Source: Candidatus Bipolaricaulota bacterium (GTDB lineage Bacteria; Bipolaricaulota; Bipolaricaulia; Bipolaricaulales; Bipolaricaulaceae). Taken from it: DNA of 43,107 nt. Position 1 is the stretch's first letter. Every line of letters starts with the position of its first letter. The stretch spans positions 1 through 43,107 of the forward strand of contig JACIWJ010000009.1 of NCBI GenBank assembly GCA_014361015.1, given 5' to 3'. Positions 1 to 43,107 of the stretch are shown piece by piece. The position numbers and the translations under genes are program-made. Below the pieces are notes generated by a model that saw nothing but the letters and a program-made list of their open reading frames with translations, was not told the origin of the DNA and did no database searches.

Positions 1-302
1 GGCACGGTGTGCGTCCCGGCGGGGAACCACGGATCCTGCAGGTAGCGGTTGGGCACGAGGAGCGTGATCTTCCCATCCGGGGTCAGGTTGTAGAGGTACA
101 CGTAGGCGTCGCGGGAGAGGGTGAAGGTGATCCTCAGCGCATCCCCGGGCGCGTAGGCGGCCTTGTCCGTGTTCAGGGTGACGGCGAGCGGCGGCTCCTC
201 AGGAACGGGGATGATCCCCTGGGGGAGGACAGGCGCCTCTCCGAAAGAGGGGAGGCCCAGCACCGCCAACGCCACGCACGCTGCCCATGCCTTCGCGTTC
301 AT
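1..302 (-). CDS. Secreted DUF4384-like protein, 5' part (runs off window)
   Basis: The ATG at 302-300 is preceded by GGGAGG about 11 nt upstream. The first ~20 residues form a signal peptide (charged start MNAK, then a hydrophobic Ala/Val/Leu stretch). The mature part has a beta-rich segment with the pattern LNTDKAAYAPGD, LRITFTLSRDAYVYLY and PDGKITLLVPN. This strongly resembles the DUF4384 domain found in S-layer and other exported proteins, in which a 'numeric/display' beta-sandwich follows a proline-rich linker. About 100 residues are visible and the gene continues beyond base 1 without a stop. It lies 47 bp downstream of sufU on the same strand, but it has its own ribosome site and no functional link to Fe-S assembly is evident. 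Function is unknown; the domain call is from recalled motif similarity only. Confidence 0.7.
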   Translation of the reverse strand, partial: MNAKAWAACVALAVLGLPSFGEAPVLPQGIIPVPEEPPLAVTLNTDKAAYAPGDALRITFTLSRDAYVYLYNLTPDGKITLLVPNRYLQDPWFPAGTHTV

Positions 303-349
303 CAGGTACACCGCCTCCCATGGATCTACACCGCGGCCCCCGGGGGGGT

Positions 350-721
350 TCAGCGAGGCGGAGGGTGGGCGGCCAGCGCCTTGCGCAGGGCGCGCAGGGG
401 AAGGAGGGCGCACGAGAGGCGGGTCTTCACCACGCCCCCCAGGGCGGCGAGGAGGTCCTCGTCCGTCAGCTTCTCCACCTCGGCCACCGGTTTCCCCTCC
501 ACGAGCTCGGTGAGGATGGACGCCGATGCCAGCGAGATCGCACACCCCTCGCCGGTGAACCGCGCCGCGGCGAGCACCTCGCCCTCGACCTTGACCTCGA
601 TCCGCACCACGTCCCCGCAGAGGGGGTTCGCCTCCACCGCCGACCCCGTCGCGTCCGGGAGCCGCCCCTTGTTCCGAGGATGGCGCCAGTGGTCGAGGAT
701 GATCTCCTCGTACCCGGTCAT
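350..721 (-). CDS. sufU: SufU-like Fe-S scaffold / sulfur acceptor
   Basis: A 123-aa IscU/SufU-family protein. It carries the three ligand cysteines of the family: C35 in NPLCGDVV, C60 in FTGEGCAIS and C104 in KTRLSCALL, with D37 next to the first one. In SUF systems of this type SufU takes persulfide sulfur from SufS in a zinc-dependent way. The start ATG overlaps the sufS stop (ATGA), so the genes are translationally coupled and act together. Oddly, C60 and C104 are 44 residues apart. That is the spacing of IscU, whereas Bacillus-type SufU has an extra ~18-20 residues there. The IscU hallmark LPPVK before the third Cys is also absent. It could therefore be a compact SufU or an intermediate form. 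Confidence 0.9.
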   Translation of the reverse strand: MTGYEEIILDHWRHPRNKGRLPDATGSAVEANPLCGDVVRIEVKVEGEVLAAARFTGEGCAISLASASILTELVEGKPVAEVEKLTDEDLLAALGGVVKTRLSCALLPLRALRKALAAHPPPR

Positions 722-1932
722 CGGAGGGCCTCCCACACCCGATCGAGGGCGGAGACGAACCGCTCGACCTCGTCGAGGGTGTTGTACACGTGGAACGAGG
801 CGCGGCACGACGCCGGGATCCCGAACCGGCGGTGGAGAGGCTGGGCGCAATGGTGACCGGCGCGGATCGCGATCCCCTCCTGGTCGAGGAGCGTGGCCAC
901 GTCGTGGGGATGGATCCCGGCGAGGGAGAACGCCACGAGCGCCCCCCGTGCCCCCGGATCGCGGGGCCCGTACACGGTGACATGGGGTCGGGCGAGGAGC
1001 TCGTCCAGGGCGCGCGCGGTCAGCTCCTCCCCGTGACGCCGCACCGCCTCCATCCCGATCCGTGTCAGGTAGTCCACCGCCGCGCCGAGCCCGACCGCCT
1101 GGGCGATGGGGGGGGTCCCCCCCTCGAACCGGGCCGGGGGATCGTCCCACGTTGCCCAGTTCAGCCACACCTCGCGCACCATTTCCCCCCCGGTGAGAAG
1201 GGGGGGGAGCTCCGCCAGGAGGTCGGCCCGCCCCCACAGGACGCCGATCCCGGTCGGGCCGAGCATCTTGTGGCCGGAGAACGCGAGCAGGTCAACTTCG
1301 AGCTCGCCCACGTTCACCGGCATGTGGGGCACGGACTGGGCGGCGTCGAGGACCACGATCGCGCCCACGCGGTGCGCCTCGGCTGCGACCGCCGCCACCG
1401 GGTTCACCGTCCCCAGGACATTGGACACGTGAGCGAGCGCCAAGACCCTCGTCCGGCGGGAGAGCTTCGCCCGGAGATCCTCCAGGTCGAGCGTCCCACC
1501 CGGGGTGACGGCCGCCGCGGCGAGGCGTGCCCCCCGCCGCCGCGCCGTCTCCTGCCAGGGAAGTAGGTTCGCATGGTGCTCCATCTCCGTGACGAGGATC
1601 TCGTCCCCCGGCTCGACCCGCGCCTCCCCGAGCCCCCACGCCGCGAGGTTCAGGGCCTCCGTCGTTCCACGGGTGAACACGACCTCCCCCGGTTGCGCGC
1701 CGATGAAGGAGGCGACCTTGGCCCGTGCCTCCTCGTAGCGCTCGTTGGCTTCCGCGGCAAGCGCGTACACCCCCCGCCGCACGTTGGCGTAGGACTCGCG
1801 GTAGAAGTGCGCTTCGGCTTCGATCACCGGACGGGGCTTCATGCTCGTGGCGGCGGAGTCGAGGTACACGAGGGGCTCCCCGTGCACCGTGCGGTCGAGG
1901 ATCGGGAAATCGTTCCGGATGCGCTCATCCAT
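718..1932 (-). CDS. sufS: SufS cysteine desulfurase
   Basis: A 404-aa PLP-dependent group II cysteine desulfurase that releases sulfur from cysteine for Fe-S cluster assembly. It begins with the typical IRNDFPIL and YLDSAATS. The PLP lysine is K222 in FSGHKMLGPTGIG, the PLP-facing histidines are in TEMEHHANLLPW, and the active-site persulfide cysteine is C362 in RAGHHCAQP. Length and motifs are full, so it should be active. The start ATG shares one base with the sufB stop (TAATG) and the stop overlaps the sufU start, giving a tight sufC-sufB-sufS-sufU operon. The cytoplasmic enzyme should work with SufU, which lies immediately downstream. Confidence 0.97.
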   Translation of the reverse strand: MDERIRNDFPILDRTVHGEPLVYLDSAATSMKPRPVIEAEAHFYRESYANVRRGVYALAAEANERYEEARAKVASFIGAQPGEVVFTRGTTEALNLAAWGLGEARVEPGDEILVTEMEHHANLLPWQETARRRGARLAAAAVTPGGTLDLEDLRAKLSRRTRVLALAHVSNVLGTVNPVAAVAAEAHRVGAIVVLDAAQSVPHMPVNVGELEVDLLAFSGHKMLGPTGIGVLWGRADLLAELPPLLTGGEMVREVWLNWATWDDPPARFEGGTPPIAQAVGLGAAVDYLTRIGMEAVRRHGEELTARALDELLARPHVTVYGPRDPGARGALVAFSLAGIHPHDVATLLDQEGIAIRAGHHCAQPLHRRFGIPASCRASFHVYNTLDEVERFVSALDRVWEALR

Positions 1933-3266
1933 TAGCCGATCGCCCTCTCGAAGCTCATCTCGAGGATCCCCTTGAGCTCGATCGCGTACTCCAAGGGGAT
2001 CTCCTTCAGGATCGGGGACACGAACCCGTTGACGATGAGGCTCATCGCCTGGGCCTGGGACAGCCCGCGACTCATCAGGTAGAATAGCTTCTCCTCCGAT
2101 ACCCGGCCCACCGTCGCCTCGTGCCCGAGCTCCACGTCGTCCGTCTCCGCGTTGAGGATGGGGATCGTCTCCGTCTTCGCGTCCGGGGTGAGGAGGAGGG
2201 TCGAGCACTCGACGTGGGCCTTGGAGCCCTTGGCGAGGGAGGACACGTGGACCGTGCCCCGGAACACGGACTTCCCGCTCCCCTGGACCACGGACCGCGA
2301 GACGAGCCGCGACGTCGTGTCCGGCGCCCGGTGGAGCGCCCGCCCCCCGCTGTCGAGCCACATCCCGTCCTGGGCGAACGTGAACGCGAGGTTCTCCGTG
2401 CGCGCGCCGGGCCCGAGAAGGACCGTCGTCGGGTAGAGCATCGTCACCCTGCTCCCCAGCGACCCCGACACCCAGTCCACCGCCGCCTCGGCGTGGGCGA
2501 GCGCCCGCTTGTTGTTCAGGTTGTACACGTTCTTCGACCAGTTCTGGACCGTGGTGAACCGAACCCGCGCCCCCTCCTTGGCGAAGATCTCCACCATCCC
2601 CGAGTGGAGCGCGGACCGCGCGAACCGAGGTGCGGAGCAGCCCTCGATGTAGTGGACCGACGACCCGGGCTCGGCGACGATGAGGGTGTGCTCGAACTGG
2701 CCCACGGCCTCGGTCTGCATCCGGTAGTAGGCCTGAAGTGGGATCGCCACCTCCACCCCTGGGGGAACCCAGATGAACGTCCCCCCGCTCCACACCGCCC
2801 CGTGGAGGGCGGCGAACTTGTTGTCCTCGGGGGGGATCGCCTTCATGAAGTAGTCCTGGATCCACGGGTAGTCGCGCACCGCCTGGTCCATGCTCGCGAA
2901 GATCACGCCCTGGGCGCGGACCTCGTCGAGCAGGGACCGGTACACGACCTCGGAGTCGACCTGGGCCCCCAGCCCGGCGAGGGCCTTCTGCTCGGCCTCG
3001 GGAAGCCGGAGGGCCTGGAAGGTGCGGCGGATCTCGTCGGGGAGGTCCTCCCACCGCGTGACGGGGTCCACCGGGCGGGCGTAGTAGGCGAGGTCGGAGA
3101 AGTCGAGCTCAGCGAGGCTGGGCCCGAACCGGGGCAGGGGCGCCTTCTCGAACACGGCGAAGCACCGTTCCCGATGGGCCCGCATCCAGGGTGGCTCTCC
3201 CTTCTCGACGGATAGTCCCTCCACGAACTCCCGGGTCAGGGTGCGCGGGGTCCCCTGCGCGGTCAT
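1932..3266 (-). CDS. sufB: SufB Fe-S cluster scaffold protein
   Basis: A 444-aa SufB-family beta-helix scaffold, the site of nascent cluster assembly with the ATPase SufC. Typical SufB segments are all present: YIEGCSAP, TTVQNWSKNVYNLN, GSLGSRVTMLYP, ELGHEATVGRVSEEKLFYL and MSRGLSQAQA, followed by the C-terminal ELKGI. The conserved late cysteine, matching E. coli C405, is C354 in HVECSTLLL. The protein is somewhat shorter than common SufB (about 470-495 aa). The start ATG overlaps the sufC stop (ATGA). There is no sufD in the operon, so SufB probably works as a homodimer with SufC, as proposed for minimal SUF-like (SMS) systems. Confidence 0.96.
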   Translation of the reverse strand: MTAQGTPRTLTREFVEGLSVEKGEPPWMRAHRERCFAVFEKAPLPRFGPSLAELDFSDLAYYARPVDPVTRWEDLPDEIRRTFQALRLPEAEQKALAGLGAQVDSEVVYRSLLDEVRAQGVIFASMDQAVRDYPWIQDYFMKAIPPEDNKFAALHGAVWSGGTFIWVPPGVEVAIPLQAYYRMQTEAVGQFEHTLIVAEPGSSVHYIEGCSAPRFARSALHSGMVEIFAKEGARVRFTTVQNWSKNVYNLNNKRALAHAEAAVDWVSGSLGSRVTMLYPTTVLLGPGARTENLAFTFAQDGMWLDSGGRALHRAPDTTSRLVSRSVVQGSGKSVFRGTVHVSSLAKGSKAHVECSTLLLTPDAKTETIPILNAETDDVELGHEATVGRVSEEKLFYLMSRGLSQAQAMSLIVNGFVSPILKEIPLEYAIELKGILEMSFERAIG

Positions 3267-3985
3267 CCCCGCACCGCCTCGAACCCTTCCTCCCCGATCC
3301 GCTGGGCGAGCTCCGGCCCGCCCCGCTCGACGATCCGCCCCCCGTCGAGGACGAACACGTCAGACGGCGGGACGTGGTCGAGGATCCGTGGGTAGTGGGT
3401 GATGATGAGCACCGCCGCCCCGCCCGCGGCGAGGTCGCGGATCGCGCCCGCGATCAGGCGCAGCGCGTCCACATCGACCCCCGAGTCCGGCTCGTCGAGG
3501 AGGGCGACCTTCGGCTTGAGGAGGTAGAGCTGGAGGAGCTCGGCCCGCTTCTTCTCCCCGCCGGAGAACCCGACGTTGAGCTCGCGGCCATCGAACGCCT
3601 CCATCCTCAGGCGGGAGACCGCCTGGGGGTAGCTCTTCTGGAACTCGCAGAACCCCTGCCCGCGCTCGGCGCAGGCCAACCGCAGGAACTCCCGCAACGA
3701 GACCCCCTCGATCTCCGGCGGGTATTGGAACGCGAGGAACAGACCCTTCCTCGCCCGTTCGAATGGCGCCAGAGCGAGGAGGTCCTCGCCGTCGAGGGAC
3801 ACCCGTCCCCCCGTCACCGCGTACCCCGGCCCTCCCGCCAGGGTGAACGCGAGGGTGGACTTCCCCGACCCGTTGGGGCCCATCAACGCGTGGACCCGCC
3901 CCGGCGCGAGGGAGAGGGTCACCCCGCGCAGGACAGGCGTGCCGCCCACCGAGACGTGGAGATCCTCAACCGCAAGCACCGGCAT
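3263..3985 (-). CDS. sufC: SufC ABC-type ATPase of Fe-S assembly
   Basis: A 240-aa cytoplasmic ABC ATPase that drives conformational change of the SufB scaffold. Walker A is GPNGSGKST (K42), the Q-loop is FQYPPEIEGVS, the signature is FSGGEKKRAEL, Walker B is ALLDEPDSGVD and the H-switch is IITHY. The pattern YPPEIEGV and the EPDSGVDVDAL segment are specific for SufC rather than transport ATPases. The first ATG is at 3985-3983, and a TTG directly in front (3988) is an alternative start. No good Shine-Dalgarno lies nearby; AAGGA is about 16-17 nt upstream. It is the first gene of the suf operon, and its stop overlaps the sufB start. Confidence 0.95.
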   Translation of the reverse strand: MPVLAVEDLHVSVGGTPVLRGVTLSLAPGRVHALMGPNGSGKSTLAFTLAGGPGYAVTGGRVSLDGEDLLALAPFERARKGLFLAFQYPPEIEGVSLREFLRLACAERGQGFCEFQKSYPQAVSRLRMEAFDGRELNVGFSGGEKKRAELLQLYLLKPKVALLDEPDSGVDVDALRLIAGAIRDLAAGGAAVLIITHYPRILDHVPPSDVFVLDGGRIVERGGPELAQRIGEEGFEAVRG

Positions 3986-3991
3986 CAACGG

Positions 3992-4020
3992 AGGCTACAG
4001 AATCCTTGCCCCGGCCGCAA
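3992..4020 (-). promoter_or_regulatory. Possible suf operon promoter
   Basis: On the minus strand TTGCGG (4020-4015) and TAGCCT (3997-3992) are separated by 17 bp. The -10 box ends only 6 nt before the sufC ATG, which would give a leaderless message. The -10 match is weak (3 of 6), so this is tentative. The same short stretch also holds the only candidate ribosome site. Confidence 0.3.
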
Positions 4021-4050
4021 CATCCGTCGGGGACAGGGCTGGGGGTCCCC

Positions 4051-4863
4051 CTACGGGAGCAAGAACAGATCCTTCGGGTCGGTGAGCACGATCTCGGCAA
4101 CCCCCTGGTACAGCTGAACCTCGCCCTGGGCACGGACCACGGTGCGCGCGATCTGCGTCCAGAAGCGTGGGCCAAACGCAGCCTCGAACTTTCCGACGTG
4201 GCGGGCGGGGATGAACAGGGTGAACCGGCCCGGGTCGGGGTACGGACGCCCGAGGTTGATGAACACGTCACCCCCGGGCCCGGTGCCGACGCTCTCCACC
4301 GGCCCCTCCACGCACAGATCGTCCCCGATCCGGTTCCGGGCCTCGGTCCACGGAACGGCCGGGGAACAGGCGGCGGTCGCGCCGGGCAGGGGGACCGCCG
4401 CAGCATGGCCGAACTGGGCAGCGTACCGATCGGCGCCGATCTCGGTCCGTAGGGAGAACAGGTCGGTGGAGAGGAGGATGAGGTTCACCATCAGCCGGCC
4501 ATCAGGGTCGAGGTAGACGTAGGCGACCAGGGAACCGCTTGCGTCGCGCTCGGGCGCGTCAAACTCCAAGTACACGGACTTCCCCGCCACGAGCGTCGCG
4601 TTGAGGGCGGTCGCCGCAGCGGCGAGGTCGCCGCCGCTCGGGGCGGCCAGGCCGAGGTACCGCACGCGAACCGTCTGTCCTACCGACAACCCCGCCGGGG
4701 CTGGGCTTGGCAACTGGTCGATCCTCACCTCAACCGTCGTCCCGTCCACCACCTGGCCGACCGTGGCCACGATCGCCGGCGGCGGAAGCGGGGGAAGGCC
4801 CAACCCGACCACCGGGACCAGACACAGGACCACAGCCCCAACCAACGGACCCAGCTTCTCCAC
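4051..4863 (-). CDS. Exported SNase-fold protein, catalytically degenerate
   Basis: Starts at GTG 4863, chosen because GAGGTGAT lies about 6 nt upstream, giving 270 aa. It has a hydrophobic signal or anchor segment (residues ~5-23) and a proline-rich linker. A staphylococcal-nuclease-like OB fold follows (about 30-150), then a second beta-rich domain ending TDPKDLFLLP. The nuclease core is recognisable: VVDGTTVEV, then VRVRYLGLAAPS, then ERDASGSLVAYVY. The catalytic positions are lost. The usual LGIDTPE is LGLAAPS, so the Asp and Glu are gone, DGDT is DGTT, and the GR of the third motif is GS. The intact paralogue at 10493 has the same two-domain layout. It probably binds nucleic acid or another ligand rather than cutting it. 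Divergently transcribed from the 5023 gene. Confidence 0.7.
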   Translation of the reverse strand: MEKLGPLVGAVVLCLVPVVGLGLPPLPPPAIVATVGQVVDGTTVEVRIDQLPSPAPAGLSVGQTVRVRYLGLAAPSGGDLAAAATALNATLVAGKSVYLEFDAPERDASGSLVAYVYLDPDGRLMVNLILLSTDLFSLRTEIGADRYAAQFGHAAAVPLPGATAACSPAVPWTEARNRIGDDLCVEGPVESVGTGPGGDVFINLGRPYPDPGRFTLFIPARHVGKFEAAFGPRFWTQIARTVVRAQGEVQLYQGVAEIVLTDPKDLFLLP

Positions 4864-5022
4864 TCGGATCACCTCTGAGCGCAACGATACGGGAAGCGTG
4901 ATCGCCCCGCCACACCGGGGGATGTCGCCACGACGGCGGCCGTGTCCCCCAAGGGGTAATCCCGCCCGCACAGCTCTCCCAAGCCGCTGGACGCCCGAAG
5001 CTCGCGGGGGAAAGATCGTCCC

Positions 5023-6447
5023 ATGAAGGGGTGGGTGTGGGTCCTCCTCGTGCCGGCCGCGATCGTCGCCTCTCTCTACGCCCACGACTTCTTCTTTGGA
5101 CTCCACCAGCCCTACGGAACGGGCAGGCCGAGCCCCCGATGGCCCGAGCTCGGCACCTCATGGCCGATGCATCCGGTGGACAACCCGGGGGACTGGCTCC
5201 CCAACGGCCTCGACGTGGCCGACGTGAACGGCGATGGGTTCCCCGATTTCGTCGTCAACTACGAGTGGACGGGCCGGATTCGCGTCGTGTTTCATCCGGG
5301 AGCGGACCTGTCACGTGACCGGCACTGGCCGGCGGCGGACGCCGGCACGTTCCCCAACGCCGAGAACGCGGCCTTCGGTGACTTCGACGGCGATGGGATT
5401 GTGGACATCGTCGTCGTCCAGGGGATCGAGCACCACCGGGATCCCGCGGCGGTGCGCATCCTGTGGGGAGAACGCGTCCCGGACCCCGCGGCCCCACCCT
5501 GGGGTTACACGTGGGCCGACGGGGGCCCCCTTCCCGAGAGTGTGGGGGTCGGGCACTATCTGTACGTCAAGGTTGCAGATCTTGACGGATCCGGGTTCCC
5601 GGACATCGTCGTCGGCGGCCGGGCCGCGCGCCTCGCTGGGGCGAGACGGACCCCCGATGCGCTGGAGAGCCTTGTCTGGACCGGGATCCGCTGGTTCCGA
5701 AACCCGCTCTCTTCCGGCGGAGATCCCCGCGACCCCGCCCAGTGGCAGATGCACGCGATCGACCCGGCGATCCCCAGTGGACACGGGTTCGTCCTCGCCG
5801 ACCTCGATGGCGACGGTTGGCTCGACCTTGCGGTCAACAACGCGGATTGGGACACGCTCGACGGCGAGAAGGCAATCCTCCTGTACCGCAATCCAGGTCC
5901 TGATGGGATCGAGGAGCCGTGGCCAGTGATCGAGCTGTACCGGAGCCCGGAGTTCTACGGTAAGGAGCAGGTCGCGGTGGCTGACCTCGACGGGGACGGA
6001 CGACCGGACATCGTGGCCCAGTCCGCGGACCTGGTCCACCTGTTCTGGAACCGGGGAGAGCGAGGTTCCCCTGTGTTCGAGCACGAAACGATCGACAAAC
6101 ACCCCGCGCTCCGCTGGCGATCCCGGCCGATTGCGGTCGCTGACGTCAACGGCGACGGCCGCCCGGACATCATCGGCGCCGCCATCCACCGGAACGGGAT
6201 CCTTCCCCGGGAGGTCGCGGCGGTGTGGTGGCTCGAACAGACATCGGACGGCTGGATACCCCACGTGATCAAGTGGGGATCGGGGTTCCTCGGCCTGGGT
6301 ACGTTCAACGGCGAGAAGTGGGACGACCTGGTACTGCTCGACGTGAACGGGGACGGCCGCCTGGACGTCGTGGCCAACGTGGAGGAGTTCAACCGGCTGC
6401 GGTCGATCCTCGCCGTGGTGTGGTTCGAGAGCCCGCTTGCGCCGTGA
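5023..6447 (+). CDS. Membrane-anchored FG-GAP/VCBS repeat protein
   Basis: 474 aa. A short N-terminal hydrophobic helix (about residues 3-20) acts as signal or anchor. Seven calcium-binding Asp loops follow, of the FG-GAP/VCBS type: DVNGDGFPDFVV, DFDGDGIVDIVV, DLDGSGFPDIVV, DLDGDGWLDLAV, DLDGDGRPDIVA, DVNGDGRPDIIG and DVNGDGRLDVVA. Seven such loops imply a complete seven-bladed integrin-alpha-like beta-propeller outside the membrane. These propellers often bind ligands or sit in surface proteins, but no enzyme domain is visible here. It is a single-gene unit: divergent from the degenerate SNase gene, convergent with tdk (24 bp between stops). A G-run (GGGGGAAAG) about 9 nt before the ATG may serve as ribosome site. 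Confidence 0.85.
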   Translation: MKGWVWVLLVPAAIVASLYAHDFFFGLHQPYGTGRPSPRWPELGTSWPMHPVDNPGDWLPNGLDVADVNGDGFPDFVVNYEWTGRIRVVFHPGADLSRDRHWPAADAGTFPNAENAAFGDFDGDGIVDIVVVQGIEHHRDPAAVRILWGERVPDPAAPPWGYTWADGGPLPESVGVGHYLYVKVADLDGSGFPDIVVGGRAARLAGARRTPDALESLVWTGIRWFRNPLSSGGDPRDPAQWQMHAIDPAIPSGHGFVLADLDGDGWLDLAVNNADWDTLDGEKAILLYRNPGPDGIEEPWPVIELYRSPEFYGKEQVAVADLDGDGRPDIVAQSADLVHLFWNRGERGSPVFEHETIDKHPALRWRSRPIAVADVNGDGRPDIIGAAIHRNGILPREVAAVWWLEQTSDGWIPHVIKWGSGFLGLGTFNGEKWDDLVLLDVNGDGRLDVVANVEEFNRLRSILAVVWFESPLAP

Positions 6448-6471
6448 CGGCGCCCGGGGGCCGTCGAGCGG

Positions 6472-7044
6472 CTAGGCCGGTGGTGCGAAGTGCGTCCGGC
6501 AGCGGGGCTCGTAGGTCTTCAGGCCGCCGATGAGGACCTCCGGCCCCCCGGTGACCGGTCGGCCGTCCACCAGCCGTTGGGACCGGGTGGCGGGCTCCCC
6601 GCACACCGTGCACACAGCAGCGAGCTTCACCACCTCGTCGGCGAGGGCAAGGAGCTGGGGCATCGGCCCGAACGGCTCCCCGCGGAAGTTGAGGTCCAGG
6701 CCAGCCACGATCACCCTCTTCCCAAGGGCGACGATCCGCTCGCACAGGGCCGGGAACCCCGGACCGAAGAAGTGGGCCTCGTCGAACGCGAACACATCGG
6801 CGGCCCCGGGACCGTTGGTCCACGCCGAGAAACGCTCCCAGGAGATATCCGTTGGCAGACGCTGACAGGGCAGGGACCGCCCGTAGTGGGTGACCACCTC
6901 CTCCACGGCGTAGCGGGTGTCGAGTTCGGGCTTGAACAGGACGACCTCCTTACGAGCGATCCGGGCCCGCTCCACCCGCCGCAGGAGCTCCTCCGTCTTC
7001 CCCGAGAACATGCACCCCGTGACTGCTTCCAGGCGCCCTGACAT
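6472..7044 (-). CDS. tdk: Thymidine kinase (type II)
   Basis: A 190-aa cytoplasmic thymidine kinase that phosphorylates thymidine (and deoxyuridine) with ATP for nucleotide salvage. The P-loop is GCMFSGKT (K16), the catalytic acid is E89 in FDEAHFF, and the lasso and thymidine-binding part is near GGLKTYEP. The structural zinc site is C145, C148, C182 and H185 (CTVC and RCRTH). The length is normal for bacterial type II enzymes. It is divergent from the 7128 transporter gene. No Shine-Dalgarno precedes the ATG, and a good -10 box ends 9 nt upstream, so the mRNA is probably leaderless. Salvage would fit the secreted nuclease and phosphatase encoded downstream of the divergent promoter, but that link is inference. 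Confidence 0.97.
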   Translation of the reverse strand: MSGRLEAVTGCMFSGKTEELLRRVERARIARKEVVLFKPELDTRYAVEEVVTHYGRSLPCQRLPTDISWERFSAWTNGPGAADVFAFDEAHFFGPGFPALCERIVALGKRVIVAGLDLNFRGEPFGPMPQLLALADEVVKLAAVCTVCGEPATRSQRLVDGRPVTGGPEVLIGGLKTYEPRCRTHFAPPA

Positions 7045-7053
7045 GACGGGGGG

Positions 7054-7083
7054 ATCCTAGCCCACAGCACCGTCGGGCGCCAA
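7054..7083 (-). promoter_or_regulatory. Candidate tdk promoter
   Basis: On the minus strand TTGGCG (7083-7078), an 18-bp spacer, then TAGGAT (7059-7054). The same -10 hexamer occurs before rpsI. The predicted transcript begins 2-3 nt before the tdk ATG, so it would be essentially leaderless. Confidence 0.5.
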
Positions 7084-7085
7084 GG

Positions 7086-7114
7086 TTGCTCGTGGCGGAG
7101 GCGAGAGGTAGAGT
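7086..7114 (+). promoter_or_regulatory. Candidate promoter of the ABC transporter block
   Basis: TTGCTC (7086-7091), 17 bp, TAGAGT (7109-7114). The -35 box is two bases away from the -35 box of the tdk promoter on the other strand, so the two promoters stand back to back. Transcription would start about 7 nt before the ATG at 7128. The TAGAGT -10 also occurs before hppA. Confidence 0.4.
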
Positions 7115-7127
7115 AAACCTGGAGAGC

Positions 7128-7982
7128 ATGTCAGGGCACCGGGTGAGAGCGGACGCCTATCTCCTCCGACGGGGTATGGGGCTCGTCGCGGTCTACGGGC
7201 TCCTGCTGTTGACCGTCGTGGTCATGGCGATGCCCCTGTTTTGGATGATCACCACCTCCCTCAAGGACATCTACCAGGCCCTGCGTATCCCGCCCCAGTG
7301 GATCCCCAATCCCCCGCAGTGGGGCAACTATCCGGCGGCGTGGAATGCCGCCCCGTTCGGGATCTACTTCTGGAACTCGTTCTTCCTCGCCATCACCACC
7401 ACGGTGGGAGACGTGATCACGAGCATCCCCGCTGCCTACGTCCTGGCGAAGATGACGTTTCTCGGCCGGGGGCTCCTCCTGAGCCTTCTCCTTGGGACGC
7501 TGATGATCCCTGGCCAGATGTTGCTCGTGCCGAGCTTCATCCTCATCAACCGCCTGGGCTGGTACAACACGTACTGGGCACTCATCATCCCCTGGACGGC
7601 CGGGGTGTTCGGGATCTTCCTCCTGCGCCAGTTCTTCAAGACCATCCCCGATGAACTGTGGGACTCGGCCCGGATCGACGGGTGCTCTCGGCTGCGGTAC
7701 ATGTTCCAGATCGCTGTGCCGCTGGTCCGACCGGGGATCGCCACCGTGGCCCTGTTCAAGTTCGTAGGGTCGTGGAACGCGTTCCTGTGGGTGATCATCA
7801 TGACCGATAAGGTGGGGTTGCGAACGGTCCCCGTGGGGCTAAGGTTCTTCATGATGGACATCGGTACGGACTACCCGCGGCTCATGGCGGCAGCGACGAT
7901 GGCGATCGTCCCCGTTTTGATCCTGTTCGCCTTTGCACAGCGACAGTTCATTCAGGGGATCGCGCGCACGGGGATCAAGTGA
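7128..7982 (+). CDS. ABC sugar-type permease (MalG/UgpE family)
   Basis: 284 aa from ATG 7128, with GGAG just upstream. Upstream in-frame TTG and GTG codons would lengthen it but overlap the promoter. It is an inner-membrane permease with six hydrophobic segments, beginning with a long helix around residues 15-40. The cytoplasmic EAA loop, which docks the ATPase, is DELWDSARIDGCSRLRYMF (D179). PGIATVALFKFVGSWNAFLW is the typical C-terminal helix of carbohydrate importers. It pairs with the permease at 9313 and the binding protein at 8064. The order permease-binding protein-permease, with the MalG-like gene first, is unusual. No MalK/MsmX-like ATPase is in the window, so a shared ATPase encoded elsewhere is needed. 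Confidence 0.93.
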   Translation: MSGHRVRADAYLLRRGMGLVAVYGLLLLTVVVMAMPLFWMITTSLKDIYQALRIPPQWIPNPPQWGNYPAAWNAAPFGIYFWNSFFLAITTTVGDVITSIPAAYVLAKMTFLGRGLLLSLLLGTLMIPGQMLLVPSFILINRLGWYNTYWALIIPWTAGVFGIFLLRQFFKTIPDELWDSARIDGCSRLRYMFQIAVPLVRPGIATVALFKFVGSWNAFLWVIIMTDKVGLRTVPVGLRFFMMDIGTDYPRLMAAATMAIVPVLILFAFAQRQFIQGIARTGIK

Positions 7983-8063
7983 GGGGGGTGAGAACGGAGC
8001 GCAACGGGTGGTTTCTGGCAGCAAACACAAGAGGTGCTTGGACAACCTACGGAGGTGGGTGAG

Positions 8064-9257
8064 ATGCGACGAATCGCGATATTAGCATTGCTGTGTGTGC
8101 TGGGCGTGGCGGCATCTGGGCAAGTGAAGATCAGCTTCTGGCACGCGATGAGTGGAGCCCTGGGCACCACGCTGACCGAGCTCGTCCAGAAGTTCCACGA
8201 CGAGAACCCGACCATCGAGGTCGACCTCATCTACCAGGGGGGGTACGGCGCCCTCCAGCAGAAGCTGATCGCCGCGGTGGCGGCGGGAGAACCCCCAACT
8301 CTTGCCCAGCAGTATGAGAACTGGACCACGCTGTGGCTGGACGCGCTGGTGGATCTGGACCTGTTCCTCCCCCAGGAAACCCTCGATGACCTCCTCCCCC
8401 AGTTCGACCAGCTGTTCGAGGGGCGGAGGGTCACGGTTCCGTTCAACAAGTCGATCCTCGTCCTCTACTACCGGCCGGACCTTGTTCCAAACCCGCCGCG
8501 GACGTGGTGGGAGTTCGCGTCCATCGTCACCGCGATCGGGAAGGATGAGGCAAAGGGCGTCTACGGAACAGCGTTCCGTCCGTCGAACCCCGAGATCTTC
8601 TTGACCCTCCTCAACCAGGCCGGTGGAGCGATCCTGTCCGATGATTGGTCGGCTGTGACGATCAACGATGCAGCTGGCCTCGAGGCGGCGGAGTTCGCAG
8701 CGCGGCTGGCTCAGTACGCGCTGGTCGATAGCGCCTACGTGTCAGACGCCATCGCGAAGGGATTGACGATCGGGGCGTTCATCGACACGTCCGCGGGCTA
8801 CACCTACAACATGAACGCCGCCAAGACGGCGGGGGTCCCCCTCGCGGTGGCTCCTCTTCCCTGTCACTGCGGGAACTGCGCATCCATGATCCAGGGGACG
8901 AATCTTGCGATCTTCTCGCCCAATCAGACCCGGGCGCAGATCGAGGCCGCGGCCAAGTTGATCGCGTTCCTCCTCCGCGAGGACAACACCACCTACTGGG
9001 CGCAGAAGACGGGCTACCTCCCGGTGACGCGAGGGGCGATCTACGGTGACGCTTGGCAAACCTACATCGCTACCAAGCCGGAGCAGAAGGCGATGACGGA
9101 GCAGTTGATCGCCGGTGGATTTGGCCAGCTCCTTCACCCGCGGTACATGGACATGCGCAGCCTGCTGATCACCTACTGGGAGCTCCTCCTGAAGGGAGAG
9201 GACACTCCAAAGGCGATCATGGACGCGCTCGCGGCCGAGATCGAGGCCATCAAGTAG
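8064..9257 (+). CDS. Extracellular solute-binding protein (UgpB-like)
   Basis: 397 aa; ATG 8064 with GGAGGTG 6 nt upstream. A signal peptide covers residues 1 to about 19 (MRRIAILALLCVLGVAASG). The mature start ISFWHAMSGALGTTLTELVQ, then YQGGYGALQQKLIAAVAAGEPPTL, resembles family-1 binding proteins and UgpB (glycerol-3-phosphate) in particular. The substrate is not provable from sequence. An unusual CHCGNC motif (three cysteines) lies about two-thirds along, just before the SMIQGTNLAIF segment that family members share. It would capture ligand outside the membrane and hand it to the permeases at 7128 and 9313. A perfect hairpin follows the stop, as is common where the binding protein is made in excess. 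Confidence 0.92.
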   Translation: MRRIAILALLCVLGVAASGQVKISFWHAMSGALGTTLTELVQKFHDENPTIEVDLIYQGGYGALQQKLIAAVAAGEPPTLAQQYENWTTLWLDALVDLDLFLPQETLDDLLPQFDQLFEGRRVTVPFNKSILVLYYRPDLVPNPPRTWWEFASIVTAIGKDEAKGVYGTAFRPSNPEIFLTLLNQAGGAILSDDWSAVTINDAAGLEAAEFAARLAQYALVDSAYVSDAIAKGLTIGAFIDTSAGYTYNMNAAKTAGVPLAVAPLPCHCGNCASMIQGTNLAIFSPNQTRAQIEAAAKLIAFLLREDNTTYWAQKTGYLPVTRGAIYGDAWQTYIATKPEQKAMTEQLIAGGFGQLLHPRYMDMRSLLITYWELLLKGEDTPKAIMDALAAEIEAIK

Positions 9258-9270
9258 GAGGTCGGAGGGG

Positions 9271-9296
9271 GCGGGGGAGGGGGAACCCTCCCCCGC
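9271..9296 (+). terminator. Hairpin after binding-protein gene (attenuator or mRNA stabiliser)
   Basis: Perfect 11-bp stem: GCGGGGGAGGG (9271-9281), loop GGAA, CCCTCCCCCGC (9286-9296). No T-run follows, so it is not a classical terminator. It lies between binding-protein and permease genes of one operon, where such stems usually raise binding-protein mRNA relative to downstream genes. Confidence 0.6.
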
Positions 9297-9312
9297 GCCA
9301 CTCCCGAGCCGG

Positions 9313-10479
9313 ATGAGGCTGCCTGCGCTGCGCAGAGGCCGCCGGTTCTGGTGGGACACGGTGGAGGCGTACGTCTACCTCCTTCCCACCCTCGCCGTGT
9401 TGGGGCTGTTCACGTTCTACCCGTTCGTCAACGCCTTCATCTACAGCGTGTACGACATTCGGACCCGGACCGTGCCCGGCCCCGTGTTGCACGTCGCGGC
9501 GGATAGCACCGCGTGGGTGACGGACCTCGCCAGAGGACGGATCCCCGAGGGGCTCTCTGACGCCCTACGCGTGCGTGGAGTGGACCCACACGAGCTGTGG
9601 GTGCGCCTGCGTCAGGCCGACCGCTGGGTGGTCAAGGACGAGGCGTCGGGGCAGGAGTACATCATCGTCCGCGAGGGGGAGGAACTCCGGGTGCACCAGG
9701 CCACCACCGGCTGGGCGATGGAATCGGTGGGCTGGGCCAACTTCACCCGGGCGTTCCAGGACCCAGACTTCAGAAAGGCCCTCGTGAACACGTCTGTGTA
9801 CGTGGGGGTCAGCGTGCCGACAACCCTGGTCCTCGCACTTCTCCTGGCCACCCTCCTCCACCGGGGGGTGCGGGGGAAGGCGTTCTTCCGGCTGACCAGC
9901 TTCCTACCCTACATCACCCCTGTGGTGGCGATCACGATGGTCTGGGCCTGGATCTACGATCGGAACTTCGGGCTCCTGAACTACTTCCTCCGCTCGGTGG
10001 GGAGCCTGTTCGGTGTCGAGGTGAGCCTGATCAACTGGCTCAACGACCCGCGGTACGTGATGCCGGCCCTCATCGTGATGAACGTGTGGCGATTCGTGGG
10101 ATATCAAGCCCTGATCCTGCTCGCGGGAATGCAGGGGATCGACCGGGAGTACTACGAGGCGGCACGGGTGGACGGTGCGGGCGCGTTTGGGGTCTGGCGG
10201 AAGATCACGGTGCCCCTGCTTACCCCCCAGATGTTCTTCCTCCTCATCATCTCGCTCATCGGCTCGTTCAAGATCTTCGAGGAAGTGCTGATCCTTCTCC
10301 AGGGTCCGGGCCCGCAGAAATCCGGATTGACCGTGGTGTACTACGTGTTCACCAAAGCGTTCGACTCCGGGCACTACGGCCTGGCCTCCGCTGCCTCGGT
10401 GATCCTGTTCGCGATCATCTTCGCCCTGTCCCTGTTCCAACTGACCGTGACGCAACGGCGAGTTCACTACGAGCGGTAG
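9313..10479 (+). CDS. ABC sugar-type permease (MalF/UgpA family) with periplasmic insertion
   Basis: 388 aa. The first membrane helix is at about residues 18-42. A hydrophilic insert of about 90 residues (roughly 48-145) follows, before the usual WANFTRAF segment and the five remaining helices. The EAA loop is EYYEAARVDGAGAFGVWRK (E282). Simple UgpA-type permeases lack such a large extracytoplasmic loop, and E. coli MalF has an unrelated-looking P2 loop in the same place, which contacts the binding protein. The insert here (VRGVDPHELWVRLRQADRW, IIVREGEELRV) is not one I recognise. It partners with the 7128 permease. The stop is 13 nt before the SNase gene start, so the genes are co-transcribed. 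Confidence 0.92.
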   Translation: MRLPALRRGRRFWWDTVEAYVYLLPTLAVLGLFTFYPFVNAFIYSVYDIRTRTVPGPVLHVAADSTAWVTDLARGRIPEGLSDALRVRGVDPHELWVRLRQADRWVVKDEASGQEYIIVREGEELRVHQATTGWAMESVGWANFTRAFQDPDFRKALVNTSVYVGVSVPTTLVLALLLATLLHRGVRGKAFFRLTSFLPYITPVVAITMVWAWIYDRNFGLLNYFLRSVGSLFGVEVSLINWLNDPRYVMPALIVMNVWRFVGYQALILLAGMQGIDREYYEAARVDGAGAFGVWRKITVPLLTPQMFFLLIISLIGSFKIFEEVLILLQGPGPQKSGLTVVYYVFTKAFDSGHYGLASAASVILFAIIFALSLFQLTVTQRRVHYER

Positions 10480-10492
10480 CGAGGAGGTGTCC

Positions 10493-11326
10493 ATGCGACG
10501 ATTGCTCCTGTGCGTGATCGTGGCGCTGGTGTCCCTGGGGGGGGTCAGCTGCGCGGCCCAGCCCCCGGAAGGGGCGATTCCCGCCCGGATCCTGCGCTGG
10601 CACGACGGGGACACAGCCCAGGTCCGGCTCACGGGAGACCCTCCAGCAGGAGTGGGGAACTACGAGGCGGTGCGCCTCCTTGGGATCGATACCCCGGAGG
10701 TGGGGGAGCCGTTCGCGGACGACGCGACGCGGTTCTTTCGCTCGCTCACGATGGGGAAGGACGTGTACGTGGAGCTCAACCCCGTCGAGCTTCGGGACAG
10801 ACACCGCCGCCTCCTCGTCCACCTGTGGGTGGAGACGGAAGAGGGATGGGTCCTGGTGAGCGAGGAGCTCGTGCGCGCTGGGCTGGCGCGGATCCTCGTG
10901 TACTACCCGGAGCACGAACCGTACTACTGCCGCCTCCTGCGCGCCCGGGCCCTCGCCCAGGTGGACAGGCTCGGGCTGTGGGGCACGTTCGCCGAGCCGC
11001 TCACGGTCGGCGAGCTCGAGGCAAGCCCGGTACGCTACGTGGCCGAGGTCATCACCGTGACGTTCCGGGTGTCCCGCGTCGGAGAGGACAAGTGGGGCCT
11101 CTCGCTGTGGGCCGACGGTAGCCGGTACGGCTTCCGCGCGATCATCGATCCGACGGCGTGCCCCGCCTTCTGGGAGGGCGCCTCCCTTCCCACGGGGGAC
11201 TGGGTGGGCGCAACGGTCGCCGTAACCGGTGAGCTCCTGTGGGACAGCTTCGGAGGAGGCCCGCGCATCGAGGTGCGGTTCCCGGACCAGTTGGCGCTGA
11301 CCGCGGAGGAGGGGGACGAGCGATGA
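10493..11326 (+). CDS. Secreted thermonuclease-like (SNase) protein
   Basis: 277 aa; ATG 10493, with GAGGAGGTG directly upstream. The hydrophobic signal ends at SLGGVSC (C20), possibly a lipoprotein with an imperfect lipobox. The SNase OB fold spans about residues 28-165 with catalytic motifs intact. These are DGDT (D40), VRLLGIDTPE (R61, D66, E69) and RDRHRRLL (R106, for the usual GR). A calcium-dependent phosphodiesterase cleaving DNA/RNA outside the cell is therefore likely. A second beta-rich domain (about 175-270) resembles that of the degenerate paralogue at 4051. It sits between the UgpB-like transporter and a secreted phosphatase, and its stop overlaps the phosphatase start (ATGA). 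This suggests a joint role in using extracellular phosphoesters or nucleic acid. Confidence 0.85.
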   Translation: MRRLLLCVIVALVSLGGVSCAAQPPEGAIPARILRWHDGDTAQVRLTGDPPAGVGNYEAVRLLGIDTPEVGEPFADDATRFFRSLTMGKDVYVELNPVELRDRHRRLLVHLWVETEEGWVLVSEELVRAGLARILVYYPEHEPYYCRLLRARALAQVDRLGLWGTFAEPLTVGELEASPVRYVAEVITVTFRVSRVGEDKWGLSLWADGSRYGFRAIIDPTACPAFWEGASLPTGDWVGATVAVTGELLWDSFGGGPRIEVRFPDQLALTAEEGDER

Positions 11327-12483
11327 GGCCTGCGATCCTGACCCTGGCGCTGCTCGTTCTGGCCACGACGGGTTGGCCCTCTCCGCTCCTGTTTGGGCCG
11401 TGGAGCGGGGCTCCAGGAGCGGAGGGGGTGACGATCTCCTGGATCTCCTCCCCCGCCAGCCCGGCACGGGTCGAGTACGGGCCACTCGCGGACTACGAAC
11501 AGACGGGTGCGCTGCCGTACGAGGAGGTCCATACCCCGTCTGCTTCCGCGAGCCGGGAGATCGCCCACGTCCGCGTGGGGGGGCTGGCCCCGGCCACGTG
11601 GTACGCCTATCGCATCGCGTTCCCTGATGGAACGACCTCCCCGAGCGGCACCTTCTGTACCGCCCCCCCTCCCGGGGAGGGGGTGGCGTTCGCCGTGATC
11701 TCGGATACCCAGTGGCAGTGGACTGGGGTGAACCGGATCCAACTCGTCGCGGATGCGTTGGCGAACGATCCGACTCCCTTTCAGTTCATCCTCCACGCGG
11801 GGGATCTGGTGGAAAGCCCAACCCCGCGGTATTGGGATCATCTGTTTGCATCGTTGTCCAGGGCGTTGCTCCGTGCTCCGTTCCTCCCCGTGCTGGGGAA
11901 CCATGAACGTAACAGCATTACCTACTATCAGTCGTTCGACCTTCCCCCAGGAGGGGGGCAGGCGGCGAAGCGGTGGTGGGCCCTCGAGTTCGGCGACGTG
12001 ATCGTGGTGGGGTTGGACACCAACGTGACCCGGCCCCAGGAGTTCCACGACCAGATCGCGTTTCTCCGCGAACGAATGGCCGGTCCGTTCGCCCATCGGT
12101 TCGTGGTCTTCCACCATCCCGTGTTCTCCTCGGACGCCACCTACGGGCCGGGGACGGAGGGCCTGCAGCTCCTGTGGCACCCCGTGTTCGTCGACCTGGG
12201 CGTGGACATCGTGTTCACAGGACACGCGCACAACTACGAACGGATCGAGCGGGACGGGGTGACGTACCTCGTGGTGGGCGGAGGAGGGGCCGTTCTGCGG
12301 CCGCTCGCCGCCGAGCGCGTCGCGGGATCCCAGGTGGGCGATGATGACCACTACTTCTACGTGCGGGTGAGGACCGACCGCGGGGGGATCCACGTGGAGG
12401 CGGTGGCCGTGGCGCGGCTCGCGGACGGCGCGGTTGTTCCGGCAACCGGCGTTCTCGATCGGTTCACCCTTCCCCGGGATTGA
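11323..12483 (+). CDS. Secreted purple-acid-phosphatase-like metallophosphoesterase
   Basis: 386 aa with a signal peptide (about residues 1-19). An N-terminal fibronectin-like domain typical of purple acid phosphatases follows (about 22-115; GVTISWISS, VRVGGLAPATWYAYRI). A calcineurin-like metallophosphoesterase domain comes next. Metal-site motifs are SDTQWQW, HAGDLVES, LGNHERN, FHHPVF and GHAHNYER, which correspond to the five conserved blocks; the first block reads DTQ rather than the more usual DxG or DxH. It should hydrolyse phosphomonoesters, such as nucleotides, outside the cytoplasm. The start overlaps the stop of the nuclease gene (ATGA), so the two are translationally coupled. Two GC-rich hairpins follow the stop. 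Confidence 0.88.
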   Translation: MRPAILTLALLVLATTGWPSPLLFGPWSGAPGAEGVTISWISSPASPARVEYGPLADYEQTGALPYEEVHTPSASASREIAHVRVGGLAPATWYAYRIAFPDGTTSPSGTFCTAPPPGEGVAFAVISDTQWQWTGVNRIQLVADALANDPTPFQFILHAGDLVESPTPRYWDHLFASLSRALLRAPFLPVLGNHERNSITYYQSFDLPPGGGQAAKRWWALEFGDVIVVGLDTNVTRPQEFHDQIAFLRERMAGPFAHRFVVFHHPVFSSDATYGPGTEGLQLLWHPVFVDLGVDIVFTGHAHNYERIERDGVTYLVVGGGGAVLRPLAAERVAGSQVGDDDHYFYVRVRTDRGGIHVEAVAVARLADGAVVPATGVLDRFTLPRD

Positions 12484-12500
12484 AGTCGGGGGGAGCGAAC

Positions 12501-12536
12501 GACGGGGGCCCCGTCCTCTCCCACCCGGTGGTGGGA
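12501..12536 (+). terminator. Two adjacent GC-rich hairpins after the phosphatase gene
   Basis: GACGGGG-G-CCCCGTC (12501-12515) is followed by TCCCACC-CGGT-GGTGGGA (12519-12536). Both are perfect inverted repeats but neither has a T-run. They lie between the phosphatase gene and the separate -10-like box of the GH57 gene and may end or reduce read-through. Confidence 0.4.
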
Positions 12537-12571
12537 AGGCACGTCTGTGGGGCGTGACTCTTTCCACAAGC

Positions 12572-12590
12572 TATACTTGGTCGAGGAGGT
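12572..12590 (+). promoter_or_regulatory. Possible -10 box and ribosome site of GH57 gene
   Basis: TATACT (12572-12577) matches a sigma-70 -10 box well, but no convincing -35 lies 16-18 bp upstream. GAGGAGGT at 12583-12590 is a strong ribosome site 5 nt before the ATG. A separate transcript for the GH57/Mal genes is plausible. Confidence 0.35.
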
Positions 12591-12595
12591 AGACG

Positions 12596-15481
12596 ATGCG
12601 TGCTTGTGTGATCGCCTTTCTTCTGGTCAGCACGGTCGCGACGCTGGTCGGGGCCAAGGCGCCGCTCAACCTGGCCATCGTGTGGCACCAACACCAGCCC
12701 CTGTACTGGAACCGTCTCACGGGTGAGTACGAGCTCCCGTGGGTCCGCGTCCACGGGGTCCAGGAGTACCTCGACTCGCCCCTCATCCTCGCCGAGGTTC
12801 CCGGGATCGTCGTGACCTACAACCTGCAGCCGAGCCTCCTCTGGCAGCTCCTCGACTACGTCGAGATCACGGACGAGGAGCGAGCCCGCGGGGGGCTGTA
12901 CGAGCTCATCGGCGCGGTGGACAACCACCTGCGGTGGACGTGGGACCTGGTTCACGCGCCGGAGGGCCTGGCCTCCGAGGTCCGGGCGGCGATGCAGGAG
13001 CAGTTCTTCTGGCTCAACCCGTACATGCTCCGTCCCGGTGGGACCTACTACGACCCCTACTACGCTCAGCTCAATACCCTCCGGGGCGTCCGTGCCCTCA
13101 CCGACCAGGAGCTCCTCGATGCCGCGGGGCTGTTCCTTCTGTGGCAGATCTCGCCGGAGCTGCACGAGGAGTTGGGTCTTCTTCCCCTGCGGGGGAAGGG
13201 GGGATGGACAGAGCAGGACATCGTCCAGGTCATTCGCGCCCAGCACGAGGTCCTGACGCGGGTCGTGGGGGCGTACCGTGCCGCGGCCGAGCTGGGGACC
13301 GAGCTCATCACGAGCCCGTTCTACCACCCGATCCTCCCCTTGCTCGCCGAGCGGGGGTGGGACGAGGACATCTTGGGTCAGCTCGATCTCGCGCAGGATC
13401 AGCATCGGGCGCTCTCCGGCACGCGGGCAGTCGGGGTATGGCCCCCCGAGCAAGCGGTCTCGGATCGGGCGGTGGAGCTCCTCGCCGAGGCGGGGTTCGC
13501 GTGGACCGTGGCCGACGAGTGGACGCTCGCGGCGGCCCTCGGCCGCACGCCGACGCGGGCCGAGCTCACCCAACCGTGGCGGTTCGGGGACATCACGCTC
13601 TTCTTCCGCGACCACAACCTGTCCGACAGGATCAGCTTTGCCTACGGGAACAAGCCCACCGCGGAGGCGGTGGCCGACCTCATGGCTGAGATCAGGAAGT
13701 ACTGGGAGGAGCTCGACCAGCCGGAGGAGCACGTGTTGGTGATCGCCCTCGACGGGGAGAACTGGATGTTCATGGCCGGCTATCCCGACAACGGGCGGGA
13801 GTTCCTGCGGGCCCTGTACGGGGAGCTCCTCCAGGCGGACTGGGTGAACACCGTGACGCCGGGAGGGTTCCTGGCCTGTCACCCCCCCGAACGGGAGTTG
13901 ACGGCGATCCCCGTTGGCTCGTGGGCAGGAGACCTCGCCACCTGGAGCGGGGAGCCGGAAGAGGACGAGGCGTGGGAGCGGCTCGCTGCGGCCCGCGTCG
14001 CGGTGTTGACCGGGGATCCCACCCCCGAGGCGCTCCGCGCGCTGTACGCGGCGGAGGGCTCGGACTGGTTCTGGTGGTATGGCGACGACCAGGACTCGGG
14101 GACGGATGACCTGTTCGACTGGCTGTTCAAAACCCACCTCGTGGCCGCCTACCGCGCCGCCGGGTACGCCGACGCGGACATCCCCCCGGTGCTGTCCCTC
14201 CGCCTTCGCCTCCCGCTGCGGGCGAACCTGGGTGAGGTGAAGCCCGCCCTCGACGGACGGATCACGGACCCCGACGAGTGGGCGGAGGCGGCCGTCGTCC
14301 TCGGCTCAGGCGCGATCGAACGGGTGGCCGTGGCCTACGGAGAGGGCATCCTGTTCGTCCGCGCCGACCTCGACGGTCCGGCCCGCGACCTGATCGGAAC
14401 GGGGACGAAGCTCGTCCTGTACGCGACCGGCAGGCCGGGGGAGCGAGCGAACACGACCACCCGCCACAGCGGGGATTCCCTCGGGTTTGCGCTCGTGTCG
14501 GCGGTGGAGCTCGACCTGGCCAAGGTCAAAGCCGACGGTTCGGGCTACGTGTTCCGCTACAGCGCGGACGGCCGGGGCGGCTGGCGGTTGACGTCGCCGA
14601 TCCGCACGCTCACCTTGCGCGCCGCTCACGTCGACGCGGTGATCGAGTTCGGGATCCCGTTCGAGGAGCTCGGGGTGGAGCCCGGGGGCAGCCTGGTGTT
14701 GGCCGTGGCCCTCGAACGCGAGGACGAGCTCCTCGGGCACGCCCCGGAGCGACCCCTGTGGGCGCGGATCCCGACCCTCATCCAAGGGGTGGAGGTGTGG
14801 GCGATGGACGACCCCCAGGGGGACGACCACGGGCCGGGAACGTACGTCTACCCGCTGAACAGCGTGTTCGCCGAGATCGGCCTGTTCGACCTCCTCCGCT
14901 ACGCGGTGTACGACGCGGACGACCGGTGGCAGCTCGCGTTCGACTTCCCGACCCTCCCCAACCCGTGGAACGGCCCGCAGGGGTTCTCCCACCCCATCCT
15001 CTACCTGTACTTCGACGTCGGCCCAGGGGGGAGGACGGACGCCCACGACGAGGGCAAGGCGGCCCAGATCGCGTTCAGCCCCGACCACCCGTGGGATTAC
15101 TTCCTGAAGGTCGCGGGGTGGCCGGCGTACGGCCGCCACCTGTGGACGGCAACCGGCGAGGGTCCATTCCTCGTCGAGGTCGCCAGCGACCCCAAGCGGG
15201 GGCGGATCATCGTGACGATCCCCAAGGCGCTCCTTCCCGAGGTGCGGGGTCGACACTGCGTGCTCGTGGGGTCGCAGGACGGGTACGGGCCGAACCACCT
15301 CCGTCCGATCGGGGCCACCGCGGGCGAGTGGACGGGCGGCGGATGCCCGGATCCACTGTGGGCCCCGCAAATCTACGACTACCTGGCACCGGCCGGACTG
15401 TCCCAAGAGGAGGTCCTGTCCGGGTATGATCGGGGGAAGCAGCGCTACGCGGTGCTCCTGCCCGTAGAAGTTCAGTTCTAG
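12596..15481 (+). CDS. Secreted GH57 amylopullulanase-like alpha-glucan hydrolase
   Basis: 961 aa with a signal peptide (about residues 1-20). The GH57 catalytic domain starts at once, with motif 1 WHQHQPLY (H31-P35). Next come ITSPFYHPILP (motif 2), GVWPPEQAVS with the predicted nucleophile E285 (motif 3) and VIALDGENWM with the acid D386 (motif 4). HDxN-like and YGDDQDSG segments follow at about 500. The C-terminal third (about 720-960) has the WAMDDPQGDDHGPGTY and DFPTLPNPWNGPQGFSHPI patterns of the glucodextranase/DOMON-like C domain found in pullulanases. It should cut alpha-1,4 and alpha-1,6 links in starch or glycogen outside the cell. It is followed by MalE-MalF-MalG-like uptake genes, which supports maltodextrin use. 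Confidence 0.93.
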   Translation: MRACVIAFLLVSTVATLVGAKAPLNLAIVWHQHQPLYWNRLTGEYELPWVRVHGVQEYLDSPLILAEVPGIVVTYNLQPSLLWQLLDYVEITDEERARGGLYELIGAVDNHLRWTWDLVHAPEGLASEVRAAMQEQFFWLNPYMLRPGGTYYDPYYAQLNTLRGVRALTDQELLDAAGLFLLWQISPELHEELGLLPLRGKGGWTEQDIVQVIRAQHEVLTRVVGAYRAAAELGTELITSPFYHPILPLLAERGWDEDILGQLDLAQDQHRALSGTRAVGVWPPEQAVSDRAVELLAEAGFAWTVADEWTLAAALGRTPTRAELTQPWRFGDITLFFRDHNLSDRISFAYGNKPTAEAVADLMAEIRKYWEELDQPEEHVLVIALDGENWMFMAGYPDNGREFLRALYGELLQADWVNTVTPGGFLACHPPERELTAIPVGSWAGDLATWSGEPEEDEAWERLAAARVAVLTGDPTPEALRALYAAEGSDWFWWYGDDQDSGTDDLFDWLFKTHLVAAYRAAGYADADIPPVLSLRLRLPLRANLGEVKPALDGRITDPDEWAEAAVVLGSGAIERVAVAYGEGILFVRADLDGPARDLIGTGTKLVLYATGRPGERANTTTRHSGDSLGFALVSAVELDLAKVKADGSGYVFRYSADGRGGWRLTSPIRTLTLRAAHVDAVIEFGIPFEELGVEPGGSLVLAVALEREDELLGHAPERPLWARIPTLIQGVEVWAMDDPQGDDHGPGTYVYPLNSVFAEIGLFDLLRYAVYDADDRWQLAFDFPTLPNPWNGPQGFSHPILYLYFDVGPGGRTDAHDEGKAAQIAFSPDHPWDYFLKVAGWPAYGRHLWTATGEGPFLVEVASDPKRGRIIVTIPKALLPEVRGRHCVLVGSQDGYGPNHLRPIGATAGEWTGGGCPDPLWAPQIYDYLAPAGLSQEEVLSGYDRGKQRYAVLLPVEVQF

Positions 15482-15567
15482 GGGGTGAGAGCGACGGAGA
15501 CGGAACTTGGTGGAGGCAATGCCAAGGACGACGTAGCGAAACCATGGACGAGCACAAGGAGGCTAGG

Positions 15568-16770
15568 ATGAAGAAGCTGTTGCTGGTAGTGCTGGGATTG
15601 ACGGTCGGGCTGGCGGCGTTCGCCCAGGCCCCGAAGCTCGTGATCTGGGCCGATGACACGCGAACCCCGGTGCTGCGGGACCTGGCTGTCGAGTTCAAGG
15701 CGATCACTGGCGTCGAGATCGAGGTCGTGGAGATCGCGTTCGATCAGATCCGGGGCCAGTTCATCACTGCTGCTCCGACCGGGCAGGGACCTGACATCAT
15801 CGTTGGGGCCCACGACTGGGTGGGGGAACTGGCGGCGAACGGCCTGCTGGAGCCGGTCGACTTCGGGCCGAAGCTCGCCGAGTTCAGCGTTTCGTCGGTG
15901 CAGGCGTTCTCCTATGGCGGGAAGAACTACGGCGTCCCCCAGGGGACGGAGAACATCGCGATCATCTACAACAAGGCGCTCGTGCCGGAGATGCCGAAGA
16001 CGTGGGACGAGCTCCTCGTGTTCGCGCGCCAGATCACGGATCCGACGAAGCCGATGTACGCGCTCGTCTTCCAGAACGGTCCGGACCCCTATCACTGGTT
16101 CCCCATGCTCTCGGCTTGCGGTGGGTACGTCTTTGGCCCGGACGCGAGCGGTGCCCTCAACCCGTGTGATGTGGGCCTCGCCAACGAAGGGGCGCTCCGT
16201 GGAGCCCAGCTCTTTGCGGACATGATCGAGGAAGGCCTGCTCCCGGCGGGCGTGTCGTGGGACACGATGCGGGCGCTGTTCTTCGGCGGGAACGCAGCGA
16301 TGGTCATCTCCGGCCCATGGCTCGTTGCCGATACCAAGGCCGCCGGGATCGACTACGGCATCGCGATGATCCCGTCGATTCAGTGCGCCGATGGTTCGTA
16401 TGGCGTCCCGAAGCCGTTCATTGGGGTCCAGGGGTTCATGGTGAGCGCGTTCAGCCAGAACAAACTCCTCGCGTTTGATTTCCTCCTCAACTACATCGCG
16501 ACCACGGACACGATGCTCGCCCTGTACAACCGGAACCCGCGGCCGCCGGCCCACCTCCCGACGTTCGAGCTTGTGAAGAGCGATCCCGACATCGCTGCGT
16601 TCGGTCTCCAGGGGCAGAACGGCATCCCGATGCCCAACATCCCGGAGATGGCGTCGGTGTGGGGCGCGTGGGCCGATGCCCAAAGCCTGATCGCCAACGG
16701 CCAGGCCACGCCGGAACAGGCACTGCAGGAGGCGGTTCAGAAGATCAAGGCCGCTCTGAAGTGCCCGTAG
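15568..16770 (+). CDS. Maltodextrin-type solute-binding protein (MalE-like)
   Basis: 400 aa; ATG 15568 with AAGGAGG 5 nt upstream, preferred over the longer in-frame start at 15544. A signal peptide occupies residues 1-19 (MKKLLLVVLGLTVGLAAFA). The mature protein has family hallmarks of MalE/maltodextrin-binding proteins: LVIWADDT, AVEFKAITGVEIEVVE, TGQGPDIIVGAHDWVGELAANGLL, YGVPQGTENIAIIYN and FFGGNAAMVISGPWLV. Neighbours are the secreted GH57 enzyme upstream and MalF/MalG permeases downstream, so maltooligosaccharide capture is likely. Several Cys pairs (SACGGY, NPCDVG, IQCADG) could form disulfides. A 13-bp hairpin follows the gene. Confidence 0.94.
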   Translation: MKKLLLVVLGLTVGLAAFAQAPKLVIWADDTRTPVLRDLAVEFKAITGVEIEVVEIAFDQIRGQFITAAPTGQGPDIIVGAHDWVGELAANGLLEPVDFGPKLAEFSVSSVQAFSYGGKNYGVPQGTENIAIIYNKALVPEMPKTWDELLVFARQITDPTKPMYALVFQNGPDPYHWFPMLSACGGYVFGPDASGALNPCDVGLANEGALRGAQLFADMIEEGLLPAGVSWDTMRALFFGGNAAMVISGPWLVADTKAAGIDYGIAMIPSIQCADGSYGVPKPFIGVQGFMVSAFSQNKLLAFDFLLNYIATTDTMLALYNRNPRPPAHLPTFELVKSDPDIAAFGLQGQNGIPMPNIPEMASVWGAWADAQSLIANGQATPEQALQEAVQKIKAALKCP

Positions 16771-16779
16771 GGTAGACCC

Positions 16780-16808
16780 GAGGGGGCAGCCCTTAGGGCT
16801 GCCCCCTC
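16780..16808 (+). terminator. Hairpin after MalE-like gene (attenuator or mRNA stabiliser)
   Basis: Perfect 13-bp stem: GAGGGGGCAGCCC (16780-16792), loop TTA, GGGCTGCCCCCTC (16796-16808), then TCCCCTCT without a clear T-run. It lies directly before the MalF start. Its position matches the hairpin at 9271 after the other binding-protein gene, suggesting shared control of binding-protein to permease ratio. Confidence 0.65.
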
Positions 16809-16816
16809 TCCCCTCT

Positions 16817-18367
16817 GTGGCTGGGCGGGAGGTCGTCGCACAGGGAGCCAAACTCGGGCTCCTCGCCCTATTGGATGCAGCGGCCGTCTGGGCTGCTGTC
16901 TCGCTTCTTCTGCGCGGGGACCATCTTCTGCTCGCCGTCCTTGCCGCCGGAGCGCTCCTCCTCAACTTCGTCGTCCTCTCCCGCCGTGCCTACCCGCTGC
17001 GGTTCCTCCTCCCGGGGCTCGTGTTCCTGTTCGCGATGGTGGTGTACCCAATCGGGTACACGATCAACGTGTCCCTCACCAACCTCCAGACGGGGAACCT
17101 CCTCACCAAGAGCCAGGTCATCGCCCAGCTCGAGGGCCGCTACTACCTTCCGCCAGACCACGCGACGTTCTCCTATTGGGCATTTCGGAACCCTCAAGGT
17201 GAGCTCCGGGTGATCCTCCTCGCCCAGGACGGGCGGAGCTACCTCTCGGAGGGGAGCCAGCTCCTCCCGGTAGACCTCACCGATCCCCGCTTCGTCCGGG
17301 GCACAGACGGGACGGTCGTCGCGTTCGACGACTTCACACGTCTCTCGTTGGCCCAGATCTACCAGTCGCTGCCTGCGCTCGAGCGGCTGGACCTCATGTT
17401 GGAGGGGGTCCACGTTCGCCTGGCCACGGTCCGCGAGTTCGGGACGTACCTCCGAAAGTACGAGTACCTGCGGGACGTTGACGCGATACGTGACCTCGAG
17501 ACGGGGATCGTGTACACGGCCCGCGAGGGCTACTTCACCTCGCCCGACGGCGTGCGGATCGAGCCAGGGTTCCAGATCTACGTCGGGTTCAGGAACTACC
17601 TCGATGTCCTCACCAACCCGGGCATCCGCGCCGACTTCACCCGCGTGTTCGGCTGGACGGTGGCGTGGTCGTTCCTCACGGTCTTCTTCAGCTTCTGGCT
17701 CGGGCTGGTGCTCGCGTACCTCCTCAACGACCCCTACGTCCGGGGAAGGTTCTTCTATCGGTCGCTCCTCATCATCCCGTACGCGATGCCGGCGTTCATC
17801 TCCGCGCTCGTGTGGGCCGGGCTGTTCAACACGGACCTCGGGGTGATCAACCGGATCATCGGCGAGCTGTTTGGGACGAAGGTGCGCTGGCTGCAGGACC
17901 CGATGTGGGCCCGCGCGGCCCTCATCTTCATCAACGTCTGGCTGACGTACCCGTACATGATGATCGTCTCGTTGGGAGCCCTGCAGAGCATCCCCAAGGA
18001 GATGTACGAGGCGGCGCGGGTGGATGGGGCCACGGGCTGGCAGAGGTTCTGGACGATCACGATGCCGCTTCTGTGGGTGAGCGTCGCCCCGCTTCTCATC
18101 GGATCGTTCGCGTTCACGTTCAACAACTTCACGATCATCTGGCTCGTCACGGCCGGGCGGCCGGCCGTGCTCGGCGCGGCGACCCCGGCCGGGGCGACGG
18201 ACATCCTCATCTCCTGGACGTACCGCTTGGCGTTCGAGGGCGACCGCGGGAACCAGCTCGGCCTTGCCTCGGCCGTTTCGATCATCATCTTCGTCATCAT
18301 CGCCACGATCAGCGCGGTGAACTTCCGGTTCACCCGCGCGCTCGAGGACGTGAGCCGCGGTGTATAG
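16817..18367 (+). CDS. Maltodextrin ABC permease MalF-like
   Basis: 516 aa from GTG 16817, which lies 9 nt after the hairpin with no visible ribosome site; a later start is possible. There are two N-terminal helices (about residues 12-52), then a helix at about 60-82. A large extracytoplasmic P2-like domain (about 85-270) follows, then five more helices. The EAA loop is EMYEAARVDGATGWQRFW (E398). The long P2 domain is characteristic of MalF, where it contacts the maltose-binding protein. The C-terminal segment ATDILISWTYRLAF is also typical. It overlaps the malG-like start by 8 nt. The cognate ATPase is not in the window. Confidence 0.93.
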   Translation: MAGREVVAQGAKLGLLALLDAAAVWAAVSLLLRGDHLLLAVLAAGALLLNFVVLSRRAYPLRFLLPGLVFLFAMVVYPIGYTINVSLTNLQTGNLLTKSQVIAQLEGRYYLPPDHATFSYWAFRNPQGELRVILLAQDGRSYLSEGSQLLPVDLTDPRFVRGTDGTVVAFDDFTRLSLAQIYQSLPALERLDLMLEGVHVRLATVREFGTYLRKYEYLRDVDAIRDLETGIVYTAREGYFTSPDGVRIEPGFQIYVGFRNYLDVLTNPGIRADFTRVFGWTVAWSFLTVFFSFWLGLVLAYLLNDPYVRGRFFYRSLLIIPYAMPAFISALVWAGLFNTDLGVINRIIGELFGTKVRWLQDPMWARAALIFINVWLTYPYMMIVSLGALQSIPKEMYEAARVDGATGWQRFWTITMPLLWVSVAPLLIGSFAFTFNNFTIIWLVTAGRPAVLGAATPAGATDILISWTYRLAFEGDRGNQLGLASAVSIIIFVIIATISAVNFRFTRALEDVSRGV

Positions 18368-19217
18368 TCGACCGAGCGTCGTGGGCCTCGTCGTCCGCTA
18401 CACCCTGATCGGGTTGGCGCTCCTTTACGCCCTGTTCCCGGTCCTGTGGATCCTGTCCGCGTCGTTCAACCCGACGAACAACCTTCTCGAACAGCGGCTG
18501 TTCCCGGCCAATCCGACCCTCGAGCACTACCGCCGGCTGTTCACCGACCCCACTGTCCCGTTCCCGCGGTGGATCTTGAACACACTCCAGGTTTCGGGAA
18601 TCACGTCCGTGATCACGGTGTTCCTGTGCGCCCTTGGCGCGTACGCGTTCTCGCGGTTCCGGTTCCGCGGCCGGCGGGCGGGGCTTCTTGGGCTACTCCT
18701 CGTTCAGATGTTCCCCCAGATGCTGGCGATGGTCGCGATCTACCTTCTGCTCATCAAGATCAAGGAGTTCGTCCCGTGGCTGGGGTACAACACCCACCCC
18801 GGGCTGATCATGGTCTACCTCGGGGGGGCGATGGGGTTCAACACCTGGTTCATGAAGGGGTACTTCGACACGATCCCCCGGTCGGTGGAGGAGTCAGCGC
18901 TCGTGGACGGGGCGACGCCGTTCCAGGCGTTCCTGCGGATCGTGCTCCCGCTCGCCCGACCGATCCTCGCCGTGGTGCTCATCATCCAGTTCATCACCAC
19001 CTACTCGGAGTACGTCCTCGCGAGCATCCTCCTCAAGGGGACAGACATGTACACCCTGTCTGTGGGCCTGCGGTTCTTCATCCAGCAGGCCTACGACCGG
19101 CGGTGGGGCGCGTTCTCGGCGGCGGCGATCCTCGGCGCGCTCCTCATCCTCGCGATCTTCCTTCCGCTCCAGAAGCTCATCATCTCCGGGCTCACCGGCG
19201 GCGCGGTGAAGGAGTAG
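18360..19217 (+). CDS. Maltodextrin ABC permease MalG-like
   Basis: 285 aa; GTG 18360, inside the 3' end of the malF-like gene, which implies coupled translation. It is a six-helix permease (first helix about residues 10-32). It shows the MalG-type segments GAYAFSRFRFRGRR, QMFPQMLAMVAIYLLL and GFNTWFMKGYFDTIP. The EAA loop is SVEESALVDGATPFQAFLR (E177-E178). It completes the MalE-MalF-MalG set for maltodextrin import. The TAG stop (19215-19217) directly abuts the stop of the convergent GH13 gene (CTA at 19218-19220), leaving no intergenic base. Confidence 0.94.
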   Translation: MYSRPSVVGLVVRYTLIGLALLYALFPVLWILSASFNPTNNLLEQRLFPANPTLEHYRRLFTDPTVPFPRWILNTLQVSGITSVITVFLCALGAYAFSRFRFRGRRAGLLGLLLVQMFPQMLAMVAIYLLLIKIKEFVPWLGYNTHPGLIMVYLGGAMGFNTWFMKGYFDTIPRSVEESALVDGATPFQAFLRIVLPLARPILAVVLIIQFITTYSEYVLASILLKGTDMYTLSVGLRFFIQQAYDRRWGAFSAAAILGALLILAIFLPLQKLIISGLTGGAVKE

Positions 19218-20585
19218 CTACCTGCAGCGCCGTTTCAGGTAACGAAATCCGAGCGGCGCCAGCGGAAGACGTCCCGACAGGCGCTCCCCCGTGAGAGGGT
19301 CCGCCCAGGGGTCCCCTGGGGGAAGGGGCACGGCCGACTCCTCACTACCGGCGTTGAGAGCGAACAGGACCTCGACCTCCGGAAGTTCGCGCAGGAAGGC
19401 GAGAGCCCTCCGTTCTGCGTAGTGCCACCGCACGTCGCCCTGTCGGAGGGCCGCCTCCTCCCGTCGCAGCCGGGCCAGCGTGCGGAGCGTCTCCTGGAGG
19501 TCGCGTTTCCAGGCCCGTTCGTCCCACGGGAAGGTCCGCCGGCAGTCGGGGTCCTCCCCCCCCTCAAGCCCGATCTCATCCCCGTAGTAGATGGCGGGCG
19601 CCCCGGGGTAGGCGAACAGGAACGCGGCCCCCAGAGCCACCCGCCGCGCGTCGCCCCCGCAGAGGGTGAGGAACCGCGGGACGTCGTGGCTCCCCAGCAG
19701 CGTGTAGCAGGCGTAATTCGCCTCGCGGGGGTAGCTCGCCCACAACCCATGGAGGTAGCGCGCGAACCGGGGGGCGTCCCATGCTCCTTCGGCGAGGAAG
19801 CGGACGAGGCCCTCGCGGAGCTTGTAGTGCATCACGCCATCCAGAGCGCGGTGGCGGAACCACGACGTGGCGAGGCCCATCACCTCGCCCAGGACGTACG
19901 CCTCAGGGTGCGCCTCCTTGGCGGTTCGGTACACGTCGCGGACGAAGTCGGGGGGGAGGTACTCCACGGTATCCAGCCGCCAGCCGTCGATCCCGCCGTG
20001 GCCGATCCAGTGGCGAACCACCGACAGAAGGTACTCGCGCACGAGCGGATGGGCGTGGTTCCATTCGGGGAGCTGGGGATGCCCGGCCCAGCACGCGTAG
20101 TTGGGCGGAGGCCCGGCCCGAGGGCGATCACCATGGATTTGGAACCAGTCCCAGTACGGGGAGCTCCGCCCTCGTTGGGCCACGTCCTGGAAGAAGGGGT
20201 GCCCCGTCCCGCAGTGGTTGAGCACGCCATCGAGGACGATCCTCATCCCCCGTTCGTGCAGGGCAGAGACGAGCTCCTGCAGCACCTGGTTTCCCCCCAG
20301 GGCGGGATCGACCCGGAAGTAGTTCTCGGTGTCATACCGGTGGTTCGTGGACGCGGCGAAGATCGGGGTCAGGTACAGAGTGGTCACTCCCAGGTCGACA
20401 AGATAGGGGAGCTTCTCCAGCACGCCTGCGAGGTCGCCGCCGGAGAAGGAGCGGTGGGTCGGCCGCTCTTCCCACGGTCGCGTGCCGGGCGGATCGTTCC
20501 CCAGATCCCCATTGTGGAATCGATCCGGGAAGATCTGGTAGAACACGGCATCCCGGACCCACGCCGGTGGCGGGAGGGCGGTCAC
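19218..20585 (-). CDS. Cytoplasmic GH13 maltodextrinase / neopullulanase-like
   Basis: 455 aa from GTG 20585, which overlaps the TGA of the ABC permease gene (GTGA). There is no signal peptide and no N-terminal CBM34 domain: the (beta/alpha)8 barrel begins right away with VFYQIFPDRFHNGD. Family-13 regions are I DGVLNHCG, II GWRLDTVEY (nucleophile D205), III VLGEVMG (acid/base E234) and IV LLGSHDVPR (D301). The PDRFHNGD and SHD variants are typical of the neopullulanase, cyclomaltodextrinase and alpha-glucosidase group. It should degrade maltodextrins brought in by the converging Mal transporter. It is the last gene of a five-gene minus-strand operon beginning with hppA. Confidence 0.93.
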   Translation of the reverse strand: MTALPPPAWVRDAVFYQIFPDRFHNGDLGNDPPGTRPWEERPTHRSFSGGDLAGVLEKLPYLVDLGVTTLYLTPIFAASTNHRYDTENYFRVDPALGGNQVLQELVSALHERGMRIVLDGVLNHCGTGHPFFQDVAQRGRSSPYWDWFQIHGDRPRAGPPPNYACWAGHPQLPEWNHAHPLVREYLLSVVRHWIGHGGIDGWRLDTVEYLPPDFVRDVYRTAKEAHPEAYVLGEVMGLATSWFRHRALDGVMHYKLREGLVRFLAEGAWDAPRFARYLHGLWASYPREANYACYTLLGSHDVPRFLTLCGGDARRVALGAAFLFAYPGAPAIYYGDEIGLEGGEDPDCRRTFPWDERAWKRDLQETLRTLARLRREEAALRQGDVRWHYAERRALAFLRELPEVEVLFALNAGSEESAVPLPPGDPWADPLTGERLSGRLPLAPLGFRYLKRRCR

Positions 20586-21295
20586 TTCCACCGGGTGAGG
20601 ATCTCCTCGCGGCGGAACAGCTTCACCACCAGGTAGAGGAGAGCCCCGTTGAGGACGACGAGGATCCCCCCTTCCAGGATCACGAGGAGGAGGTTCACCG
20701 CGGTCATCTGGATGGAGTAGGCGATGAGCGGGATGAGGGAGGGGACCACCGCCAGCCCCGAGAACTGGTAGGCCGCGCGGGGATCGCTTGTCCGCGACGA
20801 GACGAGCATGGATACGAGCACGCCGAACACGGCAAGCAGCGGCGACAGGACGAAGATCGACAGAAGCCACGGCACGGAAAGGACACCCGCGGGGATCCCA
20901 CCGAGGATCACGTGCGCGGCGATGAGGAAGAGGAGGAACACCCCCCACGTGAGGACGAGGGAGGGCAGCACTGCGACCAGCGCCTTCCCAGCGAAGATCT
21001 CCCAGTCCGTAAGCGGGGTGGCGAGGAGGGGTTCGAGCGTCCCCTGTTCCTTCTCCCCAACGATCGAGTACACGGCAAGCGTCACCGGGATCATCACCGG
21101 GAGGATGAGGAAGTACATGAGCGCCGTGTTGAACAGCGCTGCCTGGGCTTCTGGTGGCAGCCCCTGGCCCTGCCAGACCATGAACCCGGCCAGGCCTCCC
21201 ATGAGGAGGGGCAGGAACAGGGCCCCGTAGATGACCATCTTGATCTTCCGAAGTTCCTCCCACTCCTTGGCGATAAGGACCCTAACCCGCCGCAT
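20582..21295 (-). CDS. ABC-2 type transporter permease
   Basis: 237 aa, about six membrane helices. Starts MRRVRVLIAKEWEELRKIK, the usual cytoplasmic amphipathic lead of ABC-2 permeases, followed by helices from about 22. The segment YSIVGEKEQGTLEPLLATPL is the hallmark loop of this family (NatB/CcmB-like exporters). The start lies inside the 3' end of the ATPase gene (14-nt overlap), so the two form one exporter. The substrate is unknown; related systems export sodium ions, drugs or lipid/glycan precursors. Confidence 0.9.
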   Translation of the reverse strand: MRRVRVLIAKEWEELRKIKMVIYGALFLPLLMGGLAGFMVWQGQGLPPEAQAALFNTALMYFLILPVMIPVTLAVYSIVGEKEQGTLEPLLATPLTDWEIFAGKALVAVLPSLVLTWGVFLLFLIAAHVILGGIPAGVLSVPWLLSIFVLSPLLAVFGVLVSMLVSSRTSDPRAAYQFSGLAVVPSLIPLIAYSIQMTAVNLLLVILEGGILVVLNGALLYLVVKLFRREEILTRWK

Positions 21296-22199
21296 CGTCC
21301 CTCCCCATGAGGCTCAAGTACACGTCCTCGAGCGTTCGTTCGTCTCGCGTCACGGAACGGATCTCCGCTCCCATCTCCACGAGCCGCCGCACAAGCGTTG
21401 GGTTATCGCGATCGGGGTTCGCCCCTTCCACGGTGAGCGTGTTTCCCTCAAGCGACGCCCGCTGCACGAACGGCAGATGAAGGCCGGTGGCGAACTCCGG
21501 TCGTGGGTTCCCCAGCTCGACGAGCACCCTCCCCCCCGACATCCGCTCCTTGAGGGCCGCGGGACGATCCAGGGCGATGAGGCGAGTGCGGAGGACAGCG
21601 ATACGATCGCACAACTCCTCGGCCTCGGGGAGGTTGTGGGTGCACAGAAGCACCGTGCGCCGCTCGCTCGTCAGCTCCCCGATGAACCGGCGTACGTCGC
21701 GCGCGCTTTCCGGGTCGAGGCCCGCTGTCGGCTCGTCGAGGAACAGGACCTTCGGTTCGTGGACGAGGGCCCGCGCCAACGCCAGCCTCTGCCGCAGGCC
21801 CTTGGAGAGCGTAGCGACGGCGTCTGTACGGCGATCCCAGAGCCCAAGCCGCTCCAGGTAACGCCGCGCCGCGGCCCGCGGGGAGCTCACCCCGTACAGG
21901 TCGGCGAAGTACCGTAGGTTGCGTTCCAGGGAGAGACGCTTGTAGAACCCCGGGGACTCGGTGAGGATCCCGACCGTAGACCGAATCGCCGACGCCTCTC
22001 TTCCCACCTCGTGTCCGCCGACCCACGCCCGACCGCTGGTCGGGGCGAGGAGACAAGCCAGCATGCGCACGGTGGTCGTCTTCCCCGCCCCGTTGGGGCC
22101 CAAGAGGCCGAGGATCTCCCCCTCCCGCACCTCGAGGGTCAGACCGTCCACCGCAAGCCGGTCGCCGAACCTCCGCGTCAACGCTTCCGTGCGGATCAC
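21282..22199 (-). CDS. ABC-2 type transporter ATPase
   Basis: 305 aa from GTG 22199, preceded by AGAAGGAG at about 8 nt; the GTG overlaps the TGA of the GNAT gene. An upstream in-frame extension exists but would overlap that gene and has no merit. Walker A is GPNGAGKTTT, followed by VGILTESPGFYKRLS, signature LSKGLRQRLALARAL, Walker B LFLDEPTAGLD and H-loop CTHN. The domain after residue ~215 (RTRLIALDRPAALKERM, then RDERTLEDVYLSL) is typical of CcmA/NatA-type exporter ATPases. It powers the permease encoded next. Confidence 0.94.
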   Translation of the reverse strand: MIRTEALTRRFGDRLAVDGLTLEVREGEILGLLGPNGAGKTTTVRMLACLLAPTSGRAWVGGHEVGREASAIRSTVGILTESPGFYKRLSLERNLRYFADLYGVSSPRAAARRYLERLGLWDRRTDAVATLSKGLRQRLALARALVHEPKVLFLDEPTAGLDPESARDVRRFIGELTSERRTVLLCTHNLPEAEELCDRIAVLRTRLIALDRPAALKERMSGGRVLVELGNPRPEFATGLHLPFVQRASLEGNTLTVEGANPDRDNPTLVRRLVEMGAEIRSVTRDERTLEDVYLSLMGRDDAAG

Positions 22200-22711
22200 C
22201 GTCGTATCTCCTTCTGCTCGGCCGGAGCGACCGACGACATCACGATCATCTCCACCCCGCGGCCGAACAGCCACCGCCCGATGGTCAGCCGCCGCTCCAC
22301 CGCAAACCCCACCTTCTCGTAGGCGCGGAGGGCGCGGCTGTTCGTGGCGTGAACACAGAGAGAGATCTGACGCAGCCCCCGGTTCCGGTAGGCGTGGTCG
22401 AGGAGGAGCCGCAACGCCTCCGGTCCGTAGCCCTGGCCCCAGCAGTCCCTTTCCCCGAGGACGATCCCCAGTTCTGCTGTCCCCTCGTCAAAGGAGATCC
22501 CGAACAGGCCGCAGAACCCGATCGGGCGGTCCCCCCCGCGGAGGAGGATGAGGAACGTCTCATCCCGGCGCGGGTCGCGCCAGCCGCTCCGCGGGGATGG
22601 CCGCCAGCAACCCGCGTACTTTCGCAGCTCACGGTCCGCGAGCCACCGGCGCAGGAGAGGGTGGTCGTTGCCCGCCAGCGGCTGCAGGACCACCCTCTCC
22701 CCGCTGAGCAT
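22196..22711 (-). CDS. GNAT-family N-acetyltransferase
   Basis: 171 aa from ATG 22711; a GTG at 22717 directly after the hppA stop codon is an alternative and neither has a clear ribosome site. RimJ/RimL-like GNAT fold: RVVLQPLAGNDHPLLRRWLAD at the N-terminus, IGFCGLFGISFDEGTAELGIVLGE for beta strands 3-4, and the acetyl-CoA loop GQGYGPEALRLLLDHAY. The late segment is ATNSRALRAYEKVGF. It transfers acetyl from acetyl-CoA to an amine, possibly an amino acid, antibiotic or protein N-terminus. It lies between hppA and the exporter genes, giving no firm clue to substrate. Confidence 0.85.
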   Translation of the reverse strand: MLSGERVVLQPLAGNDHPLLRRWLADRELRKYAGCWRPSPRSGWRDPRRDETFLILLRGGDRPIGFCGLFGISFDEGTAELGIVLGERDCWGQGYGPEALRLLLDHAYRNRGLRQISLCVHATNSRALRAYEKVGFAVERRLTIGRWLFGRGVEMIVMSSVAPAEQKEIRR

Positions 22712-22717
22712 CGCCAC

Positions 22718-24886
22718 CTACCGCATGAAGAATGGGATCACCGGGAACAAGGACGCGAACAGGAGCGAGATCACACTCATCAGCTTGATCAAGATGTCCA
22801 GGCTCGGTCCGACCGTGTCCTTGAGCGGGTCCCCCACGGTGTCGGCCACTACCCCGGCGGCGTGGGCCTCGGAACCCTTGCCTCCGAAGTGGCCTTCTTC
22901 CACGTACTTCTTCGCGTTGTCCATCGCCCCCCCGGCGTTCCCGCAGTAGATGGCGAGCATGATCGCCGACAGGAGCGCCCCCACGAGGAACCCGGCGAGG
23001 GTGTACCGGCCAAAGAGGAGCCCCACGAACAGGGGCATCCCCAGGGCGAGGAGGGAGGGAAGGACCATCCGCTGCACCCCGCCGTGGGCCGTGATCGTGA
23101 TGCACCGCTTGTAGTCGGGTATTTCCTCCCCCGACAAGATCTTCGGGTTCTCCCGGAACTGGCGGCGGATCTCCTGAACCATGACGTCGGCGGTGCGGGA
23201 GACGGACCGGATGAGGAGGGCGGAGAACACGTAGGTGACCATCGCTCCCACGATCAACCCCGCCACGACGAGCCCGCCCACCTCGGGGTTGATGATCGGA
23301 ATGTTCGGCACGTGTACCTCATCGGCGCGTCCGGCGGCCGACCACAGGTAGGCGGCGATGAGGCCCAGCGCCGCGAACGCCGCCGAGCCGATCGCGAACC
23401 CCTTCCCGATCGCGGCGGTCGTGTTGCCGATCGAGTCGAGTTGGTCCGTCTTCTCCCGCACCGTGGGGTCGAGCTTGGCCATCGTCGCGATCCCTGAGGC
23501 GTTGTCGGCGATCGGGCCGTACGAGTCCACCGACACGGTCATCCCCACGAACGAGAGCATCCCCAGCGCGGCGTACGCCACCGCGAGAAGTCCGCCCATC
23601 TGGTAGGCAAGGACGGTCGACACAGCGATGATGAGGCACGGCCACAACGTGGACAACATGCCCACTGCCATCCCCTCGGTCACCCCGATCGCAGGCCCCG
23701 ATTGGTAGGCCTTGGCGAGCCCCTTCGTTGGCTTGTAGCGGCTCGACGTGTAGTACTCGGACACGAAGCCGATGCCGATCCCGCTGACAATCCCCATGAT
23801 CGCGGCGTAGAACGGGATCCAGTTGAAGGGGGAGAGCCACGTCGTGAGCGCGGCGAACCCGGCAGTCAGGACCGCCCCGAGCCGCGTTCCGTTCATGAGA
23901 ATCCCCTGCATGTTCTCCTCTCGGCGGGAGAAGCGGATGTAGGCAATGGCAATGAGGCAGGCCACGATCCCGCCGGCGACGAACAGAATGGGGAGCAACG
24001 CGAACCACCAGAAGTCCTGGGTGATGTTCGCCCCTAGACCGAACTTCGCCATGAGGTCTTGGATGTCGGGGTTGAACCGCCCCACGTACACGTAGAGGGC
24101 GATCACGATCGAAGAGATGACAGCCCCAATGAACGATTCGAGAAGGTCAGCACCGAGGCCGCCCACGTCGCCCACGTTGTCCCCGACGTTGTCGGCAATC
24201 GTCGCTGGGTTGCGGGGGTCGTCCTCGGGGATCTTCAGCTCGACCTTCCCCACGAGGTCGGCCGCCATGTCGGCGGCCTTGGTGTAGATGCCACCCCCCA
24301 CACGATCGAACAGGGCGACGAGCGATGCCCCGGCGGAGTACGCGGACACGATCAGAGCAGCCTTGATGAAGTTCACGTCCGCCCCCGGGATCCCGAAGAT
24401 CGTCTTCGTGTGGATGTAGAGGATGTCCGGGTCGAACTCGCGGCGGAAGAGCGCAATGACGAGGACCAGCCCGCCCACGGCCAGCCCGGCGACGGCCATC
24501 CCCATCACCGATCCCCCCGAGAACGCGACCGTCAGCGCGTCTTTGATCGAGCGCTGCGCTGCGTGCGTCGTCCGGGCGTTGGCGAGCGTGGCGGCGTTCA
24601 TCCCGATGAACCCGGCGGCCATCGCCAGACCGGATCCGATCACGAACGCCAGCGCCACCTCCCAATAGAAGATGGCCCACAGGACCGCCCCCACCACGAC
24701 CATGGTGACGACCATCACCTTCGCCTCGGCGATCATGAACGCCCACGCACCGTCGCGGATGTACGTCTGGATCTCCTTCATCCGCGCACTTCCCACAGGG
24801 CGGCGGGCCACCGAGTACGTTCCGTACGCGGACCAAGCGAGCGCGACGAGCGATACGAGGGCTGCGCCCCCCAACATCCAACCCAT
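22718..24886 (-). CDS. hppA: Membrane-bound ion-translocating pyrophosphatase
   Basis: 722 aa, about 16 membrane helices. It hydrolyses PPi and pumps H+ and/or Na+. Active-site motifs are DRVGGGIYTKAADM (from D194), EDDPRNPATIADNVGDNVGD, DSYGPIADNASGIA and, near the C-terminus, AADTVGDPLKDT-like VVADTVGDPLKDT. The GNTTAA motif has Ala at position 491, where potassium-independent enzymes have Lys, so potassium dependence is expected. In the sixth helix the pattern DLLES (D247, E250) matches the Asp-Glu arrangement of Na+-pumping members rather than H+-only ones; this is inference. ATG 24886 is preceded by AAAGGAGG. It heads the hppA-GNAT-ABC-GH13 operon and likely saves energy from biosynthetic PPi. 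Confidence 0.96.
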   Translation of the reverse strand: MGWMLGGAALVSLVALAWSAYGTYSVARRPVGSARMKEIQTYIRDGAWAFMIAEAKVMVVTMVVVGAVLWAIFYWEVALAFVIGSGLAMAAGFIGMNAATLANARTTHAAQRSIKDALTVAFSGGSVMGMAVAGLAVGGLVLVIALFRREFDPDILYIHTKTIFGIPGADVNFIKAALIVSAYSAGASLVALFDRVGGGIYTKAADMAADLVGKVELKIPEDDPRNPATIADNVGDNVGDVGGLGADLLESFIGAVISSIVIALYVYVGRFNPDIQDLMAKFGLGANITQDFWWFALLPILFVAGGIVACLIAIAYIRFSRREENMQGILMNGTRLGAVLTAGFAALTTWLSPFNWIPFYAAIMGIVSGIGIGFVSEYYTSSRYKPTKGLAKAYQSGPAIGVTEGMAVGMLSTLWPCLIIAVSTVLAYQMGGLLAVAYAALGMLSFVGMTVSVDSYGPIADNASGIATMAKLDPTVREKTDQLDSIGNTTAAIGKGFAIGSAAFAALGLIAAYLWSAAGRADEVHVPNIPIINPEVGGLVVAGLIVGAMVTYVFSALLIRSVSRTADVMVQEIRRQFRENPKILSGEEIPDYKRCITITAHGGVQRMVLPSLLALGMPLFVGLLFGRYTLAGFLVGALLSAIMLAIYCGNAGGAMDNAKKYVEEGHFGGKGSEAHAAGVVADTVGDPLKDTVGPSLDILIKLMSVISLLFASLFPVIPFFMR

Positions 24887-24906
24887 AGTTCCCGCCTCCT
24901 TTTATG

Positions 24907-24923
24907 TTGCAGTGGAACTGCAA
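24907..24923. promoter_or_regulatory. Palindrome in hppA leader (possible operator)
   Basis: TTGCAGTGGAACTGCAA is a perfect 7-3-7 inverted repeat. It lies just downstream of the predicted hppA start point and upstream of the AAAGGAGG ribosome site. It could be a repressor operator, or a small RNA stem that limits access to the ribosome site. Confidence 0.45.
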
Positions 24924-24932
24924 TCGGGCGCA

Positions 24933-24961
24933 ACTCTACCCGCGACGGGGGGCCCCCTCAA
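24933..24961 (-). promoter_or_regulatory. Candidate hppA promoter
   Basis: On the minus strand TTGAGG (24961-24956), 17 bp, TAGAGT (24938-24933). The predicted start is near 24926, which places the TTGCAGT palindrome at about +3 to +19 of the transcript. Confidence 0.45.
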
Positions 24962-25117
24962 GGGGTGGGGCTGATCCTCCGTTGGCAAGGAGACCCGTGT
25001 CCAATGCCTGGGCGACGAACAAGGCTTGGGGGGAGCTCACCGGGCGCTGCCTCCGCGAGTGCGACGGGCTACGGTACCCGTGGGATCGCACCCGAGTGGT
25101 ATGAAAGGAGGGCACGC

Positions 25118-25774
25118 GTGGCAGCAAAACGAGTTCTGGGAGGGCTTCTGGCCGGTCTGCTCTTGGGGGCCGGGTTAGGTCTCGCTCAGGAGGGGGCCGT
25201 GCTTCCCCCGCCTGAGGTCGAGGTCGCGCTGTTGGAGGACGCCTTCGCCCAACTGACGGGCTTCTTCCGGGAGTTCATCCTCGAGATCAAGGGCTCCCTC
25301 ACCTCGTTCGAAACGAGGGTCACTGCCCTGGAGAGGATGACATCGACCCTCAACGGGGGATTGCGCGACTTGGAGGACCGGTGCGCGAAGTTCGAAGAGG
25401 CCGTCGTCCCGGCGATCATGTCCCTTGAGGCACGGGTCACCGCCGTGGAGGAGCACGACTTCGCGTCGCTCGAACGGCGTCTGGCCGCGCTGGACAAGGC
25501 ATACGAGGCCCTGGCCATCCGCATCGACAACAACCGGGCGAAGATCGAGGGGTTGGAGACGGCCTACGCCGCCGCGAGCGCCAGCCTCGACGAGCGTCTG
25601 GTGGTTGTGGGGGAGGTCCAGACCGAGGCGGCGGCTCAGCGCGAGGAGATTGAGGGTCTGAAGGCAGGGATGGCCCGGTTGACCGAGGCCCAGCAGACAC
25701 AGTGGACGGCGATCTTCCTCGTCCCGCTGGCGGTGGGAGGCCTCCTGTTCCTTCTCCTGTCGCAGGGAAGCTAG
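25118..25774 (+). CDS. Exported coiled-coil protein with C-terminal membrane helix (paralogue 1)
   Basis: 218 aa from GTG 25118, with AAAGGAGG 5 nt upstream. Signal peptide at residues 1 to about 24 (VLGGLLAGLLLGAGLGLAQ). The body is almost wholly heptad-type coiled coil (ILEIKGSLTSFETRVTALE, ASLERRLAALDKAYEALAI, IDNNRAKIEGLE). The C-terminal helix is IFLVPLAVGGLLFLLL. It would be anchored at the membrane with a rod-like extracytoplasmic domain. It shares an N-terminal block (LPPPEVEVALLEDAFAQL), the FFxEFILEIKG segment and the RRLAALDKAYEAL/NNRAKIEGLE block with the gene at 25978. The two are therefore tandem duplicates of differing length. I recognise no named family; spacer or envelope-tether roles are possible. 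Confidence 0.75.
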   Translation: MAAKRVLGGLLAGLLLGAGLGLAQEGAVLPPPEVEVALLEDAFAQLTGFFREFILEIKGSLTSFETRVTALERMTSTLNGGLRDLEDRCAKFEEAVVPAIMSLEARVTAVEEHDFASLERRLAALDKAYEALAIRIDNNRAKIEGLETAYAAASASLDERLVVVGEVQTEAAAQREEIEGLKAGMARLTEAQQTQWTAIFLVPLAVGGLLFLLLSQGS

Positions 25775-25977
25775 TGGCTGGGGCCAATGGAGGCGGTGGG
25801 GCCGTCAACGCACGGCCTCACCGTCTTCCCCGTGTTCCTTGGCTCGCTGGTTTGGGGACGGCTGTCCGCGCTGAACGTGACAAAACCCACCCCTGCCGAG
25901 CCCAGCGGCCATCACGATGGCTCGGGGATGCCCGCTACCCTGGACCCGTGGATGCCGAAAACAAGGAGGTCGTTCCG

Positions 25978-26922
25978 ATGATGAAACGGGTGATTGGAGG
26001 GCTGGTCGTGGGGGTGGTGCTCCTCGGCTCGCTGGGGTCGGCCCAAGGCGAGGTTCAGTTGCCCCCGGCGGAGGCGGAGATCGCCGCCATGGAGGTCGCG
26101 TTCAGCCAGCTGAGCTCATTCTTCGCTGAGTTGATCACCGAGCTCAAGGGCGCGGTGGCCACCCTGAACGAAGTGGACGCGAGCTTGGCCACTCAGCTAC
26201 AGGATCTGGATGGTGAGATCAGTGGGCATATTGACGAGCTGTACGCGCTGGCTGAAGCCCTGAATGAGACGGACCAAGAACTTGCGCTGGGACTCACTTC
26301 CCTCGCTCAGAGCCTGGAGACGACTCGGCAGGAGTTGGCCTCTGCCATCGCCACCCTGGGGGAGAAGGTCTCCGACCTCACGAAGGAGAGCGTGGTCCAC
26401 GGGAACAAGATCGCCGCCTTGGAGGGCGCTGCCCTCGCGTTGCAGTCCCAGATCGAGGACTGCCAGACGACGCTGCGCGCTGAGTTGAGAACGCTCGACG
26501 GGAGGTTCACCGCGGACATCGTTGCGATCCAAGGCTCCATCGCCAGCCTCACCGAGGAGGTCTCCGACCATGCCGGCCGCATCGCCGCCCTCGAGAGCCA
26601 GGACATCGGGTCGCTCCAGCGGCGGATGCTCGCCCTCGAGCAGTCGATCCAGGCCTTGAACATCAAGATCGAGAACAACCGGGAGAAGATCGCCCTGTTG
26701 GAGAAGGCGATCGGCGGGTTCACCTCCGACCTCAAGACCACGATCGGCACCCTCCAGGCGCGGGTGGACGACCATGAGGCACGGCTGGGGATCGTCGAAG
26801 AGACGGTGGTCGGTCTGGATGTGCAGGCCCTCCAGGATGGCATCGCAATGGCGCAAGGGATGGCGATCGTCGCCCTGCTTGTCGGGATCGGTGCCCTGGT
26901 GCTGGCCCTCGTTGGTGGATAG
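25978..26922 (+). CDS. Exported coiled-coil protein with C-terminal membrane helix (paralogue 2)
   Basis: 314 aa; tandem ATGs at 25978 and 25981 with AAGGAGG about 9 nt upstream. It is built like its neighbour. The signal peptide is RVIGGLVVGVVLLGSLGSAQ, then LPPAEAEIAAMEVAFSQLSSFFAELITELKG. A long coiled coil follows with repeated VSDxxxxxxxxIAALE units (KVSDLTKESVVHGNKIAALE; EVSDHAGRIAALE). Then comes the shared QRRMLALEQSIQALNIKIENN block, and a C-terminal helix (MAIVALLVGIGALVLALVGG). The extra ~96 residues are added coiled-coil repeats in the middle. The 203-bp gap between the two genes holds GCCATCACGATGGC (a 6-2-6 inverted repeat) and no other feature. Function unknown. Confidence 0.75.
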   Translation: MMKRVIGGLVVGVVLLGSLGSAQGEVQLPPAEAEIAAMEVAFSQLSSFFAELITELKGAVATLNEVDASLATQLQDLDGEISGHIDELYALAEALNETDQELALGLTSLAQSLETTRQELASAIATLGEKVSDLTKESVVHGNKIAALEGAALALQSQIEDCQTTLRAELRTLDGRFTADIVAIQGSIASLTEEVSDHAGRIAALESQDIGSLQRRMLALEQSIQALNIKIENNREKIALLEKAIGGFTSDLKTTIGTLQARVDDHEARLGIVEETVVGLDVQALQDGIAMAQGMAIVALLVGIGALVLALVGG

Positions 26923-26967
26923 CGGCGGAAGGGGATGGGCGCGGCGAACAGGTCGCGCCCTCTTTCT

Positions 26968-26996
26968 TTGCCGTCCTGCGTAACGAACGTTACACT
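26968..26996 (+). promoter_or_regulatory. Candidate promoter of HTH-smc-scpAB operon
   Basis: TTGCCG (26968-26973), 17 bp, TACACT (26991-26996). The start point would be near 27003, 15 nt before the HTH gene ATG. Confidence 0.55.
26980..26993. promoter_or_regulatory. Palindrome overlapping the HTH-smc promoter (putative operator)
   Basis: GTAACGAACGTTAC: inverted repeat with 6-bp arms GTAACG/CGTTAC and a 2-bp centre. It fills the spacer and enters the -10 box, the classical place for a repressor site. The first gene of the operon encodes an XRE-type DNA-binding protein, so autoregulation is the simplest reading. Confidence 0.55.
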
Positions 26997-27017
26997 ACGC
27001 CGAGCTCGGGAGGCTGA

Positions 27018-27227
27018 ATGGGACAGGTCGGAGTCAAGCTCAGGGAGTATAGGTTGCGTCACGGTCTCAGCAAGCGCAGCCTCGCCTCGCGGATCGGCGT
27101 CTCTGCCCCAACGCTGGTGCGCTGGGAGGAGGGCACAGCCGTGCCCACCGACTACAACCTCTACCGGATCGAGAGGCTCCTCGCCGAGCCGCCTCCGGCT
27201 GCCCCTCCCCGGGCGGGGTGTCCATGA
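27018..27227 (+). CDS. Small XRE-family HTH DNA-binding protein
   Basis: 69 aa; ATG 27018 preceded by GGGAGG. Nearly the whole protein is one Cro/CI-type helix-turn-helix: LREYRLRHGLSKRSLASRIGV, then SAPTLVRWEEGTAVP, where SKRSLASRIGVSAPTLVRWE is the HTH core. A proline-rich tail (EPPPAAPPRAG) follows. Its stop overlaps the smc start (ATGA), so it is translationally coupled to the condensin operon, which is not a usual arrangement. It probably binds the palindrome in its own promoter. It could also be a DNA-bound partner for SMC, but nothing in the sequence proves this. Confidence 0.85.
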   Translation: MGQVGVKLREYRLRHGLSKRSLASRIGVSAPTLVRWEEGTAVPTDYNLYRIERLLAEPPPAAPPRAGCP

Positions 27228-29692
27228 CCTCCCTGCGCCGCCTCACCATCCACGGGTTCAAGTCGTTCCGGCGTCGGGTGACGCTCGAGTTCTACCCCGG
27301 GTTCACGGCCATCATCGGCGAGAACGGGACCGGGAAGTCGAACCTCCTCGATGCGCTCACGTTCGTGATGGGGCGTCGTTCCCAATCGCTCCGTGCTGAA
27401 CGGATCGAGCATCTCCTCCATGCTCCGGCGAAGGGGGATCCGGTGGAGGAGGCGGAAGTGACCCTGGCCCTCGACAATCGAGCGGGGACTTTTCAGGAGC
27501 TGGTCCCCGATGCGGAGGACGAGGTGCATCTCTCGCGGCGCATCACGCGCAGCGCCTCCACCTACCGCATCCAGGGCCGTACTGCTGCCGCCCGCGACGT
27601 GGAAGCCCTCCTTGCCCTCGCTGGGATCGAGCGGGATGGGTACCACATCGTCGAGCAGGGGATGGTGATCGACGTCCTGGAGAGGTCCCCCAGGGAACGG
27701 CGCGAGATCCTCGATGAGGCGGCGGGGATCGCCGCCTACGAGGAACGGAAGGCGCGGGCGATCGGGGAGCTGGGGGAGGTCAAGGAGCGGCTGAACGCGG
27801 GCCGAATCCTCCTCGCGGAGCGGCGGCAGAGGTTGGCTGCCCTGTACCGGGAGCGGGAGGCGGCCCTCGAGTACCAGGCGCTCTCCGCGGAGCGGGACCG
27901 GATCGCAGCGACGCTCGCTTGGCGTCGCTTCCAGAGCCGGAAGGCCGCCCTGGACAAGGCCCACGCCCAGGCGGCGCGGCTCCGAGACGCGGTGGCGGAG
28001 TTGGCGGCCGAGGTCGAGCGCCTCGATCGGGAGGTCGAGGCCCGCGAGAGGGCCGGGGGGGGTAGGGCGGATGTCGATCAGGTCCTCACTGACCTCGTGC
28101 GACGGGTGGAGCAGCTGCGGGGAGCCCTGGCCACGAAGGAGGCCGAGGCCCGCCTCACCGAGCGGGAGATCACATCCCTCAGGGAGGCGATCAGCGACAT
28201 GCGCGACCTCCTCGCGCGGCAGGATCGGCCCCCGGACGCGGTGGAGGCGGTGCTGTCCCTGGGCTGGGAGGGAGTGAAGGGGACCCTGGGACAACTCGTG
28301 ACCCCGCGGGAAGGGATGGAAATAGCGCTCGCCACGGCGATGGGGGGGCACGCCCACGACCTCGTGGTCGAAACCCGCGACCTCGCGTTGCGAACGGTGC
28401 GCCACCTCAAGGAGCACAAGCTCGGGCGGGCGCGGCTGTTGCCCCTCGATCGGATCGCCGTCCCCCCCGTGTCCGCCAAGGCCCGCGCCGTGGCGCGGCT
28501 GCCCGGGGTCCTCGGGTTCGCCGCCGATTTCGTGGATTGTCCGAAGGAAGCACGTCCGGCCCTTCTCTACGTCCTGGGAGATACCCTGATCGCGGAGTCC
28601 TTGGAGGCGGTGCGGGATGCCCTCGGGGTACGGGTCGTGACGTTGGACGGGGATCTGCTCGAGCGAGGGGGGGCGATCGTCGGCGGTTCCCCAGTCCGCC
28701 GTGCACGGGTGGACCTCGCCCCCCGCCAGGCCCAGCTCCGCTCCCGGCAGGAGGTCCTCGCCCGGCTGCGAACGGAGATAGAGAAGCTCTCGGGGGAGCT
28801 GTCCGCGGCCGAGGCCCTCCTCGCCGAGCGGTCGCGGGAGCTTTCCCAGGCCCAGGCCGCCCGGGCGAGCGCGGAGAGCGACCTTCAGGCCCGCCGCGAC
28901 CGTCGGCGCGAGGCGTACCGGGAGCTGGAGCGCCTGCGGGCCAACCTCGCCCGCCACGAGCGCGAGGCCGCGGAGATCGAGGGGGAGCTCGCGGTGCTGG
29001 GCGACCTCGCCGAACCGGAGGGCGGCGGGGAGCAGGGATCTGTGGAGGTCCTCCAGGCCCGCCTCCGGCAAGCGGAACGGCGCCAGGCCGAGCTGGGGAC
29101 GGTCAACCTGCGGGCGATCACCGACTACGACGCGTTCCTCGCCGAGTTCCAGGACCTCAAGGGTCGCGTCGCGACCCTGGAGGCGGAGAAGCACGAGATC
29201 GAGCGGTTCATCGGGGAGATCGAAGCGAAGAAGAGGGAGAAGTTCCTCTCCACGATGGAGACCGTATCCGGCGAGCTGAACAGGCTCTTTCAGGTCCTGT
29301 TCGGGGGGGGGCAGGCGCGGCTGGCCCTCGTCGAGCCGGGGAATATCGCGTCCGGGCTCCTCATCGAGGCTCGCCCGCCGGGGAAGGAACCCCGGCTCCT
29401 CGATGCCCTGTCCGGGGGGGAGAAAACCCTCGTTGCGATCGCGTTCGTGCTCGCGCTGGCCGCGGGGAAGCCCGCCCCGTTCTACTTCCTCGACGAAGTG
29501 GACGCCGCCCTCGATTCGGCCAACTCCGAGCGGTTGGCGCGCTTGCTGCGGGAGTTCGCACGCCAGGCGCAGGTGATCGTGATCTCCCACAACGAAGAGG
29601 TGGTCCGGTACGCGGATCGGGTGTACGGAGTCCTCCTGCGGGATGGATCCTCGGAGGTGGTGGGGATGGAGCTAGAGCATGCCCGAACTTGA
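27224..29692 (+). CDS. smc: Short SMC chromosome condensation ATPase
   Basis: 822 aa from ATG 27224. Complete SMC architecture in miniature: head with Walker A GENGTGKSN (K38) and HIVEQGMV; coiled coil (about 165-340); hinge (about 345-492, KGTLGQLV, ALATAMGGHAHDLVVE, DGDLLERGGAIVGGS); coiled coil (about 500-655); and C-terminal head with signature LSGGEK (S730) and Walker B FYFLDEVDAALD (D757, E758). Bacterial SMCs are usually 1150-1200 aa, so both arms are about half the common length while head and hinge are intact. No frameshift is seen. Followed by scpA (14-nt overlap) and scpB, so it should form an SMC-ScpAB condensin that organises the chromosome. Preceded by a coupled HTH gene. Confidence 0.95.
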   Translation: MTSLRRLTIHGFKSFRRRVTLEFYPGFTAIIGENGTGKSNLLDALTFVMGRRSQSLRAERIEHLLHAPAKGDPVEEAEVTLALDNRAGTFQELVPDAEDEVHLSRRITRSASTYRIQGRTAAARDVEALLALAGIERDGYHIVEQGMVIDVLERSPRERREILDEAAGIAAYEERKARAIGELGEVKERLNAGRILLAERRQRLAALYREREAALEYQALSAERDRIAATLAWRRFQSRKAALDKAHAQAARLRDAVAELAAEVERLDREVEARERAGGGRADVDQVLTDLVRRVEQLRGALATKEAEARLTEREITSLREAISDMRDLLARQDRPPDAVEAVLSLGWEGVKGTLGQLVTPREGMEIALATAMGGHAHDLVVETRDLALRTVRHLKEHKLGRARLLPLDRIAVPPVSAKARAVARLPGVLGFAADFVDCPKEARPALLYVLGDTLIAESLEAVRDALGVRVVTLDGDLLERGGAIVGGSPVRRARVDLAPRQAQLRSRQEVLARLRTEIEKLSGELSAAEALLAERSRELSQAQAARASAESDLQARRDRRREAYRELERLRANLARHEREAAEIEGELAVLGDLAEPEGGGEQGSVEVLQARLRQAERRQAELGTVNLRAITDYDAFLAEFQDLKGRVATLEAEKHEIERFIGEIEAKKREKFLSTMETVSGELNRLFQVLFGGGQARLALVEPGNIASGLLIEARPPGKEPRLLDALSGGEKTLVAIAFVLALAAGKPAPFYFLDEVDAALDSANSERLARLLREFARQAQVIVISHNEEVVRYADRVYGVLLRDGSSEVVGMELEHART

Positions 29693-30377
29693 GCTTTTCG
29701 ACCCCCACTCGTTTACCAAGGCCGACTGGGAGAGCCTGTTCCGCAGCCTGGCCGCGGACCTCGATCCGTGGGCGTTTGACCTCGTGGAGCTCGTCGGTCG
29801 GTTCCGTTCCTACGTAGCGGGGCGGGACGTCGAGTTCGCCGTCCCGGGCCGGATGGTGCTCGCCAGCTCGGTCCTCCTGCGGATGAAATCGGACTGGGTG
29901 AGGGACGGGGGCCCTCCCCCCACGGTGGAGGAGGCGGCCGAGGAGCTGGCGGCAGAGCTCGCGGCGGAGGAGGCGCCCGTGTACATCGCACCTGAGCTGC
30001 GCCTTCCGGTGCGGCGGATCCCCCGGGGCCGGGTCACGGTGGGGGACCTCGGACGCGCGCTGCGGGCCGCCCTCGCTGCCGAACGACGCAGGCCAGCAGC
30101 GAACGCGGACCTTTCCCCCGCGGACCTCGGGTTCGCGGTGGAGGAGGAACCGTTCATCCGCCGGGCACAGCGGCTCCTCAAGCGGTTGCTGACGTTGGTG
30201 AACGGGAGACGGGTGGTCCCGTTCCGGGCGGTGGCGGGAGGGGATCCCCGCGACAAGGTGGCCCGGCTGATGGAGCTGCTCCATCTCGACGCGGAAGGGA
30301 AGGTGCGCCTGTTCCAGGAGGAATTCCTCGGGGAGATCCTCGTCGAGGTCCCGGATGGAAGCCAAGGCCCTCGTTGA
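29679..30377 (+). CDS. scpA: ScpA kleisin subunit of SMC complex
   Basis: 232 aa; ATG 29679 inside the end of smc. The kleisin links the two SMC heads. The conserved middle (VPGRMVLASSVLLRMKSDWV) matches the ScpA segment with its LxxxAxLLxxKS pattern. The C-terminal winged helix is at about 185-232 (PRDKVARLMELLHLDAEGKVRLFQEE). The N-terminal segment is diverged: the familiar FEGPLDLLLELI is not recognisable and is replaced by FTKADWESLFRSLAADLDP. The acidic linker (VEEAAEELAAELAAEEAP) fits the flexible kleisin middle. The 3' end overlaps the scpB start by 23 nt. Confidence 0.85.
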   Translation: MPELELFDPHSFTKADWESLFRSLAADLDPWAFDLVELVGRFRSYVAGRDVEFAVPGRMVLASSVLLRMKSDWVRDGGPPPTVEEAAEELAAELAAEEAPVYIAPELRLPVRRIPRGRVTVGDLGRALRAALAAERRRPAANADLSPADLGFAVEEEPFIRRAQRLLKRLLTLVNGRRVVPFRAVAGGDPRDKVARLMELLHLDAEGKVRLFQEEFLGEILVEVPDGSQGPR

Positions 30378-30843
30378 AGCGGCCCTGTTCGTGGCGGACC
30401 GGCCGCTCGCGCTCGCCCAGCTCGCCAAGACGCTCGGCCTCTCCGAGGAGGCGGTGGGGCGGCTGATCCAAGCGCTGGCCGACGAATGCGCCGCCCCCGA
30501 TCGGGGGGTGGAGCTCATCCAGGAGGGGGGCGGGTACGTGCTGCGGGTGAAGGGCGAGCTGGCGGCCGCCGTCCGGTCCCTCGCTCCCCACCAGGACATC
30601 CCCGAGCCGACCCTGCGCACGCTGGCCGTGATCGCCTACCACGCGCCGGTCCGGCAGTCCGAGGTCGTGAAGATGCGGGGGCAGCGCGCCTACGGCCACA
30701 TCGGTGATCTCATCGCTCGCGGGTTCGTCGCTGCCGAGGCCCAGGGTCCGACGAAGGTCCTCACCGTGACCCCTGCCCTGTTGTCCTACTTCGGCGTCTC
30801 GTCCCTGGAGGAGCTGCGGGCCCAGCTCGGTCCGATTGGTTGA
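30355..30843 (+). CDS. scpB: ScpB subunit of SMC complex
   Basis: 162 aa; ATG 30355. Two winged-helix domains. The first is about 1-75 (ALVEAALFVADRPLALAQLAK, LGLSEEAVGRLIQAL, GVELIQEGGGYVLRVK). The second is about 85-155, with the family signature TLRTLAVIAYHAPVRQSEVVKMRG and then GHIGDLIARGFV. ScpB binds the ScpA kleisin as a dimer. It is the last gene of the HTH-smc-scpA-scpB unit, and its stop codon lies within the -35 box of the rpsI promoter. Confidence 0.95.
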   Translation: MEAKALVEAALFVADRPLALAQLAKTLGLSEEAVGRLIQALADECAAPDRGVELIQEGGGYVLRVKGELAAAVRSLAPHQDIPEPTLRTLAVIAYHAPVRQSEVVKMRGQRAYGHIGDLIARGFVAAEAQGPTKVLTVTPALLSYFGVSSLEELRAQLGPIG

Positions 30844-30868
30844 CGGCCCCCAGCGGAAGGGATAGGAT
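30840..30868 (+). promoter_or_regulatory. rpsI promoter
   Basis: TTGACG (30840-30845), 17 bp, TAGGAT (30863-30868): a strong sigma-70 match. The -35 box overlaps the scpB stop. Confidence 0.65.
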
Positions 30869-30912
30869 TCCCCCTGGATTTGTCCGTGAGGCCCTAGGAG
30901 GTGGAGATCCCC

Positions 30913-31356
30913 TTGGAGCGAGTAGCTGAAGAGACTCGTCGTGCCTCCCCAGGTACCGTCGCCTTCCATGGCGTCGGCCGGCGGAAGGAGGCGGTGGCGC
31001 GGGTGTACGTGAGGGAAGGCGACGGCAAGATCCTCGTCAACGGCCGCCCCGCCGAGGCTTACTTCGCGGCGTTCGCGTTCGGTGCGGAGCACCTCAACCG
31101 ACACCTCCTCTCCCCGTTCTACGCGACGGGGACGATCGGGCGGTACACGGTGCGCGCCCGCGTGGAGGGAGGGGGGCCGACCGGCCAGATGGAGGCCGTC
31201 CGCCTCGGGATCGCCCGGGCCCTCGTCGAGATGACCCCCGAGTTCAGGAAGCCCCTGCGCGACGCGGGCCTCCTCACCCGCGACTCCCGCGCCGTCGAGC
31301 GCAAGAAGTACGGGCATCGCAAGGCGCGGAAGAAAGAGCAGTACTCCAAGCGGTGA
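30913..31356 (+). CDS. rpsI: 30S ribosomal protein S9
   Basis: 147 aa from TTG 30913, chosen because AGGAGGTG (30896-30903) lies 9 nt upstream; the in-frame GTG at 30901 sits inside that site. Typical S9 blocks: [49 protein letters not shown] and the basic tail [24 protein letters not shown]-like ending, which reaches the P-site tRNA in the ribosome. rplM (L13), usually the gene just before rpsI, is absent here; instead rpsI has its own promoter and is followed by rpmE. Confidence 0.97.
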
Positions 31357-31360
31357 TGCG

Positions 31361-31624
31361 ATGAAACAGGGAATTCATCCCGAAGTCCATCCGGCTGTCA
31401 TCCATTGCAGCTGTGGGGCCACGTTCGAAACCTTGTCCACCAAGAAAGAGCTTCGGGTCGACGTGTGCTCCCAGTGTCACCCCTTCTTCACCGGCGAGAC
31501 GCGCCTTGTGGATGCCGAGGGCCGGGTGGAGCGGTTCGCCCGCAAGTACGGGAACTGGCAAGAGGCGGCCAAGAAGCCGCCTGAAGAGAAGAAACCTTCA
31601 CGCAAGACCAAGAAGCGCCCGTAA
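31361..31624 (+). CDS. rpmE: 50S ribosomal protein L31 (zinc-binding form)
   Basis: 87 aa; ATG 31361, 4 bases after the rpsI stop. Starts [11 protein letters not shown]. Four zinc-ligand cysteines are C16, C18, C36 and C39 ([15 protein letters not shown]), so this is the C+ form. The Lys/Pro-rich tail (residues ~68-87) is an extension. The TAA stop overlaps the next start (TAATG). Confidence 0.97.
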
Positions 31625-32490
31625 TGCCGATCGGGGGGCAGGCGGTCATCGAAGGGGTGATGCTCCAGGATGGCCGGCGGGTGGTGATGGCCGTGCGCAC
31701 CCCTGGGGGGGAGATCGCGGTGGAACCCATCCCTGCGACGCTTGCGGCCCCGCGCCTGGAGGCGACCCCGTTCGTGCGTGGCCCGATCAAGCTTGTGCAG
31801 ATGCTGGCCCTGGGCTGGGCTGCCCTCCGGCGATCGGCCGAGCTCGCCTATCCCCAGCAGGCTCCGGCCTCGCGGTGGGAGCTGCCGGTGATGGTTCTGC
31901 TCGTGGTGATGTTCATCGTGGGGGGCTTCATGCTCCTTCCCGCCTTCCTCACCGGCCTCACGGGGATCGGAAACCGCATCCTGTTCAGCCTCGTTGAAGG
32001 TGGCTTCCGCGTGCTGTTCTTCCTCTCCTACCTGGCGGGGATCTCCCTCCTCACCGACATCCGGCGGGTGTTCCAGTACCACGGAGCGGAACACAAGATC
32101 GTCCACGCTTACGAGGGAGGGGAAGCGTCGGTGTCGGAAGCTCGCCGGAAGAGCCCAGTTCATTCGCGCTGCGGGACGAGCTTCTTGCTCCTGTTCGTCG
32201 TGGTGGCGATCCTCGTCTTCTCCCTGCTCCCCACCTCCAACGTGTGGATCCGTCTCGGGGGGAGGCTCCTCCTCCTCCCGGTCGTGGCCAGCTTCACCTA
32301 CGAGATCCTCCGGTTCGGGTCGCGGCACCCGCAGGCGTGGTGGCTCCGGCCGCTCCTCGTCCCCGGCCTTCTCCTCCAACGGTTCACGACGCGGGAGCCA
32401 ACTGACGACCAGCTTGAGGTTGCCCTCGCTGCCCTCCGCTATCTGACGACGGAGGAAAGCGCGCGGAGTTCCTCCACCACCGGCCAGTAA
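31624..32490 (+). CDS. DUF1385 family membrane protein
   Basis: 288 aa. Signature N-terminus GGQAVIEGVMLQDGRRVVMAVR and central FQYHGAEHKIVHAYEGGE, both diagnostic of DUF1385 (YqhQ-like), with about five membrane helices (first near residues 88-110). His and Glu in YHGAEHK suggest a metal site, and the family has been described as putative metal-dependent enzymes. It often follows rpmE in bacterial genomes, as here (TAATG overlap). Its last 52 bases overlap the 3' end of the convergent PHP gene. Confidence 0.92.
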   Translation: MPIGGQAVIEGVMLQDGRRVVMAVRTPGGEIAVEPIPATLAAPRLEATPFVRGPIKLVQMLALGWAALRRSAELAYPQQAPASRWELPVMVLLVVMFIVGGFMLLPAFLTGLTGIGNRILFSLVEGGFRVLFFLSYLAGISLLTDIRRVFQYHGAEHKIVHAYEGGEASVSEARRKSPVHSRCGTSFLLLFVVVAILVFSLLPTSNVWIRLGGRLLLLPVVASFTYEILRFGSRHPQAWWLRPLLVPGLLLQRFTTREPTDDQLEVALAALRYLTTEESARSSSTTGQ

Positions 32491-33296
32491 GGGACACGCA
32501 CCGAGCCCAGGGAATCCTTCACCGACCCCGGCCCATGGTCATCGGATCCGCCGGAGGGCAGGAGTCCCAGCTCGACGACGAGAGCCTCGATCTCGCGGGG
32601 GTCCGTGTGGAGGGGTTGGCGCGAGCTTGCGTAGGGATAGTAGACCTCAACCGCGGCCAGACCTTCCCCCGCTAGCTTGCGCAGGGTCACCTCCCAGTCC
32701 GGGAAGGAGAGGAAGCATGGATGAGCGAGCGACGCCACCCCTCCCGCGGATCGGATTGCGGCGATGACCTGGCGGCTGGCGGGGCGGGGGAGAGGCACGT
32801 AGCACGGCGCTCCGCGGGCCAAGTACCGCTGGAACGCGTCCTCGTAGTCGCGGGCGAAGCCGCGGCGGACGAGAACGGCAGCCAGGTGGGGACGGCCAAC
32901 CGACCCGGCAACGCCGGCCACCACCTCGGAGAACGCGATCGGCTCCCCCAGCACCTCCTGGCAGCGCCTGACCATCGCCTCCATCCGCTGCTGGCGTGCC
33001 TCAGCCATCCACCGAAACAGCTCCCCGAGAGCAGGATGGCGCGGGGCGAGGAAGTAGCCCAGGATCTCCCCCCGCTCTCCTCCGATGTCGGCTTTGAGCT
33101 CAACCCCGCAGATCACCTCCATCCCCTCGATCTCGGCCACCGGGGAGAGAAGGTCCGGGCTGATCGTGTCGTGGTCGGTGATCGCGATCGCCGCGAGCCC
33201 CGCTTCCTGCGCCCGTCGCACCGTCCCCACCACGTCGAGGGTCCCGTCTGACCACCGCGTATGGAGGTGAAGGTCAGCCCAGCGATCGGCCGGCAT
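32439..33296 (-). CDS. PHP-domain phosphoesterase (YciV/RNase AM-like)
   Basis: 285 aa, cytoplasmic. PHP metal motifs: DLHLHTRWSDG (N-terminal His pair), AITDHDT, GVELKAD, SLAHPCF and GGSDDHGPG. Architecture matches the TrpH/YciV group. Its E. coli member RNase AM trims 5' ends of RNA, and other members act on 3',5'-bisphosphate nucleotides. The start ATG lies within the end of nusB (23-nt overlap), so it is the last gene of the efp-asp23-asp23-amaP-nusB operon. A role in RNA processing would suit nusB next door but is not proven. Confidence 0.93.
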   Translation of the reverse strand: MPADRWADLHLHTRWSDGTLDVVGTVRRAQEAGLAAIAITDHDTISPDLLSPVAEIEGMEVICGVELKADIGGERGEILGYFLAPRHPALGELFRWMAEARQQRMEAMVRRCQEVLGEPIAFSEVVAGVAGSVGRPHLAAVLVRRGFARDYEDAFQRYLARGAPCYVPLPRPASRQVIAAIRSAGGVASLAHPCFLSFPDWEVTLRKLAGEGLAAVEVYYPYASSRQPLHTDPREIEALVVELGLLPSGGSDDHGPGSVKDSLGSVRVPYWPVVEELRALSSVVR

Positions 33297-33672
33297 CGCG
33301 TTCTTTCCATACCCGGTCGAGGATTCCGTTGATCACAGCCGGGGCGTGCTCCGTCCCGTACGCCTTGGCCAACTCCACGGCCTCGTTGATGACCGCTTCA
33401 GGAGGAGTCGCGGTGTAGAGGAGCTCGTACAGGGCAAGCCGCAGGATGTTGCGGTCGACCACCGGGAGCCGATCCAACCCCCACCCCAACGCCCGGCGGT
33501 CGATGATCCGGTCGATCTCCACCTTGTGCTCGTCTACCCCGGCGATGAGGAGGCGCGCGAACGCCCGTTCCTCCTCGTCCAGCACCTCATCGAGGGGATC
33601 ATCGGGCAGCGCCGGGAGGTACTCGTGACGGTACAGGGAGCGCAGAGCCTCCTCGCGAGCCCGCCGCCGCAC
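33274..33672 (-). CDS. nusB: Transcription antitermination protein NusB
   Basis: 132 aa from GTG 33672, one base after the amaP stop. All-helical NusB pattern: VRRRAREEALRSLYRHEY, then EEERAFARLLIAGVDEHKVEIDRII, then WGLDRLPVVDRNILRLALYELL, PPEAVINEAVELAKAYG and the terminal ILDRVW. With NusE (S10) it binds boxA in rRNA leaders. No ribosome site is visible; translational coupling to amaP is likely. Longer in-frame ORF upstream overlaps amaP and is rejected as the start. Confidence 0.95.
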   Translation of the reverse strand: MRRRAREEALRSLYRHEYLPALPDDPLDEVLDEEERAFARLLIAGVDEHKVEIDRIIDRRALGWGLDRLPVVDRNILRLALYELLYTATPPEAVINEAVELAKAYGTEHAPAVINGILDRVWKERDAGRSLG

Positions 33673-33673
33673 G

Positions 33674-34195
33674 CTAGGGGCGGCTGGGCCGCGCCGCACC
33701 CAGCACGGCGATCTGCACTTCGGGGACGTCGAGTCCGGTCTTTCCCGAGATCTCCTGAGCGAGCAAGCTCTGGAGGCGGTCGGCGAGGGCTGGGATCTCC
33801 TCTCCGAGTGGCAGGTGGAGCGATACGTGGAGGGCGAGTCCCTCCTCCTTCGGCCGAACGCGGACCCGGAATCGGTGAAGGCCAAGCTCTTCCCGGAGGA
33901 GGACCCCCGCCATCTCCCGCACCGTCTGCGGGGTGATGAGGATCATCCCTTTGGGCCCCGGCTTCTGCAGGGCGCGCCGCACCACGAGGCGGCCGCGGGA
34001 GAGCCGCGCGAACACGGCTGCTGCCCAGACGAGGGCAACGGCCCAGATTCCGAGGAGGATACGCAGCACGATTGCCGGAACCGACGCGATGCCCGGGATC
34101 GCGACCTCCGGTTGGCCCCACCCCAACCCCGCGACCATCGCCGCCGCCGCGAGGAGGAGGAAGAAGGCGCCGACCGCGAACAGGTAGCCGCTCAC
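33674..34195 (-). CDS. amaP: AmaP-like alkaline shock membrane anchor protein
   Basis: 173 aa; GTG 34195 overlaps the TGA of the preceding Asp23 gene (GTGA). Two N-terminal membrane helices (about 4-24 and 38-62) are followed by an Asp23-like soluble domain (KGMILITPQTVREMAGVLLREE, VRVRPKEEGLALHVSLHLP). This is the layout of AmaP, which in Firmicutes holds Asp23 at the membrane. Two Asp23 genes lie directly upstream, supporting the call. Symbol by homology of architecture. Confidence 0.75.
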   Translation of the reverse strand: MSGYLFAVGAFFLLLAAAAMVAGLGWGQPEVAIPGIASVPAIVLRILLGIWAVALVWAAAVFARLSRGRLVVRRALQKPGPKGMILITPQTVREMAGVLLREELGLHRFRVRVRPKEEGLALHVSLHLPLGEEIPALADRLQSLLAQEISGKTGLDVPEVQIAVLGAARPSRP

Positions 34196-34569
34196 GGCTG
34201 CTTCTCCCGTTGGCGTCCTTCCTCCGGGAACACCACCCGCACCACCTCCACGTTCACCTCGTCCACGGAAAGGGCGGTCATCTTCTCCACCGCGGCCTTG
34301 ATCTTCGCCTGGAGCTTCTGCGCCACCTCCTGGACGGCGTGCCCATACACCACACCCACTTTGAGGCCCAGCTTCACTCGGTCCTCGGATAGCTCGACTT
34401 CCACCAACCGCCGCACCGCCTCCCCGCGGGGCATCGTCCCCCCCTTGGGGGGGGCGACCCCGGCCACTTCGGTCGCGGCGAGGCCAGCGATCGTGGCAAT
34501 GACATCCCGGGAGATGGAGATCTTGCCATCCTCCGGGGTCGCTCCGATCAATTCCTCATCCTTCGGCAT
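34192..34569 (-). CDS. Asp23/Gls24 family envelope stress protein (second copy)
   Basis: 125 aa; ATG 34569, 14-nt overlap with the preceding Asp23 gene. Core Asp23 pattern: GKISISRDVIATIAGLAATEV, VAPPKGG, VKLGLKVGVVYGHAVQEVAQKLQAKIKAAVEKMT, VDEVNVEVVRVVF. In Firmicutes Asp23 forms a membrane-near network bound by AmaP. It differs from the first copy in sequence, so the pair may form a hetero-complex. Confidence 0.9.
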   Translation of the reverse strand: MPKDEELIGATPEDGKISISRDVIATIAGLAATEVAGVAPPKGGTMPRGEAVRRLVEVELSEDRVKLGLKVGVVYGHAVQEVAQKLQAKIKAAVEKMTALSVDEVNVEVVRVVFPEEGRQREKQP

Positions 34570-34948
34570 CTTCTCCCCTCTCGTCGAGCATCAGAACCTC
34601 TTCGGGGGGGATCACGTGGCGAACGTCCACGTCCACCCGCCCCACCGTGGCCCCCACCACCCCTTCCAGCTCCTCCCGCACCCGCCGTTGGACGGCGCGT
34701 GCGACGCTGTGCACCGAATACCCGAGCACGACCGCGATGCGCAGCTCGACGTCGACCATGTCACCGCGGATCGTTATCTGCACCGCATCTTCTCCTCCGG
34801 AAAGGATGCCGATGATCCCCCCTCCCCCTCGGAGCGGCCGCACCCCCTCCACCCCCTCCATGGCCCGGGCCGCGATGGAGGTCAGCACCTCCTGGCGCAC
34901 CGTCACAAGACCGAGGGGCTGAAGGGTCTCCCACCGTTGCTCCGCCAT
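34556..34948 (-). CDS. Asp23/Gls24 family protein (first copy)
   Basis: 130 aa; ATG 34948, directly abutting the efp stop (34949). Asp23 pattern: LGLVTVRQEVLTSIAARAMEGVEGV, VDVELRIAVVLGYSVHSVARAVQRRVREELEGVVG, VDVDVRHVI. It resembles the YqhY/YloU-type copy found next to nusB in many monoderm bacteria. Part of the efp-nusB operon. Confidence 0.9.
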   Translation of the reverse strand: MAEQRWETLQPLGLVTVRQEVLTSIAARAMEGVEGVRPLRGGGGIIGILSGGEDAVQITIRGDMVDVELRIAVVLGYSVHSVARAVQRRVREELEGVVGATVGRVDVDVRHVIPPEEVLMLDERGEDAEG

Positions 34949-35512
34949 CTAGCTCACCCGCTCCACATAGGCGCCTGTGCGCGTATCCACGCGGATCACC
35001 TCTCCCGTCGTCACGAACAGGGGAACCTTCACCACGAGCCCTGTCTCGAGCGTCGCCGGCTTCTCCCCACCCGTGGCGGTGTCCCCGCGAATCCCGGGGG
35101 GGGTCGCCACCACCCGCAAGTCCACGAAGTTCGGGGGGATGACCTTGACCATCCGATCCTGGTAGAAAAGGCCTGTGAAATCGAGGCCCTCGACGAGGTA
35201 GCCCCGCAGCGGTTCCACCTGTTCTGCGGTGAGTTCGTGCTGCTCGAACGTTTCCTTGTCCATGAACGTGTACTTCCCGCCCGCCTGGTAGAGGTACTGC
35301 AGGACCCGCGTCTCCAGGTAGGCCGTCTCGAGGTTGTCCGAATCCTTGAGCGTCTTGGAGATGACGCGGCCGGTGCGAAGGTCCTTCATCTTCGCCCGCA
35401 CGAACGCCCCCCCCCGCCCGAGCTTGACGTGCTCGAACTCCGTCACCTCGTAGAGGTCGCTATCGAAGACGAGGGTCATCCCTCGTGAGATCTCGCCGAT
35501 GGAAATGCCCAT
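34949..35512 (-). CDS. efp: Translation elongation factor P
   Basis: 187 aa, three OB/KOW domains, full length. Starts GISIGEISRGMTLVFDSDLYEV, with GGAGG 6 nt upstream. EF-P relieves ribosome stalling at proline runs. The tip loop reads HVKLGRGGAFV: arginine (R33) stands where E. coli has the modified K34, and the Pro of the common KPGKGGAF is Leu. Arg at this site is known from EF-Ps that are rhamnosylated by EarP, but no earP is seen here. It heads the efp-asp23-asp23-amaP-nusB-PHP operon. Confidence 0.96.
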   Translation of the reverse strand: MGISIGEISRGMTLVFDSDLYEVTEFEHVKLGRGGAFVRAKMKDLRTGRVISKTLKDSDNLETAYLETRVLQYLYQAGGKYTFMDKETFEQHELTAEQVEPLRGYLVEGLDFTGLFYQDRMVKVIPPNFVDLRVVATPPGIRGDTATGGEKPATLETGLVVKVPLFVTTGEVIRVDTRTGAYVERVS

Positions 35513-35535
35513 TCAACGCCTCCTCAGACCCACCT

Positions 35536-35564
35536 TTTATACCACTCTCTTCCCGAGAGCACAA
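35536..35564 (-). promoter_or_regulatory. efp operon promoter
   Basis: Minus strand TTGTGC (35564-35559), 17 bp, TATAAA (35541-35536). The spacer contains CTCTC-GGGAA-GAGAG, a 5-bp inverted repeat that could be a regulator site. The predicted leader is about 17 nt, with GGAGG in it. Confidence 0.65.
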
Positions 35565-35715
35565 CCGGGCTCCTCGGAGGAAGAAGGTCCAGGCGGCGGG
35601 GGGACGTGGGGCCGCCCCGGAGCGGGTCCGCATCGGCGTGGGTGCCGTCGAGGTGTCGGTTCGCGGCGAAATGTTCAACCGCGAGGTTGGCCCAAGGGGA
35701 AAGGAGGGCGTCGGT
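35565..35715. other. Gap between efp promoter and DUF2227-like gene
   Basis: About 150 bp, GC-rich, no convincing gene, RNA or terminator. The open reading frames here are shadows with no ribosome site. Confidence 0.5.
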
Positions 35716-36174
35716 TCAGCGGAGGAGGCGCTTCCCGAGGGTCACCGCGCGGTCCAGAACCACGTGCAGGAGTTGAGGCAGGTAGAGCCCTCCCAGGACG
35801 GGGAGGACCGCTCCCCAACGCGGGACGGAGGGGAACGGGGCACCCACCATGAAGTGGAGGATCGCCCACCCCAGCCCCCCCAAGCAAGCGAGGTAGAGGA
35901 GGCGGGTCAGCGGGCCGAGGAAGGGAGAGTGGGAGACCCCGCGGTGGCGGAACAGGGCCGCATAGGGGCGCCACAGGACCCGCGCCCCCCGCCAGTGGCG
36001 GGCGGCGTCGCTTGCTGCGAGGTCAAGATCCGGAGATAGAAACAGACTGCCCGCGACGTAGCCTCCCGCGAACAGGAGGAGGGAGGATCGGCCCGCGCCG
36101 AGCCCTGTCCCGAGGGCGATCCATCCCGGAAGCGTCCCCAACTCGACCGCGAGGTGTACCTTCCCTCGAGGCAT
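35716..36174 (-). CDS. DUF2227/YdjM-like putative metal-binding membrane protein
   Basis: 152 aa from ATG 36174. N-terminal MPRGKVHLAVELG with a conserved His, two or three hydrophobic segments (LLLFAGGYVAGSLFL; LYLACLGGLGWAILHFMV), SPDLDLAASDAARHW, and the block FRHRGVSHSPFLGPLTRLLY. The His/Asp-rich motifs at helix ends are those of the DUF2227 and YdjM (LexA-regulated hydrolase-like) membrane protein families; activity is unknown. A weak GAGGG lies about 13 nt before the start. It is divergent from groES, sharing a 120-bp promoter region, and does not obviously belong to the heat-shock unit. Confidence 0.75.
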   Translation of the reverse strand: MPRGKVHLAVELGTLPGWIALGTGLGAGRSSLLLFAGGYVAGSLFLSPDLDLAASDAARHWRGARVLWRPYAALFRHRGVSHSPFLGPLTRLLYLACLGGLGWAILHFMVGAPFPSVPRWGAVLPVLGGLYLPQLLHVVLDRAVTLGKRLLR

Positions 36175-36211
36175 GCCGCACTGTACCCTCGTTCTCCGCC
36201 GGCCAGCAACC

Positions 36212-36239
36212 TTGACTCGGCCCAACGGGCCGGTACAAT
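36212..36239 (+). promoter_or_regulatory. groESL promoter
   Basis: TTGACT (36212-36217), 16 bp, TACAAT (36234-36239): near-consensus sigma-70 promoter. It starts transcription within or just before the CIRCE element. Confidence 0.8.
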
Positions 36240-36248
36240 CCCCCGTGG

Positions 36249-36275
36249 TTAGCAGCCATAACCTCGGAGTGCTAA
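36249..36275. promoter_or_regulatory. CIRCE element (HrcA operator)
   Basis: TTAGCAGCC (36249-36257), 9-bp spacer, GAGTGCTAA (36267-36275). The right arm is identical to the CIRCE consensus, while the left arm departs at two positions near the spacer. Position just after the -10 box and before groES is the classical one, so HrcA repression relieved on heat shock is expected. hrcA itself is not in the window. Confidence 0.9.
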
Positions 36276-36296
36276 ACCCTTACCAAGGAGGTGCCG

Positions 36297-36569
36297 ATGA
36301 AGGTAAAACCTTTGGGCAACCGGATCCTCGTCAAGAAGATTGAGGAGGAGGAGCGCCGAACGGCGGGAGGGATCGTCCTTCCCGAGTCGGTGAAGGATGA
36401 GAAGGCGGTCAAGGGCGAAGTGGTCGCCCTCGGCACGGCCGAGAAGTTCGAGATGAAGGTTGGAGATACGGTCCTGATCTCCGCGTATTCGGGGACCGAG
36501 ATCCGCATCGGCGAGGAGAAGCACTTGCTCGTCAAGACCACGGATGTCCTCGCGATCGTGGAAGGGTAG
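36297..36569 (+). CDS. groES: Co-chaperonin GroES
   Basis: 90 aa from ATG 36297; AAGGAGGTG ends 3 nt before it. Forms the heptameric lid of the GroEL chamber. Typical blocks: [28 protein letters not shown] with the mobile loop, [21 protein letters not shown], and [24 protein letters not shown]. Under CIRCE control and co-transcribed with groEL, 9 bp downstream. Confidence 0.97.
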
Positions 36570-38198
<1,629 letters not shown>

Positions 38199-38218
38199 GG
38201 CGACGTCCGATCGATGGT

Positions 38219-38251
38219 GAGCCCCGGCCTCCCGGCCGGGGCTCTTCTGTT
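38219..38251 (+). terminator. Intrinsic terminator of groESL
   Basis: 11-bp stem GAGCCCCGGCC / GGCCGGGGCTC (38219-38229, 38234-38244), loop TCCC, followed by TTCTGTT. A classic Rho-independent form, 20 bp after the groEL stop. Confidence 0.85.
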
Positions 38252-38258
38252 GGGAGCC

Positions 38259-38287
38259 TTGCGCTCGTCATCACCCCCCCCGATAAT
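38259..38287 (+). promoter_or_regulatory. topA promoter
   Basis: TTGCGC (38259-38264), 17 bp including a C-run, GATAAT (38282-38287). The start point would be about 7-8 nt before the topA ATG, and no ribosome site is present, so the leader is very short. Confidence 0.6.
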
Positions 38288-38301
38288 GCGCGCCTGAAAC
38301 C

Positions 38302-40572
38302 ATGCCCAAGCGCGTCGTGATCGTCGAGTCGCCGACCAAGGCCCGTACCCTCGCTTCCTACCTCGGCCAGGGGTTCGTCGTCCTCTCCTCGAAGGGACAC
38401 GTCCGGGATCTCCCCGAGAAGGAGCTCGGCGTGGAACTGGACAACGACTTCACCCCGAAGTGGGTGGTGCGGGACCGCAAGCTCCTTTCCGAGCTCCGCA
38501 AGAAGACCGCCGACGCGCCCCGGGTCTACCTCGCCACCGACCCGGACCGGGAGGGGGAGGCGATTGCTTACGACCTGATGGAGCTTCTCGGCGACGGGGG
38601 CCGGTACGCGCGGGTTCTGCTGCACGAGATCACTCCCCAGGCGGTGCAGGAGGCGCTGGACCACCCGGGTCAGATCGACCTCGCCAAGGTCGAGGCCCAG
38701 CGGGCGCGCCGCATCCTCGACCGCCTTGTTGGGTACCAGATCAGTCCGCTCTTGTCGCGGGTGCTGGCGGGGCGGCGGTTCGAGGGCCTGTCCGCGGGCC
38801 GCGTGCAGTCCGTCGCCCTGCGGTTCATCTGCGATCGGGAGCTGGAGATCCAGCGCTTCGTCCCCGAGCCGTACTGGGAGGTAGCGGCCCTCTTTCCTGG
38901 GCAGCCACCGTTCACGGCGCGCCTCGACGGCCGACTCACCTCACAGGACGAGGTGAAGGCCCTGACACGGGATCTCGCCCGAGCGCGGTTCACGGTGGAC
39001 GCGGTGGAGGAGGAGGAGGTCGCCCGCCGGCCGTCCGCGCCGTTCATCACCTCCACCCTCCAGCAGGCGGCGTCGAGCGAGCTCGGGTTCTCCCCCAAAC
39101 GCACGATGCAGATCGCCCAAAGCCTGTACGAGGGGGTGAAGATCGGCGGGGAGATGGTGGGGCTCATCACCTACATGCGTACCGACTCCGTTCGCGTGGC
39201 CGACTCCGCGATCGCCTCGACGCGAGCGTTTGTCAAGAAGGCGTTCGGGGCCAAGGCCCTCTCCCCCAAGCCCCGGCACTTCCGAAACAAGCGCCGGGCT
39301 CAGGATGCCCACGAGGCGATCCGCCCCACCCAGGTCGCGCGGACGCCGGAGGAGGTAGCTCCCTATCTTGCTCCGGAGCAAAGAAAGCTCTACGACCTCA
39401 TCTGGCGGCGGTTCGTCGCCACCCAAATGGCGGATGGGATCTGGCTCCGGCACAAGGTCACGATCCGCGCGGGGGACCACGTCTTCCGCGCCTCCTCATC
39501 GCGGATGGTGTCCCCCGGGTTCACCGCCGTGCTCCCTGTGGGCCGGCTCGAGGATGAGGGAACCCCCCTTCCGGAAGACCTCCTTCCCGATCAGGAGCTC
39601 CCGCGGCCGGAGATCCAGGTCGAGGAGCGCCAGACCGAGCCTCCGAAGCGGTTCACCGAGGCGGGGATCATCCGCAAGCTCGAACAGGAGGGGATCGGGC
39701 GCCCCAGCACCTACGCCCAGATCGTGTCCGTGATCCAGGACCGCGGGTACGTCGTGCGGGAGGGAGGCTCGCTTCGGCCCACCCTCCTCGGGCACCTCGT
39801 GACCGATCTCCTGCGCCTGTACTTCCCGGAGACGGTGGAGGAGACGTTCACCGCCCGGATGGAGGCCGATCTCGATCGGATCCAGGAAGGCGATCTCGGG
39901 CGGGGCGAGCTTCTGCGCTCGTTCTACCGCTGGTTTGGTCCCAAGCTGCGCACGGTGGAGGCGGCGCTGTCCCAGGGCGGAAAGCCTTTCCAGGCCTTGA
40001 GCGACGTCGCCTGTCCGTCGTGCGGGACGCCGATGGAGGTACGTGTCTGGAAGGGAAGTCTCTACCTCGGATGCTCTCGGTACCCCGAGTGTCGGACCAC
40101 GAAGAGCATCCCTCCCGACGTCGCGTTCCGCTACACGCCGGGCCGCGTCGAGCTCGGGGCGGGCCTGGCCGCGGTCGAGTCGGCCCCCCCGCGCGCCTGT
40201 CCACAGTGCACGACCCCGATGGTCGTCCGGCACGGCCGCTACGGGCGGTACCTCTCCTGCCCAAGCTGCAGGGCCACGTCCCCTGTGTCCACCGACATCC
40301 TCTGCCCCCAGTGTAAGGAAGGGGAGCTCGTGGAGCGGTTCGGAAAGCGCTACGGAACGTTCTACTCCTGCTCCCGGTACCCAGACTGCAAGTTCCGCGT
40401 GTCGGGGCGCCCGCGCGAAGCGTGCCCGACATGCGGGGAAGGCGTGGTGTACGACGATCCCCGCCGCGGCCCGCGCTGCTCAAACCCCGATTGCCCAACG
40501 CAGGCAGCAGAAAGCCCCGCTCCGGTCGCGCCGCGACCGAAACGGGGCCCGGCGAAGAAGCGCAAGGGCTAG
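38302..40572 (+). CDS. topA: DNA topoisomerase I (type IA)
   Basis: 756 aa. Relaxes negative supercoils by single-strand passage. TOPRIM domain: VIVESPTKA (E9) and ATDPDREGEAIA (D80, D82, E84). The active-site tyrosine is Y291 in LITYMRTDSVR, with R293. The hinge and strand-binding region is SAGRVQSVALRFI, and GIGRPSTYAQIVSVI is a family block. The C-terminal part (about 565-740) has four zinc-ribbon units: CPSC with CSRYPEC, CPQC with CPSC, CPQC with CSRYPDC, and CPTC with CSNPDC. A basic tail (PKRGPAKKRKG) follows. Length and domains are complete. Converges on the sigma gene with only 13 bp between stops. Confidence 0.97.
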   Translation: MPKRVVIVESPTKARTLASYLGQGFVVLSSKGHVRDLPEKELGVELDNDFTPKWVVRDRKLLSELRKKTADAPRVYLATDPDREGEAIAYDLMELLGDGGRYARVLLHEITPQAVQEALDHPGQIDLAKVEAQRARRILDRLVGYQISPLLSRVLAGRRFEGLSAGRVQSVALRFICDRELEIQRFVPEPYWEVAALFPGQPPFTARLDGRLTSQDEVKALTRDLARARFTVDAVEEEEVARRPSAPFITSTLQQAASSELGFSPKRTMQIAQSLYEGVKIGGEMVGLITYMRTDSVRVADSAIASTRAFVKKAFGAKALSPKPRHFRNKRRAQDAHEAIRPTQVARTPEEVAPYLAPEQRKLYDLIWRRFVATQMADGIWLRHKVTIRAGDHVFRASSSRMVSPGFTAVLPVGRLEDEGTPLPEDLLPDQELPRPEIQVEERQTEPPKRFTEAGIIRKLEQEGIGRPSTYAQIVSVIQDRGYVVREGGSLRPTLLGHLVTDLLRLYFPETVEETFTARMEADLDRIQEGDLGRGELLRSFYRWFGPKLRTVEAALSQGGKPFQALSDVACPSCGTPMEVRVWKGSLYLGCSRYPECRTTKSIPPDVAFRYTPGRVELGAGLAAVESAPPRACPQCTTPMVVRHGRYGRYLSCPSCRATSPVSTDILCPQCKEGELVERFGKRYGTFYSCSRYPDCKFRVSGRPREACPTCGEGVVYDDPRRGPRCSNPDCPTQAAESPAPVAPRPKRGPAKKRKG

Positions 40573-40585
40573 GGTGGCGTTCGGA

Positions 40586-41530
40586 TCAGCCCTCCTCGAG
40601 GATCTGTCGGAACTGTTCGAGCTTCCGCAGGACCGTCGAGTCCCGCAGCTTCTCCAGCCCCTCCTTCTGGATCTGGCGGACCCGCTCCCGCGAAATCCCG
40701 AAGATGTCCCCCACGTCGTCGAGGGTCTTGGGCGGGTTTCCGTCCAGGCCGTAGCGGAGCTCGATCACCCGCCTCTCGCGTGGGGTCAGGCGCTCCTTGA
40801 GGGCTTTCTGCAGCTCCTGCTGGAGGAGCTCCTTGAACGTCTCCCGGGTCGGGGAGACCGCGCCCTCGTCCTCGATGAAGTCCCCGAGCACCGCCCCCTC
40901 GTCCTCGTACCCGATCGGGGTATCGAGGGACGCGGTGTACTGGGACGTTTTCTTCGCCTTCACGATGTTGTCGACCGTGGTCTCCAGCCCCTCGGCCAGC
41001 TCCTCCAGGCTTGGCCCAGTGCCGTGCTCCTTCAGGTGCTCCCGCTCCGCCTGGTGGATCTTGCGGATCAGCTCATTGATGTGCGTCGGGACACGGATCG
41101 TGCGCGAGCGGTTGGTGATCGCGCGCAGGATCGCCTGGCGGATCCACCACGTGGCGTAGGTCGAGAACTTGTAGCCCTTTCGCCAGTCGAACTTCTCGAC
41201 CGCCTTCATCAGGCCGAGGTTCCCCTCCTGGATCAGGTCGAGGAACGGGAGACCGCACCCGCGGTACTTCTTGGCGATCGACACCACCAGCCGCAGGTTG
41301 GCCTCGGCGAGCTTCTCCTTGGCCTCCCTCTCCCCGGCCTCGACGCGCTGGGCGAGGGAGACCTCCTCTTCCTTGGTGAGCAGAGGCACGCGGGAAATCT
41401 CGTCGAAGTAGGTGCGGATCGGGTTCTCCGGGCTACGCCGCGTCTCCCGGTCAGCATCCCACCACACGACCTCCTCCTCGGCCGTGTCCTGCTCCTCGTT
41501 CACTCCACTACCGAACCTCACGACTTCCAT
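40586..41530 (-). CDS. sigA: Housekeeping RNA polymerase sigma factor (sigma-70/SigA)
   Basis: 314 aa from ATG 41530, with AAGGAG 9 nt upstream; a GTG six bases earlier (41536) is too close to that site. Region 1.2 is [22 protein letters not shown]. Region 2 is [29 protein letters not shown], then [21 protein letters not shown] (2.3/2.4). Region 3 is [13 protein letters not shown] and following. Region 4.2 is the [22 protein letters not shown]. There is no region 1.1 and no long non-conserved insert, so it is a compact group 1 (or 2) factor. It probably reads the sigma-70-like promoters noted in this window. dnaG, often upstream in other genomes, is absent here. Confidence 0.95.
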
Positions 41531-41837
41531 TGCCACTCACTCCTTGGGCCTCCATTGTGCACACGCTGGTCTCTGAAAAGAGAAGGGTCCCAACGATGTC
41601 CTCACATCCCGACCGTACTATAGCACGAATGGGCCTCGTTGTGAAGGGGGGAAGAATAACGTTCCCATAAGGGTTCTGCTCCCTCTTGTCCATCGGAAGC
41701 GGGGCGGCGCGGCCGGGGGGCCCGCGCGTTCGGTGCCGCCGGGGGGAACTCAGGCCGGGCTTTCCCGAGCGAGCTCCGGTGCCCCACGATGGGGCGGCTC
41801 AGGGCATAATCAGCGGAACCAAGGACGGTGAACCGAG
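41531..41837. other. Divergent intergenic region sigA / nfnA
   Basis: 307 bp without a gene. It holds the sigA promoter, a GC-rich potential stem (GCGCGG at 41707-41712 with CCGCGC at 41722-41727) and a CATAAT -10-like box (41805-41810) before nfnA without a matching -35. No tRNA or known RNA was recognised. Confidence 0.6.
41617..41645 (-). promoter_or_regulatory. sigA promoter
   Basis: Minus strand TTCACA (41645-41640), 17 bp, TATAGT (41622-41617): each box has 5 of 6 consensus bases. It gives a leader of about 80 nt before the sigA ATG. Confidence 0.65.
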
Positions 41838-42677
41838 GTGAACACGATTGTCGACAAGAGGGCCCTTGGCCAGGGTATCGTGGAGCTCAGGGTGGATGCC
41901 CCGCGCATCGCGGCCAAGGCCCGACCTGGCCAGTTTGTGGTGGTCCGCCTCCACGGGCGGGGGGAGCGGATCCCCCTCACCCTCGCCGACTGGGATCCCA
42001 CGCGTGGGACGATCACGCTGGTGGTCCAGATGGTGGGGAAGAGCACCCGCGAGCTCGGGGAGAGGTTCGATGTCGGGGATGCGATCCGCGACGTGGTCGG
42101 CCCGCTCGGGTCCCCGTCGGAGATCCATCACTATGGAACAGTGATCTGCGTGGGCGGCGGCGTAGGGATCGCCCCCATCTACCCCATCGCCCGGGCGCTT
42201 CGGGAGGAGGGGAACGAGGTGATCGGGATCGTGGGGGCACGCACGAAGGACCTCCTGTTTTGGCTGGACCGCATGAAGGACGTCTGTCACGAGCTCTACA
42301 TTGCCACCGACGACGGGAGCCAAGGAGTGAAGGGGGTGGTGACGATCCCCCTCCGGGAGGTGCTCTCCGGGCGGACGGTCGCGCACGTGTGGGCGATCGG
42401 CCCAGCGGTGATGATGAAGTTCTGCACCAAGACCTGTCAGGAGTTCGGGGTCCCGATCACCGTGTCCCTCAACTCGATCATGATCGACGGGACGGGGATG
42501 TGTGGGGGATGCCGCGTTGAGGTCTCGGAGAAAGCCCGGTTCGCCTGCGTAGACGGGCCGGAGTTCCCCGGCGATCTCGTGAACTGGGACCTCCTCCTCG
42601 CTCGGCTGGGGACGTTCAGAGATGAGGAGCAGTGCGCTCTCGAGCGCTACCTGTCCGCGAAGGAGGGGACACGGTGA
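41838..42677 (+). CDS. nfnA: NfnA-type ferredoxin-NADP+ reductase subunit alpha (SudB-like)
   Basis: 279 aa from GTG 41838; only a weak AAGGA lies upstream. FAD domain in the first ~100 residues (ARPGQFVVVRLHG, RIPLTLADWD), then an NAD(P)-binding fold with VGGGVGIAPIYPIARAL. A C-terminal [2Fe-2S] site follows with C222, C225 and C237 (GMCGGCRV, FACVDGPEF). This is the small subunit of the NADH-dependent ferredoxin:NADP+ oxidoreductase / sulfide dehydrogenase family, some of which bifurcate electrons. Its stop overlaps the start of the large subunit (GTGA), and both should form one cytoplasmic complex. Confidence 0.92.
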   Translation: MNTIVDKRALGQGIVELRVDAPRIAAKARPGQFVVVRLHGRGERIPLTLADWDPTRGTITLVVQMVGKSTRELGERFDVGDAIRDVVGPLGSPSEIHHYGTVICVGGGVGIAPIYPIARALREEGNEVIGIVGARTKDLLFWLDRMKDVCHELYIATDDGSQGVKGVVTIPLREVLSGRTVAHVWAIGPAVMMKFCTKTCQEFGVPITVSLNSIMIDGTGMCGGCRVEVSEKARFACVDGPEFPGDLVNWDLLLARLGTFRDEEQCALERYLSAKEGTR

Positions 42678-43107
42678 TCCGTCCAACGCAAGTCCCGATG
42701 CGAGAACAGTCGCCTGCCGAGCGTGCCCGGAACTTCGACGAGGTTCCGTACGGGTACACCGAGGCTGAGGCGGTGGAGGAGGCCGCGCGTTGCCTCCAAT
42801 GCAAGAGGGCGCCCTGCATCGCCGGCTGTCCGGTGGAGATCAACATCCCGAAGTTCATCCGCGAGCTTCGGGACGGTGACTGCCGCGCCGCGATCGCCAC
42901 GATCAAGGAGATGAACAATCTCCCTGCGGTGTGCGGCCGGGTGTGCCCCCAGGAGACCCAGTGTCAGGCCTCGTGCACGCTTGGCAAGAAGCACGAACCA
43001 GTGGCGATCGGGCGTCTGGAGCGGTTCGCGGCGGACTGGGAGTTCGAGCACGGTGTACAGGTTCCACCGGTGGGTCCCCCAACGGGGTTCCGGGTGGCGG
43101 TGATCGG
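42674..43107 (+). CDS. nfnB: NfnB / glutamate-synthase-beta-like large subunit, 5' part (runs off window)
   Basis: GTG 42674, with AGGAGG 8 nt upstream, overlapping the nfnA stop. About 144 residues are visible. The N-terminal domain has two [4Fe-4S] motifs of the GltD/DPYD type: CLQCKRAPCIAGCPV, and CGRVCPQETQCQASC. INIPKFIRELRDGD lies after the first motif, and the sequence ends at GFRVAVIG, the start of the first FAD-binding Rossmann fold. In context with nfnA this is NfnB/SudA rather than glutamate synthase small subunit. The rest lies beyond the window. Confidence 0.92.
   Translation, partial: MIRPTQVPMREQSPAERARNFDEVPYGYTEAEAVEEAARCLQCKRAPCIAGCPVEINIPKFIRELRDGDCRAAIATIKEMNNLPAVCGRVCPQETQCQASCTLGKKHEPVAIGRLERFAADWEFEHGVQVPPVGPPTGFRVAVI

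Follow-up and report, generated by a model that had tools for sequence, protein, structure and literature searches.

A conserved gene cluster in Bipolaricaulota with a probable role in extracellular nucleic-acid cleavage, phosphate removal and import of short fragments

Introduction

Chandravanshi, Samanta and Kanaujia (FEBS J 288:4614, 2021) reportedly described a dinucleotide-binding protein from Thermus, which we take from the entry titles to be the protein of PDB 7c0f-7c1b. The UpG found in crystals of this group was carried over from expression (the titles read 'endogenously bound'), and the physiological ligand of the protein itself is therefore uncertain. A feeding route in which nucleic acid is cut outside the cell and short pieces are imported is so far known mainly from mycoplasmas. 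According to excerpts of PMC3585158 and of the review PMC12115388, a single transcription unit of M. agalactiae, MAG_5030-5070, encodes a secreted SNase, two permeases, the binding protein P80 and its own ATPase; it was proposed to import nucleic-acid precursors.

Here we analysed a 43,107-nt stretch of a Candidatus Bipolaricaulota MAG, hereafter the window, in which a nuclease, a phosphatase and an ABC importer had been predicted to form one unit. Neither this operon nor an SNase-PAP fusion turned up in the open-licence literature, a scope outside which most subscription papers fall, and a search of the main text of PMC9992828, on Bipolaricaulota, returned no word starting with 'nuclease' or 'transporter'.

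Results

Gene layout and transcription signals

The original prediction placed a permease, a binding protein, a permease, an SNase and a phosphatase in this order, with a thymidine kinase diverging from the same region, and domain searches bore out both points. The five genes lie on the + strand: an ABC permease of the UgpE/MalG type (7128-7982; PF00528, best NCBIfam match UgpE at 139 bits, under the cut-off of 297), a periplasmic binding protein of the dinucleotide-binding-protein/UgpB branch (8064-9257; SBP_bac_8/SBP_bac_1), an ABC permease of the MalF/UgpA type (9313-10479; PF00528), a putative secreted SNase (10487-11326) and a putative secreted metallophosphatase (11323-12483). The thymidine kinase (6472-7044, - strand; PF00265, E 2.7e-43, above the cut-off of the NCBIfam thymidine kinase equivalog) is separated from them by an 83-bp intergenic region (7045-7127) that presumably holds the promoters. 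The gaps within the unit are 81, 55 and 7 bp, followed by a 4-bp SNase/phosphatase overlap, and the predicted "overlaps or tiny gaps" fit the last two junctions but are slightly generous for the first two. The second permease has an additional loop of ~85 aa following helix 1, which is missing from most other genera; relatives beyond the nearest genera align to this permease at residues 1-50 plus 139-388.

At 112 bp downstream of 12483, the + strand continues with a GH57 gene with a glucodextranase C domain (12596-15481; domain scan), which we judged to lie outside the unit, and then with a MalE/MalF/MalG set (15544-19217). Co-transcription of the unit with this glycan enzyme is possible at such a distance. 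A promoter scan of 6900-15700, including the divergent region, found no sigma-70-type consensus, a terminator scan gave no more hits than shuffles did, and the RNA of the stretch between the phosphatase and GH57 genes did not fold with excess stability (z -0.41). As to the proposed Pho-type control, a search with an E. coli Pho-box pattern that allowed up to 3 mismatches gave no match in the window, between the divergent genes or elsewhere, which is weak evidence in this phylum.

Conservation of the gene linkage

Conservation was counted in the 58 class genomes, besides the window's own (59 with a match), in which the binding protein found a match at E<=1e-30; G033 (26% identity), which is probably not an orthologue, was retained among the misses. 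The permease-binding protein-permease order was observed in 50/58 genomes, and a same-strand SNase and/or phosphatase lay within 6 kb of the binding protein in 45/58 (both in 26, SNase only in 10, phosphatase only in 9). Contig ends account for five of the 13 misses, and the other eight have longer downstream context with no SNase or phosphatase nearby. The thymidine kinase was immediately divergent in 21 and within 7.5 kb in 32 of the 58. We estimate roughly that a gene placed at random would lie in a 12-kb interval of this kind in ~1-2% of genomes sized 1-4 Mb; the arrangement is far above chance. Linkage persists down to ~40% binding-protein identity, and nuclease and phosphatase share a single open frame in eight relatives, although in two of these a contig end truncates it. 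The phosphatase of some f2-family genomes is upstream rather than downstream. Nuclease, phosphatase and importer thus form a conserved unit, as predicted, and the same counts speak against the situation that would have refuted that prediction, enzyme genes unlinked in relatives.

Substitute partners of nucleic-acid types were found in other genomes (a PLD plus OB-fold protein, uracil phosphoribosyltransferase), and metallo-beta-lactamase-fold, OB-like, lamin-tail and helix-hairpin-helix proteins take this place in other phyla. Among the listed frames of five Bacillota relatives (L193, L197, L203, L208, L213) no nuclease was recognised; their 3' neighbour, scanned in L193 only, looks like a HAD phosphatase. 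A plasmid collection searched with the binding protein returned one weak match. In some relatives NMT1-type and ribose-type ABC sets are neighbours of the thymidine kinase, a placement that suggests further salvage transporters.

The nuclease and the phosphatase

The SNase shows the features of the staphylococcal nuclease family (PF00565, E 5e-17). Behind a signal-like N-terminus lie a catalytic domain (residues 32-166; 10580-10984, + strand, by alignment to staphylococcal nuclease) and a C-terminal OB-fold domain (residues 165-275; 10979-11311, + strand; AF2 pLDDT 89.9), which resembles the OB domains of Asp/AsnRS, Ten1 and MCM (Z 8-10). R63, E71 and R108, the catalytic Arg/Glu/Arg, and D42, the Ca-binding Asp, are present in 36-37 of 37 relatives.

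The phosphatase combines a PAP_N domain (residues 33-113; 11419-11661, + strand; Pur_ac_phosph_N 31.2 bits, cut-off 30) with a calcineurin-like catalytic domain (53.3 bits, cut-off 21.5; Metallophos E 6e-14), and in this domain make-up it deserves the earlier label "purple-acid-phosphatase-like". The label does not extend to the chromophore: in purple acid phosphatase the Tyr of GDxxY is an Fe(III) ligand that gives the purple colour, whereas the window has Glu164 at this position, and the 35 readable relatives (unaligned cells left out) have Glu in 33 and Thr in 2. Compared with G004, the SNase gene and the PAP_N domain lie in a divergent block; the SNase/phosphatase cassette of the window is a recombined one, which was unexpected.

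The binding protein and its candidate ligand

A profile built from 16 binding proteins scored highest in PDB against the 7c0f group (228.9 bits), with E. coli UgpB next (154.3) and maltodextrin binding protein at 104.6. The predicted structure (pLDDT 95.7) had as its top Foldseek match the dinucleotide-binding protein with uridylyl-3'-5'-phospho-guanosine bound (E 2.8e-29). VIA gave Z 44.1 for this protein (368 aligned, 2.7 A), 42.2 for Mtb UgpB and 42.4 for a cyclic maltosyl-maltose binder, and predicted fold similarity alone would hardly separate the binding protein from sugar binders.

Identity to the 7c0f protein is ~31% (112/360). At the eight positions mutated in the UpG-bound entries the window protein is identical at seven, the exception being F79, which is Y84; E. 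coli UgpB is identical at two of them, and MalE and the neighbouring MalE-like protein at none. Q277 was present in 40/40 clade members and T242 in 30/40, compared with 4 and 0 of 38 outside relatives (80 loci minus the truncated L188 and L192, grouped by kinship and record titles). According to excerpts of PMC12718374, two Tyr and two Ser hold the phosphate in UgpB and in the GPC- and U3G (UpG)-binding proteins, and a two-Trp clamp for the glycerol moiety is a UgpB feature. In our alignment the former are all present (Y61, S130, S243, Y318), and the Trp pair is absent.

UgpB was the only NCBIfam match of the binding protein, at 79.9 bits against an equivalog cut-off of 411; no MalE match was obtained, and MalE was listed for 15544-16770. 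Strict UgpB identity was rejected on this score and the missing clamp. The predicted resemblance to UgpB accordingly holds for the phosphate-holding residues, and the nearest protein is that of 7c0f. As for the "phosphoester or nucleoside-derived ligand" of the original prediction, the comparisons point to a phosphoester that is likely derived from nucleic acid. Because the protein is nearest to 7c0f, falls below the UgpB cut-off and lacks the clamp, a dinucleotide is a better guess than a nucleoside or glycerol-3-phosphate.

Candidate salvage genes elsewhere in the genomes

All 12 genomes of the genus encode a UgpC/MsmX-type ATPase outside the unit. PNP_UDP_1 was found in 12/12, PYNP_C in 10/12 and DeoC in 11/12 of them; a DHHA1 frame of NrnA size (326-329 aa) was found in 5/12, and most DHHA1 matches are alanyl-tRNA-synthetase-sized.

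Discussion

Judged from sequence, the operon may serve feeding on extracellular nucleic acid through the SNase, the phosphatase and a dinucleotide-importing ABC system, a reading to which we assign a probability of roughly 0.6. The secreted SNase-OB protein would bind and cut DNA or RNA to mono- and short oligonucleotides with 3'-phosphates, and the secreted metallophosphatase, which some relatives carry on one polypeptide with the nuclease, would strip terminal phosphates, releasing free phosphate and leaving dinucleoside monophosphates or nucleosides. The binding protein would grip dinucleotides by the internal phosphodiester and the flanking bases, and the two permeases would import them with power from the ATPase encoded elsewhere. 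Salvage inside the cell would fall to a DHH-type nanoRNase, nucleoside phosphorylases, DeoC and the thymidine kinase of the divergent gene. A narrower proposal, which we hold tentatively and at somewhat less than even odds, is that Bipolaricaulota have a dedicated dinucleotide uptake: the split or fused nuclease-OB-phosphatase would yield dinucleoside monophosphates, a CUT1-type binding protein would choose them via the internal phosphodiester, and whole dinucleotides rather than nucleosides would be the imported currency.

The same scavenging unit might import nucleosides or mononucleotides instead. According to excerpts of PMC12838404, an M. bovis ABC operon with a Ugp/glycerol annotation imports nucleosides and is needed for extracellular DNA use; thymidine kinase and nucleoside phosphorylases are present here, and the phosphatase could release nucleosides. 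We consider this unlikely, as the phosphate-coordinating Tyr/Ser set would be superfluous for a nucleoside and the binding protein agrees with the UpG-bound protein at the positions mutated in the latter. The shared phosphate-binding residues, the NCBIfam matches to UgpE and UgpB and the place of GPC and UpG binders near UgpB in the published comparison (excerpts of PMC12718374) would also suit a true Ugp system, importing glycerophosphodiesters or glycerol-3-phosphate while nuclease and phosphatase scavenge phosphate. Such a system is rather improbable given the low UgpB score and the missing Trp pair, and the unit has no UgpQ-type gene, the SNase being conserved instead.

Mere proximity of the importer to two secreted enzymes that act elsewhere, for example in biofilm or surface DNA turnover, would account for the eight relatives lacking them in longer context and for the upstream phosphatases, yet linkage in most relatives over a wide range of identity and nuclease-phosphatase fusions inside the operon make it improbable. 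We give hardly any weight to an alpha-glucan importer partnered with the adjacent GH57. The GH57 start is close and the fold resembles sugar binders, but only 6/58 relatives, all of one genus, have GH57 less than 8 kb from the binding protein, divergent in two of them, and no ligand-site position is common to the binding protein and MalE. The separate MalE/F/G set that follows GH57 (MalF above cut-off) goes with it. Residues, family scores and the conservation of neighbouring genes all led us to reject a maltodextrin importer.

If the nucleic-acid feeding reading is correct, nucleic acid would join the foods of Bipolaricaulota, in which few nutrient systems have been characterised. A transporter that annotation would otherwise label as importing sugar or glycerol phosphate receives a testable cargo, and the dinucleotide-binding-protein family, whose known ligand accompanied the protein into the crystal, would gain a genomic context. 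As a single polypeptide, the natural SNase-OB-phosphatase fusion is a candidate enzyme for converting nucleic acid to phosphate and unphosphorylated short fragments.

Among known systems, the Thermus dinucleotide-binding protein (7c0f-7c1b) is the best match in sequence, fold and mutated positions, although identity is low and the window protein is likened to it from sequence and predicted fold. E. coli ugpB-A-E-C-Q likewise encodes a CUT1-type importer whose binding protein takes a phosphoester and whose genes are linked to a phosphodiesterase, but that enzyme, UgpQ, is no SNase, the Trp pair is present in UgpB, and ugpC is inside the operon. The M. bovis MBOVPG45_0748 transporter shares the glycerol/Ugp-type annotation, a nucleic-acid-derived cargo and extracellular DNA use, whereas in the excerpts of PMC12838404 nucleosides are the demonstrated cargo and no nuclease is mentioned in that operon. 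In the Ca. Izemoplasmataceae DNA-degradation clusters, extracellular nuclease genes lie beside enzymes that continue the digestion, take off phosphate and serve transport; the excerpts of PMC8289736 name phosphate and nucleobase transport, unlike the importer type of the window. The mycoplasma SNase-ABC operons have an SNase gene beside a binding protein and permeases, the arrangement conserved across the window's relatives. They have their own ATPase, and their excerpts mention no phosphatase, whereas the unit in the window has no ATPase and adds an OB domain and a phosphatase.

Gene organization of the operon and its surroundings

The genome that carries the window is 1.5 Mb in size and 94% complete, and the window sits on its contig C89; the named records most akin to it are Candidatus Bipolaricaulota/Acetothermia MAGs. 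All five genes that had been proposed from the sequence were found on the + strand in the expected order: a permease (7128-7982), a binding protein (8064-9257), a second permease (9313-10479), an SNase (10487-11326) and a metallophosphatase with a PAP_N domain (11323-12483), separated by 81, 55 and 7 bp, with the last two genes overlapping by 4 bp. The thymidine kinase (TK) gene (6472-7044) diverges from this run as stated, with 83 bp between. The phosphatase gene is followed by one for a GH57 enzyme, behind which comes a full MalE/MalF/MalG set.

Some features of the surroundings may be mentioned here. Within 12596-19217 the GH57 protein carries a glucodextranase C domain, and the Mal set that follows it makes up another CUT1 importer a short way downstream of the first. 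An FG-GAP repeat protein (5023-6447) adjoins TK, and a degenerate SNase-like protein without a Pfam match is encoded near the operon on the - strand (~4051-4866). As we read its sequence, the active-site aspartate, glutamate and second arginine seem to be lost; its relatives adjoin the cluster in several genomes.

The binding protein resembles a dinucleotide-binding protein

The closest solved proteins to the binding protein are PDB entries 7c0f-7c1b (single-sequence E value, 1.7e-33), whose titles describe a "dinucleotide-binding protein ... endogenously bound to uridylyl-3'-5'-phospho-guanosine" (UpG, or U3G). With a profile, these entries reached 228.9 bits; the scores of E. coli UgpB, Mtb UgpB and a maltodextrin binder were lower, at 154.3, ~111 and 104.6, respectively. 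The same entries again ranked first with the predicted structure (pLDDT 95.7), with a fold Z of 44.1 versus 42.4 for other CUT1 binders; because this margin is small, we relied on residues instead.

Eight mutated positions were taken from the 7c0f-7c1b titles and mapped on the binding-protein alignment, where the window has Y61, Y84, N86, S130, Y225, T242, Y248 and Q277. Seven of the eight are identical in the window protein, compared with two in E. coli UgpB and none in either E. coli MalE or the window's own MalE-like protein. Q277 is present in 40/40 clade members and T242 in 30/40, versus 4 and 0 of the outside relatives (n=38). A recent paper (PMC12718374, 2025) describes two Tyr and two Ser that hold the phosphate as common to UgpB, GPC- and U3G-binding proteins and lacking in glucose binders; in UgpB, it adds, the glycerol moiety is held by a Trp pair. 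In the window protein all four phosphate residues are present and the Trp pair is absent.

The nuclease and the phosphatase

The putative catalytic equivalents in the SNase, R63, E71, R108 and D42, are conserved across relatives (36-37 of 37); we take them to fill the Arg/Glu/Arg and Ca-binding Asp roles of staphylococcal nuclease. An OB fold is predicted for the C-terminal region (pLDDT 89.9), similar to OB domains found in Asp/Asn-tRNA synthetases, Ten1 and MCM (Z 8-10); such likeness in a model is no proof of nucleic-acid binding. The phosphatase retains the metal-binding Asp, Asn and His, but Glu164 replaces the purple acid phosphatase tyrosine, and Glu occupies this position in 33 of 35 readable relatives. 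It is therefore better called a PAP_N-type metallophosphatase: the PAP_N domain bears out the earlier assignment, and the missing tyrosine means that the enzyme is not strictly purple.

In eight genomes (G002, G004, G008, G009, G010, G014, G016 and G021), a single open frame covers the matches to both SNase and phosphatase; in G002 and G014 this frame reaches the contig end. The fused frames have, by our own reading, a single N-terminal signal-like segment. In the non-fused genomes the two genes are distinct, and they frequently abut or share a few bases. The fusion is the strongest sign that both enzymes work on a common substrate and in the same compartment.

Comparison with one fused relative, G004, suggests a mosaic operon. 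At the DNA level the permease genes are mostly 91-97% identical and much of the phosphatase catalytic domain 96-98%, whereas the SNase gene and PAP_N domain are ~70% identical or unaligned. Differences at fourfold-degenerate sites are 14-16% for the permeases, 13% for the phosphatase catalytic domain and 67-69% for SNase and PAP_N, so that the sharply divergent block spans 10487-11661. The simplest reading is that this SNase/PAP_N cassette was replaced by recombination, and that the same replacement turned one fused gene into two, or two into one. The binding-protein gene (8064-9257) differs at 31% of these sites, above both flanking permeases, and may also have been exchanged.

Conservation and linkage in relatives

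Among 100 genomes searched (the window's own and 99 relatives), matches were found to the binding protein in 59 (E<=1e-30), SNase in 61 (E<=1e-5) and phosphatase in 68 (E<=1e-10); in the family, the binding protein is present in 35 out of 40 genomes. For linkage, the surroundings of the binding-protein matches were fetched and the window proteins mapped onto them, with the window's own genome excluded (n=58). The permease-binding protein-permease order is conserved in 50/58 genomes, and a same-strand SNase and/or phosphatase lies within 6 kb in 45/58. Five of the 13 genomes without a linked enzyme end within ~1.1 kb downstream (G018, G024, G064, G059 and G031); the other eight (8/58; G094, G053, G044, G050, G075, G061, G054 and G033) have no same-strand SNase or phosphatase within 6 kb despite longer context. 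TK is directly divergent in 21/58 and within 7.5 kb in 32/58, and GH57 lies within 8 kb in 6/58, every one from the window's genus.

In several relatives, TK adjoins a set of ABC genes whose binding protein is NMT1/THI5-like (loci L108:12005-14487, scanned with Pfam, and L131:7355-10076). Two public records, L158 (labelled Thermotoga sp.) and L191 (labelled Neomarinimicrobiota), carry a Bipolaricaulota-type operon with binding-protein identities of 86% and 40% and appear identical to class members G002 and G089; their taxon labels look wrong.

Certain neighbouring genes in relatives likewise hint at a nucleic-acid connection. G082 has a PLD plus OB-fold protein ahead of the permease, and a uracil phosphoribosyltransferase lies near the importer in G053, with a frame of similar appearance in G050. 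In other phyla (loci L211, L216, L217 and L221), a related set, ordered permease-permease-binding protein, has as neighbours a metallo-beta-lactamase-fold protein and secreted OB-like, lamin-tail or helix-hairpin-helix proteins, several of the OB matches being below Pfam cut-offs; these clusters are possibly a second kind for nucleic-acid uptake.

A proposed pathway and its precedents

Nucleases of the staphylococcal type yield mono- and oligonucleotides with a 3'-phosphate. The nuclease would cut nucleic acid to such products, the phosphatase would remove the 3'-phosphate to give dinucleoside monophosphates such as UpG, and the importer would take these up. Since UpG, the 3'-dephosphorylated product, is the ligand form in the crystal titles, the three fit as successive steps. 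The five-gene unit holds no ATPase gene; a UgpC-like ATPase, 54% to E. coli UgpC, is encoded elsewhere in the genome (contig C49, 4740-5831), and one was found in 12/12 genus genomes searched. Matches to PNP_UDP_1 (12/12), PYNP_C (10/12) and DeoC (11/12), and an NrnA-sized DHHA1 frame (5/12, including the window's genome), could complete salvage.

We found no description of the Bipolaricaulota variant in the open-licence literature searched. In mycoplasmas, SNase genes share a transcript with genes for a binding protein and an ABC importer, with nucleic-acid precursors as proposed cargo (PMC3585158; PMC12115388), and an operon of M. bovis that carries a glycerol annotation imports nucleosides and supports extracellular DNA use (PMC12838404). 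The principle is thus already known; what is new is the variant made up of a dinucleotide-type binding protein, an OB domain, a phosphatase and the nuclease-phosphatase fusion, in an uncultured phylum.
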